NCBI RefSeq assembly: GCF_022828475.1 | Contig: NZ_CP059557.1 | Coordinates: 1,612,001-1,676,000, forward strand | Origin: Saccharopolyspora gloriosae | GTDB taxonomy: Bacteria; Actinomycetota; Actinomycetes; Mycobacteriales; Pseudonocardiaceae | Length of the DNA: 64,000 bases | Reading direction: 5' to 3' | In this document: positions 1 through 64,000 of the stretch, piece after piece | Layout of the letters: the number at the start of each line of letters is the position of its first letter | Position numbering within the stretch: the stretch's first letter is position 1 | Notes under the pieces: model-generated | The model's input: only the letters and a program-made list of their open reading frames with translations | Databases searched by the model: none | Told to the model about the DNA's origin: nothing | Made by a program: the position numbers and the translations under genes

Positions 1-629
1 GTGTCGTCGGCGGTGCCGTGGAAGGAGATCATCGGTACCGGTTCGGACGGGGCGCATTCGCCGCTTTGCGGGTAGTAGGCGCCGGCGACCGGCGCGAACG
101 CGGCGATGCGATCGCCGAGGCGGCAGGCGAGCACTTCGGTGAAGCCGCCACCGTTGGACTTCCCGGCCGCGTAGATGCGTTCCGGTTCCACGCAGAAGTC
201 GTTCTCCACCTGGTCGAGCAGGTCGTCGGTGAATTGGACGTCGTCGGCGTCGGCGGAGTACGGCGCGCCTTCCCACGCCGTGTCGCCGTCGGTTCCGACG
301 AGGCCTTGCGGGTAGACGGCGATGGCGTCCAGTTCGGAGAACCGGGACAGCTGCTCTTGGTATTCGGCGGTGCGGCCGTGTCCGTGGAACGACAGCACGA
401 CGGGCGTCGACCGTTCGGGGTCGTAGTTCTCCGGTACGTGCACGAGGTATTCGCGTGTCCGGCCACCGGAGGTGATCTCTTGGCCCGCGGTGGTGCCGGG
501 TTCGACGGCGGGGGAGGCGTCGCAGCCGTGGCGCGGCACCTCCCGGTCCGGTGCGGCGGCGTGCGCGGGCGCGCCGGTGGCGGCTACCGCGCCGAGGGTG
601 ACCAGCAGACTCAGCACTGCTCTGTGCAT
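1..629 (-). CDS. Secreted esterase, PHB depolymerase/LpqC-like (3' end outside window)
   Basis: The frame runs off the left edge, so only about the first 209 residues are present. They begin with a signal peptide (basic MHR, hydrophobic core, AHA cleavage site near residue 25), so the enzyme is exported. A GKSNGG nucleophile elbow (G-x-S-x-G) and a later SFHGTADDT segment match the poly(3-hydroxybutyrate) depolymerase/feruloyl esterase family, alpha/beta-hydrolases that cut polyester or aromatic ester bonds. The ATG has AGGAG six bases upstream. The gene follows dctA in the same direction across a 70-bp gap. The substrate cannot be read from sequence, and the catalytic His lies outside the window. 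Confidence 0.8.
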   Translation of the reverse strand, partial: MHRAVLSLLVTLGAVAATGAPAHAAAPDREVPRHGCDASPAVEPGTTAGQEITSGGRTREYLVHVPENYDPERSTPVVLSFHGHGRTAEYQEQLSRFSELDAIAVYPQGLVGTDGDTAWEGAPYSADADDVQFTDDLLDQVENDFCVEPERIYAAGKSNGGGFTEVLACRLGDRIAAFAPVAGAYYPQSGECAPSEPVPMISFHGTADD

Positions 630-699
630 CTTCGACTCCTGTTGTCTCGGCGCGGCCCGGTCCGGGCGCGCCCGCTCACGCCGTGCTGTTCGATCGGTT

Positions 700-2082
700 C
701 TACTGCTTGGCGGCCGCGGCGGTTTCCTTGTCGGCCGGTTCGACCGTCGAAGCGTCCTCCTCGTCGAGGAAGCTCTGCTCGTTGAACGGGTCTTCCTTGG
801 CGAACACGCGCTGCATCTGCTCGCGGTCGATCTCCTTGGTCCAGGAGCCGATGATCACGGTGGCGATCGCGTTACCCGCGAAGTTGGTCACCGCGCGGGC
901 TTCGGACATGAAGCGGTCGATGCCGACGATGAGGCCGACGCCGTCCACCAGTTCCGGGCGGTGCGATTGCAGGCCACCGGCCAGCGTCGCCAAGCCTGCG
1001 CCGCTCACGCCCGCCGCGCCCTTCGACGCGATGATCATGAAGACCAGCAGTGAGATCTGCTCGCCGACCGACAGCGGCTGCCCCATCGCCGAGGCGATGA
1101 ACAGCGACGCCATGGTCAGGTAGATCGCGGTCCCGTCGAGGTTGAACGAGTATCCGGTCGGCACCGTGATGCCCACGACCGGCTTGCTCACGCCGAGGTG
1201 CTCCATCTTCGCGATCAGCCGCGGCAGTGCCGCTTCCGACGAGGAGGTGGACACGATCAGCAGGAATTCCCGGCCGAGGTAGCCGAGCAGCTTGAACACG
1301 TTGACCCGCGCGAAGGCCCACAGCAGCGGCCCGAGCACGAGGAACACGAACAGCAGGCAGGTGGTGTAGAAGCCGAACATGATGATGCCGAGGCCCTTGA
1401 GGGCGTCCACGCCGGTCGCGCCGACGACGGCCGCGATGGCGCCGAAAGCGCCGATCGGGGCCGCCCACATCACCATCGCCAGGATCTTGAACACGAGCCG
1501 TTGGATGTGCTCGATGCCGCGCAGGATCGGGGTGCCCTTGTCGCCGAGCGCTTGCAGGGCGAATCCGGCCAGCAGCGCCACCAGCAGCGTTTGCAGCACT
1601 TCGCCTTCGGTGAGGGCGGAGACCAGGGTGTTCGGGATGATCCCGATCAGGAACCCGCTGAGCCCTTCGGATTCGCCGGGGGCCTGGTCGGTTCCGCTGT
1701 TGCGCAGTTCCTCGGTCAGCTGCAGGCCTTCACCCGGGTGCAGGAGGTTGCCGACAAGCAGGCCCACGACGAGCGCCACCAGGGACATCACCATGAAGTA
1801 GCCGAGCGCGAGACCGCCGACCTTGCCGACCTGCGCGGCCTGCCGCACGCCGCCGACTCCGAGCACGATGGTGCAGAAGATGACCGGTGAGATCATCATC
1901 TTGATGAGGTTGATGAACCCGGTGCCCAGTGGTTTCAGTGCGGTGGCGAAGTCGGGGAAGGCGAATCCGACCGCGATGCCGGCCAGGACCGCCACGATGA
2001 CGAAGATGTAGAGGAAGTGGGTGCGGTCCCGCTTCTTCGGCGGTGCACCGGCGGTCTCGGGTGCAGCGTCTTTGCTTGGCAC
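700..2082 (-). CDS. dctA: C4-dicarboxylate:cation symporter DctA
   Basis: The 460-residue protein has the DAACS (dicarboxylate/amino acid:cation symporter) pattern: multiple hydrophobic helices, a LIKMMISPVIFCTIVLG segment near the N-terminus, a serine-rich STSSSEAALPRL hairpin, and the VPTGYSFNLDGTAIYLT signature. It should import succinate, fumarate or malate across the cytoplasmic membrane. I choose GTG at 2082 because GTAGGAG lies six bases upstream; the TTG two codons earlier directly abuts that site. It is transcribed away from an adjacent CitA/DcuS-type two-component system, the usual sensor for these substrates, which probably controls it. Confidence 0.9.
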   Translation of the reverse strand: MPSKDAAPETAGAPPKKRDRTHFLYIFVIVAVLAGIAVGFAFPDFATALKPLGTGFINLIKMMISPVIFCTIVLGVGGVRQAAQVGKVGGLALGYFMVMSLVALVVGLLVGNLLHPGEGLQLTEELRNSGTDQAPGESEGLSGFLIGIIPNTLVSALTEGEVLQTLLVALLAGFALQALGDKGTPILRGIEHIQRLVFKILAMVMWAAPIGAFGAIAAVVGATGVDALKGLGIIMFGFYTTCLLFVFLVLGPLLWAFARVNVFKLLGYLGREFLLIVSTSSSEAALPRLIAKMEHLGVSKPVVGITVPTGYSFNLDGTAIYLTMASLFIASAMGQPLSVGEQISLLVFMIIASKGAAGVSGAGLATLAGGLQSHRPELVDGVGLIVGIDRFMSEARAVTNFAGNAIATVIIGSWTKEIDREQMQRVFAKEDPFNEQSFLDEEDASTVEPADKETAAAAKQ

Positions 2083-2186
2083 GGTCAACTCCTACTGCGA
2101 TGTACCGATCACGCGGGTCGGCGGTCACTCATTCGGTCGTGTTTTGGATCACGAGTACGTCGGGGAGACTATCGGATTAACAGGTG

Positions 2187-2197
2187 GTGACCGTCAC
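2187..2197. promoter_or_regulatory. Small dyad in the dctA / sensor kinase divergent promoter region
   Basis: A perfect 5-bp inverted repeat (GTGAC, one base, GTCAC) sits in the 156-bp divergent gap between dctA and the sensor kinase. It is a candidate binding site for the response regulator. This rests on position and symmetry only. Confidence 0.3.
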
Positions 2198-2238
2198 GGT
2201 TGTGTTCATTGAGTTCATGCGGGAGCAACAGCGAGGAC

Positions 2239-3834
2239 ATGTCGAACTTCGGTCGAGTCGGGCGGGCCAGCCTCGCCGCGCAGCTGTTCGTCCTGCAAGT
2301 GGTGGTTGTGGCTGTCGTGGTGCTGGCGGGGGTGGTGCTGGGCTACCTCGAGGCGCAGCGGCGTACCGAGCACGCGGCGGCCGAGGAGGTCGCCGGGGTG
2401 GCGAACACGCTTGCGGTATCACCCGAAGTGCGCGAGTCGCTGACTCGGCGTGAACCGTCGCGGACGTTGCAGCCGTTGGCGGAGCAGGTTCGTTCGGCCA
2501 CCGGCGTCGCGTTCATCACGATCATGGACCCGTCGGGGATCCGCTACACCCATCCGAATCCGGCGCTGATCGGCAGGCGGTTCCTCGGCAACATCGGGCA
2601 GGCGCAGCAGGGACAGCTGCTCACCGAGACTTACGCGGGAACGCTCGGCCCGTCGGTGCGCGTGGTTGCGCCTGTCGTCGACGAGTCGGGCCGGGTGCGA
2701 GCGTTGGTGTCGGTGGGCATCACGGTTCGGGTGTTGACCGCCGAGCTGAACGGGCAGGTCCTCGTGCTGGCCGGGGTCGGTGCGGTCGCGTTGCTGTTCG
2801 GCGGACTGGCCAGCTACTTGGTGGCGGTGCGGTTGCGGAGGCACACGCACGGGCTGGCTCCGGCGGAGCTGAGCCGCATGTACGAGTACCACGACGCGAT
2901 CCTGCACGCGGTCCGCGAGGGGTTGCTGCTGGTGGCGCCGTCGGGTGCGGTGACGCTGTGCAACGATGGCGCGGCCGAGCTGATGGCGTTGGATCCGGCT
3001 GACGTGGAAGGGGCGCGTCCAGCGGACCTGGGCTTTCCGGCGTCGCTGGTGGACACGCTCGCTTCGCGGAGTCCGGTGCGCGATGAGGTGCACGTGACCG
3101 ATGATCGGGTGCTGTTGGTCAACGTGTCCGTCGTGCGCAGCGGTGGCCGGGACTTGGGCAGCGTTGTGACGTTGCGGGACCACACCGAGTTGCAGGCGTT
3201 GACGGGCGAGCTGGATTCGATGCGCGGGTTCTCGGAGTCGTTGCGTTCGCAGGCGCACGAGTCGGCGAACCGGTTGCACGCGGTGGTGTCGCTGATCGAG
3301 CTCGGTCGCGTTGAGGAGGCCGTCGCGTTCGCCACCTCGGAGTTGGAGCTGGCGCAGCAACTGACCGATCGGGTCGTGGGCGCCGTGGGTGAGCCGGTGC
3401 TGGCGGCGGTGCTGCTGGGCAAGAGCGCTGAAGCGCGGGAGCGGGGTGTTGAGGTCGTGCTGTCCGAGGACAGTGAGGTCGATGATCGTGCGGTGGAACG
3501 GGTCCGGTCGCGGGATCTGGTGACGATCGTGGGCAATTTGATCGACAACGCGGTGGAGGCGACGCACGAGGTGCCTTCGCCACGTGTTGTGGTGAGCGTG
3601 CGTTCCGAAGTGGACGAACTGTCCATCGTGGTGTCCGACAACGGTCCTGGGGTGCCCGTGGAGGCGGCCGGGTCGGTGTTCGACCGAGGGTGGTCCACGA
3701 AGCGGCCGGGGCGCGGTCTCGGGTTGGCGCTGGTGGGGCGCAGCGTGCGCCGTTACGGCGGCACGGTGCACGTCACCGGTGGTCAGGGCGCCGTGTTCAC
3801 GGTGCGGATTCCGCTTCCCGAGGTGCGCTCGTGA
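2239..3834 (+). CDS. CitA/DcuS-family sensor histidine kinase
   Basis: The layout is that of dicarboxylate/citrate sensors: an N-terminal membrane helix, an extracytoplasmic Cache/PDC domain with RYTHPNPALIGRRF (close to the ligand-domain signature of the family), a second membrane helix ending near VAVRLRRH, a PAS domain (MYEYHDAILHAVREGLLLV), and the kinase. H340 in SQAHESANRLHAV is the likely phosphorylated His, followed by the N box (NLIDNAVEA) and G boxes (DNGPGVP, GRGLGLALV). ATG 2239 is chosen because the first helix follows directly; its GAGG is close (2 nt), and a TTG lies 13 codons upstream. Its stop overlaps the response-regulator start (GTGA), so the two are coupled. Confidence 0.88.
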   Translation: MSNFGRVGRASLAAQLFVLQVVVVAVVVLAGVVLGYLEAQRRTEHAAAEEVAGVANTLAVSPEVRESLTRREPSRTLQPLAEQVRSATGVAFITIMDPSGIRYTHPNPALIGRRFLGNIGQAQQGQLLTETYAGTLGPSVRVVAPVVDESGRVRALVSVGITVRVLTAELNGQVLVLAGVGAVALLFGGLASYLVAVRLRRHTHGLAPAELSRMYEYHDAILHAVREGLLLVAPSGAVTLCNDGAAELMALDPADVEGARPADLGFPASLVDTLASRSPVRDEVHVTDDRVLLVNVSVVRSGGRDLGSVVTLRDHTELQALTGELDSMRGFSESLRSQAHESANRLHAVVSLIELGRVEEAVAFATSELELAQQLTDRVVGAVGEPVLAAVLLGKSAEARERGVEVVLSEDSEVDDRAVERVRSRDLVTIVGNLIDNAVEATHEVPSPRVVVSVRSEVDELSIVVSDNGPGVPVEAAGSVFDRGWSTKRPGRGLGLALVGRSVRRYGGTVHVTGGQGAVFTVRIPLPEVRS

Positions 3835-4514
3835 TCTCGGTGCTGGTCGTGGAGGACGATCCCGTGGCCGGTGAGGCGCATGAGATGTACGTGAACCGGG
3901 TGGACGGTTTCGAGGTCGCCGGGCGTGCTCGAACGGGGCAGGAGGCGCTGCGGTTCCTGGAGCACACCCAGGTGGATCTGGTGTTGCTGGATCTGCGGTT
4001 GCCGGACATGGACGGTCTGGGCGTGGCGCGGGCATTGCGCAACGCGGGCAGCAACGCCGATGTGATCGCGGTGACCTCCGCGCGGGATCTGCGGGTGGTG
4101 CGCGCGTCGGTCGCCAGCGGCGTGGTGCAGTACTTGCTCAAGCCGTTCACGTTCGCCGCGATGCGGGAGAAGCTGGAGCATTACGCCCGGTTCCGGCAGA
4201 GCCTCGGCCATGATCGGGAGGCCAGCGGGCAGAGCGAGATCGACCGCGCGTTCTCCACGTTGCGCGGGGTGGATCGCGCGTCGTTGCCGAAGGGAATGGG
4301 GGAGGAGACGTTGGCCGCCGTGGTGTCGGCGTTGCGGGCGCACCGGGAGGGTGCGGCCGCGGGTGCGGTGGGGGAGTTGGCCGGGGTGTCGCGGGTGACG
4401 GCCCGCCGTTACCTGGAGTACCTGGTCGACAACGGCATGGCGCTCAGGGAGCCGCACTACGGCGGGGTGGGGCGCCCGGAGATGTTCTACCGCTGGGCAG
4501 AGCGGAACGGCTAG
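3831..4514 (+). CDS. CitB/DctR-family response regulator
   Basis: The 227-residue protein has a receiver domain with the acidic pair D9/D10, phosphoacceptor D54 (VLLDLRLPDMDG), a conserved Thr in VIAVTSARD and Lys in YLLKPF. The C-terminal half holds a winged-helix/HTH (VGELAGVSRVTARRYLEYLVDNG) typical of citrate/malate regulators such as DpiA and DcuR. GTG 3831 overlaps the kinase stop codon by four bases. With the divergent dctA this makes a complete dicarboxylate sensing and uptake module; the sequence does not show whether it activates or represses. Confidence 0.88.
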   Translation: MISVLVVEDDPVAGEAHEMYVNRVDGFEVAGRARTGQEALRFLEHTQVDLVLLDLRLPDMDGLGVARALRNAGSNADVIAVTSARDLRVVRASVASGVVQYLLKPFTFAAMREKLEHYARFRQSLGHDREASGQSEIDRAFSTLRGVDRASLPKGMGEETLAAVVSALRAHREGAAAGAVGELAGVSRVTARRYLEYLVDNGMALREPHYGGVGRPEMFYRWAERNG

Positions 4515-4558
4515 AGCTCGGCCGCCGACGATATGAGCTTTCGGTCGTTGTCCTGTCG

Positions 4559-4590
4559 GCGAGGAAGCCGCCGAGGTTCCGCTACCTGAC
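4559..4590 (+). repeat. Half copy of the large intergenic palindrome
   Basis: These 32 bases match the right arm and right flank of the palindrome at 29626-29724 with four mismatches (GCGAG...CCGC.GAGGTTCCGCTACC.GAC). The left arm and central loop are missing. It lies between the converging response regulator and soxR genes, the same sort of gene-end setting as the full copy at 29.6 kb. Confidence 0.55.
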
Positions 4591-4620
4591 TCGCTGCGCA
4601 GGTCACTCGGGAAGGACTGT

Positions 4621-5079
4621 TCAGCCGCGGTCCGCGGCGGGTTTGAGCAGTGGGGAACCCGGTCCGTAGTCGGCCATCTGGTCGTCGGCGTTGTTCAGCG
4701 AGCAGGTGCGCAGCGACAGGCAGCCGCAGCCGATGCAGCCGCTGAGCCGGTCCCGGAGCCGTTGCAGCCCGTCGATGCGAGCGTCCAGCTCGTCGCGCCA
4801 GGACCGGGACAGCCTGGTCCAGTCGGCTTTGGTGGGCGCGTGGTCGGTGGGCAGCGTGGCGAGCGCGTCTGAGACCTGTTCCAGGCTGAGCCCGACGCGT
4901 TGCGCGGCGCGGATGAACGCGAGCCTGCGCAGCACGGCGCGTTCGTAGCGGCGTTGGTTGCCGCTGGTCCGGGTGGAGGCGATGAGGCCGCGTTGCTCGT
5001 AGAACCGCAGGGCGGTCTGAGCTACTCCGCTGCGGTGGGCGACTTCGCCGATCGTGAGCAGCTGCGGAAGTTTCGACAT
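4621..5079 (-). CDS. soxR: Redox-sensing MerR-family activator SoxR
   Basis: The 152-residue protein has an N-terminal MerR HTH (LTIGEVAHRSGVAQTALRFYE), a dimerization helix, and the [2Fe-2S] motif C-x2-C-x-C-x5-C at C115, C118, C120 and C126, diagnostic for SoxR. The family senses redox-cycling compounds; in actinobacteria it usually controls exporters and oxidoreductases for self-made pigments or antibiotics. ATG 5079 starts the conserved region; a further ATG at 5097 would lie inside a SoxR-box-like palindrome and is unlikely. No obvious target gene lies beside it, and the palindrome upstream suggests it controls itself. Confidence 0.92.
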   Translation of the reverse strand: MSKLPQLLTIGEVAHRSGVAQTALRFYEQRGLIASTRTSGNQRRYERAVLRRLAFIRAAQRVGLSLEQVSDALATLPTDHAPTKADWTRLSRSWRDELDARIDGLQRLRDRLSGCIGCGCLSLRTCSLNNADDQMADYGPGSPLLKPAADRG

Positions 5080-5087
5080 GCCGCCCA

Positions 5088-5118
5088 CGATAACCATTGG
5101 AGTTAACTTTAAGTCTAA
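5088..5118 (-). promoter_or_regulatory. MerR-type promoter with SoxR-box-like palindrome upstream of soxR
   Basis: The 16-bp imperfect palindrome TTGGAGTTAACTTTAA (5097-5112), with a perfect AGTTAACT core, resembles the enterobacterial SoxR box, which also centres on GTTAAC. On the minus strand it lies in a 19-nt spacer between TTAGAC (5118-5113) and TTATCG (5093-5088); a 19-20 nt spacer is characteristic of MerR-family promoters. Transcription would then begin at about the ATG at 5079. Confidence 0.55.
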
Positions 5119-5167
5119 GGTTCGACGCGGCGGGACCCGGACGGGCCGAGACCCGCCGCGCCGGGGG

Positions 5168-6472
5168 TCAGCAGTTGGGGGACGTGGGTTCTCCGGCGAA
5201 GCGGTCGGCGAGGAACTGCTTGGCGTCGCCGTTGCCCGCGAAGATTCCGCTGAGGTGATCGCTGGGGTAGGTCTTCCAGGTCACGTCCATGCCTTTGGCG
5301 CAGTAGGTTTCGCGCAGCGCCTCGGCCTGCGGCGTGTTCACGATCTCGTCGGTGGTGGCGTGGTACTGGAACACCGGTGCGTTGATGCGGCCTTGGCCGA
5401 GCTTGTTCTCGGCGAGGCGCTGTTGCCATTCCGGAGTGGCCAGCGGGTCGGTGTGGGTGTAGTCGCTGATCTTCTTGAACGGGTACTTGGTCAGCAGTTC
5501 CACGACGCAGTCGTTCTCGCGGGCGTCGGCGAGGTCGGTGCGCCCGGTCTCGTTGAGGTACGAGTCGAGGTTCAGGTCGGGGTAGCTGAAGTCCAGGCCG
5601 AGCGCGGCGAACGCGAGGAAGCCGAAGCCGACGTAGCCGTCGAGTCCGTTCGCGACTTCGTTGAGGTCGGCGGGAACGCCGCCGCCCGCCACGCCGACGA
5701 GGTCGAGTTCGGGCGCGTAGTCCGGTTGCATCTCCCCGGCCCACATGACCGCGCCGCCGCCTTGCGAGTAGCCCTGGAGGGCGACTTTGGCGTCGGGCGA
5801 CAAGCCGGCCTGCGGGAGGCGCTGCGCCGCTCGGACCGCGTCGAGCAGTGCGGGTCCTTCGGAGCGGCCGACGATGTAGGTGGGTTTGTTGGCCTCGCCG
5901 GGTGCGTACCCCTCGTAGTCGGTGAGGGCGACGGCGTATCCGGCGGAGAGCGCGTCGTTGACGGCGGGCTGGTCGTAGAGCGTGCCGCGTTCCATGGCTT
6001 TGGACGGGGCGCACTTGAACGCGGGGCCTTGGGTGCCCGGCCCGAATCCGACGACGTGCGCCTTGGCGGCGTCGACGCCTTTGGGGACCAGGATCGTGCC
6101 GATCACCGTGTTGCGCTGCCCTTGGGCGTTGGTGGACAGGTACATCACCTGCCAGGCGTCGGCGTTGGCGGCATTGCTGCCGGGGAACGCGGGCCGCCAC
6201 CGGATGATGTCGCCGGGCTGCCCTTGCGGTGGTGTGGGCGGGGGCAGGTAGAACGAGTCGTCGAACGGGCCGGGCGGAACGTCGGCGTTGAGCGGTCCGG
6301 GGGCGGCGGGCGACGACGTGCCCGGCGCGGTGACATCAACGGGGTTGCCGGGTTCCGCTGTTCCGGGGGTGGTCGCCTCCACCGGTTGCGCGGCCAGGAC
6401 GGCCAGGACGGCCGCGGCCAGCGCGGCGCCGGTGGCCGTCCGCATCCGGTCGGTGCGGCGGTTCGAAGTCAA
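5168..6472 (-). CDS. Secreted lipase, LIP family (PF03583-like)
   Basis: The 434-residue protein starts with a signal peptide (RMRTATGAALAAAVLAVLAA) and a Pro/Thr-rich linker, followed by a Ser-hydrolase fold with nucleophile elbow GYSQGG, a late Asp (HATTDEIV) and His (SDHLSG). Length and motifs fit secretory lipases that hydrolyse acylglycerols outside the cell. TTG 6472 is the start: GGAGGT lies seven bases upstream and the signal peptide follows at once. It precedes soxR in the same direction with an 88-bp gap; there is no functional link I can see. Confidence 0.82.
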   Translation of the reverse strand: MTSNRRTDRMRTATGAALAAAVLAVLAAQPVEATTPGTAEPGNPVDVTAPGTSSPAAPGPLNADVPPGPFDDSFYLPPPTPPQGQPGDIIRWRPAFPGSNAANADAWQVMYLSTNAQGQRNTVIGTILVPKGVDAAKAHVVGFGPGTQGPAFKCAPSKAMERGTLYDQPAVNDALSAGYAVALTDYEGYAPGEANKPTYIVGRSEGPALLDAVRAAQRLPQAGLSPDAKVALQGYSQGGGAVMWAGEMQPDYAPELDLVGVAGGGVPADLNEVANGLDGYVGFGFLAFAALGLDFSYPDLNLDSYLNETGRTDLADARENDCVVELLTKYPFKKISDYTHTDPLATPEWQQRLAENKLGQGRINAPVFQYHATTDEIVNTPQAEALRETYCAKGMDVTWKTYPSDHLSGIFAGNGDAKQFLADRFAGEPTSPNC

Positions 6473-6574
6473 CGTGCGTACCTCCAGCTCATTCGAGTGA
6501 TCTCCATTGATGCTCCTCGAAGTGTTCGGGGTGGAGCGTCTTTCTGAATCGACGTGCCGCCCGGTTTTCGTCCG

Positions 6575-6602
6575 TTATCCGGATTCGGGGAAATCCGGAT
6601 AA
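6575..6602. promoter_or_regulatory. Perfect 11-bp inverted repeat, possible operator
   Basis: Arms TTATCCGGATT and AATCCGGATAA flank a 6-base loop. Each arm itself holds the palindrome ATCCGGAT. It could be a regulator-binding site for the lipase or the lipid operon, or a hairpin; its distance from both genes favours an operator. Confidence 0.4.
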
Positions 6603-6882
6603 TCTTGCGGAAAGATCTTCGAGTGCGCCGTTCGGCAGTGTGAATGTGAAATACTTGCCACGATTTTGCAATACTCTGTTGGGAGTAATCATCTTGGCGG
6701 CCCGGACTGGTATGGACTTGTGTATAGGCTGGTCAGGTAGCTGAGTTCGTCTCCCTGTGGGGATGCCTTGTGTCTCATCCGATGTCAACGGTTATTGTCA
6801 CGTTGGTGATAACAAACTTCCGGTAATTGGTCACCTGGGTTCGTTCGAGATGGCTCCGCGAGTGGGTTGAATGGTCGTTCCT

Positions 6883-6911
6883 TGACACTGTGGAACTCGC
6901 ATGACAATTTC
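6883..6911 (+). promoter_or_regulatory. Predicted promoter of the acyl-AMP ligase-PKS operon
   Basis: TTGACA (6883-6888) and CAATTT (6906-6911) are separated by 17 bp. Transcription would start near 6918, giving a leader of about 80 nt before the start codon at 6999. Confidence 0.45.
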
Positions 6912-6998
6912 TGTCCACTTGCTCGCCGGTGAAGTCGGGCGGTGGTGTCCGTTTTCCCGCCGGCGTCGAATCCCGGACACCTTGTGAAGGGAGTTCTC

Positions 6999-8738
6999 AT
7001 GCTGACGAGGGCCGATGATCCGTTCACCGACCACGCGGCCCGGCTGCTGACGGATCCGCTGGTGACGGCGGCGCAGGAGTCGGGCGACGAGATCGCCCTC
7101 ACCTTCGTCGATTTCGACACCAGCAGGGACGGTGTGGCGTGGTCGCTGTCCTGGTCTGAACTGCACCAGCGGGTCCGGGCGGTGGCGGCGTGGTTGCAGG
7201 CCCGCTGCGAACCCGGCGACCGGGTGGCGATCATGGCCCCGCAGGGCCTGGAGTACGTGGTCGGTTTCCTCGGTGCGGTGCACGCCGGCCTGATCGCGGT
7301 CCCGCTGTTCACCCCCGACCTTCCCGGGCACACCGACCGCTTGGAACGCGTCCTGGAGAGTTGCTCACCGAGCTGCGCGCTGACCTCGAAGAGCTCGTTC
7401 GACCAGGTGCGAGAGATGATCCGCGGGGGTTCGGCGCGCAATTGCGCGGCGGTGGAGACGTTGCCCGCCGCGCTGGCCGACGACTACCGGATTCCGGAGG
7501 CCGGTCCGGACGACCTGGCGTACCTCCAGTACACCTCGGGTTCGACGCGGATCCCCGCCGGTGTCGAGCTGACGCACGCGAACGTGCTGGCCAACGCCCG
7601 ACAGGCGTTGGAGGCGTACGGCGGGACGGAGCCGGGCGCGGTATCGGTGAGCTGGCTGCCGCTGTTCCACGACATGGGGCTGGTGCTGTCGGTGGCGGCT
7701 CCGCTGGTCGGCAACATCCCGTCGGTGCTGATGGATCCGGTGGCTTTCCTGCAGCGTCCGGGGCGTTGGCTGCGGTTGCTCTCGGATCACCCGGGCGCGA
7801 TCAGTGCTGCGCCGAACTTCGCCTACGACTTCTGCGCGGCGCGGGTCGAGGAGTCGGAGAAGGACTGGCTGCGGCTCGACGACGTGATCTCGTTGATCAA
7901 CGGCAGTGAGCCGGTGCGGCCTGCCACGTTGCACCGTTTCAACGAGGCGTTCGCCGAGTGCGGTTTGCGTCCGGAGACGCACCGCTGTTCGTACGGCCTG
8001 GCGGAGGCGACGGTGTTCGTCTCGGTGACCGAGTCCGGCGCGGAACCCAAGGTCGCCGGTTTCGGCCGGGAACAGCTGGCGCTGGGCCGGGCGGAACCGC
8101 CGCGGGATCCGGTGGAGGTGGTCAACGAACTGGTGTCCTGCGGTCGTCCGGTGGGGCAGCGGCTCGTGGTGGTGGATCCGGCTTCGCGGTCGCTGCTGCC
8201 GGACGGCGTGGTGGGCGAGGTCTGGGTGCGGGGTCCGAACACGGGCCAGGGCTATTGGGGCCGCGACGATCAGGACACTTTCCACGCCGAGCTCGCCGAC
8301 GTGACGGCGGACCTTCCCGCGGCCGGCTGGCTGCGCACCGGTGACCTCGGCGCGATCCACGACGGCGAGCTGTTCATCACCGGCCGGATGAAGGACGTGA
8401 TCATCATCGACGGCCGCAACCACTACCCGCAGGACGTGGAGCTGACCGTGGAACAGGCGCATCCCGCGGTGCGCAAGCACCACAGTGCCGCGTTCGCGAT
8501 CACCGGTGAGGACGGTGAGCGGCTGGTGATCGTCGCCGAGTTCTCCCGCCGGGTCGAGGAGGCCGATCGCGATCAGCGGGAGATCACGCGCGCGGTGTGC
8601 GCGGCGGTGTCGGCGGAGCACGGCGTGGTGGTGTCGGACCTGATGCTGGTGGAGCCGGACGTGGTGCCGCGCACGTCCAGCGGCAAGGTCGCGCGCAGGC
8701 TGTGCCGGGAGCGCTACTTGGAGGCCGCCCATGCCTGA
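6999..8738 (+). CDS. Fatty acyl-AMP ligase (FadD32-like)
   Basis: The 579-residue adenylate-forming enzyme has the ATP-binding loop YTSGSTRIPAGVELTH at about residue 178 and the C-terminal hinge GRMKDVIIIDGRNHYPQDVE. The RGRNHYPQDIE-like form of that hinge is typical of acyl-AMP ligases, which load acyl chains on a carrier protein instead of CoA. ATG 6999 follows AAGGGAG at five bases. Its last eight bases overlap the PKS gene, so the pair is translationally coupled. The expected job is to activate a long fatty acid and load it on the PKS N-terminal carrier (Ser39), as FadD32 does for Pks13. Chain length is not predictable here. Confidence 0.9.
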   Translation: MLTRADDPFTDHAARLLTDPLVTAAQESGDEIALTFVDFDTSRDGVAWSLSWSELHQRVRAVAAWLQARCEPGDRVAIMAPQGLEYVVGFLGAVHAGLIAVPLFTPDLPGHTDRLERVLESCSPSCALTSKSSFDQVREMIRGGSARNCAAVETLPAALADDYRIPEAGPDDLAYLQYTSGSTRIPAGVELTHANVLANARQALEAYGGTEPGAVSVSWLPLFHDMGLVLSVAAPLVGNIPSVLMDPVAFLQRPGRWLRLLSDHPGAISAAPNFAYDFCAARVEESEKDWLRLDDVISLINGSEPVRPATLHRFNEAFAECGLRPETHRCSYGLAEATVFVSVTESGAEPKVAGFGREQLALGRAEPPRDPVEVVNELVSCGRPVGQRLVVVDPASRSLLPDGVVGEVWVRGPNTGQGYWGRDDQDTFHAELADVTADLPAAGWLRTGDLGAIHDGELFITGRMKDVIIIDGRNHYPQDVELTVEQAHPAVRKHHSAAFAITGEDGERLVIVAEFSRRVEEADRDQREITRAVCAAVSAEHGVVVSDLMLVEPDVVPRTSSGKVARRLCRERYLEAAHA

Positions 8739-11700
8739 ACGCGCCGAGATCCGCGATCGGCTGACGAGCTGGATCGCCGAGTTGCTGGGGATCGGAGCGG
8801 TCGAGGTCGTCACCGATCGTCCGTTCCAGGAGTTCGGGTTGTCCTCGCGGCAGGCGGTGGAGTTGGCGGGCCGGGTGCAGGACCTGGTCGGTCGCCGGTT
8901 GCCGCCGACGTTGCTGTGGGAGCACCCGACTATCGATCGGCTCGCGGAGGCGTTGGCGGGGGGCGCGGCTGAGGACGTGCCGGACGAGGTCCCGCGGCCG
9001 CGGGAACCGGAGCCGGACGCGCCGATCGCGGTGGTCGGCGTCGGCTGCCGCTTTCCCGGGGCTCGGGGGCCGCAGGGCTATTGGGACTTGCTGTCGGCCG
9101 GTTCGGACGGCATCGGCGTGGTGCCGGAGGGCCGGTGGGAGCGTTTCGCCGGGGCGGATCCGGCGTTGGCGAAGTTGCCGCGAGCGGGCGGTTTCCTCGA
9201 CGGAGTGGACGAGTTCGACGCCGAGTTCTTCGAGGTCTCCCCGACGGAGGCGGCGGTGATGGATCCGCAGCAGCGCCTGCTGCTGGAGGTCGCGTGGGAG
9301 GCGTTGGAGCACGCCGGAGTGGTCCCGTCGGCGTTGCGCGGCAGCGCGACGGGCGTGTTCGTCGGGGTGTCGTCAACGGAGTACGGCGCGTTGACGACGC
9401 GCGATCTGCGCGCGGTGGACGCCTGGACGGGCACGGGCGCGGCGATGTCCATCGTGGCGAACCGGTTGTCGTACTTCCTGGATCTGCGCGGTCCTAGTCT
9501 CGCGGTGGACACCGCTTGCTCGTCCTCGCTGGTCGCGGTGCACCAGGCGTGCGCGAGCCTGCGTTCGGGGGAGAGCCGGGTCGCGCTGGCCGGTGGGGTG
9601 AATCTGCTGCTGTCCCCGGCGATCACGGCGAACTTCCACCGGGCGGGCGCGTTGGCGGGCGACGGCCGGTGCAAGGCGTTCGACGGAGCGGCCGACGGCA
9701 TCGTGCGCGGTGAGGGTTGCGGCGTTGTGGTGCTCAAGCGGCTCGCGGACGCGAATCGGGACGGTGACCGGATCCTGTCGGTGGTGCGGGGTTCGGCGGT
9801 GAACTCCGATGGGCGTTCCAACGGTCTGATGGCGCCGAATCCGGCGGCGCAGGCCGATTTGCTGCGCCGGGCGTACGCTCACGCCGACCTCGATCCATCC
9901 ATTGTGGACTATGTCGAGGCGCACGGGACGGGCACGTTGCTCGGCGACCCGATCGAGGCCGAAGGGCTGCGCGCGGTGTTCGCCGAGGGGCGGACCGAGC
10001 GGCGTCCGCTGCTGCTCGGTTCGGCGAAGACGAACCTCGGGCACTTGGAGGCGGCGGCGGGAATCGCCGGGTTGATCAAGGTGGTGCTGGCGATGCACCA
10101 CGGCCGCCTGCCCGCGAGCCTGCACTACTCGAACCCGAACCCGCACATCCCGTTCGAGGAGGCGAAACTCGAGGTGGTCGCGGCGGCGCGGAACTGGCCG
10201 AAGTACTCGGGCACGGCCCGCGCCGGAGTGTCGGGTTTCGGGTTCGGCGGCACCAACGCGCACGTGGTGCTGGAGGGGTGGCGGCGGATGCCGTCGCGGC
10301 GCCGCGAACCGGACGGCGCGGGGGTGCATTCCCTCGTTGTGTCCGGGGCCACGGAGCACCGGTTGCGCCGGTCGGCGGCGGATCTGGCGGAGTGGCTGGA
10401 CACTCCGGTGGGGCGGGCTGCCGCGCTCAACGACGTCGGCCACACCTTGGCCTGGCGACGTGCCCGGCACGCGGAGCGCGGTGTGGTCGTGGCCCGCGGC
10501 CGGGAGGAACTGCTGGCGGGCCTTCGCGGCCTCGCGGCCGGGACCGGGGGAGTGCGCGGTCGCGCCACGGCCCGGTCGAAGGGCGTCGTGTGGGTCTTCT
10601 CGGGTTACGGGTCGCAGTGGAGCGGCATGGCCCGCGAGCTGCTGGCGGACGAACCGGTGTTCGCCGCCGAGGTCGATCGCCTCGACTCGGATTACCGGGC
10701 GCGTTGCGGGTTCTCGTTGCGCGCGGCGCTGCTCGACGACCAGGACTTCCAGGACGTGCGGCGCACGCAGCTGGTGCTGTTCGGCTTGCAGGTCGCCTAC
10801 GCCGCGATGTGGCGCGCGCACGGGGTGGAGCCGGCGGCGGTGATCGGGCATTCGCTCGGTGAGGTCGCGGCCGCTGTTGTGTCCAGCGCGCTGGAGGTGT
10901 CCGACGGGTTGCGCGTGATGGTCGCCCGGTCCGAGTTGCTGTCCGAGGTGGACTCGTCCGGTGCCGGGGCGATGGCGGCGGTGGAGGCTTCCGAGGCGGA
11001 GGCGGTAGAGCTGTCGCGGCTGTTCCCCGGTGTGACGGTCGCCGTGCGGGCGGCGCCGCGCCGCTGCACGGTCGCGGGTCCCGCCGACGAGGTGACCCGG
11101 CTGGTGTCGCACGTCGAAGGGCACGGCCGGATGGCCCGCAAGCTCGGCGTCACCGGCGCGGGTCACACTTCGGCGGTGGACGGCGTGCTGCCCCGGCTGC
11201 GGGAGGAGCTCGCCGGACTCGCCCCGCGCGATCCGTCCACATTGGTGTTCAGCACGGTGGATCCCGGCGTGCGGCCCGCGTTCGACGCCGAGTACTGGGT
11301 GCGGAACCTGCGCAGTCCGGTGCGCTTCGAGCAGGCGGTGCGCGCCGCCGCGGACGCCGGGTTCGACGCGGTGGTGGAGGTGGCGCCGCATCCGGTGGCG
11401 TCGTCGGCGATCGAGGAGACGCTGACCGCGGCGGGAGCGGTGGACCCGGTGGTGGTGTTCACCGGCCGCCGTGGCACCGACGACACCGTGACCTTCCACG
11501 CCGCGCTGGCGGAACTGCACGCCACGGGGCGGGTTCCGTGGGAGGCGTATCGACGGGGTCGGCTGGTGGATCTGCCGCTGCCGTCCTGGCAGCACGAATC
11601 TCATTGGGTGGCGCCGAGTTCGGCTCCGGCGTTGCCGGGGCATCCGCTGCTGGGGGTGCGGGTGGACCTCCCCGACGGTGGCTGCGCGTGGCGCGGGGAC

Positions 11701-14700
11701 GTCGGTGTGGAGTCGTTGCCGTGGCTGGGTGACCACCGGGTGCAGGACACGCCGGTGCTGCCCGCCACCGGGTACCTGGAGATGGCGTTCGCGGCGGCGG
11801 CCGAGGTGCTGGACGTGGAACCGGTCGAGCTGCTGGTGGAGTCGCTGGAGCTGCACCGGGTGCTGCCGTTGGCGGAGTCCGTGCCGGTGACGACCACGTT
11901 CCGGCCGGACGGCGCCTGGTCGGCGCGCGTGGAGGTGCACACCCGATCGATCGCCGGGAACTGGACCTGTCACGCCGCCGCCGTGCTGAGCCGCTCCGGG
12001 CAGGATCGGCCCACCGTCGGGTCCGATGTGGATGGTGATCCGGTCGAGTTGTACGCGTTCCTGCGCGCGGCCGGTCAGCATTACGGGCCGGCGTTCCAGG
12101 GCGTGCGTTCCGCGCGGGCGGCCGGGGGAATCGCGGTCACCGAGGTCGAGCTTCCCGCCGAGGCCACGGACGCGGAGCGCTTCGCCGCACACCCGGCGTT
12201 GGTGGACGCCTGCCTGCAAAGTCTCATCGCCGCCGGTATCGGCCCCGGCGGCGAGGCCGCGGCGGGCGGCGGAGGCATCGGCGTTCCTGTTGAGCTGCGC
12301 GGCGTCCGGGTGCTGCGCCCGGTGCCCGATCAGGTGCGCTGCCACGCGCGACTGCTCTCGGGCGGCGCGGAGCCTACCGGGTCGGTGCTGGTCACCGATG
12401 TGGACGGTGATCCGGTGCTTGAGATCGCCGAGGTCCGCGTCCGCGGCCTGCAGGCCCCTCCTCGCCCGCTGGAGGAGGCGTTCCTGGAATTGCGCTGGGA
12501 GTCGGCGCAGCTGCCGCCGAACTCGGGCGTCGAACCGGGCAGCTGGCTGGTGCTGGGCGACGGCGAGCAGGTGACCGCGGCTTTGCGCGACGCCGGGCAG
12601 CGAGTGGTGCACGGCAATGCCCGCAGGCCCGGTACCGGGCTCGATATGCTCGCCGGGGACGCCGATCGGCCGCCGCGCGGAGTGGTGCTGGCCGTCGATG
12701 GGGACGGCCGCACGTTCGATCGCGGCAAGCGGCAGGTGCTCGCGGTGGCCGAGGCGGTGCGCGAACTGTCCGCGCGCGACCTCGGAGCCCGGCTGTGGCT
12801 GTCCATATCGGACTCCTCAAGTGCCGGGTTGCGGGCGCTGATCCGGGTGCTGGCGTTGGAACACCCGGAGTTGCGGGCGTCGCTGGTGGACTCCGACGGT
12901 GCGGTGCCCGCTTCGCTGGCGGCGGAGCTGCTCGCCGACAGCGCCGAGGACGAGGTCCGCTGGCGTGGCACCGAGCGGACGGTGGCTCGCCTGTACCGGG
13001 CCGAACCGGGACGGCCGCGACCCGGCCACGTCGTGCGCCCCGGCGCCTACGTGATCACCGGTGGTCTCGGTGGCCTGGGCCGCACCGTCGCGCGGTGGCT
13101 AGCCGAACGCGGTGCGCGCCGGATCGTGCTCAGCGGCCGAAATGCGCCCTCTGCGGAGGCCGCTGCCGACATCGCGCGCATGGAGGAGTCCGGCGTCGAC
13201 GTCCGCGTGATCGGCGGCGACGTGTCGACGAAGGGAGTCGCCGAACGGCTGGTCGCCGTCGCCGGCGAGGGCGGGATGCCGGTGCACGGCGCGGTGCACG
13301 CCGCCGGGGTGCTCCGCGACGGCCCGGTCGCGGAACTGGACGAGGACGCCTTGGCCGAGGTGTGGCGGCCGAAGGCGCGCGGCGCGTGGCGGTTGCACGA
13401 GGCCACCGCGCACCTGGAACTGGACTGGTGGGTGGTGTTCTCGTCGGCGGCCGCGCTGCTCGGTTCACCCGGCCAGGCCGCCTACGCCACCGCGAACGGC
13501 TGGGTCGACGAATTGGTGCGGATGCGCCGCGAGCAGGGGCTGGCGGCGGAGACGATCCAGTGGGGACCGTGGAGCGAAGTGGGCGGCGCGACCACCTCAC
13601 CGCTGGCGGCTGTGCTGGACCCGATCGGCCCGGCCGAGGGGATGGAGGCGTGGGAGGCGGTGCTCAGGTCGGGCCGGGCGGCGACCGCGGTGGTGCGGTT
13701 CGACGCGGACCGGGCGGTGGAGCACTTCCCGGCGTTGCGGTCCCGCCCGGTGTTCGGGCTGCTGCTGACGGCCGCCGCGCAGCGGGCGGAGAGCAGGTTC
13801 GACGTGGCAGCGTTGCCGGGTGACCCGGCCGCCGCGGTCCGGGTCATCTCTGCGCACTTGGTCAGCGAGATCGCCGGAATCCTGGGCGGTGCGGCGGAGA
13901 ACCTCGATCCGTTGACGCCGCTGACGATGCTCGGGCTGGACTCGTTGATGGCGACTCGGGCGCGCAACGCGGTGGAACGCGACTTCGGTGTGGTGCTGCC
14001 CGCGACGTTGTTGCTGCGCGGCGCGAACCTGGACGAGCTGGCCCGGCATTTGGCGGCCGAGCTGGGACTCGGTGTCGCACCGGAGACCGCGGGTCCCACC
14101 ACGATCGGCCCGCGGGACGCGACGGAGCGCTGGCTCGCGCACTTGTGGGCGCAGGTCCTGGATGCCGTCGAGTTCGGCGTGACCGACGAGTTCGCGGCCC
14201 TGGGCGGCACCGCGGAGCAGGCTGAGCAGGTCGCGGAGCGGATTCGGGAACGCCTGGGCTCCCGCGACGAGGTCGCGGAGCTGTTCGCCGTGCCGACGGT
14301 GGCGGCGATGGCGGATCTGCTGCGGCACCGCTTCGAAGGAGCCGACGGCCCGGTGCGGGCGTTGCGCGAGTCCGGTTCGCGACGGCCGCTGTTCCTGTTC
14401 CATCCGGCGGGCGGCCCCACCAGCGTGTACCAGCCGCTGGTGGCTGGGCTGGGCGCGGATCAGCCGTGCTTCGGGCTGGAGCGGCTGGACGATTTGGACA
14501 CCGTGGAGCTCAAGGCGGACCGCTACGTGGAGTTGATCCGCGAGCGGCAGCCGGAAGGGCCGTACCGGCTCGGCGGTTGGTCGTTCGGCGGATGCCTCGC
14601 CTACGAGACGGCGGGCAGGCTCACCGAGCTGGGCGAGCAGGTCGAGTTCGTCGCCCTGATCGACACCATCCTGCCGCTGCCCGATCCGCACGTTACGCAG

Positions 14701-15180
14701 CGCGAACTGGTGCTGCGCCGGTACGAGCGGTTCGCCGAGCACATCGAGCGCACCTACGGCGTGGCGCTGGACCTGCCGTGGCAGGAGTTGGCGGAACTCG
14801 ACGAGGACGAGCAGATGCGGCGGGTGATGACCGCACTGTCCTCATCGGACATCGGTATCGGCGCGGGCGTGCTGCACCACCAGTACACGTCCTATGTGGA
14901 CGCTCGGATCGCGGAGCGGTACCGGCCCGAGCCGTTCGACGGCCGGGTGCTGCTCTACCGCGCGCAGGAGGCGGAGGCCACCACGACGACCTTGGATCCG
15001 CGTTACCTGCGCACCGACGGGGCGCTGGGCTGGGACGAGATCGTCCCCGGGCTCGAAGTGGTCCGAGTGCCCGGAAACCACCTCTCCATGATCGACCCGC
15101 CGAACGTGGACGTCATCACCACGCACCTCGCGCGGGTCTTGGACCTGGAAGCACCGCGGTTGACCAGGGAGGGCGCATGA
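8731..15180 (+). CDS. Type I polyketide synthase ACP-KS-AT-DH-KR-ACP-(degenerate carrier)-TE, Pks13-like
   Basis: In order: N-terminal carrier with GLSS, Ser39; ketosynthase from about 97, Cys263 in DTACSSS plus both catalytic His motifs ([14 protein letters not shown]); acyltransferase with Ser708 in GHSLGE; dehydratase with His1002 ([12 protein letters not shown]) and Asp1159 (HPALVDA); ketoreductase with GGLGGLG near 1445 and Tyr1585; carrier with Ser1738 in GLDSL; a second carrier fold whose Ser is replaced by Ala1828 (LGGTAEQA); and thioesterase with Ser1951 in GWSFGG and His2117. The N-terminal carrier, upstream acyl-AMP ligase and downstream carboxyltransferase mirror mycobacterial Pks13, but Pks13 has no DH or KR. 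The product should be an alpha-branched or linear beta-hydroxy or 2-enoyl acid released by the TE. No enoylreductase is seen. Confidence 0.9.
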
Positions 15181-16736
15181 CCGGCACGGCGGAACGCATC
15201 GAAGACCTGCGGCGGCGGCACGGCGAGGCGGTGCACGAGGCCGACCGGCGGGCGCGGATCAAGCAGCACGCCAAGGGAAAGCTCACCGCCCGTGAACGCA
15301 TCGAGCTGCTGCTCGACGAGGATTCCTTCGTGGAGCTCGACGAGTTCGCCGTGCATCGGGGAACGTCGTACACGCCGGGGGAGCCGCGACCGTTCGGCGA
15401 CGGCGTGATCACCGGTCACGGCACCGTGGACGGGCGCCCGGTGTGCGTGTTCGCGCAGGACTTCACCGTCTTCGGCGGCAGCATGGGCGAGGTCTGCGGC
15501 GAGAAGGTGCTCAAGGTGATGGACCTGGCGATGCGCATCGGCTGCCCCATCGTCGGCATCAACGACTCCGGCGGTGCCCGCATCCAGGAGGGCGTGGTGT
15601 CGCTGGCGTACTACGCGGAGCTGGGCAGGCGCAATTCCCTCGCTTCGGGCGTCATCCCGCAACTGTCGTTGATCATGGGGCCGTGCGCGGGCGGCGCGGT
15701 GTACTCGCCGGCCATCACCGATTTCACGGTGATGGTGCGCGGTACTTCGCACATGTTCGTCACCGGGCCGGAGGTGGTGCGGTCGGTGACGGGCCAGCGC
15801 ACCGGTGCCGAGGAGCTCGGCGGCGCGCAGATCAACAGCGAGCTCTCCGGCAACGCCCATCACTTGGCCGAGGACGAGGCGGACGCGATCGATTGGGCGC
15901 GCACGCTGCTGGGTTTCCTGCCGTCGAACAACTCGGATCCGCTGCCGGACTACGACCCGGCCGGTGATCTGGGCCGGTCCGCGGAGCTCGACGCGCTGGT
16001 GCCGGACGAGCCGCACCAGGCCTACGACATGCGTCGAGTGCTGGAGCTCGTCCTCGACGAGGGCGATTTCCTGGAGGTGCAGCCGTTGTTCGGCCGCAGC
16101 ATGCTGTGCGCGTTCGGCCGGATCGACGGGCGCAGCGTCGGCGTGGTGGCGAACCAGCCGTTGCACAACGCGGGGACGATCGACATCGACGCGTCGGAGA
16201 AGGCGGCGCGGTTCGTGCGGTTCTGCGACGCGTTCAACCTGCCGCTGCTCACGTTCGCCGACGTGCCGGGCTATCTGCCGGGCCTGGAGCAGGAGCGCCA
16301 CGGCATCATCCGGCGCGGCGCGAAGCTGATCTACGCGTATTCCGAGGCGACGGTGCCGAAGGTGACGGTCGTGGTGCGCAAGGCCTACGGCGGCGGCTAC
16401 GCCGTGATGGGTTCGAAGCACCTGGGCGCCGACGTGAACCTGGCCTGGCCGACGGCGGAGATCGCGGTGATGGGCGCGTCCGGAGCGGTGAGCCTGTTGC
16501 ACCGCCGGGAGCTGGCGGAGGCCGCGGCGAACGGAACCGAGGAAGCGGTGCGCGCGAAGCTGATCGAGGAGTACCGCTCGACGCTGGCCACGCCGTACAT
16601 CGCGGCTGAGCGCGGCTACGTCGACGCCGTGATCCGCCCGGCGGAGACGCGCACTCACCTGAGTCGCGCGCTGCGCATGCTGGCGACGAAACGCCAGGAA
16701 GTACCGCTGAAGAAGCACAGCACCATGCCGTTGTGA
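15177..16736 (+). CDS. Acyl-CoA carboxylase carboxyltransferase (AccD4/AccD5/PccB type)
   Basis: The 519-residue protein carries both crotonase-fold halves of a carboxyltransferase, with the acyl-CoA site GPCAGGAVYSPAITDF and the biotin-side motif YGGGYAVMGSKHLGAD. It transfers CO2 from carboxybiotin to an acyl-CoA, making malonyl-, methylmalonyl- or long-chain carboxyacyl-CoA. ATG 15177 overlaps the PKS stop (ATGA). No biotin-carrier alpha subunit is present, so it must share one encoded elsewhere. By position it corresponds to accD4 of the fadD32-pks13-accD4 locus and should supply the PKS extender unit; the substrate (short or long chain) cannot be settled by eye. Confidence 0.9.
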   Translation: MTGTAERIEDLRRRHGEAVHEADRRARIKQHAKGKLTARERIELLLDEDSFVELDEFAVHRGTSYTPGEPRPFGDGVITGHGTVDGRPVCVFAQDFTVFGGSMGEVCGEKVLKVMDLAMRIGCPIVGINDSGGARIQEGVVSLAYYAELGRRNSLASGVIPQLSLIMGPCAGGAVYSPAITDFTVMVRGTSHMFVTGPEVVRSVTGQRTGAEELGGAQINSELSGNAHHLAEDEADAIDWARTLLGFLPSNNSDPLPDYDPAGDLGRSAELDALVPDEPHQAYDMRRVLELVLDEGDFLEVQPLFGRSMLCAFGRIDGRSVGVVANQPLHNAGTIDIDASEKAARFVRFCDAFNLPLLTFADVPGYLPGLEQERHGIIRRGAKLIYAYSEATVPKVTVVVRKAYGGGYAVMGSKHLGADVNLAWPTAEIAVMGASGAVSLLHRRELAEAAANGTEEAVRAKLIEEYRSTLATPYIAAERGYVDAVIRPAETRTHLSRALRMLATKRQEVPLKKHSTMPL

Positions 16737-16752
16737 AGCGAGCAGGGCATCG

Positions 16753-16788
16753 GCGGCGCCGCCTCGGCAGAGTCCGGGGCGGCGCCGC
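16753..16788 (+). terminator. Strong GC hairpin after the carboxyltransferase gene
   Basis: Arms GCGGCGCCGCC and GGCGGCGCCGC (11 bp), extended inward by CGG/CCG after one mismatch, enclose a 6-base loop. No T tract follows. It may end or attenuate transcription between the carboxyltransferase and the esterase. Confidence 0.5.
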
Positions 16789-16824
16789 TTGCGAGGTCGA
16801 CCGTGAGGGAAGGGCACCAGGAAA

Positions 16825-17919
16825 ATGCACAGTGGACGGTGGTTCCGGCGGCCGGTGACGTGGTCGGTGGTGGTGAGCGCCGCGTTGCTGGCAGGCTCGG
16901 TCGCGGCACCGTTGCCGGCGGCGTCCGATCCGGTCACCGCTGCGACGACGGCGGAGCACGACGGGGCGCGGGTGCTGCAGGAGAACTGGCTCGACGCCCG
17001 CACCGTCGACCTGGTGATCTACTCGCCCGCGCTGCGTACCAGCGCACCGGTGCGGCTGCTGCTTCCTGAAGGCTGGACGCGGGGCGCGGACCGGGCGTGG
17101 CCGGTGCTGTACCTGCTGCACGGCTGCTGCGAGGACGCGGATTACCGGGCGTGGACGAAGTTCACCGATGTCCGCGAGTTCCTCGCCGACGAGGACGTGC
17201 TGACCGTCATGCCCAGCGGCGGTCCCGCTGGTTTCTACACCCGGTGGACGAATTTCGGTGCGGACGCACCGGATTGGGAGGCGTTCCACCTGCGGGAGCT
17301 GCGCGGCATCCTGGAGCGCGACTACGGGGCCGGGCAGCGCCGCGCGGTGGCGGGGCTGTCGATCGGCGGCTACGGAGCTTCCGCCTACGCCTTCCGGCAC
17401 CCCGGCATGTTCCGCGCGGCGGCCTCCTTCAGCGGCCTGCTCAACACCTTGCAGCCCGCCGTGCCCGGAGTGATCAAGGGAATTCTGCTGCGGGAAGGGG
17501 AGGATCCGTTCGCGATGTGGGGCGATGAGCTGCTGGATCACCGGACCTGGTCGGAGCGCAACCCGTTCGACCACGCGGAGGCGTTGCGCGGCACCGCGCT
17601 CTACGTCTCCTGCGGCAACGGCCTGCCCGGTCCGCTGGACGATCCCGGTTCGCTGCCCGATCCGCTGGAGCCCGCCGCGTTGTCCACGTCGCAGGTGATG
17701 ATCGCGCGGCTCAAGAACCTGGGTATTCCCGTCACCGAGGACTTCTACGGACCCGGCCTGCACGACTGGCCTTATTGGGAGCGGGAGCTCCACCGCGCCT
17801 GGCCGATGTTCGCGGAGCGCTTGGGTTTGGGCGTGGACCGTTCCGGGGCGAGTGCGAACGCCGTGGCCACCGCACCGACCAGCACCAGCCCCGCGGCCAT
17901 CCGCATGCCCGCCGAATAA
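16825..17919 (+). CDS. Antigen 85/esterase D-family secreted acyl esterase
   Basis: The 364-residue protein has an N-terminal signal sequence (RPVTWSVVVSAALLAGSVAAPLPA) and an alpha/beta-hydrolase domain with nucleophile Ser179 in GLSIGGYGAS, a LLHGCCEDADYRAW segment and the late HDWPYWE His motif, as in the mycolyltransferase/FbpA-like branch. Relatives move long acyl chains onto trehalose or cell-wall sugars, or hydrolyse such esters. It sits 88 bp behind the carboxyltransferase, so it may act on the PKS product outside the membrane. The last 30-odd residues read into the opposing transporter gene and look unlike the family. Acyltransferase and plain esterase cannot be told apart here. Confidence 0.8.
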   Translation: MHSGRWFRRPVTWSVVVSAALLAGSVAAPLPAASDPVTAATTAEHDGARVLQENWLDARTVDLVIYSPALRTSAPVRLLLPEGWTRGADRAWPVLYLLHGCCEDADYRAWTKFTDVREFLADEDVLTVMPSGGPAGFYTRWTNFGADAPDWEAFHLRELRGILERDYGAGQRRAVAGLSIGGYGASAYAFRHPGMFRAAASFSGLLNTLQPAVPGVIKGILLREGEDPFAMWGDELLDHRTWSERNPFDHAEALRGTALYVSCGNGLPGPLDDPGSLPDPLEPAALSTSQVMIARLKNLGIPVTEDFYGPGLHDWPYWERELHRAWPMFAERLGLGVDRSGASANAVATAPTSTSPAAIRMPAE

Positions 17920-19235
17920 CCGCTGGTGTAGGCGGCGTCAGCGGTGGCGCCGCCGGCCAGCGCGGCGCCGCTCCACGCGGAGAGCACCACGCCGACCACC
18001 GCCACCCCGAGCACTCCGGACGCCTCCCGCGCGGCGCTGACCATGGCCGAGGCGACGCCCGCGGTACCGGGCGGGGCCGCCGAGAGCACCGCCGAGGTCA
18101 ACGGCGTGATCAGCGCGGATCCGAGGCCGATGGACAGCAGTCCCGGCATCAACCCCCACACCGAGCTCTGCGCGTCCGCCTGCGCCAGCAGCCACAATCC
18201 GAGCGCCACCAGCGCCATCCCGGTCGTCACGATCGAGCGCGCGCCGAACCGGGAGCTCAGCGGCGGCACCAGCGGCACGCACAGCACGAGCAGTCCCGCC
18301 AGCGGTACGAACACCAGCCCGGCGGCGCTGGGGGACAACTCCAGCACGTCCTGCAGGAACAGGGAGGTGTAGAGCAGCGTGCCGTTGACCCCGACGCCCC
18401 ACAGCACTTGCGCGATGGTGCCGCCGCCGAAAATCCTGTTGCGCACCAACGACAATCGCAGCATCGGTTCCGCCACCCGGCGTTCCACGATGATCAGCAC
18501 CGGCACGCCGGCGAGCGTCACCAGCGCCGCGCCGATGATCAACGGTGCGCCGAATCCGATGCTCTGCCCTTCCACCAGCGCGAAACTGCCCGCCGCCAGC
18601 ACCACTGTGGACAGTGCGAGTCCGGCGGGGTCCAGCCGCCGCAGCGGAATCCGCCCGGTTCGCGGCCGGGTGTCGGGCAGCCCCCACCACACCAGCGCCA
18701 TCGTCGCCAGCCCGGTGGGCAGGTGCAGGAAGAAGATCCAGCTCCAGTGCAGGTGTTCGGTGAGCACGCCGCCGACCACCGGCCCGAGCGCGAGCGCCAC
18801 CGCCAGCGAGGCCGTCCAGATCCCCGCGGCCAGGTCCCGGTGTTCCCGGTCGATGTCGGCGGCGAGCACCGCCAGCGAGGCGGGCATCACCAGCGCCGCG
18901 GAGGCGCCCTGCGCGAACCGGACCCAGATCAGCACCTCGGCGGACTCCGCGAACCCCGCGGTGACCGAGGTGACGATCAGCGCCGCGAGCCCGATCAGCA
19001 GGATCCGCCTGCGCCCGGCCAGGTCCGCGAGCCTGCCACCGACGATGAGCAGGCTCGCGAACGCGAGCACGTAACTGCTGACGATCCATTCGAGCTGCGG
19101 GACGGTCGCGCCGAGTTCGGTCTGCACGGTGGGCAGCGCGACGTTGACGACGTTGTTGTCCAGTGCGGTGACGAACCCGGCCACGGCGAGGGCCAGCAGC
19201 ACCGGCCCCTGCCGCACCGGGGTGTCCGCGCTCAT
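17772..19235 (-). CDS. DHA2-family (EmrB/QacA) drug:proton antiporter
   Basis: The 487-residue protein has about 14 hydrophobic helices, the D-motif near the first helix (TALDNNVVNVALPTVQTEL) and motif A (GGRLADLAGRRRILLIG), so it belongs to the 14-helix major facilitator exporters of hydrophobic or cationic compounds. ATG 19235 overlaps the stop of the upstream PucR regulator by four bases, so the two are one unit and the regulator probably governs it. Its 3' end overlaps the convergent esterase gene by 148 bp; the last 25 residues are basic and polar and could be read-through past an older stop. The substrate is unknown; proximity to the lipid operon may be coincidental. Confidence 0.85.
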   Translation of the reverse strand: MSADTPVRQGPVLLALAVAGFVTALDNNVVNVALPTVQTELGATVPQLEWIVSSYVLAFASLLIVGGRLADLAGRRRILLIGLAALIVTSVTAGFAESAEVLIWVRFAQGASAALVMPASLAVLAADIDREHRDLAAGIWTASLAVALALGPVVGGVLTEHLHWSWIFFLHLPTGLATMALVWWGLPDTRPRTGRIPLRRLDPAGLALSTVVLAAGSFALVEGQSIGFGAPLIIGAALVTLAGVPVLIIVERRVAEPMLRLSLVRNRIFGGGTIAQVLWGVGVNGTLLYTSLFLQDVLELSPSAAGLVFVPLAGLLVLCVPLVPPLSSRFGARSIVTTGMALVALGLWLLAQADAQSSVWGLMPGLLSIGLGSALITPLTSAVLSAAPPGTAGVASAMVSAAREASGVLGVAVVGVVLSAWSGAALAGGATADAAYTSGYSAGMRMAAGLVLVGAVATAFALAPERSTPKPKRSANIGQARWSSRSQ

Positions 19236-20527
19236 GTCGTCCCGCCCTGGCCGTCGTCCGGAGCCGCCGGTGCCTCCATGGGCGCGGTCGACCGCCGGTC
19301 CGGCCCGGCGGCGTGTTCTTCGGTGAGGGCGCCGTAGGGGAGCAGCCGCCCGGCGGCCCGCAGGGCCATCTCCAGTTCGAACCTGGCCTGCGGGTCGTTG
19401 AGGTCCGCGCCGAAGAGGTCTTCGAGCTGGTGCAGGCGGTAGCGCACCGTCTGGGGGTGCACTCGTAGTCGTTGCGCCACTTCCGGCGCACCGCCACGGG
19501 TCTGCAGCCACGCCAGCAGCGTCTCGGCCAGCCGGACCTGCTGTTTCGGTTTGAGCTGTTCCAGCGGAGCCAGCCGGGTGTGGATGATCTGCCGGGTCAG
19601 GTTCTCGTCGCTGAGCAGCAGCAGGCTGGACAGGTGGTCCTTGCAGTGCAGCACGGGTTCGTTGGGCACGACGCCGGCGTTGGAGAGTTCGAGCACCCGT
19701 CGCGCCCAGCGCAGCGCGTGCGGTGCCTGCGAGATCTCCACCGGTGGGCTGAGGACCATCCGCCAGCCGGTGAGCTGCTTCTCCCACGGGATGTCGCCGC
19801 TGCACGGCACCAGCAGGTGCGGCTGGGTGCATTCGAGGTCGATGAGCGCTTCCCGCCGGGACAGCGGGTTGCTGTGCGGTTCGTGCTCGTCGGCGCGTTG
19901 CAGCGCGGCGACGATGACGGTGTCCGGCCACTTCCAGCGGGCGGCCGCAGCGGCTTCCTCCAGGATTCGGTACGGCGGCTGGGGATCGGTGAGCAGCAGT
20001 TCCAGCAGCCGGCGCCGTCTGCGCGCCTGGGTTCCGGCGGCGCGGGCCTGCGCTTCGGCGAAGCCTTCGACCGATAGCGCGGAGAGTTCGTCGATGTGGG
20101 CGTAGATGGCTTCGCCGAGCAGCAGCATGGTGCGCGGTGCGACGCGGGCTCGTTCGCCGATGCGGGCGGTGCGCCGCCAGGCGAGGCGGGCGCCGAGGCG
20201 GTAGGCGGCCTGCAGGCTGTCGAGGCTGCGCCCTTCGTGCATTTCGGCTTTGCCGAGCGCGCGGTGCACTTCGGCGCAGCGTTCCGGTGGTGCGGTGGGG
20301 TCGGCGATCTGGTCGACGAATTGGCTGAGCGCCTCTTCGACGCCGCGGCGGATGGCGTGCACGTATTTGTCGTCCATCGGCCGGGCGTATTCGGGGATGC
20401 GCCGCTGGATCTCGCTGAGGATCTGCGTGGCCAGGCTGTTCATCGCGGGACGCAGGATCGGAGCCAATTCGCTGGGCAGGGCCGCCCACAGATCCGGGGC
20501 CTGGGGATGGATCGCCTTCGTCAGCAT
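19232..20527 (-). CDS. PucR/CdaR-family transcriptional regulator
   Basis: The 431-residue protein ends in the PucR-type HTH (RLAETLLAWLQTRGGAPEVAQRLRVHPQTVRYRLHQLEDLFG), preceded by a GGDEF-like middle region and an N-terminal sensor-like helical domain (DDKYVHAIRRGVEEALSQF). Such proteins regulate catabolic or efflux genes beside them. ATG 20527 has GAGG upstream at short spacing. It is the first gene of a two-gene unit with the exporter. A perfect 12-bp inverted repeat about 65 bp upstream is the likely operator for this or another regulator. Confidence 0.8.
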   Translation of the reverse strand: MLTKAIHPQAPDLWAALPSELAPILRPAMNSLATQILSEIQRRIPEYARPMDDKYVHAIRRGVEEALSQFVDQIADPTAPPERCAEVHRALGKAEMHEGRSLDSLQAAYRLGARLAWRRTARIGERARVAPRTMLLLGEAIYAHIDELSALSVEGFAEAQARAAGTQARRRRRLLELLLTDPQPPYRILEEAAAAARWKWPDTVIVAALQRADEHEPHSNPLSRREALIDLECTQPHLLVPCSGDIPWEKQLTGWRMVLSPPVEISQAPHALRWARRVLELSNAGVVPNEPVLHCKDHLSSLLLLSDENLTRQIIHTRLAPLEQLKPKQQVRLAETLLAWLQTRGGAPEVAQRLRVHPQTVRYRLHQLEDLFGADLNDPQARFELEMALRAAGRLLPYGALTEEHAAGPDRRSTAPMEAPAAPDDGQGGTT

Positions 20528-20591
20528 GATCCTCTTTCCTGCTGGAGGCGACGTCGGACCCGGTAAGTGGAGCCGGTGGCCACGTCGCCAC

Positions 20592-20619
20592 AAAGTACCT
20601 ACTAGCGAGTAGGTACTTT
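20592..20619. promoter_or_regulatory. Perfect 12-bp inverted repeat upstream of the PucR-exporter unit
   Basis: Arms AAAGTACCTACT and AGTAGGTACTTT flank the four bases AGCG. The core GTACCTAC recurs twice upstream of the lytic transglycosylase (54436 and 54466) and I saw it nowhere else in the window. It looks like a TetR- or MarR-style operator shared by two loci. Confidence 0.6.
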
Positions 20620-20963
20620 AGTGAGGGGAGCGCACTTGTCCCAGCCGTCAATCTGAGTGAATACGAAAGTCGGGTCAGTTACTCCCAGTTAATGTGAAAG
20701 AAATTCGCTTAAGTATTTCCCGGATTCGCGCTTTCGCGCAATCCCGCTTCGTCCTCCTGGCCGAGTTCGTTGCCCTGCCGTGCGCCCACGTCCCGACCGG
20801 CGCACCGGAGCCGAGGAGCTCGTGCCGGGCTCGAACGTCGACCGTGTCTCGCCCGGGGTGGACGTGGTCGAATGCGAGAGCCTCGCCCCGGCGGCCACCG
20901 CGGCCGCCCGGTGCACCGAACATGCTCGGCGGCAGGCCAGGCCCGATTCGAGCAGGAGCAGCG
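20620..20963. other. Gene-free stretch upstream of the sigma-factor relic
   Basis: About 340 bp. The first 100 bp are AT-rich; the rest is open in several frames but resembles no protein I recognise. It is probably promoter DNA plus eroded sequence belonging to the relic that follows. Confidence 0.4.
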
Positions 20964-21040
20964 ATCACGGACGCCGAGGTAGCGGACCTCCTGCGCCGCT
21001 CGGCGCCGAAGGTGCTCGTCGCGCTCGTACGACACCGGGG
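20964..21040 (+). pseudogene. Relic: N-terminus of an ECF sigma factor
   Basis: The frame encodes ITDAEVADLLRRSAPKVL followed by VALVRHRG, which matches the first residues of large ECF sigma factors (the SigJ-like/DUF6596 group), where a region beginning DLLR.LAPQVLGALVRR is standard. No start codon stands at its head (an ATC follows AGGAG), and after about 25 residues the similarity stops. The rest of the gene is gone, and the C-terminus of a VOC protein follows in another frame. These sigma factors usually neighbour YciI and VOC genes, as here. Confidence 0.5.
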
Positions 21041-21286
21041 CAGTACGGGTTCGTCGACGGGAGCACCACCGACGGCATCAACGGCGGCGTCGGCGGAGGT
21101 GAGGGCTACGAGGGGAAGGTGCTGTTCTACGTCGGCGTCCCTCACGTCGCGGCGGCGTTGGAGAAGGCCGCGAGCCTCGGTGGGAAGCGGCGAATGGGTC
21201 CGGTGAAGGCCCCTGCGGGGGACTTCGTGGTCGCGCAGTTCATCGACCCGGACGGGAACCTGATCGGAATCGCCGGGAGCGAGTGA
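21041..21286 (+). pseudogene. Relic: C-terminal part of a VOC/glyoxalase-family protein
   Basis: The frame from YGFVDGSTTDG through VLFYVGVPHVAAALEKA to the end at FIDPDGNLIGIAGSE is a good match to the last 80 or so residues of VOC proteins of about 125 residues. The N-terminal beta-alpha-beta-beta-beta half is missing; in its place is out-of-frame sequence from a sigma factor. A single deletion fusing the two genes explains this. A much longer frame through it exists, but its first 85 residues have no VOC character. Confidence 0.6.
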
Positions 21287-21296
21287 CCGTCGCCCG

Positions 21297-21334
21297 GTGC
21301 TCCTGCCCGGCATGCCGACGCCCGGCAGGAGCAC
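21297..21334 (+). terminator. Hairpin between the VOC relic and the YciI gene
   Basis: Arms GTGCTCCTGCC and GGCAGGAGCAC pair perfectly over 11 bp around a 16-base loop. No T tract follows. It is placed 10 bp after the VOC stop, as a terminator would be. Confidence 0.5.
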
Positions 21335-21495
21335 GGTGCCGGGATCGCACGTGCGGTCGTCGCGTCCGGACGCGTGGGATGGTGCCCTCGGCGGAGGCGT
21401 GCGCGCGGTGTTCGTAGCGGATTTCCCCGGCGACGCGCCCCGATCTCCCGCCGGTGCCGGGGCGCCGCGACCGCGAGGAGTCGAGGGCGAAGTAC

Positions 21496-21882
21496 ATGCT
21501 GCTGATCTACAGCAATCCGGAGAGCTGGGAGCACCCGATGTTCCTGCGCGACCCGGATTTCCGCGCGCTACCGGAGGAAGAACGCGTCGAGCTGACCCGG
21601 CAGGCCGAGGCGATGCACAAGGAGATCGTCGAATCGGGCGAGTTCGTCGGCGGTGAGGCGCTGGCCGCCCCGCTGATCTCCGGGACGGTCCGGGTCCGCG
21701 ACGGCGCGCTCGCCGCCACCGACGGCCCGTTCATCGAGACCAAGGAGCAGCTCGCCGGCTACCTCGTCGTCGACTGCGACAGCCCGGAGCGCGCGACCGA
21801 GATCGCGGCCCGGATTCCGGACGCGCGGTTCGCCGCGGTCGAGGTGCGCCTGATGATGGAGGCGTCCGGGCAGGACGTCTGA
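21496..21882 (+). CDS. YciI-family (YCII-related) protein
   Basis: The 128-residue protein opens with MLLIYSNPESWEHP and continues with ATDGPFIETKEQLAGYLVVDC, the hallmarks of YCII-related ferredoxin-fold proteins (DGPF..TKE.L.GY). Homologues are normally encoded beside SigJ-like ECF sigma factors and VOC proteins; here only relics of those remain upstream. Its biochemical role is unsettled. ATG 21496 is used; the preceding codons GCG-AAG-TAC would read as the usual longer N-terminus M-K-Y-M if GCG were GTG, so the true start may have been lost by one substitution. Confidence 0.8.
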   Translation: MLLIYSNPESWEHPMFLRDPDFRALPEEERVELTRQAEAMHKEIVESGEFVGGEALAAPLISGTVRVRDGALAATDGPFIETKEQLAGYLVVDCDSPERATEIAARIPDARFAAVEVRLMMEASGQDV

Positions 21883-21966
21883 TCGCGATGCGGGGGCCTG
21901 CTCGCGCGTGCCGCGACGGTTCCTCCCGGCGTGGCCGTGCCGCCTCCGCTCGGTCCGGACGCTCGT

Positions 21967-22932
21967 TCAGCCGTTCCCCCGGGCCTCGCTGTCGCGCAGT
22001 GCCGCCTCGTCCTCGTCGCCGAACTCGTCCTCCAGCCGTTCCGGTGCGTGGTCCACGTCGATGCGTTCCACCGGTGTGCCGCGCGCCGACTCGATCGCCT
22101 TGATCCGCCGCGCGGCCCGGTCCGCGGCGTACTCGAACAACCCCTCGATCCGCATGTCGAACGGATCGTCTTCCCAGTTGTTCAACGAGTGCTCGATCTG
22201 AGCGATCGCGTGCGGCAGCAGGGCCTCCATCCGCTCGGTCACGATCTCCCAGTTCGCGTCGTCGGCGGCGACGTGCCTGCGGCAGGTGAACGTGCCCCAC
22301 GCCATGTGCCGCCGCTCGTCCTCGCTGATCCGCCTGATCAGCTCCTGCATGCCGGGCAGGATTCCGTTGCGCTTGCACGTGGTGTTCCACAGGAAGTAGC
22401 CGGTCAGCGCGAGCACGCCTTCGACGAGGTGGTTGTAGGTGACCGAGGCGCGGACCTGGTTCGCCGGGCTCGGATCGTGATCGAGCGCGTGCAACGCCTC
22501 CGGCAGCGCCTCGTAGAAGATCGCCCGGTAGCCGGGGTTGCCGGCCACGTGCGGATGCAGGTCGTCGCGCACTCCGACGGCGTCGAGCCAGCGCCGGAAA
22601 CCTTGGGTGTGCTTGGCTTCTTCGAACATGAACTGGCTCAGGTAGAGCTCGTCGGCGGGCCTGCCCTCGGCGGCCATCGCGGCTTGGAACGGCCGGATGT
22701 CCTCTGTCACCGCCTCTTCGCCGCCGATGAACTGGGCGCAGAGCATGGTCGCGGCGAACCGCTGCTCGTCGGTGAGCCCGCGCCAGTCCACGGCGTCCTG
22801 GGAGAAGTCGATCGCCCCGGGGTCCCAGAACTTGCGATTTCCCTTCTGCCACAACCGGAACGGGAGGGCCTCGGGATTGATCCTGGCCTGGTCGGGCCGG
22901 GAAGGTCTCCGGTCGTGTCGGGCGGTGGTCAT
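21967..22932 (-). CDS. R2-like ligand-binding oxidase (R2lox)
   Basis: The 321-residue ferritin-like protein resembles the small subunit of ribonucleotide reductase, but all residues of the R2lox cofactor site are present: metal ligands E72, E105, H108, E171, E206 and H209, and V75 and Y166, the pair that forms the Val-Tyr crosslink in the Mycobacterium tuberculosis protein Rv0233 (numbering here is shifted by four). R2lox holds a Mn/Fe centre and a bound fatty acid; its physiological substrate is unknown. ATG 22932 has AAAGGAGC four bases upstream and overlaps the stop of the preceding hydrolase (ATGA), so the two are coupled. Confidence 0.9.
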
Positions 22933-24512
22933 GGCAGCTCCTTTCCGTCGCGCGACGCCAGCTCCAGCGTCGCCGGGGACGTCGCCTGCCCGCGCAGTTC
23001 CAGCGGGGCGCCGTCGGTGTTGTGGTCGAGGAAGAACAGCGGGTCCTCGGTGTCGATGACCAGCGAGATCCGGTGGCCCGCGGGCACGTCGTAGGCGGTG
23101 GGCGGCAGCGGGGTGTCGACCTGCAGCGGAGCTCCGGGCGTCGCGCCCTCCCAGGAGTAGGGGGCGTAGGAGATGAGTCGTCCGGTGCCGGTGTCGTCCA
23201 CGTCGTAGAGGTAGGCGACGAGCATGCCCTCCGGCGCGGGTGGCACCGCGGTGAGCCGCAGGTGCGGACTTCCGCGCAGCACTTCGGTTTCGGTGAGCGG
23301 GGGACTGGTCCACCGGGCCGCGGCCGTCGTGTCGAGCGCGGGCAGGAACGCCGTCGGCGGGTTCCCGGTGAGCGCTTCGAGCGTGTAGGTCACCAGTGGC
23401 ACACCGCCGTTCGCGATCGTGTCTCGTCCACTGTGGAGCGTGTTGGTCCAGTCGGTGGGGGCGTCGGTGGTGAGTTCTTGCTCGCCGGAGAGGAAGAAGC
23501 GGTCCGTTCGCGTCGCGATGTGCCGCCAGTCCGGGTAGTTCTCCCGTGGGCGGTCGGTGGCGCCGCGAGGTTGCAGCACGACGGGGGCGCCGTCGGGCTC
23601 TGCTCCGCGCAGGTGCGTGTCGAACCAGCGGTAGGTGTCGTTCCAGGCGTCGTTCGGCAGCCCGAGCAGCCCGCTGGTCTCGGCCGCCGCGTGCTCGCCC
23701 GGCACCAGTTCCAGCTTGCTCGGCACTTCCAGCCGTTGCTGGAAATCCGCCAGCTGACCGGGCGGGAACACCGTTTCGCTCCACGTGTTGAGCATCAGGA
23801 CGGCGGGCCGGTTCCGATTGATCAGGTCCACATAGGACGAAGGTGAGCGCTGCCGGGACCATTCGGTCACCGCCTCGCGGTCGGCGTCGGTGATGTACTT
23901 GTCCAGCATCTCCCGGCTCTCGTCGGACAGGTTCCCGTTCTGCTCACCGGAGATCCGCAGCACCATCGCGACCGCGGCATGCCGGGTGCGGTTGCTGAAC
24001 AGCGACTCCACCAGGTCGGCCCAGCCGCTCATCGAGGCGACGGCCCGGATCCGCGGGTCGAACGCCGAGGCCAGCACGCTGATCCCGGCTCCGTAGGAGA
24101 TGCCGCCGACGCCGATCCGCGCGGGATCGGATTCGGTGTTCGCCAGCGTCCAGTCGATCACGTTGGAGACGTCGCTGATGTCGTCCGGCCCGGCCACTTC
24201 CACTTCGCCGCCGGATTCGCCGAATCCCCGCGCGCCGTAGGACACCGTCACGTAGCCGCGGGAGGCGAGTTCCTCGCAGGGCATGATGTTCTGCGTGCTG
24301 CCGCCGCCCCACGCGGCGACGAGCACCGCCACCGGGTGCGGGCCGGGATCAGTGGGTTCGCACACCGCGGCGCGCAGCTCGGTGCCGTCGGCGGCGGTGA
24401 TGCCGACCAGCCGGGTGGCGGTCGAGCCGGTGGCCGTCGCGGCGGGTGCGGTGGCGGCGAGCACGGCCGCCGCGGTGAGCAGCGCGGCGACCGGCGTGGT
24501 TCGGCGAGGCAT
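22929..24512 (-). CDS. Exported CocE/X-Pro dipeptidyl-peptidase (S15)-like hydrolase
   Basis: The 527-residue protein has a signal peptide ([20 protein letters not shown]) and an alpha/beta-hydrolase domain with nucleophile elbow GGISYGAG, followed by a C-terminal jelly-roll-like domain ([22 protein letters not shown]) of the S15/CocE superfamily. Members cleave X-Pro peptides, esters or amides; the actual substrate is unknown. ATG 24512 follows AAAGGG at eight bases. Its stop overlaps the R2lox start. A hydrolase made together with a lipid-binding oxidase could feed it a released acyl chain, but that is inference. Confidence 0.8.
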
Positions 24513-24777
24513 GTGCGGGACCCTTTCGTCGCCGGGCGAATGCTCGGCCGTGGGCGGCCGGGGCTCCCTAAGCTACTTTCAGTAGATCAACGGGCAATAC
24601 TCCATTCGGATCTCGCTGCCATTGATGCTTTGTGGGGTCGGTCCGAAGTGGATATTTTGTCATCCGGGTGACAACCGGCGCGAATATTCGGCTGATGCCA
24701 AGGGGAATCGCCGATCCGGGTACTCGGTGCAGGAAACTCTTGACTTCTAGTTGACTCGAAGTTTCAAGGTGGTCGCC

Positions 24778-25487
24778 ATGACGACTTCCACCTCCCGGCG
24801 GACCGGGTCGCGTTACTCGGATCTGCCCGCGCTGCTGAGCCGGATGTCCGGCGACGAGAAGCACTCGCCCGCCGCGGTCTCGACGCTGGACGTGCTGTGG
24901 GTGCTCTACGACCGGATCCTCCGGGTGGCCCCCGAGCGCCCGGACGACCCCGACCGCGACCGATTCCTGCTGTCCAAGGGGCATGGCCCGATGGCCTACT
25001 ACGCGTGCTCGCCGCGAAGGGGTTCCTCGACCCGGCCGAACTCGACGAGTGGAGCGCTTTCGATTCCCGGCTCGGCCAGCACCCGGACCGGGTGTTGGCG
25101 CCGGGCGTGGAGATCGGCAGCGGTTCCCTCGGCCACGGCCTGCCGCTCGCGCTGGGCACGGCGCTCGGCCTGCGCGCGCAGGGCCGCACCGCGTCGCGGG
25201 TCGTGGTGCTCGTCGGCGACGCCGAACTCGGCGAGGGCAGCAACCACGAGGCCATCGCCGTCGCGGGCCGCCGCGGCGTCGGCTCGCTCACGACGGTCGT
25301 CGTGGACAACGTCTCGGATTCCTACGGCTGGCCGGGCGGCATCGATGAGCGCTTCGCCCGCGAGGGCTGGGCCGCCCACACCGTCGACGGCCGGGACCAC
25401 GAGGCGCTGCACCACGCCCTGACCGACACCCGCCTGGACCAGCCGCTCGCGGTGATCGCCCGCGTGGAACCGAAGGAGTTCGCATGA
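24778..25487 (+). CDS. Split transketolase, N-terminal (TPP-binding) subunit, with one-base frameshift
   Basis: Two frames together encode one thiamine-diphosphate-binding subunit. The first reads up to KGHGPMAYYA; the second continues with VLAAKGFLDPAELDEWSAF, the GDAELGEGSNHEA motif (TPP/Mg site GDG..EG) and on to the stop. They join if one G is restored at 25005 (GCGTGCTC for GCGGTGCTC). The GHGPMAYY and GSLGHGLPLALG motifs are standard for the transketolase N-half. ATG 24778 has AAGGTGG five bases upstream. The stop overlaps the start of the C-terminal subunit. Whether the base is really missing is uncertain. Confidence 0.75.
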
Positions 25488-26458
25488 CCCTCATCGGACG
25501 GACCGAACCGGACCATCTCGCCCGGCAGGGCCTCGCGGAGGACGGAGCCGAGGTGCGGCCGATGCGCGAGGAGTTCACCGACATCGTCGGTGCCGCCCTC
25601 GAACACGATCCTCGGCTGGCCGTGGTGCTCGCGGAGATCTCCGCGGACCGCTTCACCGAAGCCGCTGCTCGCCATCCCGACCGGGTGATCAACGTGGGCA
25701 TCCGCGAGCAGGCGCTGGTCGGGGTGGCGGGCGGTCTCGCGCTCACGGGGTTGCGGCCGGTCGTGCACTCGATCGCGCCGTTCCTGATCGAACGGCCCTT
25801 CGAGCAGATCAAGCTCGACCTCAACCACCAGCGGGCGGGCGCGGTCCTGGTCAGCACCGGCGCGTCCTACGACTACCCGGCGGCGGGCCGCACCCACATG
25901 GCTCCCGGGGACGTCGCCCTGCTCGACACGTTGCCGGATTGGACGGTGCACGTGCCCGGCCATCCGCGGGAGTTCGCGGAGCTGCTGCGCACCGCGCTGC
26001 CCGGCGACGACCTCGTCTACCTGCGGATGACCGAACGCACCAACGCGCGCTCGTTGCCCACCGGGCGCGGATTCCGGACGGTGCGGGAGGGGCGCGCGGG
26101 TGTGGTGCTGGCGGTGGGGCCGCTGTTGGACCCGGTGCTGGCCGCCACCGCCGACTTGGACGTGACGGTGCTGTACGCCTCCACGGTGCGGCCGTTCGAC
26201 GCCGCCGCGTTGCGTGCCGCGGCGCTGGCGGCCACTCCTGACGTGGTGCTGGTGGAGCCGTACCTGCGGGACACTTCGACGGCGGCGGCGAACGGCGCGC
26301 TGGCCGATCTGCCGCACCGCGTGCTCGGACTGGGGGTGCGCCGGGACGCGGAACTCCGCGCCTACGGTTCCGCCGATGAGCACGAGGCCGCGCACGGCTT
26401 GGCACCCGCCGAGCTCGCCGAGTCGATCCGCGGGTTCCTCGCCGTCGGCGGCCGGTAG
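25484..26458 (+). CDS. Split transketolase, C-terminal subunit
   Basis: The 324-residue protein has the pyrimidine-binding domain (INVGIREQALVGVAGGLALTG, with the Glu that activates TPP) and the C-terminal transketolase domain. With the N-half gene upstream (ATGA overlap) it should form a two-subunit transketolase moving two-carbon units between sugar phosphates, or a related ketol-transfer enzyme. Split pairs are common beside, or in addition to, a full-length housekeeping transketolase and often belong to special sugar pathways. If the upstream gene is truly broken, this subunit alone would be inactive. Confidence 0.85.
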   Translation: MTLIGRTEPDHLARQGLAEDGAEVRPMREEFTDIVGAALEHDPRLAVVLAEISADRFTEAAARHPDRVINVGIREQALVGVAGGLALTGLRPVVHSIAPFLIERPFEQIKLDLNHQRAGAVLVSTGASYDYPAAGRTHMAPGDVALLDTLPDWTVHVPGHPREFAELLRTALPGDDLVYLRMTERTNARSLPTGRGFRTVREGRAGVVLAVGPLLDPVLAATADLDVTVLYASTVRPFDAAALRAAALAATPDVVLVEPYLRDTSTAAANGALADLPHRVLGLGVRRDAELRAYGSADEHEAAHGLAPAELAESIRGFLAVGGR

Positions 26459-26461
26459 CCT
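26456..26461 (+). promoter_or_regulatory. -10 box TAGCCT for leaderless hisH
   Basis: TAGCCT fits TANNNT and ends six bases before the GTG of hisH. It includes the stop codon TAG of the transketolase gene, so the his genes can start their own message there. Confidence 0.5.
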
Positions 26462-26467
26462 GACCGT

Positions 26468-27097
26468 GTGGCACGCGTCGTCGTACTGGACTATGGCTCC
26501 GGAAATCTCCGCTCCGCCGAACGCGCCCTGGAACATGCGGGCGCGGACGTGCGGGTGACCTCTGACGCGGACGCCGCCGTTGCGGCCGACGGGCTCGTCG
26601 TGCCCGGCGTCGGCGCGTTCGCGGCCTGCATGGAGGGGCTGCTCGCCGCAGGCGGCGACAAGATCATCGACCGCAGGTTGGCGGGCGGCCGGCCGGTGCT
26701 CGGCATCTGCGTCGGCATGCAGGTCCTGTTCGACCGCGGCGTGGAACACGGTGTGCAGGCCGACGGTTGCGGGCAGTGGCCGGGCGACGTGGAACGGTTG
26801 CAGGCCGACGTGCTGCCGCACATGGGCTGGAACGAGGTCTCGGCGCCCGCCGATTCGGTCCTGTTCGACGGCATCGAGTCCGGCACCAGGTTCTACTTCG
26901 TGCACTCGTTCGCCGCGCGACGCTGGGAGCTGCCCGCCTCGGACACGATCGCCCCGGCGCGCGTGACGTGGGCCGAGCACGGCGAGCCGTTCATCGCGGC
27001 GGTGGAGAACGGCCCGTTGTCGGCGACCCAGTTCCACCCCGAGAAGTCCGGCGAGGCAGGCGGCAAGCTGCTGCGCAACTGGTTGGGGACGCTCTGA
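26468..27097 (+). CDS. hisH: Imidazole glycerol phosphate synthase, glutaminase subunit HisH
   Basis: The 209-residue class I glutamine amidotransferase has the nucleophile Cys81 in [11 protein letters not shown] and the late His-x-Glu (QFHPEKS). It releases ammonia from glutamine for HisF in the fifth step of histidine synthesis. GTG 26468 begins the conserved [13 protein letters not shown] segment; no ribosome site is visible and a -10 box lies six bases upstream, so the message is probably leaderless. It heads hisH, a small membrane-protein gene, priA, hisF and hisI. Confidence 0.95.
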
Positions 27098-27098
27098 G

Positions 27099-27299
27099 AT
27101 GCGCCGACACGGCCTGATGCACCCGAAAGGCGCGGCCCGCGTGGTCGCGCTGATCCTGGCGATCGGCGTGATCGCGGGCTTCAGCTCCACCTACCTGGTC
27201 CAGGCGGGCATGCCCGGTTGGCTGATCCTGGTGCTCACGCTCCTGGTCCTGCTGATCCCGATCATCGCCGCCACTCGATCTTCCCGCCGGGACCGCTGA
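27099..27299 (+). CDS. Small two-helix membrane protein
   Basis: The 66-residue protein has two hydrophobic segments (VVALILAIGVIAGFSSTYLV and GWLILVLTLLVLLIPIIAA) between basic ends, so both termini are probably cytoplasmic. Its ATG lies two bases after the hisH stop, which implies translation from the hisH message by coupling. I know no function. Genes of this size are often found between hisH and hisA in actinobacteria, which supports it being real. Confidence 0.7.
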   Translation: MRRHGLMHPKGAARVVALILAIGVIAGFSSTYLVQAGMPGWLILVLTLLVLLIPIIAATRSSRRDR

Positions 27300-27327
27300 A
27301 CCCGGCGAGCGGGCCAGGCTCCGCGAG

Positions 27328-27431
27328 CCGTCGCGGCGCCGAACGGGAAGGTTCGAAACCCGCTGCATGCCGCATCGGGAAGGTTTCGCGCCCCGTCGCG
27401 CGCCGAGCAGGGGGAGACTCCGAAACCCGCT
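27328..27431. repeat. Imperfect direct repeat between the small membrane gene and priA
   Basis: Two copies of a 37-39 bp unit (27328-27364 and 27393-27431) both start CCGTCGCG, continue with CGCCGA and end CCGAAACCCGCT or CGAAACCCGCT; a third partial unit (CGGGAAGGTTTCG) lies between them. Period is about 65 bp. Function unknown. Confidence 0.5.
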
Positions 27432-27445
27432 CTCACCCCGCCGGA

Positions 27446-27451
27446 TAGACT
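27446..27451 (+). promoter_or_regulatory. -10 box TAGACT for leaderless priA
   Basis: TAGACT lies seven bases before the GTG start of priA, and no Shine-Dalgarno sequence is present, so transcription should begin at the start codon. Confidence 0.5.
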
Positions 27452-27458
27452 CGCGGCC

Positions 27459-28190
27459 GTGACTTTCACGCTTCTTCCCGCTGTTGACGTGGCCGATGGT
27501 CAGGCCGTGCGCCTGGTCCAGGGTGCGGCCGGTACCGAGACCTCCTACGGGGACCCGTTGGAGGCCGCGTTGGCCTGGCAGCGCGCCGGCGCCGAGTGGA
27601 TCCACCTGGTGGATCTCGACGCCGCGTTCGGCCGCGGCTCGAACCGGGAGCTGCTCGCCGATGTGGTGCGGCGGCTCGATGTGCGGGTGGAGCTCTCCGG
27701 TGGCATCCGTGATGACGATTCGTTGAAGGCGGCGCTGGGCACGGGGTGCGACCGCGTGAACCTGGGCACCGCGGCCTTGGAGGATCCGGAGTGGGCGGAT
27801 CGGGTCGTGGCCGAGCACGGCGAGCAGGTCGCCGTGGGGCTGGATGTGCGCATCACCGAGCAGGGCCACCGGTTGGCGGCGCGTGGCTGGACTCGCGATG
27901 GCGGTGATCTGTGGGAGGTCCTGGCTCGGCTGGACGCCGCCGGTTGCCGCCGCTACGTCGTCACCGATGTGAGCAAGGACGGCACGTTGCAGGGGCCGAA
28001 CGTGGAGCTGCTGCGCGAGGTGTGCGCCCGCACCGACGCCCCCATCGTCGCCTCCGGTGGAGTGTCCAGTGTGGACGATCTGCGGGCGTTGGCGGAACTC
28101 GCGCCGCTGGGCGTGGAGGGCTCCATCGTCGGCAAGGCCTTGTACGCCGGGAACTTCACCTTGGAAGAGGCCCTCGCGGCCGTGTCCTGA
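27459..28190 (+). CDS. priA: Bifunctional HisA/TrpF isomerase PriA
   Basis: The 243-residue TIM barrel has both phosphate-binding repeats ([11 protein letters not shown] and [11 protein letters not shown]) and catalytic Asp residues in [10 protein letters not shown] and [12 protein letters not shown]. In actinobacteria PriA isomerizes both ProFAR (histidine path) and phosphoribosyl anthranilate (tryptophan path). No trpF is seen among the trp genes 3 kb downstream, which agrees. GTG 27459 is the likely leaderless start. Confidence 0.93.
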
Positions 28191-28197
28191 TCGGACG

Positions 28198-28233
28198 GTG
28201 CCCGGCGGTGGTCGTCTCCGCCGCCGGGCGCAC
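28198..28233 (+). terminator. Hairpin between priA and hisF
   Basis: GTGC then CCGGCGG pair with CCGCCGG and GCAC across a two-base bulge. No T tract follows. It may separate the priA message from hisF, which has its own -10 box. Confidence 0.4.
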
Positions 28234-28271
28234 CGGCTCACCCTGTTCCGCCGCGGGCGCCGCGCACGGCT

Positions 28272-28277
28272 TACGCT
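28272..28277 (+). promoter_or_regulatory. -10 box TACGCT upstream of hisF
   Basis: TACGCT is followed by six bases (GGAGGC) and the ATG. The GGAGGC would serve as a ribosome site in read-through messages, while transcripts from this box would be leaderless. Confidence 0.45.
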
Positions 28278-28283
28278 GGAGGC

Positions 28284-29057
28284 ATGGGCGTCGCGGTACG
28301 AGTGATCCCCTGCCTGGACGTGGACGCCGGGCGGGTCGTCAAGGGTGTCAACTTCACGAACCTGGTCGACGCGGGTGATCCCGTCGAACTGGCCAAGACT
28401 TACGACGCCGAGAGCGCTGACGAGCTCACCTTCCTGGACGTGACGGCGTCCTCCTCGGACCGCGAGACCACGTTCGACGTGGTGCGCCGGACCGCGGAGC
28501 AGGTGTTCATCCCGTTGACCGTCGGTGGCGGTGTGCGCAGTCCCGACGACATCAACCGCTTGTTGCGCGCGGGTGCGGACAAGGTCAGCTTGAACACCGC
28601 CGCGATCGCCCGCCCGGAACTGTTTCGGGAGTCCTCCCACCGATTCGGCGCGCAGTGCGTGGTGCTGTCCGCCGACGCCCGCCGGGTGCCGGAAGGGGAA
28701 CGGCCCACGGCGTCCGGGTTCGAGGTGACCACGCACGGTGGCAGGCGCGGCACGGGCATCTGCGCGGTGGAGTGGGCCGAGCGGGCGCAGGAGCTCGGCG
28801 TGGGAGAGATCCTGCTCAACTCGATGGACGCCGACGGCACCAAGGCCGGTTTCGACCTGGAGCTGATCCGAGCGGTGCGCGCCCGCGTCAACGTACCACT
28901 GATCGCCAGCGGCGGCGCGGGAGCCGTGGAGCACTTCGCGCCCGCGGTGCACGCCGGTGCGGACGCGGTGCTGGCGGCAAGCGTGTTCCACTTCGGGCAG
29001 CTGCGGATCAGCGAGGTGAAGGCGGCGATGCGCGCGGAAGGGATCACCGTCCGATGA
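28284..29057 (+). CDS. hisF: Imidazole glycerol phosphate synthase, cyclase subunit HisF
   Basis: The 257-residue TIM barrel has catalytic Asp residues in [16 protein letters not shown] and [15 protein letters not shown] and the phosphate site [12 protein letters not shown]. With HisH it makes imidazole glycerol phosphate and AICAR. It overlaps hisI by four bases (ATGA), so the two are translated together. Confidence 0.96.
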
Positions 29058-29404
29058 GCGAACTGGACCCGAAGATCGCGGGCAGGCTCAAGCGCAACGC
29101 GGACGGTCTGGTCGCGGCCATCGCGCAGCAGCGCGGCACCGGTGAGGTGCTGATGATGGCGTGGATGGACGACGAGGCGCTGCACCGCACGCTCACCACG
29201 CGCCGCGGCACTTACTTCTCCCGCAGCAGGCGGCAGTACTGGGTGAAGGGCGAAACCTCGGGCCACGTCCAGCACGTGCACGAGGTGCGCTTGGACTGCG
29301 ACGGCGACACCGTCCTGCTGGTCGTCGACCAAGAAGGCGCAGCCTGCCACACCGGCGACCGCACCTGCTTCGACGCCGGCCTCCTGCTCCCCGCGGACAA
29401 CTGA
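29054..29404 (+). CDS. hisI: Phosphoribosyl-AMP cyclohydrolase HisI
   Basis: The 116-residue protein has the [13 protein letters not shown] and [16 protein letters not shown] segments and the Zn/Mg-binding DCDGDTVLL and [10 protein letters not shown] motifs of HisI. It opens the adenine ring of phosphoribosyl-AMP. It lacks a fused HisE domain, as is usual in actinobacteria. ATG 29054 overlaps the hisF stop. It is the last his gene here; a hairpin-rich gap follows. Confidence 0.95.
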
Positions 29405-29556
29405 GCCGACCCTGCTCCGCACCGCCCGGTTCGGGTCCTCCTCACCGGCGTAGCCCCCGAAGGGCGGGCGAAGCCCCGCTTGCCTTTCCGGCGGCCGTTC
29501 TTTGCGACGAAGCCGTGCCGTTGGCGGCGTAGCCCGCGAAGGGCGGCGAAGCACGC

Positions 29557-29613
29557 CTGCCTTGCGGCCGAAGGCCGTGCCTGTATGTGCGAAGCACATA
29601 GCCCACGTCAAGA
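29557..29613 (+). repeat. Double-hairpin element, copy A
   Basis: Two hairpins with GAA loops: CGGCC/GGCCG (29565-29577) and TATGTGC/GCACATA (29584-29600), followed by GCCCACGTCAAG. A related element at 62991-63043 keeps the linkers (CTGC, GCCTG, GCCCACGTC) while its second stem has a different sequence. Both copies lie just after a plus-strand gene end. Confidence 0.55.
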
Positions 29614-29625
29614 AAGTGACCACCG

Positions 29626-29724
29626 GCGGGTTCTCAGCGGCCTTCTCGCGAGGACAGCTTTTTCCCTCGTGGCGGAGCCACTAGGGAAAAAGATCCCGCA
29701 GCGAGAAGGCCGCTGAGGTTCCGC
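29626..29724. repeat. Large nested palindrome, copy 1
   Basis: From outside in: GCGG/CCGC; a perfect 17-bp stem CTCAGCGGCCTTCTCGC (29633) with its complement at 29701-29717; internal loops GAGGACAG and ATCCCGCA; a perfect 10-bp stem CTTTTTCCCT/AGGGAAAAAG; and a terminal hairpin GTGGC-GGA-GCCAC. Copy 2 at 39131-39230 has the same loops but different stems. It lies in a convergent gene gap and could also act as a two-way terminator. Confidence 0.75.
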
Positions 29725-29749
29725 TACCCGACCACCAACGCAAAACGAG

Positions 29750-30382
29750 TCAAATATCCAGCGGCCCAGTGAGATAACGCTGGAGGTTGGGGCCGATGGT
29801 GGCGACGATGGTCTTGTGGTCGGCCGAGGCGAGTGGTTCCAGTTCCACCACGTAGCGGGCCATGCCGAGTCCGACGATCTGCGAGGCGGCCAGCGAGGCC
29901 CGCAGGTCGGGGTTGTCCATGTCCAGTGCCCTGGCGAGCTTGTCGATGACGACGATCGCGACGAACTCGCGCAGCATCCGCACCGCCGTGCGGTGCGAGG
30001 CGACGCTGCGCACGAGGGCGGCGAACGCGCCGCCACCCGCTTCGTCCCAGGCGGACAGGAATCGGTGCAGGATGCGTTCGGCGAGCTGTTCCCGGTCCCC
30101 GGCGAGCAGTTCGGGGATGATCACCGCCGGATCCACCGGGATCTGCACGGCGGCGGTGAACAGGGCTTCTTTGCCGCCGAACCAGTGGTTGACCATGGCG
30201 GGGTCCACTCCGGCGCGGGTGGCGATGACGCGCACCGTGGCGTCGTTGTAGCCGGATTCGGCGAACACTTCGCGGGCCGCGTCGACCAGGGCCGCACGGG
30301 TGTCCTTCCCGCCTGGTCTGCGACCGCGTCGCTTCGGGGTGCCGTCGTCGGTGTCGTCTTGCCGGGAGGTGCCGCTGCTCAC
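29750..30382 (-). CDS. TetR-family transcriptional regulator
   Basis: The 210-residue protein has an N-terminal TetR HTH (TRAALVDAAREVFAESGYNDATVRVIATRAGVDPAMVNHWFGGKEAL) after a basic, Gly-rich lead. The C-terminal ligand domain (EFVAIVVIDKLARAL, LGMARYVVELEPL) is of the TetR_C type common in actinobacteria. GTG 30382 follows AAGGA by seven bases. It is divergent from trpE with about a 95-bp gap; its target could be itself, or trpE, but no dyad there is convincing. Confidence 0.85.
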   Translation of the reverse strand: MSSGTSRQDDTDDGTPKRRGRRPGGKDTRAALVDAAREVFAESGYNDATVRVIATRAGVDPAMVNHWFGGKEALFTAAVQIPVDPAVIIPELLAGDREQLAERILHRFLSAWDEAGGGAFAALVRSVASHRTAVRMLREFVAIVVIDKLARALDMDNPDLRASLAASQIVGLGMARYVVELEPLASADHKTIVATIGPNLQRYLTGPLDI

Positions 30383-30478
30383 CCCGTCATCCTTGCCGTT
30401 GCCCGCGGCATGCCGCAAAAGGCCCGCCGTGGTTGACCGCTGCGACGGCGCGGCGGCCGGGTCGGCACAATGACGGGC

Positions 30479-32056
30479 ATGGTTGGCGACGGCGACATCG
30501 GCTGCATCACCCCGGACCGCACGGAATTCCGCGAGCTCGCCGCCGGGCGGCGGGTCATTCCCGTGGTGCGGCGGTTGCTGGCCGACGACGAGACCCCGCT
30601 GGGGGTGTACCGGAAACTGGCGGGCGACCGGACGGGCACGTTCCTGTTCGAGTCCGCGGAGAACGGGCGTTCCTGGTCGCGCTGGTCGTTCATCGGGGTG
30701 CGCAGTGCCGCCGCGCTGACCGTGCGTGACGGCGAGGCCTGCTGGACGGGCACGCCGCCGGTGGGGTTGCCGGAGGGCGGAGATCCGCTGGAGGCGTTGC
30801 GGGAGACGGTGCGGTTGCTGCGCACCGATCCGCTGCCGGGGCTGCCGCCGCTGACGGGCGGCATGGTCGGTTACCTCGGTTATGACGCGGTGCGTCGCTT
30901 GGAGCGGCTGCCGGAGCTCACCGAGGACGATCTGAAGATCCCGGAGTTGGTGATGCTGCTGGCCACCGACCTGGCCGCGCTGGATCACCACGAGGGCACC
31001 ATCACGCTCATCGCGAACGCGGTGAACTGGGACGACAGTCCGGAGCGGGTGGACGCCGCCTACGACGACGCGGTGCGCAGGCTCGACGAGATGACGGAGC
31101 GGCTGTGCAGGCCGACGGAGCCGACGGTGGCCGCGTTCTCCCGGCCGGCCCCGGACTTCGAACGCCGCCGCACCCCGCAGGAGCACTACCGGGCGGTGGA
31201 GGCGGCGAAGGAGGCCATCCGTTCCGGTGAGGCCTTCCAGGTGGTCGTCTCGCAGCGCTTCGAGATGGAGACCAGCGCCGACGCGCTGGACGTGTACCGG
31301 GTGCTGCGCACCACCAACCCGAGCCCGTACATGTATCTGCTGCGGATGGCCGACCCGGAGGGCGGCCCGCCGTTCGACATCGTCGGTTCCAGCCCGGAGT
31401 CGCTGGTGACGGTCCGCGACGGGCAGGCGACGACGCACCCGATCGCGGGTACCCGCTGGCGCGGCGCTGACGAGGACGAGGACGCGCGGCTGGAGAAGGA
31501 ACTCAGCAACGACGAGAAGGAACGCGCCGAGCACCTGATGCTCGTCGATCTGGGCCGCAACGACCTGGGCAGGGTGTGCCGTCCCGGTTCGGTGCACGTC
31601 GTGGAGTTCTTCCGCATCGAGCGCTACAGCCACGTGATGCACCTCGTCTCGACGGTCACCGGCACTCTCGACGAGGACCGCACCGCGTTCGACGCGGTCA
31701 CCGCGTGCTTCCCGGCGGGCACCTTGTCCGGGGCGCCGAAGCCGCGGGCGCTGGAGCTGATCGAGGAGCTGGAGCCGACGCGCCGGGCGCAGTACGGCGG
31801 GGTAGTGGGCTACTTGGACTTCGCGGGGGACGCGGACACGGCCATCGCGATCCGTACCGCTTTGGTGCGCGACGGGAAGGCGTACGTGCAGGCGGGCGGC
31901 GGCATCGTCGCCGATTCGGACCCGGTGGCCGAGGACCAGGAGTCGCTGAACAAGGCGAAGGCGGTGCTCAACGCGATCGCCACGGCCCAGACGTTGCGCC
32001 CGCCGGAGGCGCCGCGGGCGGCGGTGGCGGATTCGGACGTGGAGGAGCGGGTTTGA
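30479..32056 (+). CDS. trpE: Anthranilate synthase component I TrpE
   Basis: The 525-residue chorismate-utilizing enzyme has an N-terminal regulatory half ([22 protein letters not shown], the region that binds tryptophan for feedback inhibition) and the catalytic half with [22 protein letters not shown] and [13 protein letters not shown]. It makes anthranilate with a glutaminase subunit not encoded nearby. ATG 30479 lies seven bases after CACAAT, a likely -10 box; ATG 30470, three codons earlier and in frame, is the alternative. A membrane-protein gene follows with a TTGA overlap. Confidence 0.95.
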
Positions 32057-32654
32057 CCGCGCAACGGGAGGCCGAGCGGCCCACGACGTCACCGAGGCTG
32101 TTGTGGTCGGTGATCTTGCTGCTGGTGGCGGGCGCGGGACTGCTGTGGTGGGCGAGCGCCCTGAACTGGGTGTCTCGGCCGTACCGCACCCCGTTCTCGG
32201 GGATGTGGAGTCCGCGGCGTCCGGGGCGACGGTGCGCCCGGAGCTGGTTCCGTTGGCGTTGGCGGCGCTGGCCGCGGTGGCGGCGGTGCTCGCCACCGGT
32301 GGCTGGCTGCGGCGGATCATCGGGGCGTTGACGCTGCTGGGCGGAGTGCTGCTGGCGTGGCGGGCGGTGACCTGGCAGTTCGGCACCTCGTCGACGTTCG
32401 TGCCGCCGGACGTGCCCGCGGGCAGTGAGCCGATCGGGGAGTTGTCGCGGGCGCCGTACGGACCGTTGCTGATGGTGCTGGCGGCGGTGGCGCTGTTCGG
32501 CGCCGGTCTGCTGGTGGCGCTGCGGGCGGGCGTGCTGCCCGCGATGGGCGCGAAGTACTCCGCGCCGGGCGCGGAGAAACCGAAGTCCGCGGATCCGGAC
32601 AAAAGGCTCTGGGATGCCCTGGATGAGGGAGCGGACCCGACGGACGAGCGATAG
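32053..32654 (+). CDS. Trp-operon-associated membrane protein (TIGR02234-like), with one-base frameshift
   Basis: The frame starting TTG 32053 (GGAGGAG five bases upstream, overlapping the trpE stop) encodes [20 protein letters not shown] and [13 protein letters not shown]. The conserved continuation [20 protein letters not shown] lies one frame over and runs to the stop with three more hydrophobic helices and a charged tail. Restoring one G in the G4 run at 32199-32202 joins the halves into a roughly 200-residue, four-helix protein. The family is regularly encoded between trpE and trpC in actinobacteria; its function is unknown. Confidence 0.75.
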
Positions 32655-32843
32655 CGGCGCACTCAGCGTGGTCCCGGCACCAGGCCGGGCACATCCGGGT
32701 GGCGGCGGGAGTACCGCGATCGGACTTGGCAAGGGACGAAGGTCCTTGCTGTGCAGGGACGTTGTACCGACCCCTTGGCGAGAGGCCGCACCGCGCGGGG
32801 TTAGCATCGGCCATGCGAACGGCACGGCGGGAAGGGGAGTGTC

Positions 32844-32936
32844 GTGATCGAGCGCTTTGAGTTGTTCTGCGCGAAAGGCCGTTTTCGAGACCTGCGGGCG
32901 AGTGTTCGGGGCACGCGTGACGAGGTGTTCGAGTGA
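32844..32936 (+). CDS. 30-residue small protein coupled to trpC
   Basis: GTG 32844 has AAGGGGAG four bases upstream, and its stop overlaps the trpC start (GTGA). The peptide ([20 protein letters not shown] then [10 protein letters not shown]) is charged, with one Cys and no Trp, so it is not a classical tryptophan attenuator. A TAGCAT box about 35 bp upstream could drive it. Translation through it would feed ribosomes into trpC. Real as a translated frame on these signals; whether the peptide itself does anything is unknown. Confidence 0.5.
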
Positions 32937-33745
32937 GCGTTCTGGAATCCATCATCGAGGGCGTTCGCGAGGACATGGCTGTCCGCGAGTCCGCCGTTCC
33001 GTTCGACGAGATCAAGCAGCGATCGGCTGCGGCGGCGCCGCCGCACGATGCGCTGGCGGCGCTGCGTGCGCCGGGCGTCGGCGTCATCGCCGAGGTCAAG
33101 CGGCGCAGCCCGTCCAAGGGTGAACTCGCTGAGATCGGCGAGCCCGCCGACTTGGCCGCGGATTACGCGGCGGCGGGTGCGCGGGTGATCAGCGTGCTCA
33201 CCGAGCAGCGCCGCTTCGGCGGTTCGCTGGCGGACTTCGACGACGTGCGCGCCAAGGTCGCGGGCACTCCGTTGTTGCGCAAGGACTTCATCGTCAGCCC
33301 GTACCAGGTGCACGAGGCCCGCGCGCACGGCGCGGACATGGTGCTGCTGATCGTGGCCGCGATGGAGCAGAACGCGCTGGAAGCCCTGCTGGACCGGGCC
33401 GAGTCGCTGGGCATGACGCCGCTCGTCGAGGTGCACACCGCTGAGGAGGCGGACCGTGCGCTGGAGGCGGGGGCGAAGGTCATCGGCATCAACGCGCGCA
33501 ACCTGCACACCTTGGAGGTGGACCGGGAGGTGTTCGGGCGGATCGCGCCGGGATTGCCGCCGGACGTGCTCAAGGTGGCCGAGTCGGGTGTGCGCGGCCC
33601 GAGTGACCTGATGGCGTACGCCGGTTCCGGTGCGGACGCCGTGCTCGTCGGTGAGGGCCTGGTGACGAGTGAGAATCCGCGGGTCGCGGTGACTCAGCTG
33701 GTGACCGCCGGGTCGCATCCGGCGTGCCCGCGCCCCAGCCGCTGA
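32933..33745 (+). CDS. trpC: Indole-3-glycerol phosphate synthase TrpC
   Basis: The 270-residue TIM barrel has the family motifs [28 protein letters not shown] (catalytic Lys), [23 protein letters not shown] and [12 protein letters not shown]. It closes carboxyphenylamino-deoxyribulose phosphate to indole glycerol phosphate. GTG 32933 overlaps the stop of the small upstream frame, so translation is probably coupled. A 174-bp gap with a hairpin separates it from trpB. Confidence 0.95.
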
Positions 33746-33755
33746 TTCCGGCGCC

Positions 33756-33790
33756 GCGCCCCGATTCCGGTGTTCCCGGTGTCGGGGCGC
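33756..33790 (+). terminator. Hairpin between trpC and trpB
   Basis: Arms GCGCCCCGA and TCGGGGCGC (9 bp perfect) flank a 17-base loop about 10 bp after trpC. There is no T tract. It may lower read-through into trpB or stabilize the trpC message. Confidence 0.45.
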
Positions 33791-33919
33791 CGGTTTCGGG
33801 AACCCGAAGTGCAGAGATTTCACCGTGTCGGCCCGGATTTCCGGGACGGCGCGGTGTCGCCTGGTGCAGGCGATTCGGCCGGTGTTCCGGCTTCGAGGAC
33901 GATGAGAGAGGTGACCCTG

Positions 33920-35221
33920 ATGGCGACGGTGCACGACGCGCAGCACGATCGCGCGCATCGGCCGGGCCGTCCGGTGCCCGAGGGGCATGATCCGGATGAG
34001 CGGGGCCATTTCGGTCCTTACGGTGGCCGGTTCATGCCGGAGGCGTTGATCGCCGCGCAGGACGAGCTGTCCGCGGAGTACGAGAAGGCGCAGCTCGACC
34101 CGGAGTTCGTCGAGGAGCTGGCGCGGCTGCTGCGGGATTACGCGGGGCGCCCGTCGTTGCTCACGGAGGCGAAGCGGTTCGGGGAGCACGCGGGCGGCGC
34201 GCGCATCCTGCTCAAGCGCGAGGACTTGAACCACACCGGCTCCCACAAGATCAACAACGTGCTGGGGCAGGCGTTGCTGGTCAAGCGGATGGGCAAGAAG
34301 CGCGTCATCGCCGAGACTGGCGCCGGTCAGCACGGCGTGGCGACCGCGACGGCCTGCGCGCTGCTCGACCTCGACTGCGTGATCTACATGGGCAAGGTCG
34401 ACACCGAGCGCCAGGCGCTGAACGTGGCGCGGATGCGGCTGCTCGGCGCCGAGGTCATTCCGGTCGCGAACGGTTCGGCGACGCTGAAGGACGCGATCAA
34501 CGAGGCGCTGCGGGACTGGGTCGCCAGCGTTGAGGACACCCACTACCTGCTGGGCACGGCCGCCGGGGCGCACCCGTTCCCGGTGATGGTGCGGAACTTC
34601 CACAAGATCATCGGCGAGGAGGCCCGCGAGCAGTCCATCGAGAAGTTCGGCGGCCTGCCGGACGCGGTGGTCGCCTGCGTCGGCGGTGGTTCCAACGCCA
34701 TCGGCATCTTCCACGGCTTCATCGACGATCCCGGGGTGCGCCTGGTCGGCTGCGAGCCCGCGGGGCACGGTCTGGACAGCGGCGAGCACGGCGCGACCTT
34801 GAGCAAGGGCACGCCCGGCACCCTGCACGGCGCCCGCTCGTACCTGCTGCAGGACGAGGACGGGCAGATCACCGAGGCGTATTCGATCTCGGCGGGGCTG
34901 GATTACCCCGGTGTCGGCCCGGAGCACTCGTACCTCAAGGACGCCGGTCGCGCCGAGTACTGCGCCGTCACCGACGACGAGGCGATGCAGGCGTTCAAGC
35001 TGCTCTCCCGCACCGAAGGCATCATCCCGGCCATCGAGTCCGCGCACGCCCTCGCGGGCGCGTTGCGGCTCGGCCGTGAGCTCGGCCCGGACGCCACCTT
35101 GCTGGTGAGCCTGTCCGGCCGGGGCGACAAGGACATGGACACGGCCGCGAAGTACTTCGGCCTCGTCGACGAACACGGCGAGACGGTCGCGGACGACGCA
35201 GACGGGGAGGCGGCGCGGTGA
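33920..35221 (+). CDS. trpB: Tryptophan synthase beta chain TrpB
   Basis: The 433-residue protein has the PLP Lys110 in [13 protein letters not shown] and the PLP-phosphate site [10 protein letters not shown]. It joins indole and serine to tryptophan as the beta part of the alpha2beta2 complex. ATG 33920 is chosen for AGAGAGGTG six bases upstream; ATG 33902 is in frame but lacks one. It carries an N-terminal extension ([20 protein letters not shown]) usual in actinobacterial TrpB1. It overlaps trpA (GTGA). Confidence 0.95.
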
Positions 35222-36012
35222 GCCTGCACGAGGTGTTCGCGGCCTGCCGCGACGAGGATCGCGCCGCCCTGATCGGCTACCTGCCCGCCGGCTACCCCAC
35301 CGTGTCGGACTCGAAGGAGCTGCTGGCGGGAATGCTCGGCGGCACGGATGAGGCACCGGGCTGCGACATCGTGGAGGTCGGCGTCCCGTACTCCGATCCG
35401 GTGATCGACGGGCCGACCATTCAGGCCGCCGGCGACACCGCGCTGCGCGCCGGTTTCCGCATCCGCGACCTGTTCGACGTGGTGTCCTCGGTCGCCGACG
35501 CGGGCAGGCACGCCGTGGTGATGACCTACTGGAACCCGGTGCACCAGTACGGGCCGGCGGCCTTCGCCCGTGACCTGAAGGCGGCGGGCGGCCTCGGCGT
35601 GATCACTCCGGACCTGGTTCCGGACGAGGCCGAGGAGTGGATGACCGCCACCGATGAGCACGGCGTGGACCGGATCTTCCTGGTCGCCCCGTCGTCCACG
35701 GAGCAGCGGCTGGCGATGACCGCGAAGGCCAGTTCCGGTTTTGTCTACGCCACTTCGGTGATGGGCGTGACCGGTGCGCGCGCCACCGTCGGGGACAAGG
35801 CGGAGAGCCTGGTCCGCCGCACCCGCGCGCACACCGACCTGCCGATCGGGGTGGGCCTCGGAGTCCGGTCCGGCGAGCAGGCCGCGGAGGTCGCGAAGTT
35901 CGCCGACGGCGTGATCGTCGGTTCGGCGTTCATCAACCGTGCCGAGCAGGAGGGCGTCAGCGGCGTGCGGGCCTTGGCGGCGGAGCTGGGCCGCGGCGTC
36001 CGATCCCGCTGA
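35218..36012 (+). CDS. trpA: Tryptophan synthase alpha chain TrpA
   Basis: The 264-residue TIM barrel has the catalytic Glu in [12 protein letters not shown], the following Asp in the substrate loop, and GVTGAR and [11 protein letters not shown] phosphate motifs. It cleaves indole glycerol phosphate and passes indole to TrpB. GTG 35218 overlaps the trpB stop by four bases. It is followed after 46 bp by lgt, a common order in actinobacteria. Confidence 0.95.
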
Positions 36013-36046
36013 GCGGACCGCGCTCGGAACGTCCGATGGGGACCGA

Positions 36047-36052
36047 TACGGT
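36047..36052 (+). promoter_or_regulatory. -10 box TACGGT for leaderless lgt
   Basis: TACGGT lies six bases upstream of the GTG at 36059. No ribosome site is present, so lgt is probably transcribed from its own start codon as well as from the trp message. Confidence 0.5.
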
Positions 36053-36058
36053 GGGCGC

Positions 36059-37173
36059 GTGAGCGCGCACAATCTCGCTGCCCCGGCGACTTCGTTCCTG
36101 GCGAACATTCCCAGCCCCCGCAAGGGGTGTGGTACATCGGCCCGGTGCCGTTGCGCGCGTACGCGCTGTGCATCATCGCCGGGATCATCGTGGCGATCCT
36201 GTGGGGTGACCGGCGCTGGCAGGCGCGCGGCGGCCGCAAGGGCCTGGTCACCGACATCGCGGTGTTCGCCGTCCCGTTCGGCCTGGTCGGCGGGCGGCTC
36301 TACCACGTGGCGACGGACTGGTACAAGTACTTCGGTCCGGGCCGTGACCCGCTGGACGCGTTGAAGGTCTGGCAGGGCGGACTCGGAATCTGGGGCGCGG
36401 TCGCCCTCGGCGCGGTCGGCGCGTGGATCGGCTGCCGCAGGCGCGGGGTGCCGCTGTCCGCGTTCGCCGACGCGATCGCTCCGGCGCTGGTCACGGCCCA
36501 GGCCATCGGCAGGCTGGGGAACTGGTTCAACCAGGAGCTCTACGGCAGTCCGACGACGGTGCCGTGGGGCTTGGAGATCTACCGGCGCGTCGATCCGACC
36601 ACGGGCCTGGCCGATCCGATCACCGGGCACGCCATCGATCAGGCCGCGCCGCTCGCGGTGGTGCACCCGACGTTCCTGTACGAGTTGTTGTGGAACCTGC
36701 TGGTCGCCGTGCTGATCGTGTGGGCGGACCGGAAGTTCCGGATGGGCCGCGGCCGGGTGTTCGCGCTGTACGTCGCGGGTTACACGGCGGGCCGGGTGTG
36801 GATCGAGATGATGCGCACCGACGAGGCCACGCACCTGCTGGGCATCCGCATCAACGTGTTCACCTCGCTGATCGTGTTGGCGCTGGCCGTGATCTACCTG
36901 CTGGTGGTGCGCGGCAAGCGGGAGGACCCGGCGTCGCTGCGCGGCGAACCGCTGCCCGGCGACGACGATTACGGCGTGGAACCGGACGGGAAGTCCGGCG
37001 AGGCGCCGTCGACCGACGACCGCGCGGAGAGCGCCGCGGCGTCGAAGGTCGATGCCGACTCGGATCCACCTGAAGCGGAGAATTCCGCCGAACGCCCGAA
37101 GGAGACTTCCGCGACGGCGGTCGCCGGGGACAAGGCGGACCGGACCGAGGAGTCCGACCGCGAGAAGAAGTAG
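36059..37173 (+). CDS. lgt: Prolipoprotein diacylglyceryl transferase Lgt, with one-base frameshift near the N-terminus
   Basis: Lgt attaches diacylglycerol to the lipobox Cys of prolipoproteins in the membrane. The main frame has the Lgt signature GRLGNWFNQELYG, KVWQGGLGIWG and about seven helices, then an acidic tail of about 70 residues found in actinobacterial Lgt. The conserved N-terminus SAHNLAAPATSFLANIPSP is encoded one frame over from GTG 36059. Adding one C to the C5 run at 36115-36119 joins it to GVWYIGPVPLRAYAL. The GTG at 36127 is a poor start: its GGG touches the codon and the family N-terminus would be lost. Confidence 0.85.
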
Positions 37174-37192
37174 CGCAGCACCGAGCTCCGCG

Positions 37193-37232
37193 ACGGCCGC
37201 GCCACCGGATCATCCGGCGGCGCGGCCGTTTT
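37193..37232. terminator. Bidirectional Rho-independent terminator between lgt and the ABC ATPase gene
   Basis: ACGGCCGCGCC then CCGGAT pairs with ATCCGG then GGCGCGGCCGT, with one A-C mismatch and a single-base loop, followed by TTTT. It lies between convergent genes and can serve both. Confidence 0.85.
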
Positions 37233-37248
37233 CGGTGAATCGGCCTCG

Positions 37249-38022
37249 TCAGTCCCTGACCGGGGCGATCACCGGAGTGCCGTCGGGTGCGGTGAGCACG
37301 GTGACGCGTGCGTCGTAGTGCTCGGTGAGCAGCGCCGGGGTGAGCACTTCGGCGGGTGTGCCGTGCGCGGCGACCCGTCCGTCGTCGAGCAGCAGCAGGT
37401 TCTTCGCGTACTGAGCGGAGATCGTCAGGTCGTGCAGCGTCGTGACGACGGTCGTGCCCAGTTCGCGGCGCAGTTCGTCCACCAGGTCCAGCAGTGCCTG
37501 CGCGTGACCGATGTCGAGGCCGGTGGTCGGTTCGTCGAGCAGCAGCACCCCGGCCTGCTGCGCCAATGCCCGCCCGAGCACGGCGCGTTGCCGCTCGCCG
37601 CCGGACAGTTCGGTCAGCGGCCGCGTGGCGAGCCTGCTCAGGTCGAGGCGTTCCACGATCCGTTCGGCCACTTCCAGGTCGGCGTGTCCTTCCCTGCCGA
37701 GCGGTCCGAGGTGCGGGGTGCGGCCCAGCAGCACGTAGTCGGTGACGGTGAGCCCTGGCGGCAGCTGCGGGATCTGCGGCGCGTACCCGAGCAGCCGGGC
37801 GCGTTCGCGGCGGCCCGCGTTGTGCAGCGAGCGGCCGCCGATGAGCACGGTGCCGGTGTGGCGCAGCAGGCCGGCGACGGCTTTGAGCAGGGTGGACTTG
37901 CCGGAGCCGTTGGGGCCGATGATGCCGAGCCAGCCCCCGGCGGGGACCTGCGCGGAGACCTCCGTCAGCACGGTGCGCCGCCGGTACCCGGCGGTGAGGT
38001 CGTGGATCCGCAGTTCGTTCAC
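37249..38022 (-). CDS. ABC importer ATP-binding protein (FecE/BtuD-like)
   Basis: The 257-residue ATPase has Walker A GPNGSGKST, the Q-loop region GYAPQIPQLPPGLTV, signature LSGGERQR, Walker B VLLLDEPTTGLD and the His switch TTLHDL. It drives import with the permease encoded upstream (GTGA overlap) and the binding protein beyond. The set belongs to the metal-chelate/vitamin B12 type II importers. Cargo (ferric siderophore, heme, cobalamin or cofactor F420-0) is not certain. Confidence 0.9.
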   Translation of the reverse strand: MNELRIHDLTAGYRRRTVLTEVSAQVPAGGWLGIIGPNGSGKSTLLKAVAGLLRHTGTVLIGGRSLHNAGRRERARLLGYAPQIPQLPPGLTVTDYVLLGRTPHLGPLGREGHADLEVAERIVERLDLSRLATRPLTELSGGERQRAVLGRALAQQAGVLLLDEPTTGLDIGHAQALLDLVDELRRELGTTVVTTLHDLTISAQYAKNLLLLDDGRVAAHGTPAEVLTPALLTEHYDARVTVLTAPDGTPVIAPVRD

Positions 38023-39047
38023 GCGCGCCTGCCCCGGTGCAGCAGCACCGCGAAGAACGGTGCCCCGGTGAACGCGGTGATCACGCCGATGGGCAGTTCG
38101 GCGGGGGCGAGCACGCTGCGCGCGAGCATGTCGGCCAGCACCAGGAACGCGCCGCCGAACAGCAGCGACAGCGGCACGATGATCCGGTGGCTCCCGCCGC
38201 AGGCCAGCCGCACCAGGTGCGGCACGACGAGCCCCACGAACCCGATCAGCCCGGCCACCGATACGGCGGCGGCGGTGGCCAGTGAGGCCGCGATCAGCAC
38301 CACGGCGCGCGCCCGGCCGGGATGCACGCCGAGTGCGGCGGCCTCGTCGTCACCGGTGCCGAGCAGGTCCAGCAGCCGGCCGCACGCGCACAGCACGGCG
38401 CCGGAGATGAGCAGCAGCGGCAGCACCAGCAGCACGTCCGTCCAGCCCGCGGTGCTCAACCGGCCCAAGATCCACAGGTAGACCTCTTGCAGGCTGTCCA
38501 GCCTCAGCTGCTGCAGGAACGTCTGCCCGGCGGAGAGGAACGCGCCGACGGCGACTCCGGCCAGCACCAGCGTCGCCGCGTCGTTGCCCGCGGAGCGCCC
38601 CAGCAGCCAGGTCACGCCCACTCCGCCGAGCGCTCCGGCGAACGCGGCGGCCTGCGCCACTCCGGGCGCGGACCCGCCCTGCGGCAGCATGGTGATCACG
38701 ACCGTCACGGCGAGCCCGGCGCCGCCTGCCGCGCCGAGCAGGTACGGGTCGGCCAGCGGGTTGCGGAACACCCCTTGGAATGCGGCACCGGACACGGCGA
38801 GCGCGGCTCCGACCAGCGCTCCGAGGACGGCTCGCGGCACCCGCAGCCGCCACAGGATCGCGGCTTCCCGTTCGGACAGCGGTGAGTGCCCGCCGGTGAC
38901 CTGCGCCCAGATCTCGCCGAGCACCCGCGTCCATCCGAGTTCGGCGGCGCCCAGCAGCACCGAGGCGAGCAACGCGAGCACCAGCGCGGCCGCCCCCGCC
39001 AACACCGGTCCGGGCCGCAGCCGAGAGGTGCGCGGCATCCGCCTCAC
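38019..39047 (-). CDS. ABC importer permease (FecCD/BtuC family)
   Basis: The roughly 340-residue protein has about ten hydrophobic helices and the FecCD motifs RLPRAVLGALVGAALAVSGAAFQ-like (here RVPRAVLGALVGAALAVSG), NPLADPYLLGAAGGAG, GRLSTAGW and GLIGFVGLVVPHLVRL. It forms the membrane channel, as a homodimer, for the neighbouring ATPase. The start is unclear: GTG 39047 has GAAGGGA three bases upstream; ATG 39038 is the alternative. It lies downstream of the binding-protein gene, with the second large palindrome in between. Confidence 0.88.
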   Translation of the reverse strand: MRRMPRTSRLRPGPVLAGAAALVLALLASVLLGAAELGWTRVLGEIWAQVTGGHSPLSEREAAILWRLRVPRAVLGALVGAALAVSGAAFQGVFRNPLADPYLLGAAGGAGLAVTVVITMLPQGGSAPGVAQAAAFAGALGGVGVTWLLGRSAGNDAATLVLAGVAVGAFLSAGQTFLQQLRLDSLQEVYLWILGRLSTAGWTDVLLVLPLLLISGAVLCACGRLLDLLGTGDDEAAALGVHPGRARAVVLIAASLATAAAVSVAGLIGFVGLVVPHLVRLACGGSHRIIVPLSLLFGGAFLVLADMLARSVLAPAELPIGVITAFTGAPFFAVLLHRGRRA

Positions 39048-39130
39048 GAGTCCCTTCAGAACGATCTTGGAGCAGTGTCCTGTCAGCGGCGGAGCCGATG
39101 AGCAGTGACACCCGAGCAACCGGCATCGCC

Positions 39131-39230
39131 GCGGGTTCTCAGCTGTTCCCTCGCGAGGACAGCGATTTCCCCCCGTGGCGGAGCCACTTGGGAGATCGAT
39201 CCCGCAGCGAGGGAACAGCTGAGTTTCCGC
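39131..39230. repeat. Large nested palindrome, copy 2
   Basis: Same plan as the copy at 29626-29724: GCGG/CCGC; a perfect 17-bp stem CTCAGCTGTTCCCTCGC (39138) with its complement at 39207-39223; loops GAGGACAG and ATCCCGCA unchanged; an inner 9-bp stem CGATTTCCC/GGGAGATCG with one T-G wobble; and terminal GTGGC-GGA-GCCAC. Between 39075 and 39113 a second piece with GGCGGAGCC and TGTCA/TGACA arms may be a decayed relative. Confidence 0.75.
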
Positions 39231-39261
39231 CACTGAACCGCCATGCAGGTCGCGAGCGGGC

Positions 39262-40215
39262 TCAGGGGCGCTGGGTGCGGGTGATGGTGTCGCTTACCGC
39301 GCGCACCAAGTCGACCACGCGCGGTCCCCAGCGGCTGGCCACGTCGTCGTCGAGCGCGACGACCCGGTTCTCCCGCACGGCGGTGAGTGTGTCCCAGCCG
39401 GGGCGGTCGGCGGTGGATTGCGGGCTGACGCCGCAGCACTTCACGTCCGACAGGAAGATCAGGTCGGGGTCGGCCTGCACGATGCGTTCCTGGGACAGCT
39501 GCGGGAAATCGTTGTCCGCGCCGCCCGCCTCGTCGGCGATGTTGGTGAGGCCGAACAGCCCGTAGACGCCGCCGACGAAGCTCTGCGAGGTGGCGGTGTA
39601 GAAGTCGGGGCTGACCTCGTGGAAGTAGCTCAGCGGCTCCGGGGGCTTCGGGGTGTCGGCGACGATCTTGTTGATGTCGTCGCGCATCCGCCGCGTCACG
39701 TCGTGGGCCTGCCTGCTGTGCCCGGTGGCCTGGCCCAGCGTCTCGATCTGCTCGTACGCCTCGTCGAGGGAGGCCGCAGCCGGTGTGATCAGCACCGGGA
39801 TCTCCAGCTCGTGCAGCCCTTCGACGAGCTCGCCCGCGCCTTCGGGGGCGATGACGAGGTCCGGGTCGTGGCCGGCGACGACGGCGGCGTCGCCGGCGAG
39901 GCCGTTGAGGTCGGTGCGCGGGGCGTACGGCGGGAACGTGGAGAACTGGTCGGTGGCCTTGACCTGCTCGCCCGCGCCGATGGCGTACAGCGATTCGGTG
40001 GCGGTGGGGCTCAGCGACACGATCTGCTTGGGCTGCTGGGGCAGCGTCACCGGTTCCTGGCCCTCGATGGTGATCTGCGCGGGGAACGCGGCGGCCGGAT
40101 CTTCGACCGGGGCAGCGGGCGCGGGCGACGGTGTGCGCGTGGCGCACGAGGTACCGGCGAACAGCAGGGCCAGCACGGCCAGCAGGAGGGCGGGAAGGCG
40201 GCGGAACCCGAGCAT
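39262..40215 (-). CDS. ABC importer substrate-binding lipoprotein (FecB/BtuF-like)
   Basis: The 317-residue protein has a signal peptide with lipobox-like FAGTSC, so it is anchored outside the membrane. The class III binding-protein fold shows as IVSLSPTATESLYAIGAGEQV near the N-terminus and DPDLIFLSDVKCCGVSPQ and DDDVASRWGPRVVDLVR near the C-terminus; the last two segments recall actinobacterial proteins annotated as F420-0 or cobalamin-type binding proteins. ATG 40215 has GAGGAC just upstream. Cargo is undecided. Confidence 0.87.
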   Translation of the reverse strand: MLGFRRLPALLLAVLALLFAGTSCATRTPSPAPAAPVEDPAAAFPAQITIEGQEPVTLPQQPKQIVSLSPTATESLYAIGAGEQVKATDQFSTFPPYAPRTDLNGLAGDAAVVAGHDPDLVIAPEGAGELVEGLHELEIPVLITPAAASLDEAYEQIETLGQATGHSRQAHDVTRRMRDDINKIVADTPKPPEPLSYFHEVSPDFYTATSQSFVGGVYGLFGLTNIADEAGGADNDFPQLSQERIVQADPDLIFLSDVKCCGVSPQSTADRPGWDTLTAVRENRVVALDDDVASRWGPRVVDLVRAVSDTITRTQRP

Positions 40216-40780
40216 GACGTCCTCGTGGTCGGGCCGGTGCGCTACGTGTGCGCGCCGGGTGCGGTGGCAGGCGGCGACGCCGCGCGCGAACGCACCGGAA
40301 TTCGCTGCCACGAGCGCCCCGAGCTGGAAAGATACCAGGAACTGATCGTTGTTCGCGGGCGCCGGGTGCGGAGTCTTTCCAGAACGCCTGGGTATCGGCG
40401 CGGTTCGCTTGGACGTTGGAATATTCACGCCGGTCGAGAGCTGACTTGCGGTGCTGATTCCGGGTATCGTGCTTGTTAAGGTTCGACGAACTCCGGTCGT
40501 GGCAAGGGTGGCGTCGTGGCCTGGATGCTTCAGAATCCGACGCTTCGTCCAGCCGGAACGACGGCGTCGCCCAGTGGCTCTAGTCCTCACCGCATTCGAT
40601 TGCCGCGTTCCGGCTTCGCCGACCGATCGATTCGCCGAGTGCGGTGCCCATTGCCCGGTTCGGCCGATCATCCGTCCAGCGCCGGACGCCCGCGGGCCAG
40701 CGTCGTCCCGTGCCAGGAAGAGATCATCCAGCCTTTTCGGTGATCTCCCAGCACGAGAACCGACGAGGGAGGTTTGCGCA
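40216..40780. other. Divergent gap between the importer and gltB
   Basis: About 565 bp with no credible gene. On the minus strand a hairpin with arms GTGGCAG and CTGCCAC (40264-40311) stands 50-100 bases before the binding-protein start and holds CCGGTGCG, faintly like a cobalamin riboswitch core, but other required parts are missing. On the plus strand about 330 bp precede gltB, and I see no recognisable regulatory motif beyond GGGAGG at the gltB start. Confidence 0.4.
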
Positions 40781-43700
40781 GTGGTCTTCTCTGCCTTTCC
40801 CGCCGCCCAGGGTCTGTACGACCCCGCTGCCGAGCACGATTCCTGCGGCGTCGCGATGGTGGCCGACGTCCAGGGCCGCCGTTCGCACGGCATCGTTGCC
40901 GACGCGTTGACCGCACTGGCGAATCTTGATCATCGTGGGGCCGCGGGTGCGGAACCGACCAGCGGTGACGGTGCGGGCCTGCTGTTGCAGTTGCCGGACG
41001 AGCTGCTGCGTTCCTGTCCGGAGTTCGAACTGCCCGAGCCGGATGAGGCGGGGCGTGCGCGCTACGCGGCCGGGATCGGATTCCTCCCGGTGGATTCCGA
41101 GCGCCGCGCCGAGGCGGTGTCGCTGGTCGAGCGCCTCGCCACCGAGGAGGGCCTGCGCGTGCTGGGCTGGCGGGAAGTGCCGATCACGCCGGAGCGGGCC
41201 GGGGTCGGCACGACCGCGCTGGAGTGCATGCCGCACTTCCTGATGCTGCTGGTCGAGGGACTCGCGGGCGAGGCCGGGCTGGAACTGGACCGCTTGGCGT
41301 TCTGCCTGCGCAAGCGAGCCGAGCGGGAATCGGCCCGCGCCGGCGCCGAGCTGTACTTCGCGTCGCTGTCGGCGCGCACCCTGGTCTACAAGGGAATGTT
41401 GACCACCGAGCAGCTGCCGCTGTTCTTCGCGGACCTCACCGATGAGCGGTTGGCCTCGGCGATCGCGGTGGTGCACAGCCGGTTCTCCACGAACACTTTC
41501 CCGTCGTGGCCGCTGGCGCACCCATTCCGCTACATGGCGCACAACGGCGAGATCAACACGATTCGCGGGAACCGGAACCGGATGCGCGCACGCGAGGCGC
41601 TGCTGGAATCCGATGTGCTGCCCGGCGACCTGTCCCGGCTGTACCCGATCTGCGCGGAGGACGGCTCGGACTCGGCCTCCTTCGACGAGGTGCTGGAGCT
41701 GCTGCACCTGGGCGGGCGCAGCCTGCCGCACGCGGTGCTGATGATGATCCCGGAGGCGTGGGAGAACCACGCCGAGATGGACCCGAAGCGCAAGGCGTTC
41801 TACCGGTTCCACGCGGGCCTGATGGAGCCGTGGGACGGCCCCGCCTGCGTCACCTTCACCGATGGTTCGCTGGTGGGCGCGGTGCTGGACCGCAACGGGC
41901 TGCGCCCGGCGCGCTGGTGGCGCACCGCCGACGACCGCGTGGTGCTGGCCAGCGAGTCCGGGGTGCTGAACCTGAAGCCGGAGGAGATCGTGGCGAAGGG
42001 CCGGCTGCAGCCGGGCCGGATGTTCCTGATCGACACCGAGCAGGGCCGCGTCGTCGACGACGACGAGATCAAGACGGCGCTGGCCGAGCAGCACGCATAC
42101 GAGGAGTGGCTGCACGCGGGCCGGTTGAACCTGGGGCAGCTGGCCGACCGCGAGCACGTGGTGCAGAGCCACGAGTCGGTGGTGCGCCGCCAGCTGACCT
42201 TCGGCTACACCGAGGAGGAGCTGGCGCTGCTGCTGGTGCCGATGGCCTCCGGTGGTGGGGAGCCGCTGGGTTCGATGGGTTCGGACACCCCGCAGGCCGC
42301 GCTCTCGCAGCGGTCCCGGCTGCTCTACGACTACTTCGTGCAGCACTTCGCGCAGGTCACGAACCCGCCGCTGGACGCGATCCGGGAGGAGATCGTGACG
42401 TCGGTGGCGCGCGTGATGGGGCCGGAGCAGAACCTGCTGGAGCCCGTCGCCGCGTCCTGCCGCCACGTCGTGCTGCCCACGCCGGTGATCGACAACGATG
42501 AGTTGGCGAAGCTCATCCACATCAACTCCGACGGTGATCTGCCCGGTTTCTCCTGCACCGTGCTCTCCGGCCTGTACGAGGCCGACGGTGGCGGTGAGGC
42601 GCTGGCCGACGCCGTCGAACAGGTGCGCCAGGAGGCTTCCGAGGCGATCAGTGCGGGCGCACGGGTACTAGTGCTCTCCGATCGGGACTCCGATCACCGG
42701 ATGGCGCCGATCCCGTCGTTGCTGTTGGTCTCCGCGGTGCACCACCACTTGGTGCGGACGAAGGAGCGGTTGAAGGTCGCGCTGGTCGTGGAGAGCGGCG
42801 ACGCCCGCGAGGTGCACCACATCGCCGCGCTGCTCGGGTTCGGCGCCGCCGCGGTCAACCCGTACCTGGCCTTCGAGACGATCGAGGACATGATCGCGAC
42901 CGGCCAGATCACCGGGATCCGGCCGCGGGTGGCGATCCGCAACTACGTGCAGGCACTGGTCAAGGGCGTGCTGAAGGTGATGTCGAAGATGGGCATCTCC
43001 ACCGTCGGCGCCTACACGGCCGCGCAGATCTTCGAGTCCGTCGGGTTGTCGAAGGAACTGGTCGCCGAGTACTTCACCGGCACCGGAACCCAGCTCGGCG
43101 GCGTGGAACTCGGCGTGCTGGCCGAGGAGGTCGCGCAGCGGCACCGCCGCGCCTACCCGGACAACCCGACCGACCGGGCGCACCGCAGGCTGGACGTCGG
43201 CGGCGAGTACTCCTACCGGCGCGAAGGCGAGCTGCACCTGTTCTCCCCGGAGATGGTGTTCCTGCTCCAGCACGCCACGAAGACCCGCAAGGTCGAGGCG
43301 TACCGCAAGTACACCGACGAGTGCGATCGGCTGGCCCGCGAGGGCGGCACGTTGCGCGGCATGTTCGAGCTCAGCAGCGGCCGGGACCCGATCGCCCTCG
43401 ACGAGGTCGAACCGATCTCGGAGATCATGAAGCGGTTCGCCACCGGTGGCATGAGCTACGGCGCGATCTCCGCGGAGGCGCACGAGACGCTGGCCATCGC
43501 GATGAACCGCATCGGCGGCCGCTCCAACTCCGGTGAGGGCGGCGAGGACGCCGACCGGCTCTACGACGACGAGCGCCGCTCCGGCATCAAGCAGGTCGCC
43601 TCCGGCCGGTTCGGCGTGACCAGCGAGTATCTGGTCAACGCGACCGATGTGCAGATCAAGATGGCGCAGGGCGCGAAGCCCGGTGAGGGCGGTCAGCTGC

Positions 43701-45331
43701 CCGCGCACAAGGTGTACCCGTGGATCGCGAAGACGCGGCATTCCACGCCGGGCGTCGGGTTGATCTCGCCGCCGCCGCACCACGACATCTACTCGATCGA
43801 GGACCTGGCGCAGCTCATCCACGACCTGAAGAACGCCAACGACCGGGCGCGGGTGCACGTGAAGCTGGTCAGTTCGGTCGGCGTGGGCACGGTCGCGGCG
43901 GGTGTGAGCAAGGCGCACGCCGACGTGGTGCTCATTTCCGGGCACGACGGCGGCACCGGTGCGGCCGCGTTGACCTCGCTCAAGCACGCGGGCACGCCGT
44001 GGGAGATCGGGCTGGCCGAGACGCAGCAGACGTTGCTGCTCAACGGCCTGCGGGATCGGATCACGGTGCAGGTCGACGGTGGCATGAAGACGGGCCGCGA
44101 CGTGGTGATCGCGGCGCTGCTGGGCGCGGAGGAGTACGGCTTCGCCACCGCGCCGCTGGTCGTCGAGGGCTGCGTGATGATGCGCGTCTGCCACCTCGAC
44201 ACCTGCCCGGTGGGCGTGGCCACCCAGAACCCGGAGCTGCGCGAGCGCTACACGGGTCAGGTCGAGCACGTGGTGAACTTCTTCGAGTTCGTCGGCGAGG
44301 AGGTCCGCGAGCACTTGGCGCGGCTCGGTTTCCGCACCTTGGACGAGGCGATCGGCCAGGTGAGCGCGCTGCGCACCGACGAGGCCGTGGAGCACTGGAA
44401 GACGACCGGCCTGGACCTGACACCTGTGTTCGCCGAACCGGAGACGCCGTATTCGGCGGTGCGCCGCCGGGTGCGCGAGCAGGACCACGGGCTCGAGCAC
44501 GCTTTGGACCGCACGGTGATCCAGCTGGCGGAGGCGTCGCTGGAGGACGCGCATCCGGTGCGGCTGCGGCTGCCGGTGCGCAACGTGAACCGGACCGTCG
44601 GCACCTTGCTGGGCGCGGAGGTCACCCGCCGTTTCGGCGGCGACGGTTTGCCGGACGACACGATCCACGTGGAGCTGGAGGGTTCCGCTGGGCAGTCGCT
44701 GGGCGCTTTCCTGCCGCCGGGCGTGACGCTGGAGATGATCGGCGACGCGAACGACTACGTCGGCAAGGGCCTGTCCGGCGGCCGCGTGGTGGTGCGTCCC
44801 GATCCGGATTCGGTGTTCGCCGCGGAGGACCAGGTGATCGCGGGCAACGTGATCGGCTACGGCGCCACCGGGGGCGAGCTTTTCCTGCGCGGGCAGGTCG
44901 GTGAGCGGTTCTGCGTGCGGAACTCGGGTGCGACGGCCGTCGCCGAGGGCGCTGGGGACCACGCGTTCGAGTACATGACGGGTGGTCGTGCCGTGGTGCT
45001 CGGCCGTACCGGGCGCAACGTCGCGGCGGGCATGTCCGGCGGCATCGCTTACGTGCTGGATCTCGATCCGGTGCGGGTGAACACGGCGATGGTCGACGTG
45101 CAGCAGCCCACGCCGAAGGACCTGCGGTGGCTGCACGACATCGTGCGGCGCCACCACGAGTTCACCGGTTCCACGGTGGCGGCTTCGCTGCTGGGGGACT
45201 GGACTCGGCGGTCGGCCGCGTTCACGAAGATCATGCCGCGCGACTACGCGCGGGTGCTGGAGGCGATGCGACTGGCCCGCTCCGAGGGCCGCGACGTCGA
45301 AGCGGCGATCATGGAGGCGTCCCGTGGCTGA
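40781..45331 (+). CDS. gltB: Glutamate synthase large subunit GltB
   Basis: The 1516-residue enzyme starts with a roughly 21-residue propeptide before the nucleophile Cys22 ([15 protein letters not shown]), exposed by cleavage as in other GltB proteins. Then come the glutaminase domain, a central domain, the FMN-binding synthase domain ([20 protein letters not shown]) with the 3Fe-4S cysteines in [13 protein letters not shown], and a C-terminal beta-helix ([15 protein letters not shown]). It makes glutamate from 2-oxoglutarate and glutamine with GltD. GTG 40781 follows GGGAGG by eight bases; longer frames upstream lack family similarity. It overlaps gltD by eight bases. Confidence 0.96.
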
Positions 45332-46829
45332 CCCGAAGGGTTTCCTGAAGTTCTCCCGAGCCGAGGCCCCGAAGCGGTCCTACGACGAGCGTCTCGGCGA
45401 CTGGCGCGAGGTCTACGCCGCACTGTCCACATCGGACCAAAAGGCGGAGGTGTCCACGCAGGCCGCGCGCTGCATGGACTGCGGCGTCCCCTTCTGCCAC
45501 TCCGGTTCGGCGGGCTGCCCGCTGGGCAACCTCATCCCGGAGTGGAACGACCAGGTCCGTCGCGGCCAGTGGGATCGGGCGAGCGAGCGGCTGCACGCGA
45601 CGAACAACTTCCCCGAGTTCACCGGCAAGCTCTGCCCCGCCCCGTGCGAGGCGGCCTGCGTGCTGGCGATCTCTCCCGACGCCGGGGGAGCGGTGACGAT
45701 CAAGCGGGTCGAGGAGACCATCGCGGAGGTCGGCTGGCAACAGGACCAGGTGCAGCCACAGCCCGCGGAGGTCCACACCGGGTACCGGGTGGCCGTGGTC
45801 GGCTCGGGTCCGGCGGGCTTGGCCGCCGCCCAGCAGCTCACGCGTGCCGGGCACGAGGTCACGGTCTACGAACGGGACGATCGCCTCGGCGGCCTGCTCC
45901 GCTACGGCATTCCCGAGTTCAAGATGGAGAAGTCCGTCCTGGACCGCCGGTTGGGGCAGATGCGCGCCGAGGGCACCAAGTTCGTCACCGGCTGCGAGGT
46001 CGGCGCCGACCTGACGGTGCAGCAGCTGCGGGCGGGCCACGACGCGGTGGTCCTCGCGGTGGGCGCGCTGCGCGGCCGCGACGACCGCACGGTGCCGGGG
46101 CGGGACCTCGACGGCGTGCACCTGGCGATGGAGCACCTGGTGCCCGCGAACAAGGAGCTCGAGGGCGACGGGCCGACGTCGATCTCCGCGCACGGCAAGC
46201 ACGTCGTGGTCATCGGCGGCGGCGACACCGGTGCCGACTGCTACGGCACGGCGACCAGGCAGGGCGCGCTGAGCGTGACGCAGCTCGACCAGTACCCGCA
46301 GCCGCCGACGCAGCGCGACGACGACCTCTCGCCGTGGCCGACGTGGCCGTACCTCTTGCGCACCTACCCGGCGCACGAGGAGGCGGGGGAGCGGAAGTTC
46401 GCCGTCGCGGTGGAGGAGTTCGTCGGCGACGACGAGGGCCACGTTCGCGCGGTGCGGCTGCGCGAGGTGCGTGTGGAGCGCGACGCGAACGGCAAGCGGC
46501 AGGTCGTGCCGGTCTCCGACGCCCCCGAGGAGGTGCCGTGCGATCTGGCGCTGTTCGCGATCGGGTTCGAGGGCGTGGAGCACATGCCGCTGCTCGGTGG
46601 CCTCGGCATCGAGTTGTCCGGGCGCGGCACCATCGGCTGCGGTTCGGACTGGGAGACGACGGCGCCGGGAGTGTTCGTCTGCGGTGACGCGCACCGCGGT
46701 GCGTCGCTGGTCGTGTGGGCCATCGCCGAGGGCCGTTCGGTGGCCGGCGCCGTCGACGCCCACCTCACCGGCGCCTCCGACCTCCCGTCTCCGGTGCACC
46801 CCACCGCGTTGCCGCTGGCCACGGTGTAG
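45324..46829 (+). CDS. gltD: Glutamate synthase small subunit GltD
   Basis: The 501-residue flavoprotein has the N-terminal 4Fe-4S cysteine clusters ([20 protein letters not shown] and CPAPCEAAC), an FAD site ([15 protein letters not shown]) and an NADPH site ([11 protein letters not shown]), ending with [15 protein letters not shown]. It passes electrons from NADPH to GltB. GTG 45324 lies inside the end of gltB, so the two subunits are coupled. A strong terminator follows. Confidence 0.96.
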
Positions 46830-46847
46830 CCGGACGGAATCACCGGA

Positions 46848-46881
46848 CCGCCCGCCTCGATCATCCGGGGCGGGCGGTTTT
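46848..46881 (+). terminator. Rho-independent terminator after gltBD
   Basis: CCGCCCGCC pairs perfectly with GGCGGGCGG around a 12-base loop and is followed by TTTT. Confidence 0.85.
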
Positions 46882-47107
46882 CCGTTGCGTGGCCGAATCA
46901 TCACGCACCGTCCGGCCGGTGCGTGATCGGTTTCACGGTTCCGCTGTTTCCCACGCGGATGGTTGGTTGCGGCGGCACCTACCTGGTGGGATGGCGCGAT
47001 GCCACCGCACCCCCGATCCGATCGTGGTGGTGTCCACCGGCGATGCAGGCGTCCGTGCCGCGGACGTTGCGCTGGAGGCGGTCCCTACAACTCGTGGAGT
47101 GCGTCGC

Positions 47108-47833
47108 ATGAGACTGGTGCGTTACCAAGCCGCGTCCGGCCCTCAATCCGGGGCGCTGGTGGGCGGGGTGCTGCACCCGCTGCCGGAGCCCACCGCGGAG
47201 GTGCCGATCGGCGACCCCATCGGCAGCCCGGAGACGTTGCTGGTGCCGGTGCGGCCGGGCACCGTGTTCGGCTTGGCGAGCCGTGTCGACGCCGAAGGCG
47301 CGGCGCTGCCACCGGCGATGTTCTTGAAGGCCGTCGGCAGCGTGGCGGGGCCGGGCGATCCGATTCCGCTGCCTGCGGACATCGGCCTGGTGGAGGCCGC
47401 GGCCGAACTGGCGGTGGTCGTGGGTGCGCCGATGTGGCGGGCGGACCCGGAGCTGGTGCTCACCCGCGTGCTCGGTTACACGATCGCGCTCGACGTCACG
47501 GCCCGCGAAGCGCAGCGGCGCGATCCGCTGTGGACGGAGGCGAAGAGCAGGCGCGGCTTCACCCCGCTCGGCCCCTGGGTGGAGACGCGGTTCGACGCCG
47601 CCGACGCGGCGATCACGTTGCGCCGCAACGGTGATCAGGTCGCTGCCGGGACCACGGCGACCCTGCGCATTCCCGAGATCCTGTCCCACCTGTCCACGTT
47701 GGTCGAGCTGAGCGCGGGCGACGTCGTGCTCACCGGAGCCCCCGGCACGACCTGCCCGATCGAACCGGGTGACGCGATCACCGCCGAGATCGAGGGCATC
47801 GGTGAACTCACCTGCCCGGTGGTGACCGCCTGA
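47108..47833 (+). CDS. Fumarylacetoacetate hydrolase (FAH)-family protein
   Basis: The 241-residue protein has the FAH fold: FGLASRVDAEG, the metal-binding Glu residues in EAAAELAVVVG, LGYTIALDVTAREAQ, and the C-terminal GDVVLTGAPGTTCPIEPGDAI. Family members cleave carbon-carbon bonds of diketo acids or decarboxylate oxaloacetate; the substrate is not predictable. ATG 47108 has GGAG eight bases upstream. It stands alone after a 278-bp gap from gltD. Confidence 0.87.
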   Translation: MRLVRYQAASGPQSGALVGGVLHPLPEPTAEVPIGDPIGSPETLLVPVRPGTVFGLASRVDAEGAALPPAMFLKAVGSVAGPGDPIPLPADIGLVEAAAELAVVVGAPMWRADPELVLTRVLGYTIALDVTAREAQRRDPLWTEAKSRRGFTPLGPWVETRFDAADAAITLRRNGDQVAAGTTATLRIPEILSHLSTLVELSAGDVVLTGAPGTTCPIEPGDAITAEIEGIGELTCPVVTA

Positions 47834-47917
47834 CCGGCCGCGCGTCGCGGGCCGGCGGGCACCGATGCCGTTCGTAGCGAGCCCGGACGTTTCGCCCTCA
47901 TCCCGAACGTCGCGTCG

Positions 47918-48571
47918 TCAATCCCGGACGAGGCGCGCGGTGTAACCCGCGTCGACGAGCCGCAGATAGGCGGCGTGCACCTCGGTGGGCACGGGTTGTG
48001 GCGCGGCGAAGCCGAGTTCGGCGTAGCGGGTGATGCGCTGCGTGTCACCCACCAGCATGTTGATCACGCGGGCGGGGTCGCCGATGCTCGCCACGTACTC
48101 CGCCAACGGCTGCTCCGTCGCCGCGCAGCGGACTTCGGCCTCCGGCCACCGCTTCTGCGCCGTCGCGTGAGCACGGCGCTGCTGGTAGGGCCGGGAGATC
48201 AACATGACCTGAGCGTGCAGCAGTCCCCGCTCGGCCAGCAGCGCGCGGGTGAAGTCGATGTTCTCCCCGGTGTTCGTGGCCGCCGTCTCGATCGTGATGG
48301 CATCCGCGGGCACGCCGAGCTCCAGCGCGTGCTCCTGGAAGTGCACCGCCTCACCGCGCGGGAACCGCGCGACGGTGGTGGGCGCGTTGGCGCCGGTGAA
48401 CACGATCCGCGGGAACCAGCCCTGGTGGTACAGCTCGGCGGTGCGCGTCGCCACCCCGAGGTCGTGGCCGCCGAGCCCCACGCCCACGTCGCACCGCCGC
48501 AGCTCGTGGCGCAGATCGTGGAAGTCCCACAACGTCCGCACGTCGTCCTGGACATCGGTCGGCACCACCAT
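47918..48571 (-). CDS. YdcF/DUF218-family protein
   Basis: The 217-residue protein matches the ElyC/SanA/YdcF group: GVGLGGHDLGVATRTAELYHQG, FTGANAPTT, ETAATNTGENIDFTRALL and VMLISRPYQQRRA. These domains bind S-adenosylmethionine or act in envelope metabolism in other bacteria; the role here is unknown. No signal peptide or membrane helix is seen, so it is probably cytoplasmic. The start is set at the first Met of the conserved part; a longer frame lacks a ribosome site. Confidence 0.8.
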   Translation of the reverse strand: MVVPTDVQDDVRTLWDFHDLRHELRRCDVGVGLGGHDLGVATRTAELYHQGWFPRIVFTGANAPTTVARFPRGEAVHFQEHALELGVPADAITIETAATNTGENIDFTRALLAERGLLHAQVMLISRPYQQRRAHATAQKRWPEAEVRCAATEQPLAEYVASIGDPARVINMLVGDTQRITRYAELGFAAPQPVPTEVHAAYLRLVDAGYTARLVRD

Positions 48572-48958
48572 CTGAGCCCGCCCTCTCGTCGCCGCACGAC
48601 GATCATCGCAGCCAGGCGGTCCCCATCGCCGCAATCTCCGACGGGGCGAAAGGGAATCTCACAAGATCGTGCGGTCCGGTTCGAAGGGCCACAAGACGTT
48701 GCTGCGCGGCACCACGACCACCAGCGTGCGGCAGGACCGTCCGGGGGAGCGCTTGGCGAGGCCGTGGCAGCGCTCGGTCGGACTCGGGTCAACGACCCCG
48801 ATGTGATCCACCGGCTGCGGATCACCGGTGAACGGCGGCTGTTCGGGTTCGTGGAGAACAACCGCTTCCGCGCACCCCGGTTGGAGTCCGCGCCACGAGG
48901 TCGTTCCCAGCCGCCGGAAGCGGAACTGAACCGGGTTCGGCCTCGTGGTCGCGGTTTC
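48572..48958. other. Gap between the YdcF gene and helR
   Basis: About 390 bp between the start of the YdcF gene and the end of helR. Short frames exist on the plus strand, but none has a ribosome site or a recognisable product. I see no repeat or strong hairpin. Confidence 0.4.
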
Positions 48959-51256
48959 TCAGTCCTTCCCGAGCGCCGCGAGCACCTCCGGCAGTGCTTC
49001 GCCGGTGTGCACCACGCCGAGGCGCTGCGTCGCGCGGGTCAGCGCGACGTACAGGTCGTTGAGCCCGTGCGCCGACTCGTCGAGCACCCGGTCCGGGTCG
49101 GCGACCAGCACCGAGTCGAACTCCAAGCCCTTGGCTTGTTCCACGGTGAGCACCACGGCCCGCGCCTCCAGCCCTTCCGGCTGAGCACCGACTTCCGCTT
49201 CCGGCACCTGCTCGGCGATCCGCCCGCCCACTTCGCGGAGGTGTTCGGGAGGCAGCAGCACGGCGAGCGTCCCGTCGATGGCGTCGAGTTCGGCGCGCAC
49301 CAGTTCCGGCAGCGCCGCGGGCAGTTCCGCCTCCGGCACCTGCCGGAGCCACGGTTCGTGCCCGCTGGTGCGCACCGAGGTCGGCGCGTCCAGGTCGGTG
49401 TCGAGCGCGTCGAGCACGTCGGCGGCGACCGCCATGATCTCGGCGGGCGTCCGGTAGTTCACCGTCAGCTCGGCGAGCTGCCACCGGTCCATCACGTACG
49501 GCGAGAGCACCTCGTCCCAGGAGGCCGCGCCGCCGAGCGCACCGGTCTGCGCGATGTCGCCGACCAGCGTCATCGACCGGCTCGGGCAGCGCCGCATCAG
49601 CACTCGCCACGCCATCTCCGACAGTTCCTGCGCTTCGTCGACGATGATGTGCCCGAACGTCCAGGTGCGGTCTTCGGCGGCGCGTTCGGCGGCGGTGAGG
49701 TCGCTGCGGGTGCGGTGGCGTTGCGCCAGCAGTTCCGCGTCGAGCACGTCGGAGACCCGCAGCCGTTCCTCGTCGGCGATCTCCTCGTCCTGCTCCATCA
49801 GGTGCAGCACGCCTTGGGCGTAGGCGAGTTCTTCGCGTTCCTGGCGGGCCTGTTCTTCGCGGGCCTTCGAGTCGTCCTCACCGATCAGCTCGGCCAGTTC
49901 GTCCAGCAGCGAGGCGTCCGCGGGCGTCCACTCCGAGCCCGGCGGGCGCAGCAGCGTCTGCCGTTCCTGGTCGGACAGGTGCTTGCGGGCGGCGGTGGTG
50001 AGCCGCTTCGGGACGCTGAACAGCTCGTCGAGCACCCGCTGCGGGGTCAGCTGCGGCCACAGCGAGTCCAGGACCTCGTTCACCGCGTCGTCGGAGCGCA
50101 GTTCGGCGCCGATGTCGTCGAGATCGCGCCGGTCCAACAGGTCCCGGCCGAGCCGGTCGGCGACCTGGTTGGTCAGCCCGGAGATCATTTCCTTGCGGAA
50201 GATCTTGCGCGCGTGGTTGTGCGGTTTCCGGGACCGGCGGGCGCGGCTGCGGGCGTTCGAGACGAGGTTCTTGCCCACCGACAGCGGTTCCCGGTCGAAC
50301 AGGACCTCGATGGGTTCCTTCGGGACCTGCTGGCGGTCGCGCACGGCCGAGTTGAGCACGTTCACCATCACGCCGCGGCCCTTGATCTCGGCCGCTTCGG
50401 CGGATTCGGCCGCGGTCGCCGACACGCCGGGGAACAGTTCGCCCGCCGTGGACAGCAGCACACCGGTCTCACCTAGCGACGGCAGCACCTGCCCGATGTA
50501 GCGCAGGAATGTCGAGTTCGGCCCGACCACGAGCACACCGCGCTTGGTGAGCTGCTCGCGGTAGGTGTAGAGCAGGAACGCGGCGCGGTGCAGCGCCACC
50601 GCCGTCTTGCCGGTGCCGGGACCGCCCTGCACCACCAGCACCCCGTTCATGGGGGCGCGGATGATGCGGTCCTGCTCGGCCTGGATGGTGGCGACGATGT
50701 CGCCCATCTGCCCGGTGCGTCGCGCGTCCAGCGCCGCCAGCAGCGTCGCCTCCCCGGCGAGGCCGAGATCGCTGCCCTGCTCACCTGCGTCGAGGTCGAG
50801 GATCTCGTCTTCGAGCTCGACCACGGTGCGCCATTTGCTGCGCAGGTGGCGGCGCCGCCACACGCCGTCGCGGGCGGCGGCGGTGGCCAGGTAGAACGGC
50901 CGGGCCGCCGGTGCCCGCCAGTCGATCAGCAGCGGTTCGTATTCGCGTTCCTCGTCGAACAGGCCGAGACGTCCGATGTGGAACACCTCGTCGCTGTCCA
51001 GGTCGAGCCGTCCGAAGCACAACCCGTGTTCCACCGCGCTGAGCTGGGTCAGCTTGTCCGTGTACATGGTGGTGGAGATGTCGCGTTCGGTGCGGGCCTG
51101 CGGCGTGCCGCCGGTCTGGCGAAGCGTGTCGGTGAGCCGTTTCGTGGCGTCCCTGCGGAGTTCGTCGAGTTTGTCGTAGAGCGTCGAGACGTACTGCTGC
51201 TCGGCGGTCAGGTCGTCGGTGCGGTCGGGTCCCCGATCTGCTCGGGCGTTGGACAA
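48959..51256 (-). CDS. helR: HelD-family RNA polymerase-associated helicase, HelR type
   Basis: The 765-residue UvrD-like ATPase has an N-terminal coiled coil (AEQQYVSTLYDKLDELRRD), the HelD-type LTQLSAVEHGLCFGRLD block, Walker A GGPGTGKTAVAL near residue 210, Walker B HIIVDEAQELS and the C-terminal motifs NYRTPAEI and LNDLYVALTRAT. HelD proteins pull stalled RNA polymerase off DNA; actinobacterial HelR does this and protects polymerase from rifamycins. TTG 51256 is the start, with AAGGTGG seven bases upstream. I looked for the 19-bp rifamycin-associated element upstream and did not see it. Confidence 0.85.
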   Translation of the reverse strand: MSNARADRGPDRTDDLTAEQQYVSTLYDKLDELRRDATKRLTDTLRQTGGTPQARTERDISTTMYTDKLTQLSAVEHGLCFGRLDLDSDEVFHIGRLGLFDEEREYEPLLIDWRAPAARPFYLATAAARDGVWRRRHLRSKWRTVVELEDEILDLDAGEQGSDLGLAGEATLLAALDARRTGQMGDIVATIQAEQDRIIRAPMNGVLVVQGGPGTGKTAVALHRAAFLLYTYREQLTKRGVLVVGPNSTFLRYIGQVLPSLGETGVLLSTAGELFPGVSATAAESAEAAEIKGRGVMVNVLNSAVRDRQQVPKEPIEVLFDREPLSVGKNLVSNARSRARRSRKPHNHARKIFRKEMISGLTNQVADRLGRDLLDRRDLDDIGAELRSDDAVNEVLDSLWPQLTPQRVLDELFSVPKRLTTAARKHLSDQERQTLLRPPGSEWTPADASLLDELAELIGEDDSKAREEQARQEREELAYAQGVLHLMEQDEEIADEERLRVSDVLDAELLAQRHRTRSDLTAAERAAEDRTWTFGHIIVDEAQELSEMAWRVLMRRCPSRSMTLVGDIAQTGALGGAASWDEVLSPYVMDRWQLAELTVNYRTPAEIMAVAADVLDALDTDLDAPTSVRTSGHEPWLRQVPEAELPAALPELVRAELDAIDGTLAVLLPPEHLREVGGRIAEQVPEAEVGAQPEGLEARAVVLTVEQAKGLEFDSVLVADPDRVLDESAHGLNDLYVALTRATQRLGVVHTGEALPEVLAALGKD

Positions 51257-51376
51257 CTTGGCTCCACCTTGTGCTCAACCATGATGTGTCGGACCGAGGT
51301 GCCGGCGGGCCGTGAATGCGCCCTGGCGAAAGTCCGACCAACCATCATACCGGCAGTCGAGGACCGCCCCGCGCTG

Positions 51377-52782
51377 CTACAGCAGCACCTCCAGCAGGCA
51401 GATGACCGCGAACGACACCACGGACAGGATCGTCTCCATCGCCGACCAGGTTTTGAGCGTCTGCCCGACGGTCATCCCGAAGTACTCCTTCACGAGCCAG
51501 AACCCGGCGTCGTTGACGTGCGACAGGAACAGCGAGCCGGAACCGATGGCCAGCGCCACGAGCGCCCCGTGCACCGGGTCCAGCCCGCGACCAGCGGCGC
51601 CACCATGCCTGCGGCGGAGATCGTCGCCACCGTCGCCGAACCGGTCGCGACCCGGATGCCGACCGCGATCAGCCAGGCCAGCAGCAGCGGCGACAGGTGC
51701 GCGCCCTCCGCCACGTCGGTGATCATGGTGTTGACGCCGGAGCCGACGAGGGTCTCCTTGAACCCGCCACCGGCGCCGACGATGAGGATGATGCCCGCGA
51801 CCGGGGGCAGCGAGCCGCCGATGATCCCGGACAGCGCGTTGCGCCCCAGCCCGGAGCGCGGCCCGAGCGTGGCCATCGCGATCAGCACGGTCAGCGTCAG
51901 CGCGACCACGGGGGTGCCCACTGTGTCCAGCGCGACGTAGCTCAGGCTGCCTTCGGTCAGCGCCAGGTCGGCGACGGACTTGCAGAGCATCAGCACCACC
52001 GGCAGCAGCAGCATCACCACCGACAGCGTGAAACCGGGCCGCCTGCCCTCGGTGTCCGGTCCGGGGGTCTTGCCCAGCAGCGTCGAAGCGGGCGGCAGCT
52101 CCACCCGCTTGGCGATGAACGAACCGAACACCGGCCCGGCCACGATCGCGGTCGGGATGGCGACGACGATGCCCAGCGCGAGCGTGGTGCCGAGGTCGAC
52201 GCCGAGCGCGTCCACCGCGGCCAGCGGTCCGGGGTGCGGCGGCACCAGGCCGTGCAGGATGGACAGCCCGGCCAGCGCGGGAATCCCGATCCGCAGCATC
52301 GGCTGCTCGGAGCGGGCCGCGACCATCACCACGATCGGCACCAGCAGCACCACGCCGACCTCGAAGAACATCGGCAGGCCGAGCAGTGCGGCGATGAACA
52401 CCATCGCCCACGGCAGCGTGCGCCGGGTGGTGCGGTCCAGCACCGTTTCCACGATCTGCTGGGCGCCGCCGGTGTCGGTGAGCAGCCTGCCCAGCATCGC
52501 GCCCAGCGCGACGAGGAGTCCGACGTCGCCGACCGTCTTGCCGAGGCCCTCGGTGAAGGTGTCGACGAGGTCTTCGAACGGCATCCCGGCGACCACGCCG
52601 AGGGTCGTGGCGCCCAGCGCGAGCGCCAGGAAGGGGTGCATCTTCACCCAGCTGATCAGCACGACGATCACGGCGATGCCGCTGACCGCTGCGGCCAGCA
52701 GCCGGGTGTCGTGGCCGCTCCAGGCGCCGGCCGGCGCCTGCGCGAGCAGGGTGCCCGCGGCGGGCAGGGACATCAATGACAT
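51377..52782 (-). CDS. Gluconate:H+ symporter (GntP family), with one-base frameshift
   Basis: A GntP-type transporter of about 468 residues with 12 or more helices (HPFLALALGATTLGVVAGMPF, GLVPPHPGPLAAVDALG, GIRVATGSATVATISAAGM). It reads cleanly from ATG 52782 (GAGGAG five bases upstream) to VAPLVAG, then shifts frame; the last 65 residues (LDPVHGALVALAIGSGSLF to the end) continue one frame over. Restoring one G at 51583 (plus strand) repairs it. It is divergent from a GntR-family regulator gene, the standard gluconate arrangement. Confidence 0.82.
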
Positions 52783-52820
52783 GGGGGCTCCTCGCTGAGC
52801 TCGGTGCGCGGCCCACCTTA

Positions 52821-52878
52821 AGAGCAGATCCCCGAAAAGTATGACTTTTTCGTCCTATGAACCGATTAAGTCTGCTCT
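52821..52878. promoter_or_regulatory. Nested inverted repeats in the gntP/gntR divergent region
   Basis: Outer arms AGAGCAGA (52821-52828) and TCTGCTCT (52871-52878) surround an inner dyad CGAAAAGT, three bases, ACTTTTTCG (52833-52852). They lie just upstream of gntP and are the likely operator of the regulator. Confidence 0.5.
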
Positions 52879-52999
52879 GTTAGCCGAGTCACGAGGCATA
52901 GTGCGGTCGCGAACGGTTCGTGTCCGTCCGAATCTCCCGCCGCGCGGAGCGGGTGGTCGGCCGGTGCATAAGTTGGAGCGAACGGGTGAGGGGAGTCTG

Positions 53000-53710
53000 G
53001 TGAGCGGCGGATTGCACGGGCAGGTGGTCGACGTGCTCGGCCACGAGATCAGCGCGGGCGAGCACCCGCCGGGCACCGTGTTGCGCATTGACGGGCTGGA
53101 ACAGCGCTTCGGCATCTCCCGCAGCGTCGCCCGCGAGGTGGTGCGCACGCTCGCGTCGATCAGGCTGGTCGTCAGCCGCAAGCGCGTCGGCGTGGTGGTG
53201 CGGCCGCGCGCCGAGTGGAACACCTTCGACCCGGCGCTGATCCGCTGGCTGCTGGCCGTGGACCGGTCGGCGCAGGTGCGGACCCTGGTGGAGCTGCGCA
53301 CCGCCGTCGAACCCGTCGCCGCCGCCGCGGCCGCCCGGCACGCCGACCACGAGCAGGCCGCCCGCCTGGTCGGCTTGGCCGAACGGATGGTCGTCACCGC
53401 CCGCTCCGGTGACCTGGAGACCTTCCTGGAGGCCGACGTCGGCTTCCACGGCCTGGTGCTGGCCGCATCGGGCAACGAGATGTTCGCGCAGCTGCGCGAC
53501 GTGTTCGGCGAGGTGCTGCGCTGGCGGACCGGTCACGGCCTGATGCCGGAGCACCCGAAACCGGTCGCGGTCCGCCTGCACTGCGAGATCGCCGAATGCA
53601 TCCGCGGCGGAGATCCCGCCCGCGCCGAGTCGGCGATGCGGGAACTGGTGCAAGAGGCGTTCGAGGGAACCCTCGAACGCCTCGACACCGAGCGGCAGGG
53701 CGATCAGTAG
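53000..53710 (+). CDS. GntR-family (FadR/GntR subgroup) regulator
   Basis: The 236-residue protein has an N-terminal winged HTH (LRIDGLEQRFGISRSVAREVVRTLASIRLVVSRKRVGVVV) and a C-terminal all-helical FCD ligand domain with metal-binding-type His/Asp positions (EADVGFHGLVLAASGNEMF, LHCEIAECI). It probably represses the divergent gluconate permease gene until gluconate or a phosphorylated form binds. GTG 53000 has GGGGAG four bases upstream; upstream in-frame codons carry no family similarity. It converges with the transglycosylase gene, overlapping its stop by seven bases. Confidence 0.87.
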   Translation: MSGGLHGQVVDVLGHEISAGEHPPGTVLRIDGLEQRFGISRSVAREVVRTLASIRLVVSRKRVGVVVRPRAEWNTFDPALIRWLLAVDRSAQVRTLVELRTAVEPVAAAAAARHADHEQAARLVGLAERMVVTARSGDLETFLEADVGFHGLVLAASGNEMFAQLRDVFGEVLRWRTGHGLMPEHPKPVAVRLHCEIAECIRGGDPARAESAMRELVQEAFEGTLERLDTERQGDQ

Positions 53711-54408
53711 CCCTCGTAGCCACCACCGGAGCCGACGCCGACGACGCCGGGCACGTTCGACACCGATCCGTACCGGTCGATGGAGTACCGGGTGGCGGCG
53801 ACGATGTTGTCCACCGGGTTCCAGATGTCCTGGTGCCCGGGCACGGCGAACGAGTGGAACGTCGGTTCGATCGTCTGCATCAGGCCCTTCGACGGGGTGC
53901 CCGCCGAAGCGTTCGAGTCCCAGCCGTTCGCGGCCATCGGGTCGCCGCCGGACTCGTGCAGGATGATCGTGCGCAGCGCCTCCGGGTTGATCTCGTCGCG
54001 CGGCACGCCGTGCGCCTCCAACACCGCGGTGGCCTGGCCGATCCAGCCGTCCACGGGGTCGACGGGCGCACCGCCCAGTCCCGGACCGGTGTTCGGGGGA
54101 CTCACCGGTCCGGGCTGGACGTGCCCGGCCGCTTCGGGAGCGGCGCGGAACTCGGGGGCGTGTTCCGCCGCGGGGGCGCCGCCGAGCACGGCGCTGAGCA
54201 CGCCGGTGGCGACTACGGAGGCCGCGATCTGCGCGGTCCGCATCTTCGGGCTGAGGCGGCCGATGGCGTTGCCGGTGCTCCACAGCTCGCGCAGCGTCGG
54301 GGCCGCCTTGTCGTGGAGCCGGTGCAGCACAGCGGCCGGGTACTTCGGGGTGGTGGTGCGGTCGGGGGTGGTCAGGGCCTCGGGGAAGGTGTGGTCGGGG
54401 GAACTCAC
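53704..54408 (-). CDS. Secreted or membrane-anchored lytic transglycosylase (SLT domain)
   Basis: The 234-residue protein has a cytoplasmic-type lead of about 55 residues, one hydrophobic segment (TAQIAASVVATGVLSAVLGG), a Pro-rich linker and a C-terminal SLT lysozyme-like domain with the catalytic Glu in IILHESGGDP, GLMQTIEPTFHSF, and NPVDNIVAATRYSIDRYG. It should cut peptidoglycan glycan strands at the cell surface. GTG 54408 has no clear ribosome site. Two GTACCTAC repeats lie 30-65 bp upstream. Confidence 0.82.
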   Translation of the reverse strand: MSSPDHTFPEALTTPDRTTTPKYPAAVLHRLHDKAAPTLRELWSTGNAIGRLSPKMRTAQIAASVVATGVLSAVLGGAPAAEHAPEFRAAPEAAGHVQPGPVSPPNTGPGLGGAPVDPVDGWIGQATAVLEAHGVPRDEINPEALRTIILHESGGDPMAANGWDSNASAGTPSKGLMQTIEPTFHSFAVPGHQDIWNPVDNIVAATRYSIDRYGSVSNVPGVVGVGSGGGYEGY

Positions 54409-54751
54409 GAGGACTAAGAGTCCCTAACCGCCCGTGTACCTACATCGCGGTTTCCACGTATGCAGGTACCTACTTTGGTCGGGTGGCGTGACCGGGTAAC
54501 AGGTTTCCCGTGACCCGGAGTGCACCAACGACCCGCAGGCCGCCGTGCCCGGCACCGGCCTGTCCGAACTTCACGCACCGCCGACTCAGGTGCGTGTCGC
54601 CGTCGCCGATCAGATTGGTCGAACGGGGCGTTCACCTGCTGATACCGGGGAACGGCTCAGTCACCATCGGATCAGGCAGCGCAGGCGTTCACTCCGGCCA
54701 TCGCGGTACCGAGCGTCGCCGAGAGAGGCTTCCCGTCGCCGGGCGCTCCCG
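54409..54751. other. Gap upstream of the transglycosylase gene
   Basis: About 340 bp without a gene, between two minus-strand genes. It holds GGACT-CTT-AGTCC just before the start codon, two GTACCTAC repeats, and a CCGGGT/ACCCGG hairpin near 54495. I looked for the c-di-AMP riboswitch common before actinobacterial cell-wall lytic genes and did not find its conserved parts. Confidence 0.45.
54436..54473. promoter_or_regulatory. GTACCTAC direct repeats, 30-bp period
   Basis: GTACCTAC at 54436-54443 and 54466-54473, in the same orientation and three helical turns apart. The same octamer, as an inverted pair, forms the operator-like site at 20592-20619. Confidence 0.5.
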
Positions 54752-57085
54752 TCAATAGGCGCGGCGTCCCGCCAGCCACCCGGCGATCTGGGCGCGGGAG
54801 GAGAAGTCGAGCTTGGTCAGGATGTGCTGCACGTGGCCTTCCACCGTGCGCTGCGCGATGACCAGCGTCTCCGCGATCTCCTTGTTCGTCCGGCCCTGCG
54901 CGACGAGTTCGGCGATCTCCCGTTCCCGCTTGGTCAGCGTCGTCGCGGTCAGCTCGTCCGGGGCCACGCTCCGCGTGGTCCGCTTGAGTTCCAGCGCGTA
55001 ATCCACCGCCGCGTCCGGTGACATCTCGTAGCCGCGGTCGAACGCCTCCCGGTAGGCGCGGTCGCCGAGCGCCCGGCGTGCGCCGTGCTCGTACTCGTCG
55101 TGCGTGGTCCGGAACCGCCCGTAGAACTCCGGCGCGGCCCGTACCGCGTCCCACACGGCCGACGCCGCCCCGAACAGGCGGGCCGCCCGCTCGTCGCGGC
55201 CCAGCCCGTGCGCGATCCACGCCAGGATGTCGATGGTGAACGCGCTGGCGAGCCGGTTGTCCAGGCTGCGCTGCAACCGCAGCGCCTCCTTCGCCGCGGT
55301 CTCCGCCCGGGCCGAGGCACCGCGCAGGATCTCGATGTGCGCGCTCGCCCACAACGCCGCGGACCGCCAGAGCAGCTCGCCGCGGCCGGTGGCGGCCTCG
55401 ATGCATTCCCGCAGCAGCGCGATGCCGCCGTCCCGATCGCCGCGGAGCCCTTTGACCAGGCCCAGCGCGAACAAGCCGAACCATTCCCCGCGGGCGGCCT
55501 CCAAGTCGTGGAACCGGCCGAGCGCGTCGGCCAGCAGTTCCTCGGCCGCCGCGAGGTCGTCGCGGAAGAACGCCGCCATGCCCCGGATCTGCGTCACGTA
55601 GGCGACTTCGAACTCGTCGTCGTGTTCGGTCGCCAACGCCTCGGCCTCATCCAGCAGGGGCGCAGCGGCGGCCGTATCGCCCTGCACCAGTGCGAACCAC
55701 GCGTTGGCGCGCAGGCCGGCGGGCCGCTCGGGCGTGTCCGGCGGGACGTGCGCGAGCGCGAGCTCCAGCCAGTGCCGCGCTTCCCCGTTGAGCCCCCGGA
55801 GGCTCCAGAACGGCGTGAGCCGCGCCGCCAGCCGCAATCCGCCGGGCGCGGTCGCCCGCTCGTGCACCGCCGTGTCCAGCGCGAGCCGCAGGTTGTCCAG
55901 GTCGAGCCGCAGTTCCCGCACCCACGCGGGCTGGTGCGGGCCGAGCCAGTCCGCGGCGAACCGTTCGGCGACCTCCGCGTACCAGTCGCGATGCCGCGCC
56001 AGCACCCGCTGCGGCTCCCCGGCGGCTTCGAGGCGTTCCTGCCCGTAGTCCCGCAGCGCGTGCAGCAGCCGGAACCGCACCTCACCGGCTTCCTCTTCGC
56101 GCACCAGGATCGACTGGTCCACCAGCGAGTGCATCGCGCCCAGCACGTCGACGCGGCTGAGGCCGTCGCTGGCCACGTGTTCGGCGGCGGCCAGCCCGAA
56201 GCTCCCGGCGAACACCGACACCCGTGCCCACGCGATCCGGTCTTGCTCGGAGCACAGCTCGTAGCTCCAGTCGATCAACGCCCGCAGGCTCTGCTGCCGG
56301 GTAGGTGAGCCGCGTCGCCCCTCGCTGAGCAGGGCGAACCGTTCGACTAGCCGTTCCTCCAGCTGGTGCAGCGACAGCGACCGCAGCCGCAACGCGGCGA
56401 GTTCGATCGCCAGCGGGTTGCCGTCGAGCCGCGCGCACAGCCGCATCAGCACCGCGCCGTCCTCGGCGGTGACTTCGAAGTCCGGCACCGTCGAGCGCGC
56501 CCGGTCCAGGAACAGCCGTACCGAGGAGAACTGCTCGTAGGACTCCGGTGGCGGCGGTTCGTTCAAGTCGGGGATCTGCATCGGCGGCACCACCAGGGTC
56601 GCCTCCCCGGCCACGCCCAGCGACTGCCTGCTGGTGGCGAGGATGCGCACGCCGGGGCACCAGCGCAGCACCGAATCCACGAACAGCGCGGCGTCTTCGA
56701 TGACGTGTTCGCAGTTGTCCAGCACCAGCAGCATCTCCCGGTGCCGCAGGTGTTCGACGACGGCGTCCACATCGGTGCCCGACGACGGCCCGCCGAGGCT
56801 GAGCTGTTCGACGGCGGCTTCGGCGAGCAGCGTGCCGTCGCGGAGCTCCTCCAGGTTCACGCACCAAGCCTTGTCCCGGAAGATCCGCCGCATGCTGGAG
56901 GCCACCCGCAACGCCAGCCGGGTCTTGCCGACACCGCCTTGGCCGGTGAGGGTGACCAGCCGGGATTCGGCGAGCAGGCGTTTGGTCCGGGTGATCTCAT
57001 GACGCCGGCCGACGAAGCTGGTGACGTCGACCGGTAGGTTGCCCGCCGACTCGCGGACGCGGGCCGACCGCGCACTGGAGACCAC
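54752..57085 (-). CDS. Large NB-ARC/TPR regulator with C-terminal LuxR HTH
   Basis: The 777-residue protein has an NTPase with Walker A GQGGVGKT (48-55) and Walker B LLVLDNCEHV, a winged region, a long helical TPR-like middle (ARHWLELALAHVPPDTPERPA and repeats), and a C-terminal LuxR-type HTH (LTKREREIAELVAQGRTNKEIAETLVIAQRTVEGHVQHILTKL, about residues 705-765). Such proteins integrate a signal through ATP-driven oligomerization and activate transcription, often of secondary metabolism. GTG 57085 is preceded six bases upstream by TAGGCT. Target genes are unknown. Confidence 0.88.
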   Translation of the reverse strand: MVSSARSARVRESAGNLPVDVTSFVGRRHEITRTKRLLAESRLVTLTGQGGVGKTRLALRVASSMRRIFRDKAWCVNLEELRDGTLLAEAAVEQLSLGGPSSGTDVDAVVEHLRHREMLLVLDNCEHVIEDAALFVDSVLRWCPGVRILATSRQSLGVAGEATLVVPPMQIPDLNEPPPPESYEQFSSVRLFLDRARSTVPDFEVTAEDGAVLMRLCARLDGNPLAIELAALRLRSLSLHQLEERLVERFALLSEGRRGSPTRQQSLRALIDWSYELCSEQDRIAWARVSVFAGSFGLAAAEHVASDGLSRVDVLGAMHSLVDQSILVREEEAGEVRFRLLHALRDYGQERLEAAGEPQRVLARHRDWYAEVAERFAADWLGPHQPAWVRELRLDLDNLRLALDTAVHERATAPGGLRLAARLTPFWSLRGLNGEARHWLELALAHVPPDTPERPAGLRANAWFALVQGDTAAAAPLLDEAEALATEHDDEFEVAYVTQIRGMAAFFRDDLAAAEELLADALGRFHDLEAARGEWFGLFALGLVKGLRGDRDGGIALLRECIEAATGRGELLWRSAALWASAHIEILRGASARAETAAKEALRLQRSLDNRLASAFTIDILAWIAHGLGRDERAARLFGAASAVWDAVRAAPEFYGRFRTTHDEYEHGARRALGDRAYREAFDRGYEMSPDAAVDYALELKRTTRSVAPDELTATTLTKREREIAELVAQGRTNKEIAETLVIAQRTVEGHVQHILTKLDFSSRAQIAGWLAGRRAY

Positions 57086-57091
57086 GCCCCG

Positions 57092-57097
57092 AGCCTA
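57092..57097 (-). promoter_or_regulatory. -10 box TAGGCT for the leaderless LuxR-type regulator
   Basis: TAGGCT ends six bases before the GTG at 57085, with no ribosome site between. Confidence 0.5.
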
Positions 57098-57135
57098 ACC
57101 CGGCTTCGCCCTCCCGGTCCGGGCGATCTTGCAGG

Positions 57136-58008
57136 TCAACGGCTTGCGGCGGCCAGTCGGGAGCGGGCGAGATCGACGAAGCGTGCCTGCCCGGTGCGCA
57201 GTCCGTGCAACCCCAGCGACACGGTGCGGCGGAACGCGGTGAGTTCCACGACGTGCTCCCGCAGTGTTTCCCCGGCCCGCCCGCCCGCGGCGCGGTAGGC
57301 GGTCAGCAGCCGGTCCAGCCCGTCCGGACCGAACGCGGCGAGCGGGGCGGCGAAGTCGTTCACCGGATCGTCGATCCCCGCGTCGGCCCAGTCGAGCAGC
57401 CCGGTCAAGGCACCGGTGCCGTCCACCAGCGTGTGGTTCGGGCTGAGGTCGCGGTGCACCGGGACGCCCTCGTCCGGCCAGTGCCGGTCGTCGTCCAGCC
57501 ACCGCCGCCAGCGGCTCACCAGCGGCCTGGGCAGGTCCAGCGCGTTGCCGCCGTCCGCGAGCTGGGAGCGGATTTCCGCACGCAGACGTTCCGGCCCGCG
57601 CACGTCGATCCCGGTGGCGGCGACGGCGGCGGGGGGAACTTCGTGCAGCGCCGCGATCACCTCGCCGAGCCGAGCCAGGTAGTGCTCCCGGACCACGAGC
57701 CGCGGCATCGCGACGGTGATCGGGTCCTCGGCGGCGAGCGGTTCCCCGGCCAGCCGCCGGTAGGCGATGAGGTCCGGCGCGCAGACCTCCCAGCGCGGCA
57801 GCTCCACCGGCAGCAGCGGCCGCAGCACCGCCAGCAGCCGTTCTTCGGTTCCGATCCGTTCGGCCACCTCAGCGCGGCGCGGCTCGCGCAGCACCCACCG
57901 GGTGCCGTCGCGGGCGGTCGCGAGGTGCACGCGGAAGTCCCATCCGGTCTCGTTCACCTCGTTGATGCGCACGTCCAAGCCGTGCTCGCGAGCCACCTCG
58001 GTGATCAT
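57136..58008 (-). CDS. Macrolide 2'-phosphotransferase-like kinase (Mph/APH family)
   Basis: The 290-residue protein follows Mph enzymes along its length: RWVLREPRRAEV in the N-lobe, WRRWLDDDRHWPDEGVPVH, the Brenner-type motif HRDLSPNH near residue 184 and the metal site GLLDWADAGIDDP. Mph enzymes phosphorylate the 2'-hydroxyl of macrolide sugars and inactivate the drug. Note that HRD replaces the HGD common in Mph. It stands behind a TAGCGT box six bases before its ATG, so it is probably leaderless. It could be a resistance gene or a related small-molecule kinase. Confidence 0.75.
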   Translation of the reverse strand: MITEVAREHGLDVRINEVNETGWDFRVHLATARDGTRWVLREPRRAEVAERIGTEERLLAVLRPLLPVELPRWEVCAPDLIAYRRLAGEPLAAEDPITVAMPRLVVREHYLARLGEVIAALHEVPPAAVAATGIDVRGPERLRAEIRSQLADGGNALDLPRPLVSRWRRWLDDDRHWPDEGVPVHRDLSPNHTLVDGTGALTGLLDWADAGIDDPVNDFAAPLAAFGPDGLDRLLTAYRAAGGRAGETLREHVVELTAFRRTVSLGLHGLRTGQARFVDLARSRLAAASR

Positions 58009-58014
58009 GTCGGC

Positions 58015-58020
58015 ACGCTA
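58015..58020 (-). promoter_or_regulatory. -10 box TAGCGT for the Mph-like gene
   Basis: TAGCGT ends six bases before the ATG at 58008; no ribosome site lies between, which indicates a leaderless message. Confidence 0.5.
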
Positions 58021-58267
58021 ACCGGGGAAGCGACCGGTGTCACCGGAGTTTCCGGGACTTTCGGACCGTTTCCGGGCGAATGGTCGCCACAATTTCCACT
58101 GCGGTTTTCGGCTGTCACATCCGGCCGTGGGCTGGAGCGACCCGGTCGGCTCGCGGAATTACGCTGGTACGGCCGTCGAACCGCATCCGATGATCCTGCG
58201 GCGGTGTTCACCGTGCGTATCGGATGCGGATCGGTTTCGATTTCGTCGTGTTCCGGGGGTGTACGCG

Positions 58268-58708
58268 ATGCGATTCCACTTGCGCGAGAACAGGTTCTCC
58301 GGCCGCCGAGCGACGGGGACGCGAACGCTGACCGTGCTGCTCAGCGCGCTCACCATGATCGTGGCGCTGTGCGGCGGCGCGGTCGCGGCAGGTGCGGAAC
58401 CGGCCGCGAAACTCGCCGCGGACAAAGCCGAACCCCGCATGGTGACGGTCACGATGGTCGATTACCGGTTCCTCCAGCCGTCGCGACTTCCACCGGGGCA
58501 GTACACGTTCCGGGCCGTGAACCGGGGAATCGCTCCGCATGCCTTGGAAATCAAAGGACCAGGAGTGGAGAACAAGCGGACCATCTCGCTGAAGACGGGG
58601 CAGTCGGCTGATCTCACCGTCACGCTGACCCGCGGTACCTACGATTTCTGGTGCCCGGTCGGAAACCACCGGCAGGTCGGAATGCAGCTCTACGTGCACG
58701 TCGGCTGA
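58268..58708 (+). CDS. Secreted cupredoxin-domain protein
   Basis: The 146-residue protein has a signal sequence (TLTVLLSALTMIVALCGGAVAAGA) and a cupredoxin fold with type 1 copper ligands His91 (APHALEI), Cys129, His134 and Met139 (WCPVGNHRQVGM). It probably carries electrons or buffers copper outside the membrane. ATG 58268 follows GGGGGT at a usable distance. It is divergent from the Mph-like gene and not obviously tied to its neighbours. Confidence 0.85.
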   Translation: MRFHLRENRFSGRRATGTRTLTVLLSALTMIVALCGGAVAAGAEPAAKLAADKAEPRMVTVTMVDYRFLQPSRLPPGQYTFRAVNRGIAPHALEIKGPGVENKRTISLKTGQSADLTVTLTRGTYDFWCPVGNHRQVGMQLYVHVG

Positions 58709-58775
58709 GCGGTCATCGCCCCGCGCCCGGGACCGGGCCGGGGAAATTCGCGAGCGGATCGTCGGTGCCGGGTGC

Positions 58776-58781
58776 CAAGCT
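58776..58781 (+). promoter_or_regulatory. -10-like box CAAGCT for the DinB gene
   Basis: CAAGCT ends six bases before the ATG at 58788. It is a weaker match to TANNNT than the others, but at the same spacing. Confidence 0.35.
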
Positions 58782-58787
58782 GCGCGC

Positions 58788-59375
58788 ATGACGGGAACCG
58801 ATGCCAAAGATGACCTCCACCAGTACCTGCGCGAGGCCCGCGAAGCTCTGCTGTGGAAGCTCGACGGGCTCTCCGAGTACGACCTCCGGCGTCCGCTGAC
58901 GCCGACCGGGACGAACCTGCTCGGCCTGATCAAGCACGTCGCGAGCGTGACGGCGGGCTACTTCGGCGCCGTTTTCGACCGCCCGTTCCCGGAGCCGATG
59001 CCGTGGATCGAGAGCGGCCGCGACGAGAACGACGACATGTGGGCGACCGCCGAGGAATCGCGGGAGCAGATCATCGGGCTCTACCACCGGGCTTGGGCGC
59101 ACGCGGACGAGACGATCGAAGCGTTGCCGCTGGACGCGACGGGCCGAGTGCCGTGGTGGCCGGCGGAACGCGGCGGCATGACCTTGCACCGGATCCTGTG
59201 CCACATGCTGTCCGAGATCGCGCGGCACGCGGGGCACGCCGACATCGTCCGCGAACTCATCGACGGTTCGGCGGGCAGGCGCCCCGACAACACCAACATT
59301 CCGCCGCTGAACGAGCAGTGGTGGCTGGACTACCACGACCGCCTCGACCGGACCGCCCGCGCGACCCGCGCTTGA
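58788..59375 (+). CDS. DinB-superfamily protein (DUF664)
   Basis: The 195-residue protein is a predicted four-helix bundle with the DUF664 pattern: DDLHQYLREAREALLWKLDGLSEYDLRRPLTPTGTNLLGLIKH, then His-rich helices (TLHRILCHMLSEIARHAGHADIVRELIDG). The three spaced His residues would bind a metal. The superfamily includes mycothiol- and bacillithiol-dependent S-transferases; actinobacteria use mycothiol, so a detoxification role is plausible but unproven. It lies just upstream of the DUF2461 gene with a 24-bp gap. Confidence 0.85.
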   Translation: MTGTDAKDDLHQYLREAREALLWKLDGLSEYDLRRPLTPTGTNLLGLIKHVASVTAGYFGAVFDRPFPEPMPWIESGRDENDDMWATAEESREQIIGLYHRAWAHADETIEALPLDATGRVPWWPAERGGMTLHRILCHMLSEIARHAGHADIVRELIDGSAGRRPDNTNIPPLNEQWWLDYHDRLDRTARATRA

Positions 59376-59388
59376 TCAGCGGCGATAT

Positions 59389-59394
59389 AGGCTG
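59389..59394 (+). promoter_or_regulatory. -10 box TAGGCT (extended TATAGGCT) for the DUF2461 gene
   Basis: TAGGCT ends five bases before the GTG at 59400, with no ribosome site between. Confidence 0.5.
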
Positions 59395-59399
59395 CCGCG

Positions 59400-60077
59400 G
59401 TGCGGTTCGAGGGATTCGGGGACGGGGCTGTCGAGTTCTACGAGGGACTTGAAGCCGACAACTCCAAGGCGTACTGGAGCGATCAGCTCGCCGTGTACCG
59501 GGAGCAGGTGCGCGCTCCGATGGAGGCGTTGCTCGCCGAGCTGGAATCGGAGTTCGCCGCCGGAGTCGACTCCAGCGGCGCGAGCGGCAAGGGCAAGGTG
59601 TTCCGGCCGCACCGGGACGTGCGGTTCAGCCCGGACAAGTCGCCGTACAAGACCCATTGCGGCGCCGTGATCGAAGCCGGGCGCGGCGGCGGCGCCTACT
59701 ACGTCGAGGTCGGCGCGGCGGGAATGCTCGTCGCGGGCGGTTGCTTCCACACCGAATCCGATCAGCTCGCGCGCTACCGCGCGGCGGTGGACGAACCGGT
59801 GCACGGGGAGCGGTTGCGCGAGATCCTCGCCGCGCTCGGCTCACGCTGGGAGATCACCGGTGACACCCTCGCCACCCGTCCGCGCGGAGTGCCCGCCGAT
59901 CACCCGCGGCTGGAGCTGCTGCGGCATCGCACGCTCTACGCCGCGCGCCGCTGGGAACCGGACGACCTGCTGCACGAGCGGGGCTGCGTGAGCCGAGTCC
60001 GCAAGGGCTGGCGGGAGCTGCGCGAACTCAACCAGTGGTGCGCCGACCACGTAGGACCGTCCGACCGACGGCGATGA
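59400..60077 (+). CDS. DUF2461 (TIGR02453) family protein
   Basis: The 225-residue protein has the family opening FGDGAVEFYEGLEADNSKAYW and the conserved VFRPHRDVRFSPDKSPYKTHCGAVIEAG, then YYVEVGAAGMLVAGGCFH. Function is unknown; no membrane segment or signal peptide is seen. GTG 59400 is probably a leaderless start. Its 3' end overlaps the convergent VanZ-family gene by 50 bp. Confidence 0.87.
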   Translation: MRFEGFGDGAVEFYEGLEADNSKAYWSDQLAVYREQVRAPMEALLAELESEFAAGVDSSGASGKGKVFRPHRDVRFSPDKSPYKTHCGAVIEAGRGGGAYYVEVGAAGMLVAGGCFHTESDQLARYRAAVDEPVHGERLREILAALGSRWEITGDTLATRPRGVPADHPRLELLRHRTLYAARRWEPDDLLHERGCVSRVRKGWRELRELNQWCADHVGPSDRRR

Positions 60078-60396
60078 CCAGCAGCGCCGCCACGGCGCCG
60101 AGCACGTCGACCAGCGCGTCCTGCACGTTGCCGCTGCGGCCCAGCGGCAGCACCGCCTGCAGCACCTCGGACAGCGCCGCGTAGCCGACCAGCCCCGCGG
60201 CCAGGGGGAGCAGCGGGATCCGAGCGGCGATCCCGCCACCGGCCAGCGCGGCGAACAGCACGAAGTGCACGACCTTGTCGGTGCCCGGCGGAGCCGAGGG
60301 AACCCCTGAGTCCGGGGTGAACAAGATGATCAGGCTGATCGCGCAGATCACCCCGAAGAGCAGTTGACCGGGCCGTGGCCTGTAATGATTCAGCAC
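60028..60396 (-). CDS. VanZ-family membrane protein
   Basis: The 122-residue protein has four hydrophobic helices and the VanZ motif TDKVVHFVLFAALAGGG followed by GYAALSEVLQAVLPLGRSGNVQDALVDVLGA. VanZ-like proteins modify or protect the envelope; one member gives low-level teicoplanin resistance. The precise role here is unknown. It is divergent from pyk (76-bp gap) and converges with the DUF2461 gene. Confidence 0.85.
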   Translation of the reverse strand: MLNHYRPRPGQLLFGVICAISLIILFTPDSGVPSAPPGTDKVVHFVLFAALAGGGIAARIPLLPLAAGLVGYAALSEVLQAVLPLGRSGNVQDALVDVLGAVAALLVIAVGRTVLRGRRTTG

Positions 60397-60457
60397 CGCA
60401 AGATCCCGATCGGTTCGTTTCCCGGTGGCTGCGTATTCGACGCGTGCCCGGAGAGAC

Positions 60458-60463
60458 TAGGCT
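60458..60463 (+). promoter_or_regulatory. -10 box TAGGCT for pyk
   Basis: TAGGCT ends eight bases before the GTG of pyk; no ribosome site is present, so the pyk message is probably leaderless or nearly so. Confidence 0.5.
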
Positions 60464-60471
60464 GACACAAC

Positions 60472-61893
60472 GTGAGTCGACGAGCCAAGATCGTTTGTAC
60501 CATGGGCCCCGCCACCGCCTCACCGGAGAAGGTGGCCGAGCTCGTCAGCAGCGGAATGGACGTCGCCCGGTTGAATTTCAGCCACGGCAGCCACAGCGAC
60601 CACCAGCAGGTTTACGACCTGGTGCGGACAGCCGCAAAGGAAAGTGGCCGTGCCGTGGGCATCCTCGGCGACCTGCAAGGACCGAAGATCCGCCTCGGCA
60701 AGTTCGCGGATGGTCCCGTCGAGTGGAACACCGGCGACGTCGTGCGAATCACGATCGACGACGTGCAAGGCACTCATGATCGTGTTTCCACCACCTACAA
60801 AGGCCTGGCCGCCGATGCCAAGGTCGGCGACCGGGTTCTGGTCGACGACGGCAAGGTCGGCCTGACCGTCTCCGCCATCGAGGGCAATGACGTCGTGCTC
60901 GACGTCGTCGAAGGCGGACCCGTTTCCGACAACAAGGGCCTGTCCATGCCCGGCATGGACGTCTCCGTTCCCGCGATGTCCGAAAAGGACATTGCGGACC
61001 TGGAGTTCGCACTGCAGCTCGGCGTGGACTTCATCGCGCTGTCGTTCGTGCGCAGCCCTGCCGACATCGACCTGGTGCACCAGGTGATGGACCGCGTCGG
61101 GCGCCGGCTTCCGGTGATCGCGAAGCTGGAGAAGCCCGAAGCGGTGGACAACCTGGAGGCCATCGTGCTGGCCTTCGACGGCGTCATGGTCGCCCGCGGT
61201 GACCTCGGCGTCGAGCTCCCGCTCGAGCATGTGCCCTTGGTGCAGAAGAAGGCGATCCGGATCGCGCGGGAGAACGCGAAGCCGGTCATCGTCGCCACCC
61301 AGATGCTCGACTCGATGATCCACAACTCGCGGCCGACCCGCGCCGAGACCTCGGACGTGGCCAACGCCGTGCTCGATGGCACCGACGCGGTGATGCTCTC
61401 CGGCGAGACGAGCGTCGGTGACTACCCGATCGAGACGGTGCAGACCATGTCGCGCATCGTCGAGGCAGTGGAGGACGGTTCTCCCACGCCGCCGGCGTTG
61501 AGCCACGTGCCGCGCACCAAGCGCGGCGTCATCTCCTACGCGGCCCGCGACATCGGGGAGCGGCTCAGCGCGAAGGCGCTGGTCGCGTTCAGCCAGTCCG
61601 GCGACACCGTTCGGCGGCTCGCCCGGTTGCACACCCGGCTGCCGCTGCTCGCGTTCACGCCGGAGGAATCGGTCCGTAGTCAGCTCGCTCTCACTTGGGG
61701 GACGGAGACGTTCCTCGTGCCTAAAGTGGACACGACCGACCAAATGGTCCGTCAGGTGGATCAGGCGATGCTTTCGCTCGGACGTTCGCAGCGTGGCGAC
61801 ATGGTCGTTGTGGTCGCAGGTTCCCCGCCGGGCACCGTGGGTTCGACGAACCTGATCAGGGTGCACCGTCTTGGCGAGGAAGACCACGTCTGA
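60472..61893 (+). CDS. pyk: Pyruvate kinase
   Basis: The 473-residue enzyme starts with [19 protein letters not shown] and has the catalytic Lys motif [14 protein letters not shown], the metal-binding [14 protein letters not shown], and [27 protein letters not shown]. The C-terminal allosteric domain is present, so the length is normal. It makes pyruvate and ATP from phosphoenolpyruvate, the last step of glycolysis. GTG 60472 begins the conserved N-terminus. tesB follows after 104 bp. Confidence 0.97.
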
Positions 61894-61997
61894 TCCGTGC
61901 GCTGTGCGGAGTGGGTCGGTCCACAGTTGACCGGCGAGGGCGGGAACCATCAGGAGTTCCCGCCCGGTGAGCCACCCGATTCGCCCGAGGAGCAGAA

Positions 61998-62942
61998 GTG
62001 ACCGAAGCCGCACGAGCCGCAGCCGCCGACCCGGCGGGTCTGCACATCGACAGCTCGGTCCCGTTGGACGTCAACGGAGTCCCGCACGGTCAGCCCGTGC
62101 TGGACAGGCTGATCGCACTGCTCGACTTGGAACGGATCGAGGAGAACATTTTCCGCGGGGTCAGCCCCGCTGAGTCACCGGTGCGGGTCTTCGGCGGTCA
62201 GGTCGCCGGGCAGGCGCTCGTCGCCGCCGGGCGTACCGTGCCGGAGGACCGGCCGGTGCATTCGCTGCACGCCTACTTCATCCGCCCCGGTGACCCGAGC
62301 GTCCCGATCGTCTACGAGGTGGATCGCACCCGAGACGGACGGTCGTTCACCACCCGCCGGGTCGTGGCGGTGCAGCACGGCAAGCCGATCTTCTCGCTGT
62401 CGGCTTCGTTCCAGCTGGTCGAGGACGGCATCGACCACGCCGAGTCCATGCCGGACGTGCCCGCCCCGGAATCGCTGCCGAGTTACGGCGAACAGATCGG
62501 CGAGCTGTTGGCGGAGATGGGTGGAACGCCGTACCAGCCGCGTCCCATCGACGTCCGCTACGTCACCGACCCGCCGTGGGTGCGCAAGAACGACTCCGAG
62601 CGGGAAGCGCGCAGCCAGGTCTGGATGCGCGCCGACGGAACCTTGCCGGACGACAAGCTGCTGCACGTGTGCATGGCGGCGTTCGCGTCCGACTTGACCT
62701 TGCTGGATTCGGTGCTGGTGCGCCACGGCGTGTACTGGATGCTGGACAAGGTCTCCGGGGCGAGCCTGGACCACGCCATGTGGTTCCACCGTCCGTTCCG
62801 CGCCGATGAGTGGTTGCTCTACGACTGCGCCTCCCCGAGCGCTTCGGGTGCTCGCGGGTTGGCCACGGGCCGGTTCTTCTCGCAGGACGGGCAGCTGGTG
62901 GCGACCGTCGTCCAGGAAGGCCTGCTCCGCGTCCTGGACTGA
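61998..62942 (+). CDS. tesB: Acyl-CoA thioesterase II TesB
   Basis: The 314-residue protein is a double hot-dog thioesterase: VFGGQVAGQALVAAGRTVPEDRPVHSLHAYFIRPGD in the first half and LLDSVLVRHGVYWMLDKVSGASLDHAMWFHRPFRADEWLLYDC in the second (with the catalytic Asp/Thr-Ser/Gln type network), ending ARGLATGRFFSQDGQLVATVVQEGLLR. It hydrolyses medium- and long-chain acyl-CoA. GTG 61998 has GAGGAG five bases upstream. The gene order pyk-tesB is common in actinobacteria. Confidence 0.94.
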   Translation: MTEAARAAAADPAGLHIDSSVPLDVNGVPHGQPVLDRLIALLDLERIEENIFRGVSPAESPVRVFGGQVAGQALVAAGRTVPEDRPVHSLHAYFIRPGDPSVPIVYEVDRTRDGRSFTTRRVVAVQHGKPIFSLSASFQLVEDGIDHAESMPDVPAPESLPSYGEQIGELLAEMGGTPYQPRPIDVRYVTDPPWVRKNDSEREARSQVWMRADGTLPDDKLLHVCMAAFASDLTLLDSVLVRHGVYWMLDKVSGASLDHAMWFHRPFRADEWLLYDCASPSASGARGLATGRFFSQDGQLVATVVQEGLLRVLD

Positions 62943-62990
62943 CGCGGCAGATCCGCTGAGCTCCGTCCTCCTGCCGGCTGTGGAGCAAGT

Positions 62991-63043
62991 CTGCTTTGCG
63001 GCCGAATGGCCGCGCCTGGATGCGCGTCAGCGCCCACGTCGAG
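62991..63043 (+). repeat. Double-hairpin element, copy B
   Basis: Hairpins GCGGCC-GAAT-GGCCGC (62998-63013) and GCGC-GTCA-GCGC (63022-63033) followed by CCACGTCGAG. The linkers match copy A at 29557-29613 but the second stem is different. It lies 50 bp after the tesB stop. Confidence 0.5.
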
Positions 63044-63125
63044 TGAGGACAGGAATGCGGACGCCGCCCCGCCGATCACTTGCGGGGCCGGGTTCGGCCG
63101 GTGCCCCCGAGGCGGCGGACGGTGC

Positions 63126-63788
63126 TCATGAGCCTGTCGTGGTGGGCAGCGCCGCGGTGATCGACGTGGTCCCGCTGGTCAGGTCGAAGGCCCGGAACCG
63201 GCTGGTCGGTTCGTCGAGCGCGGCGACCGTGACTGCCGCGACGTCCGCGCGGGGGATCGTGCGCGGGATTCCTGGAGTGATGTCGAGGCGCTCGGCGATG
63301 CGGACGAGGCCGGTGCCGGGGTCGTCGGTGAGGCCGCCGGGGCGCACGATCGTCCAGGACAAGCCGGAATCGACCAAGGCCTGGTCGGAGACCTGCTTGG
63401 CGCGCAATACCCGCTGGAGGAACTCCGGTCCCTGATCCGGGCGGTCCGCGAACAGCGAGGACACCTGGAGGAACCGGGGCACGCCGGCCTTCCGCGCGGC
63501 GTTGACGGCGTTGATCGCGCCGTCGCGGTCCACGGCTTCGGCGAGGCCCGGTTGCGGGTCGCTCGCGGCGGCCGCGTTGATCACGACGTCCGATCCGGTC
63601 AGTGCGTCGGCCAGCAGTTCGGTGGCGGACCGGAGGTCGGCCAGTACCGGTTCGGCGCCCTGCGACCGCACTACGTCCTGCGCTTCCGGGCGGCGCACCA
63701 CACCGCGCACCGGCAGCCCGCGCGCGAGCAGTTCCGCCGTGATCAGCCGACCGGTCTTCCCGGTGGTTCCCAGCACGGTCACCAGCAT
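63126..63788 (-). CDS. NAD(P)-binding SDR-family protein (NmrA/atypical SDR)
   Basis: The roughly 220-residue protein begins with the Rossmann motif TVLGTTGKTGRLI (G-x-x-G-x-x-G type) and continues with VLADLRSATELLADALTGSDVVINAAAA and WTIVRPGGLTDDP. Atypical SDRs of this sort bind NADP and act as reductases, isomerases or redox sensors; no substrate can be assigned. AAGGAG lies nine bases before ATG 63788 and three before ATG 63794, and a GTG at 63806 overlaps the upstream stop, so the start is one of these three. Confidence 0.8.
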   Translation of the reverse strand: MLVTVLGTTGKTGRLITAELLARGLPVRGVVRRPEAQDVVRSQGAEPVLADLRSATELLADALTGSDVVINAAAASDPQPGLAEAVDRDGAINAVNAARKAGVPRFLQVSSLFADRPDQGPEFLQRVLRAKQVSDQALVDSGLSWTIVRPGGLTDDPGTGLVRIAERLDITPGIPRTIPRADVAAVTVAALDEPTSRFRAFDLTSGTTSITAALPTTTGS

Positions 63789-63802
63789 GGTCATCGGCTC
63801 CT

Positions 63803-64000
63803 TCACATCGGCCCGGGGGCCGTTCGGGGGTTCGGGTCCAGCAAGGTCATGTCGAGTTCGGGCGGGGAGGGGCCGTAGGCGTTGGCGCGAGCGGCCCGAT
63901 GCCGCACTGCAGGCAGCCGCAGTGCCGCCCGCATCAGCGGGTTCGGCCGGAAGTCGCCGTCGCCGGCCAGGGCGGCGGCCACCCGGTGTTCGGTCCGGGC
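63803..64000 (-). CDS. C-terminal part of an unidentified protein (5' end outside window)
   Basis: A frame open to the right edge encodes about 65 residues, including DFRPNPLMRAALRLPAVRHR and NAYGPSPPELDMTLLDP, then stops at TGA just before the SDR gene (GTGA overlap with the possible GTG 63806). Codon use fits the neighbours. I do not recognise the family. The overlap suggests it forms an operon with the SDR gene. Confidence 0.5.
   Translation of the reverse strand, partial: ARTEHRVAAALAGDGDFRPNPLMRAALRLPAVRHRAARANAYGPSPPELDMTLLDPNPRTAPGPM

Follow-up and report, generated by a model that had tools for sequence, protein, structure and literature searches.

A reducing Pks13-type synthase and a mycoloyltransferase-like esterase in a putative lipid condensation operon of Saccharopolyspora gloriosae

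The DNA analysed here, hereafter the window, is a stretch of 64,000 nt from Saccharopolyspora gloriosae contig NZ_CP059557.1, and all coordinates (Table 1) are positions within it. A preliminary reading, made from the sequence alone, had described an operon for a FAAL, a PKS, an AccD and an esterase in a possibly Saccharopolyspora-like host; the operon is real and lies where that reading placed it, all four genes are intact, and the genome is indeed that of a Saccharopolyspora. The FAAL and PKS genes overlap by 8 nt and the PKS and AccD genes by 4 nt (ATGA), so the translational coupling proposed for the first three genes stands. The FAAL reading frame also offers an alternative start (GTG at 6942), but the ATG at 6999 is preceded by GAAGGGAG.

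Table 1. Features of the operon and its surroundings, in window positions
Feature	Position	Strand	Remarks
Secretory lipase (LIP)	5168..6472	-	PF03583; divergent from operon
FAAL	6999..8738	+	579 aa; PF00501
Reducing Pks13-type PKS	8731..15180	+	2149 aa; Pfam domains; best NCBIfam model and best PDB relative both Pks13
ACP1, N-terminal carrier (EFGLSSR)	8758..8955	+	PF00550 at residues 10-75
KS	9019..10281	+	PF00109/PF02801; trees
AT, motif GAGHTSAVD	10588..11529	+	PF00698
DH, catalytic His and Asp present	11641..12456	+	PF21089, PF14765; aligns with dead DH* region of Pks13
KR, S-Y-N intact	13042..13578	+	PF08659
ACP2, serine present (GLDSL)	13843..14043	+	PP-binding match and motif
ACP*, serine-less carrier ahead of TE (LGGTAEQ)	14107..14331	+	PP-binding match, motif; carrier-like helices in model
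TE, Pks13 type	14383..15150	+	Thioesterase match
AccD carboxyltransferase	15177..16736	+	PF01039; groups with AccD4 in tree; pocket Ala (GGGYAVMG)
Secreted mycoloyltransferase-like esterase	16825..17919	+	PF00756; triad S179-E282-H313 (HDWPYW)
MFS exporter	17772..19235	-	487 aa, no internal stop; convergent with esterase gene, overlaps its end
PucR-type regulator	19232..20593	-	PF13556; overlaps MFS gene by 4 nt
R2lox (R2-like ligand-binding oxidase)	21967..22932	-	NF006199, 499.8 bits, above cut-off 286
CocE/S15-type hydrolase	22929..24512	-	PF02129; TIGR00976 above cut-off; overlaps R2lox gene by 4 nt

Several neighbours of the operon recur elsewhere. The MFS exporter matches MFS genes beside the operons of relatives, where the PucR-type regulator is found again as well, and the secretory lipase returns in 7/35 G-loci and 19/62 named loci. 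R2lox, which lies near the operon in 7/35 G-loci and 2/62 named loci, is thereby set beside a lipid pathway in some genera. A 2019 paper (PMC6399176) described it as a protein whose physiological role had yet to be identified, and alkane hydroxylation by a Geobacillus R2lox is reported in a 2024 abstract (PMC10867098).

The synthase has the order ACP-KS-AT-DH-KR-ACP-ACP*-TE, with Pfam matches to ketoacyl-synt, Acyl_transf_1, PKS_DH_N/PS-DH, KR, three PP-binding stretches and Thioesterase. Catalytic residues were found in ACP1 (GLSS), KS (C-H-H), AT (GHSLG), DH (H and D, in a variant form of the motif with D against the usual version), KR (S-Y-N), ACP2 (GLDSL) and TE (S-D-H). The N-terminal carrier and the C-terminal TE noted in the sequence-only reading are both present, but two carriers rather than one stand ahead of the TE, ACP* having been missed. 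The built-in DH and KR with catalytic residues, which it had also noted, are borne out by Pfam and motifs and are the rule across the family described below. Pks13 (NF040607) is the best NCBIfam model for the synthase at 1411.8 bits, under its curated cut-off of 2100; of the order's 298 genomes, 53 have a match above that value, and all such matches among those listed are in family f8. Likewise, Pks13 ranks best among the PDB relatives, with the MAS/Pks2 type second. The strict Pks13 definition (ACP-KS-AT-ACP-TE, no working DH or KR) does not describe this enzyme, which nevertheless carries the other Pks13 character, a serine-less carrier adjoining a Pks13-type TE.

The FAAL probably loads a fatty acid onto ACP1. 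Its best NCBIfam FAAL models score 579-568 bits, and FAAL_FadD32 (NF038339), at 568.2 bits and under its cut-off of 975, scores much like the other FAAL models. In an unrooted FAAL tree, built with no outgroup, the FAALs of Pks13 loci lie on one side of a branch, and those of the PpsA type (the name we assume for FAAL-loaded N-ACP synthases of mycolate bacteria) adjoin the outer reducing clade. At the other end of the operon, the esterase carries a signal peptide, as read by eye, and matches C. glutamicum PS1 at 3.7e-48 and Ag85A at 1.3e-20. It has the Ser-Glu-His triad with HxWxYW that marks Ag85/Cmt enzymes, and lies outside the clade of such enzymes from mycolate bacteria, whose 19 rows form a group of their own (100/98). 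Its nearest relatives are corynebacterial/Ag85 mycoloyltransferases, and that of the TE is the Pks13 TE.

Pairwise comparison of the KS is misleading, as the window KS scores 518-579 bits against PpsA-type KSs, 465-495 against most Pks13 KSs and 539 against the KS of locus L265; therefore, trees were built, and the window KS is placed with Pks13 by these trees only. The row labels AccD4, AccD5, PpsA-type and MAS-type used throughout are our own, assumed from gene context and score. In KS+AT trees of two data sets, the family, Pks13 and L083 form one clade (support 98/93 and 99/93), within which an inner clade, including Pks13 and leaving aside the outer reducing clade, has support of 100/98 and 96/94. 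The window KS+AT falls in the joint Pks13-lineage clade but outside the true-Pks13 clade proper, and its KS is separate from the sampled modular KSs of its own genome. Kinship with the Pks13-AccD4-antigen 85 set, as first proposed from the sequence, withstood this tree comparison, which had been fixed beforehand: the family joins Pks13, and the sampled synthases of modular, MAS and PpsA type fall elsewhere. The KS+AT trees, together with one of two AU tests, further support a position of Pks13 nested inside the reducing family. Holding all non-Pks13 members together, a group chosen after the first tree had been viewed, was rejected in one data set (p-AU 0.025) and not in the other (p-AU 0.074), and the pair L093/L097 joins Pks13 in only one of the trees.

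The window operon belongs to a widely distributed family. The sequence-only reading had suggested searching genomes for such a PKS beside an Ag85-like esterase, and among the 62 named loci, found with the esterase only, a PKS of this kind occurs in 51, a FAAL in 48 and an AccD in 41 (flanks up to 10 kb). Both DH and KR are present in 32/34 non-Pks13 PKS-TE genes of L061-L099 and in 48/48 of L101-L162, sets that include the HMM seeds; the DH His motif is broken in 4/35 PKSs, the KR Tyr is changed in 2/35, and no AccD lies nearby in 27 of 89 non-Pks13 PKSs. As the G-loci and the named loci share genomes (e.g., L061=L101, L063=L102, L069=L104, L079=L108, L066=L122, L098=L132, L073=L143, L074=L144), counts over both sets are not species counts. 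The 20 Pks13 rows (17 distinct genes, since L163/L196, L167/L173 and L169/L175 each occur twice) hold neither domain. The earlier statement that mycobacterial Pks13 has no DH needs amending in one respect, for a passage of a published structure paper (PMC11649247) reports a dead half-DH there.

This dead half-DH has a counterpart in the family. The post-AT region of Pks13, with the linker removed, matches the family DH with an hhalign score of 73.9 (E 8.7e-11), against at most 22.7 in 40 column shuffles; in size-matched draws the family gave 47-71 (n=9) and other DHs 46.1 (n=9) and 52.1 (n=15), which narrows the preference of DH* for the family. An ACP*-like domain precedes the TE in 13/13 Pks13 searched. 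The psiACP of Pks13 is PDB 6C4V according to a passage of PMC9210659, and no 6C4V match for ACP* appeared among the alignment rows listed, a result with no bearing either way. Since the dead half-DH and the dead carrier of Pks13 match the family DH and ACP*, Pks13 seems to have arisen from a reducing enzyme of this kind by loss of the KR and much of the DH, with DH* and the dead carrier as inactive remnants.

With regard to the extender unit, 22 operon AccDs and 8 AccD4 rows form one clade of 30 rows, apart from other AccDs (88/99, not starred, in a tree with a long-branch warning on outgroup rows), with the operon AccDs beside rather than inside the AccD4 rows. The pocket residue is Ala in 22/22 operon AccDs and 8/8 AccD4, Cys in 4/4 rows labelled AccD5 and Asp in the nearest other copy of the genome. 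The AT of the window has exactly the motif of one Pks13 (L194), and the AT motif begins with G in 62/62 AccD-linked PKSs, 10/10 Pks13 and 7/27 PKSs without AccD, a 99-row comparison that includes same-genome pairs and yields only 3 pairs in an independent-pairs test. These signatures suggest that the extender carboxylated by AccD is probably long-chain, and a product of the kind first proposed, a surface glycolipid bearing an alpha-alkyl, beta-hydroxy or 2-enoyl acid, would fit them; its identity, chain length and acceptor are what we infer from the gene set.

A short extender (methylmalonyl- or malonyl-CoA), giving a secreted glycolipid whose beta-hydroxy or 2-enoyl acid has a 2-methyl branch in place of an alpha-alkyl chain, is a distinctly less probable reading, at perhaps one chance in four. 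Some family members without AccD have YASH/VASH-like AT motifs, which we take to suggest methylmalonyl, and the nearby MFS exporter and PucR regulator would suit a secreted metabolite. Kibdelosporangium albatum belongs, like Saccharopolyspora, to the Pseudonocardiaceae. There is also a likeness, in product type only, to the macrocyclic glycolipids of actinomycetes, hydroxylated long acyl chains on sugars, as passages of PMC4365757 describe glucolypsin with its 2-methyl-3-hydroxy acyl chains and cycloviracin from K. albatum. Against this reading stand the grouping of the window AccD with AccD4, its AccD4 pocket residue and the AT motif shared with L194.

That the operon makes true mycolic acids, so far overlooked in Saccharopolyspora, seems to us very improbable, even with an AccD4-like AccD, a Pks13-like TE, a mycoloyltransferase-like esterase and arabinogalactan, the mycolate anchor, reported for Pseudonocardiales and Actinopolysporales in a passage of PMC6194230. 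The same source reports both orders to be without mycolic acids; moreover, with an intact DH the beta-hydroxyl would tend to be lost, and PKS and FAAL score below the Pks13 and FadD32 cut-offs. As for an ordinary modular PKS with the esterase as a chance neighbour, other large PKS clusters do exist in the genome, but retention of the PKS at 51/62 esterase loci and KS trees apart from the genome's sampled modular KSs rule it out for practical purposes.

We thus favour, with somewhat better than even confidence, a mycolate-type lipid condensation operon in an actinomycete group reported to be without mycolic acids, with Pks13 as the family member that lost the KR and much of the DH. By analogy with FadD32 and Pks13, the FAAL would activate a fatty acid as acyl-AMP and pass it to ACP1, from which the KS would take the acyl chain. 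AccD would carboxylate a second acyl-CoA, probably a long one, for the AT to load on ACP2, and the KS would condense the two chains once. KR and DH may convert the resulting alpha-branched beta-keto thioester into a beta-hydroxy or 2-enoyl acid; since both are built in, no separate reductase would be needed. ACP*, unable to bear a phosphopantetheine arm, may only position the TE, which would transfer the acid, possibly with a sugar as acceptor; the MFS exporter or an MMPL pump might export the product, and the secreted esterase might move the acyl group onward at the cell surface.

Among known systems, FadD32-Pks13-AccD4 with antigen 85/Cmt shares with the window the gene set, the N-terminal ACP, the KS/AT lineage, the AT motif, the dead carrier ahead of the TE, the TE type, the AccD grouping and pocket residue, and the esterase triad with its HxWPYW motif. 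It differs in that the window synthase has a full DH and KR where Pks13 is reported with a dead half-DH, the window scores fall under the Pks13 and FadD32 cut-offs, the esterases group apart from Ag85/Cmt, and the hosts are reported mycolate-free. PpsA-type synthases likewise adjoin a FAAL, have the order ACP-KS-AT-(DH)-KR-ACP and score high in pairwise KS comparison, but no TE was found in them and their N-ACP KSs form a separate clade. The iterative MAS/Pks2-type synthases are partly alike in their KS-AT-DH-KR order but, in four loci, showed neither an N-terminal ACP nor a TE, both of which the window PKS has, and they too form a separate KS clade. The literature searched, which comprised few subscription papers, yielded no account of a reducing operon of the Pks13 type.

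According to passages of PMC6194230, mycolic acids make up the outer membrane in the tuberculosis group and occur in its order only, and a passage of PMC4064979 confines AccD4 to mycolate bacteria. Many genera reported mycolate-free contain a reducing set for condensation and transfer closely akin to that of the mycolate bacteria, and this family qualifies the exclusivity of AccD4 at the gene level. It also provides a concrete model of the ancestor of Pks13 with its dead DH*, hints at a possible origin of mycolic acids, and predicts for common antibiotic producers a branched lipid not yet described. We give an even chance to the view that a reducing lipid synthase, still used by many mycolate-free actinomycetes for alpha-branched envelope lipids, was the ancestor of the mycolic acid synthase in mycobacteria and corynebacteria, with DH* and the dead carrier as fossils and a separate reductase (CmrA) having taken over the step of the former built-in KR. 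If this is true, a mycolate-like surface lipid would lie hidden in Saccharopolyspora and Amycolatopsis.

The 6.88-Mb, single-contig genome of Saccharopolyspora gloriosae carries, in the window (contig positions 1,612,001-1,676,000), four intact genes for a FAAL, a PKS, an AccD and a secreted esterase. The FAAL and PKS genes overlap by 8 nt and the PKS and AccD genes by 4 nt, which bears out the translational coupling proposed by the sequence-only reading. The 2149-aa PKS contains all the domains of the order then claimed (ACP-KS-AT-DH-KR-ACP-TE), but that order missed the second of two carriers ahead of the TE, and it has to be amended to ACP-KS-AT-DH-KR-ACP-ACP*-TE. With the exception of the ACP* serine, every catalytic residue sought was found; among 37 aligned family members (20 class A, 15 class B and 2 class C rows, the window included and Pks13 left out) only L128 has a serine at this site.

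Features of the window
Feature	Position	Strand	Remark
FAAL, PKS, AccD, secreted esterase	6999-17919	+	four intact genes
ACP*	14107-14331	+	
Lipase, MFS, PucR, R2lox, CocE	within 5168-24512	-	opposite strand to operon
R2lox	21967-22932	-	overlaps CocE-type hydrolase gene by 4 nt

Domain HMMs built from 20 family members, the seeds being counted among the rows searched, detected both DH and KR in 32/34 non-Pks13 PKS-TE genes of loci L061-L099 and in 48/48 of loci L101-L162, and neither in the 20 Pks13 rows (17 distinct genes). The window PKS has both, so the claim that DH and KR are built in, unlike in Pks13, holds. The two exceptions (L093, L097), and likewise L258 from another family, lack DH and KR and display the Pks13 layout ACP-KS-AT-ACP-TE outside the mycolate family f8, together with a FAAL and an Ag85-like gene and, at L258, an AccD. 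The DH scores were weak (58-65 bits) in three f31 loci. Of the 35 rows in classes A and B, four (L070, L071, L086, L099) have a broken His motif in the DH and two (L092, L158) an altered tyrosine in the KR; with such losses in single members, reduction decays separately within parts of the family.

In the KS tree (85 rows, quick mode), support was 89 for the family with Pks13, 98 for an inner set with Pks13 and 94 for L093/L097 with Pks13, a pairing absent from both KS+AT trees. The first of these (66 rows, careful mode) joined the family, Pks13 and L083, a FAAL-loaded synthase inside a larger PKS cluster, at 98/93, and gave 100/98 to a clade in which Pks13 stands with the class of the window and some class-B members but not with the outer class-B clade. 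The second (61 rows, loci of other families added) gave 99/93 to the joint clade and 96/94 to the inner clade, which was less resolved. When all non-Pks13 members were held together, the AU test returned p 0.074 in one data set and 0.025 in the other. The kinship with Pks13 implied by the sequence-only reading was thus recovered: by these trees and tests, a common lineage is well supported and the nesting of Pks13 within the family is likely. The FAAL tree, which contains no outgroup, repeats the same subclades, and NCBIfam FAAL models, FadD32 included, score similarly on the window FAAL. By the curated cut-off the window PKS falls outside Pks13. In pairwise scores against the window KS, PpsA-type KSs reached 518-579 bits, 18 Pks13 loci lower values (465-495) and L265 539. 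PpsA-type N-ACP synthases accompanied by a FAAL are likewise present in f8 genomes (L188-L193, L200), and their KS outscores most true Pks13 in this comparison.

Pks13 of Mycobacterium tuberculosis is reported to have a pseudo-dehydratase (DH*) behind the AT and a non-functional ACP ahead of the TE (PMC11649247), and its psiACP is described as PDB 6C4V (PMC9210659). The ACP* profile matched 13/13 Pks13 immediately ahead of the TE (22-37 bits; other carriers at most 14 in the same search). The Pks13 post-AT profile (16 rows, linker removed) scored 73.9 (E 8.7e-11) against the family DH, versus 46.1 against nine other DHs, 22.0 against six MAS/PpsA-type DHs, 11-18 against KR, KS, AT and TE profiles, and at most 22.7 in 40 column-shuffled controls. 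The family kept its lead when sample sizes were matched: 20 draws of nine family DHs gave a minimum of 47.2, a median of 62.0 and a maximum of 71.0, although its margin over the 15 other DHs pooled (52.1) is modest; seven outer-clade DHs scored 47.9 and seven inner ones 54.7-65.2 in five draws. The catalytic-His stretch is absent from Pks13 in the alignment. In our reading, both DH* and psiACP are what is left of an enzyme resembling the window PKS. The closest PDB matches of ACP* are peptidyl carriers of NRPSs (2.1e-14, against 0.0046 for the Pks13 psiACP 6C4V), suggesting an NRPS-like PCP-TE as the source of the ACP*-TE end.

The window esterase is 88% identical to its counterpart in Saccharopolyspora sp. 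NFXS83 (L101). A search of relatives found the AT in four of five other same-genus genomes (G001, G002, G004, G005), with no match above threshold in G003. A profile scan of genome contigs with an 11-esterase alignment retrieved 62 loci, hosted by Saccharopolyspora, Amycolatopsis, Actinopolyspora, Kutzneria, Actinokineospora, Streptoalloteichus, Sciscionella and Herbihabitans and, more distantly, by Svornostia, a Solirubrobacteraceae MAG and a MAG labelled Bifidobacterium. Within flanks of at most 10 kb, a family-type PKS was present at 51/62, a FAAL at 48/62 and an AccD at 41/62; the PKS was absent from 11, six of them in Actinopolyspora, where one genome (G043, esterase locus L157) carries FAAL-PKS-AccD on a different contig (L065). 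In a class-wide draw the esterase occurred in 33/296 genomes (E <= 1e-60), seven of them in f8; among 12 loci taken from it, a PKS lay within the same 20 kb in eight, L265 being a true Pks13, and was not found in four (L255, L257, L263, L264; 20 kb each). At L141, L146 and L149 (Herbihabitans, Sciscionella) the Ag85-like esterase gene has no PKS but has an MMPL gene at a distance of about 3 kb. The MAG labelled Bifidobacterium breve (L150) is probably misnamed; in the KS+AT trees its operon and the one of Svornostia form a pair supported at 100/100.

AccD4 and the AccDs of the operons group together in a single clade (88/99, not starred); AccD5 and the closest other AccD copy of the window genome (67% identical) fall outside it. 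At one pocket position, which governs acyl-chain choice in Streptomyces carboxylases, Ala occurs in 22/22 operon AccDs and 8/8 AccD4, Cys in 4/4 AccD5 and Asp in the other copy. The AT motif starts with G in 62/62 AccD-linked rows, 10/10 Pks13 rows and 7/27 rows without AccD; these rows contain repeated genomes, and the three independent starred pairs, none contrary, are too few for significance. The pattern is consistent with each AT being matched to what its own AccD makes.

Near the relatives' operons an MFS exporter, a PucR regulator, a secretory lipase and R2lox with a CocE-type hydrolase recur, and at L069 CocE, R2lox, MFS, FAAL, PKS, AccD, esterase and PucR all share one strand. MMPL exporters occur at 7/35 G-loci; for the one protein tested (L076) the top NCBIfam model was MmpL3, at 209 bits far below the cut-off of 1400. 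For MMPL, the window genome itself yielded a single frame of 923 aa, located elsewhere, plus one match that is weak and partial. R2lox, whose physiological function was termed unidentified in a 2019 article (PMC6399176), lies beside the lipid operon with the CocE-type hydrolase in the window and in L061-L064, L068, L069 and L075 (four genus codes).

A limited literature search (Pks13 in Pseudonocardiaceae, Amycolatopsis or Saccharopolyspora; Pks13 origin; Pks13- or FadD32-like) found no account of the family. The sequences themselves establish the domains with their catalytic residues, the coupling of the genes, and the linkage and kinship of the family; beyond this, we infer the steps from the FadD32-Pks13-AccD4-Ag85 system as reported (PMC4064979, PMC2568869, PMC9900942): the FAAL would load, the AccD would carboxylate, the PKS would carry out one Claisen condensation, and the product would be released onto a sugar and then transferred outside the cell. 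On present evidence, the window PKS would work like Pks13. In mycobacteria, however, beta-keto reduction is ascribed to a separate reductase (PMC2568869), whereas the window PKS has its own KR, and its DH and KR would lead to a beta-hydroxy or 2-enoyl product.
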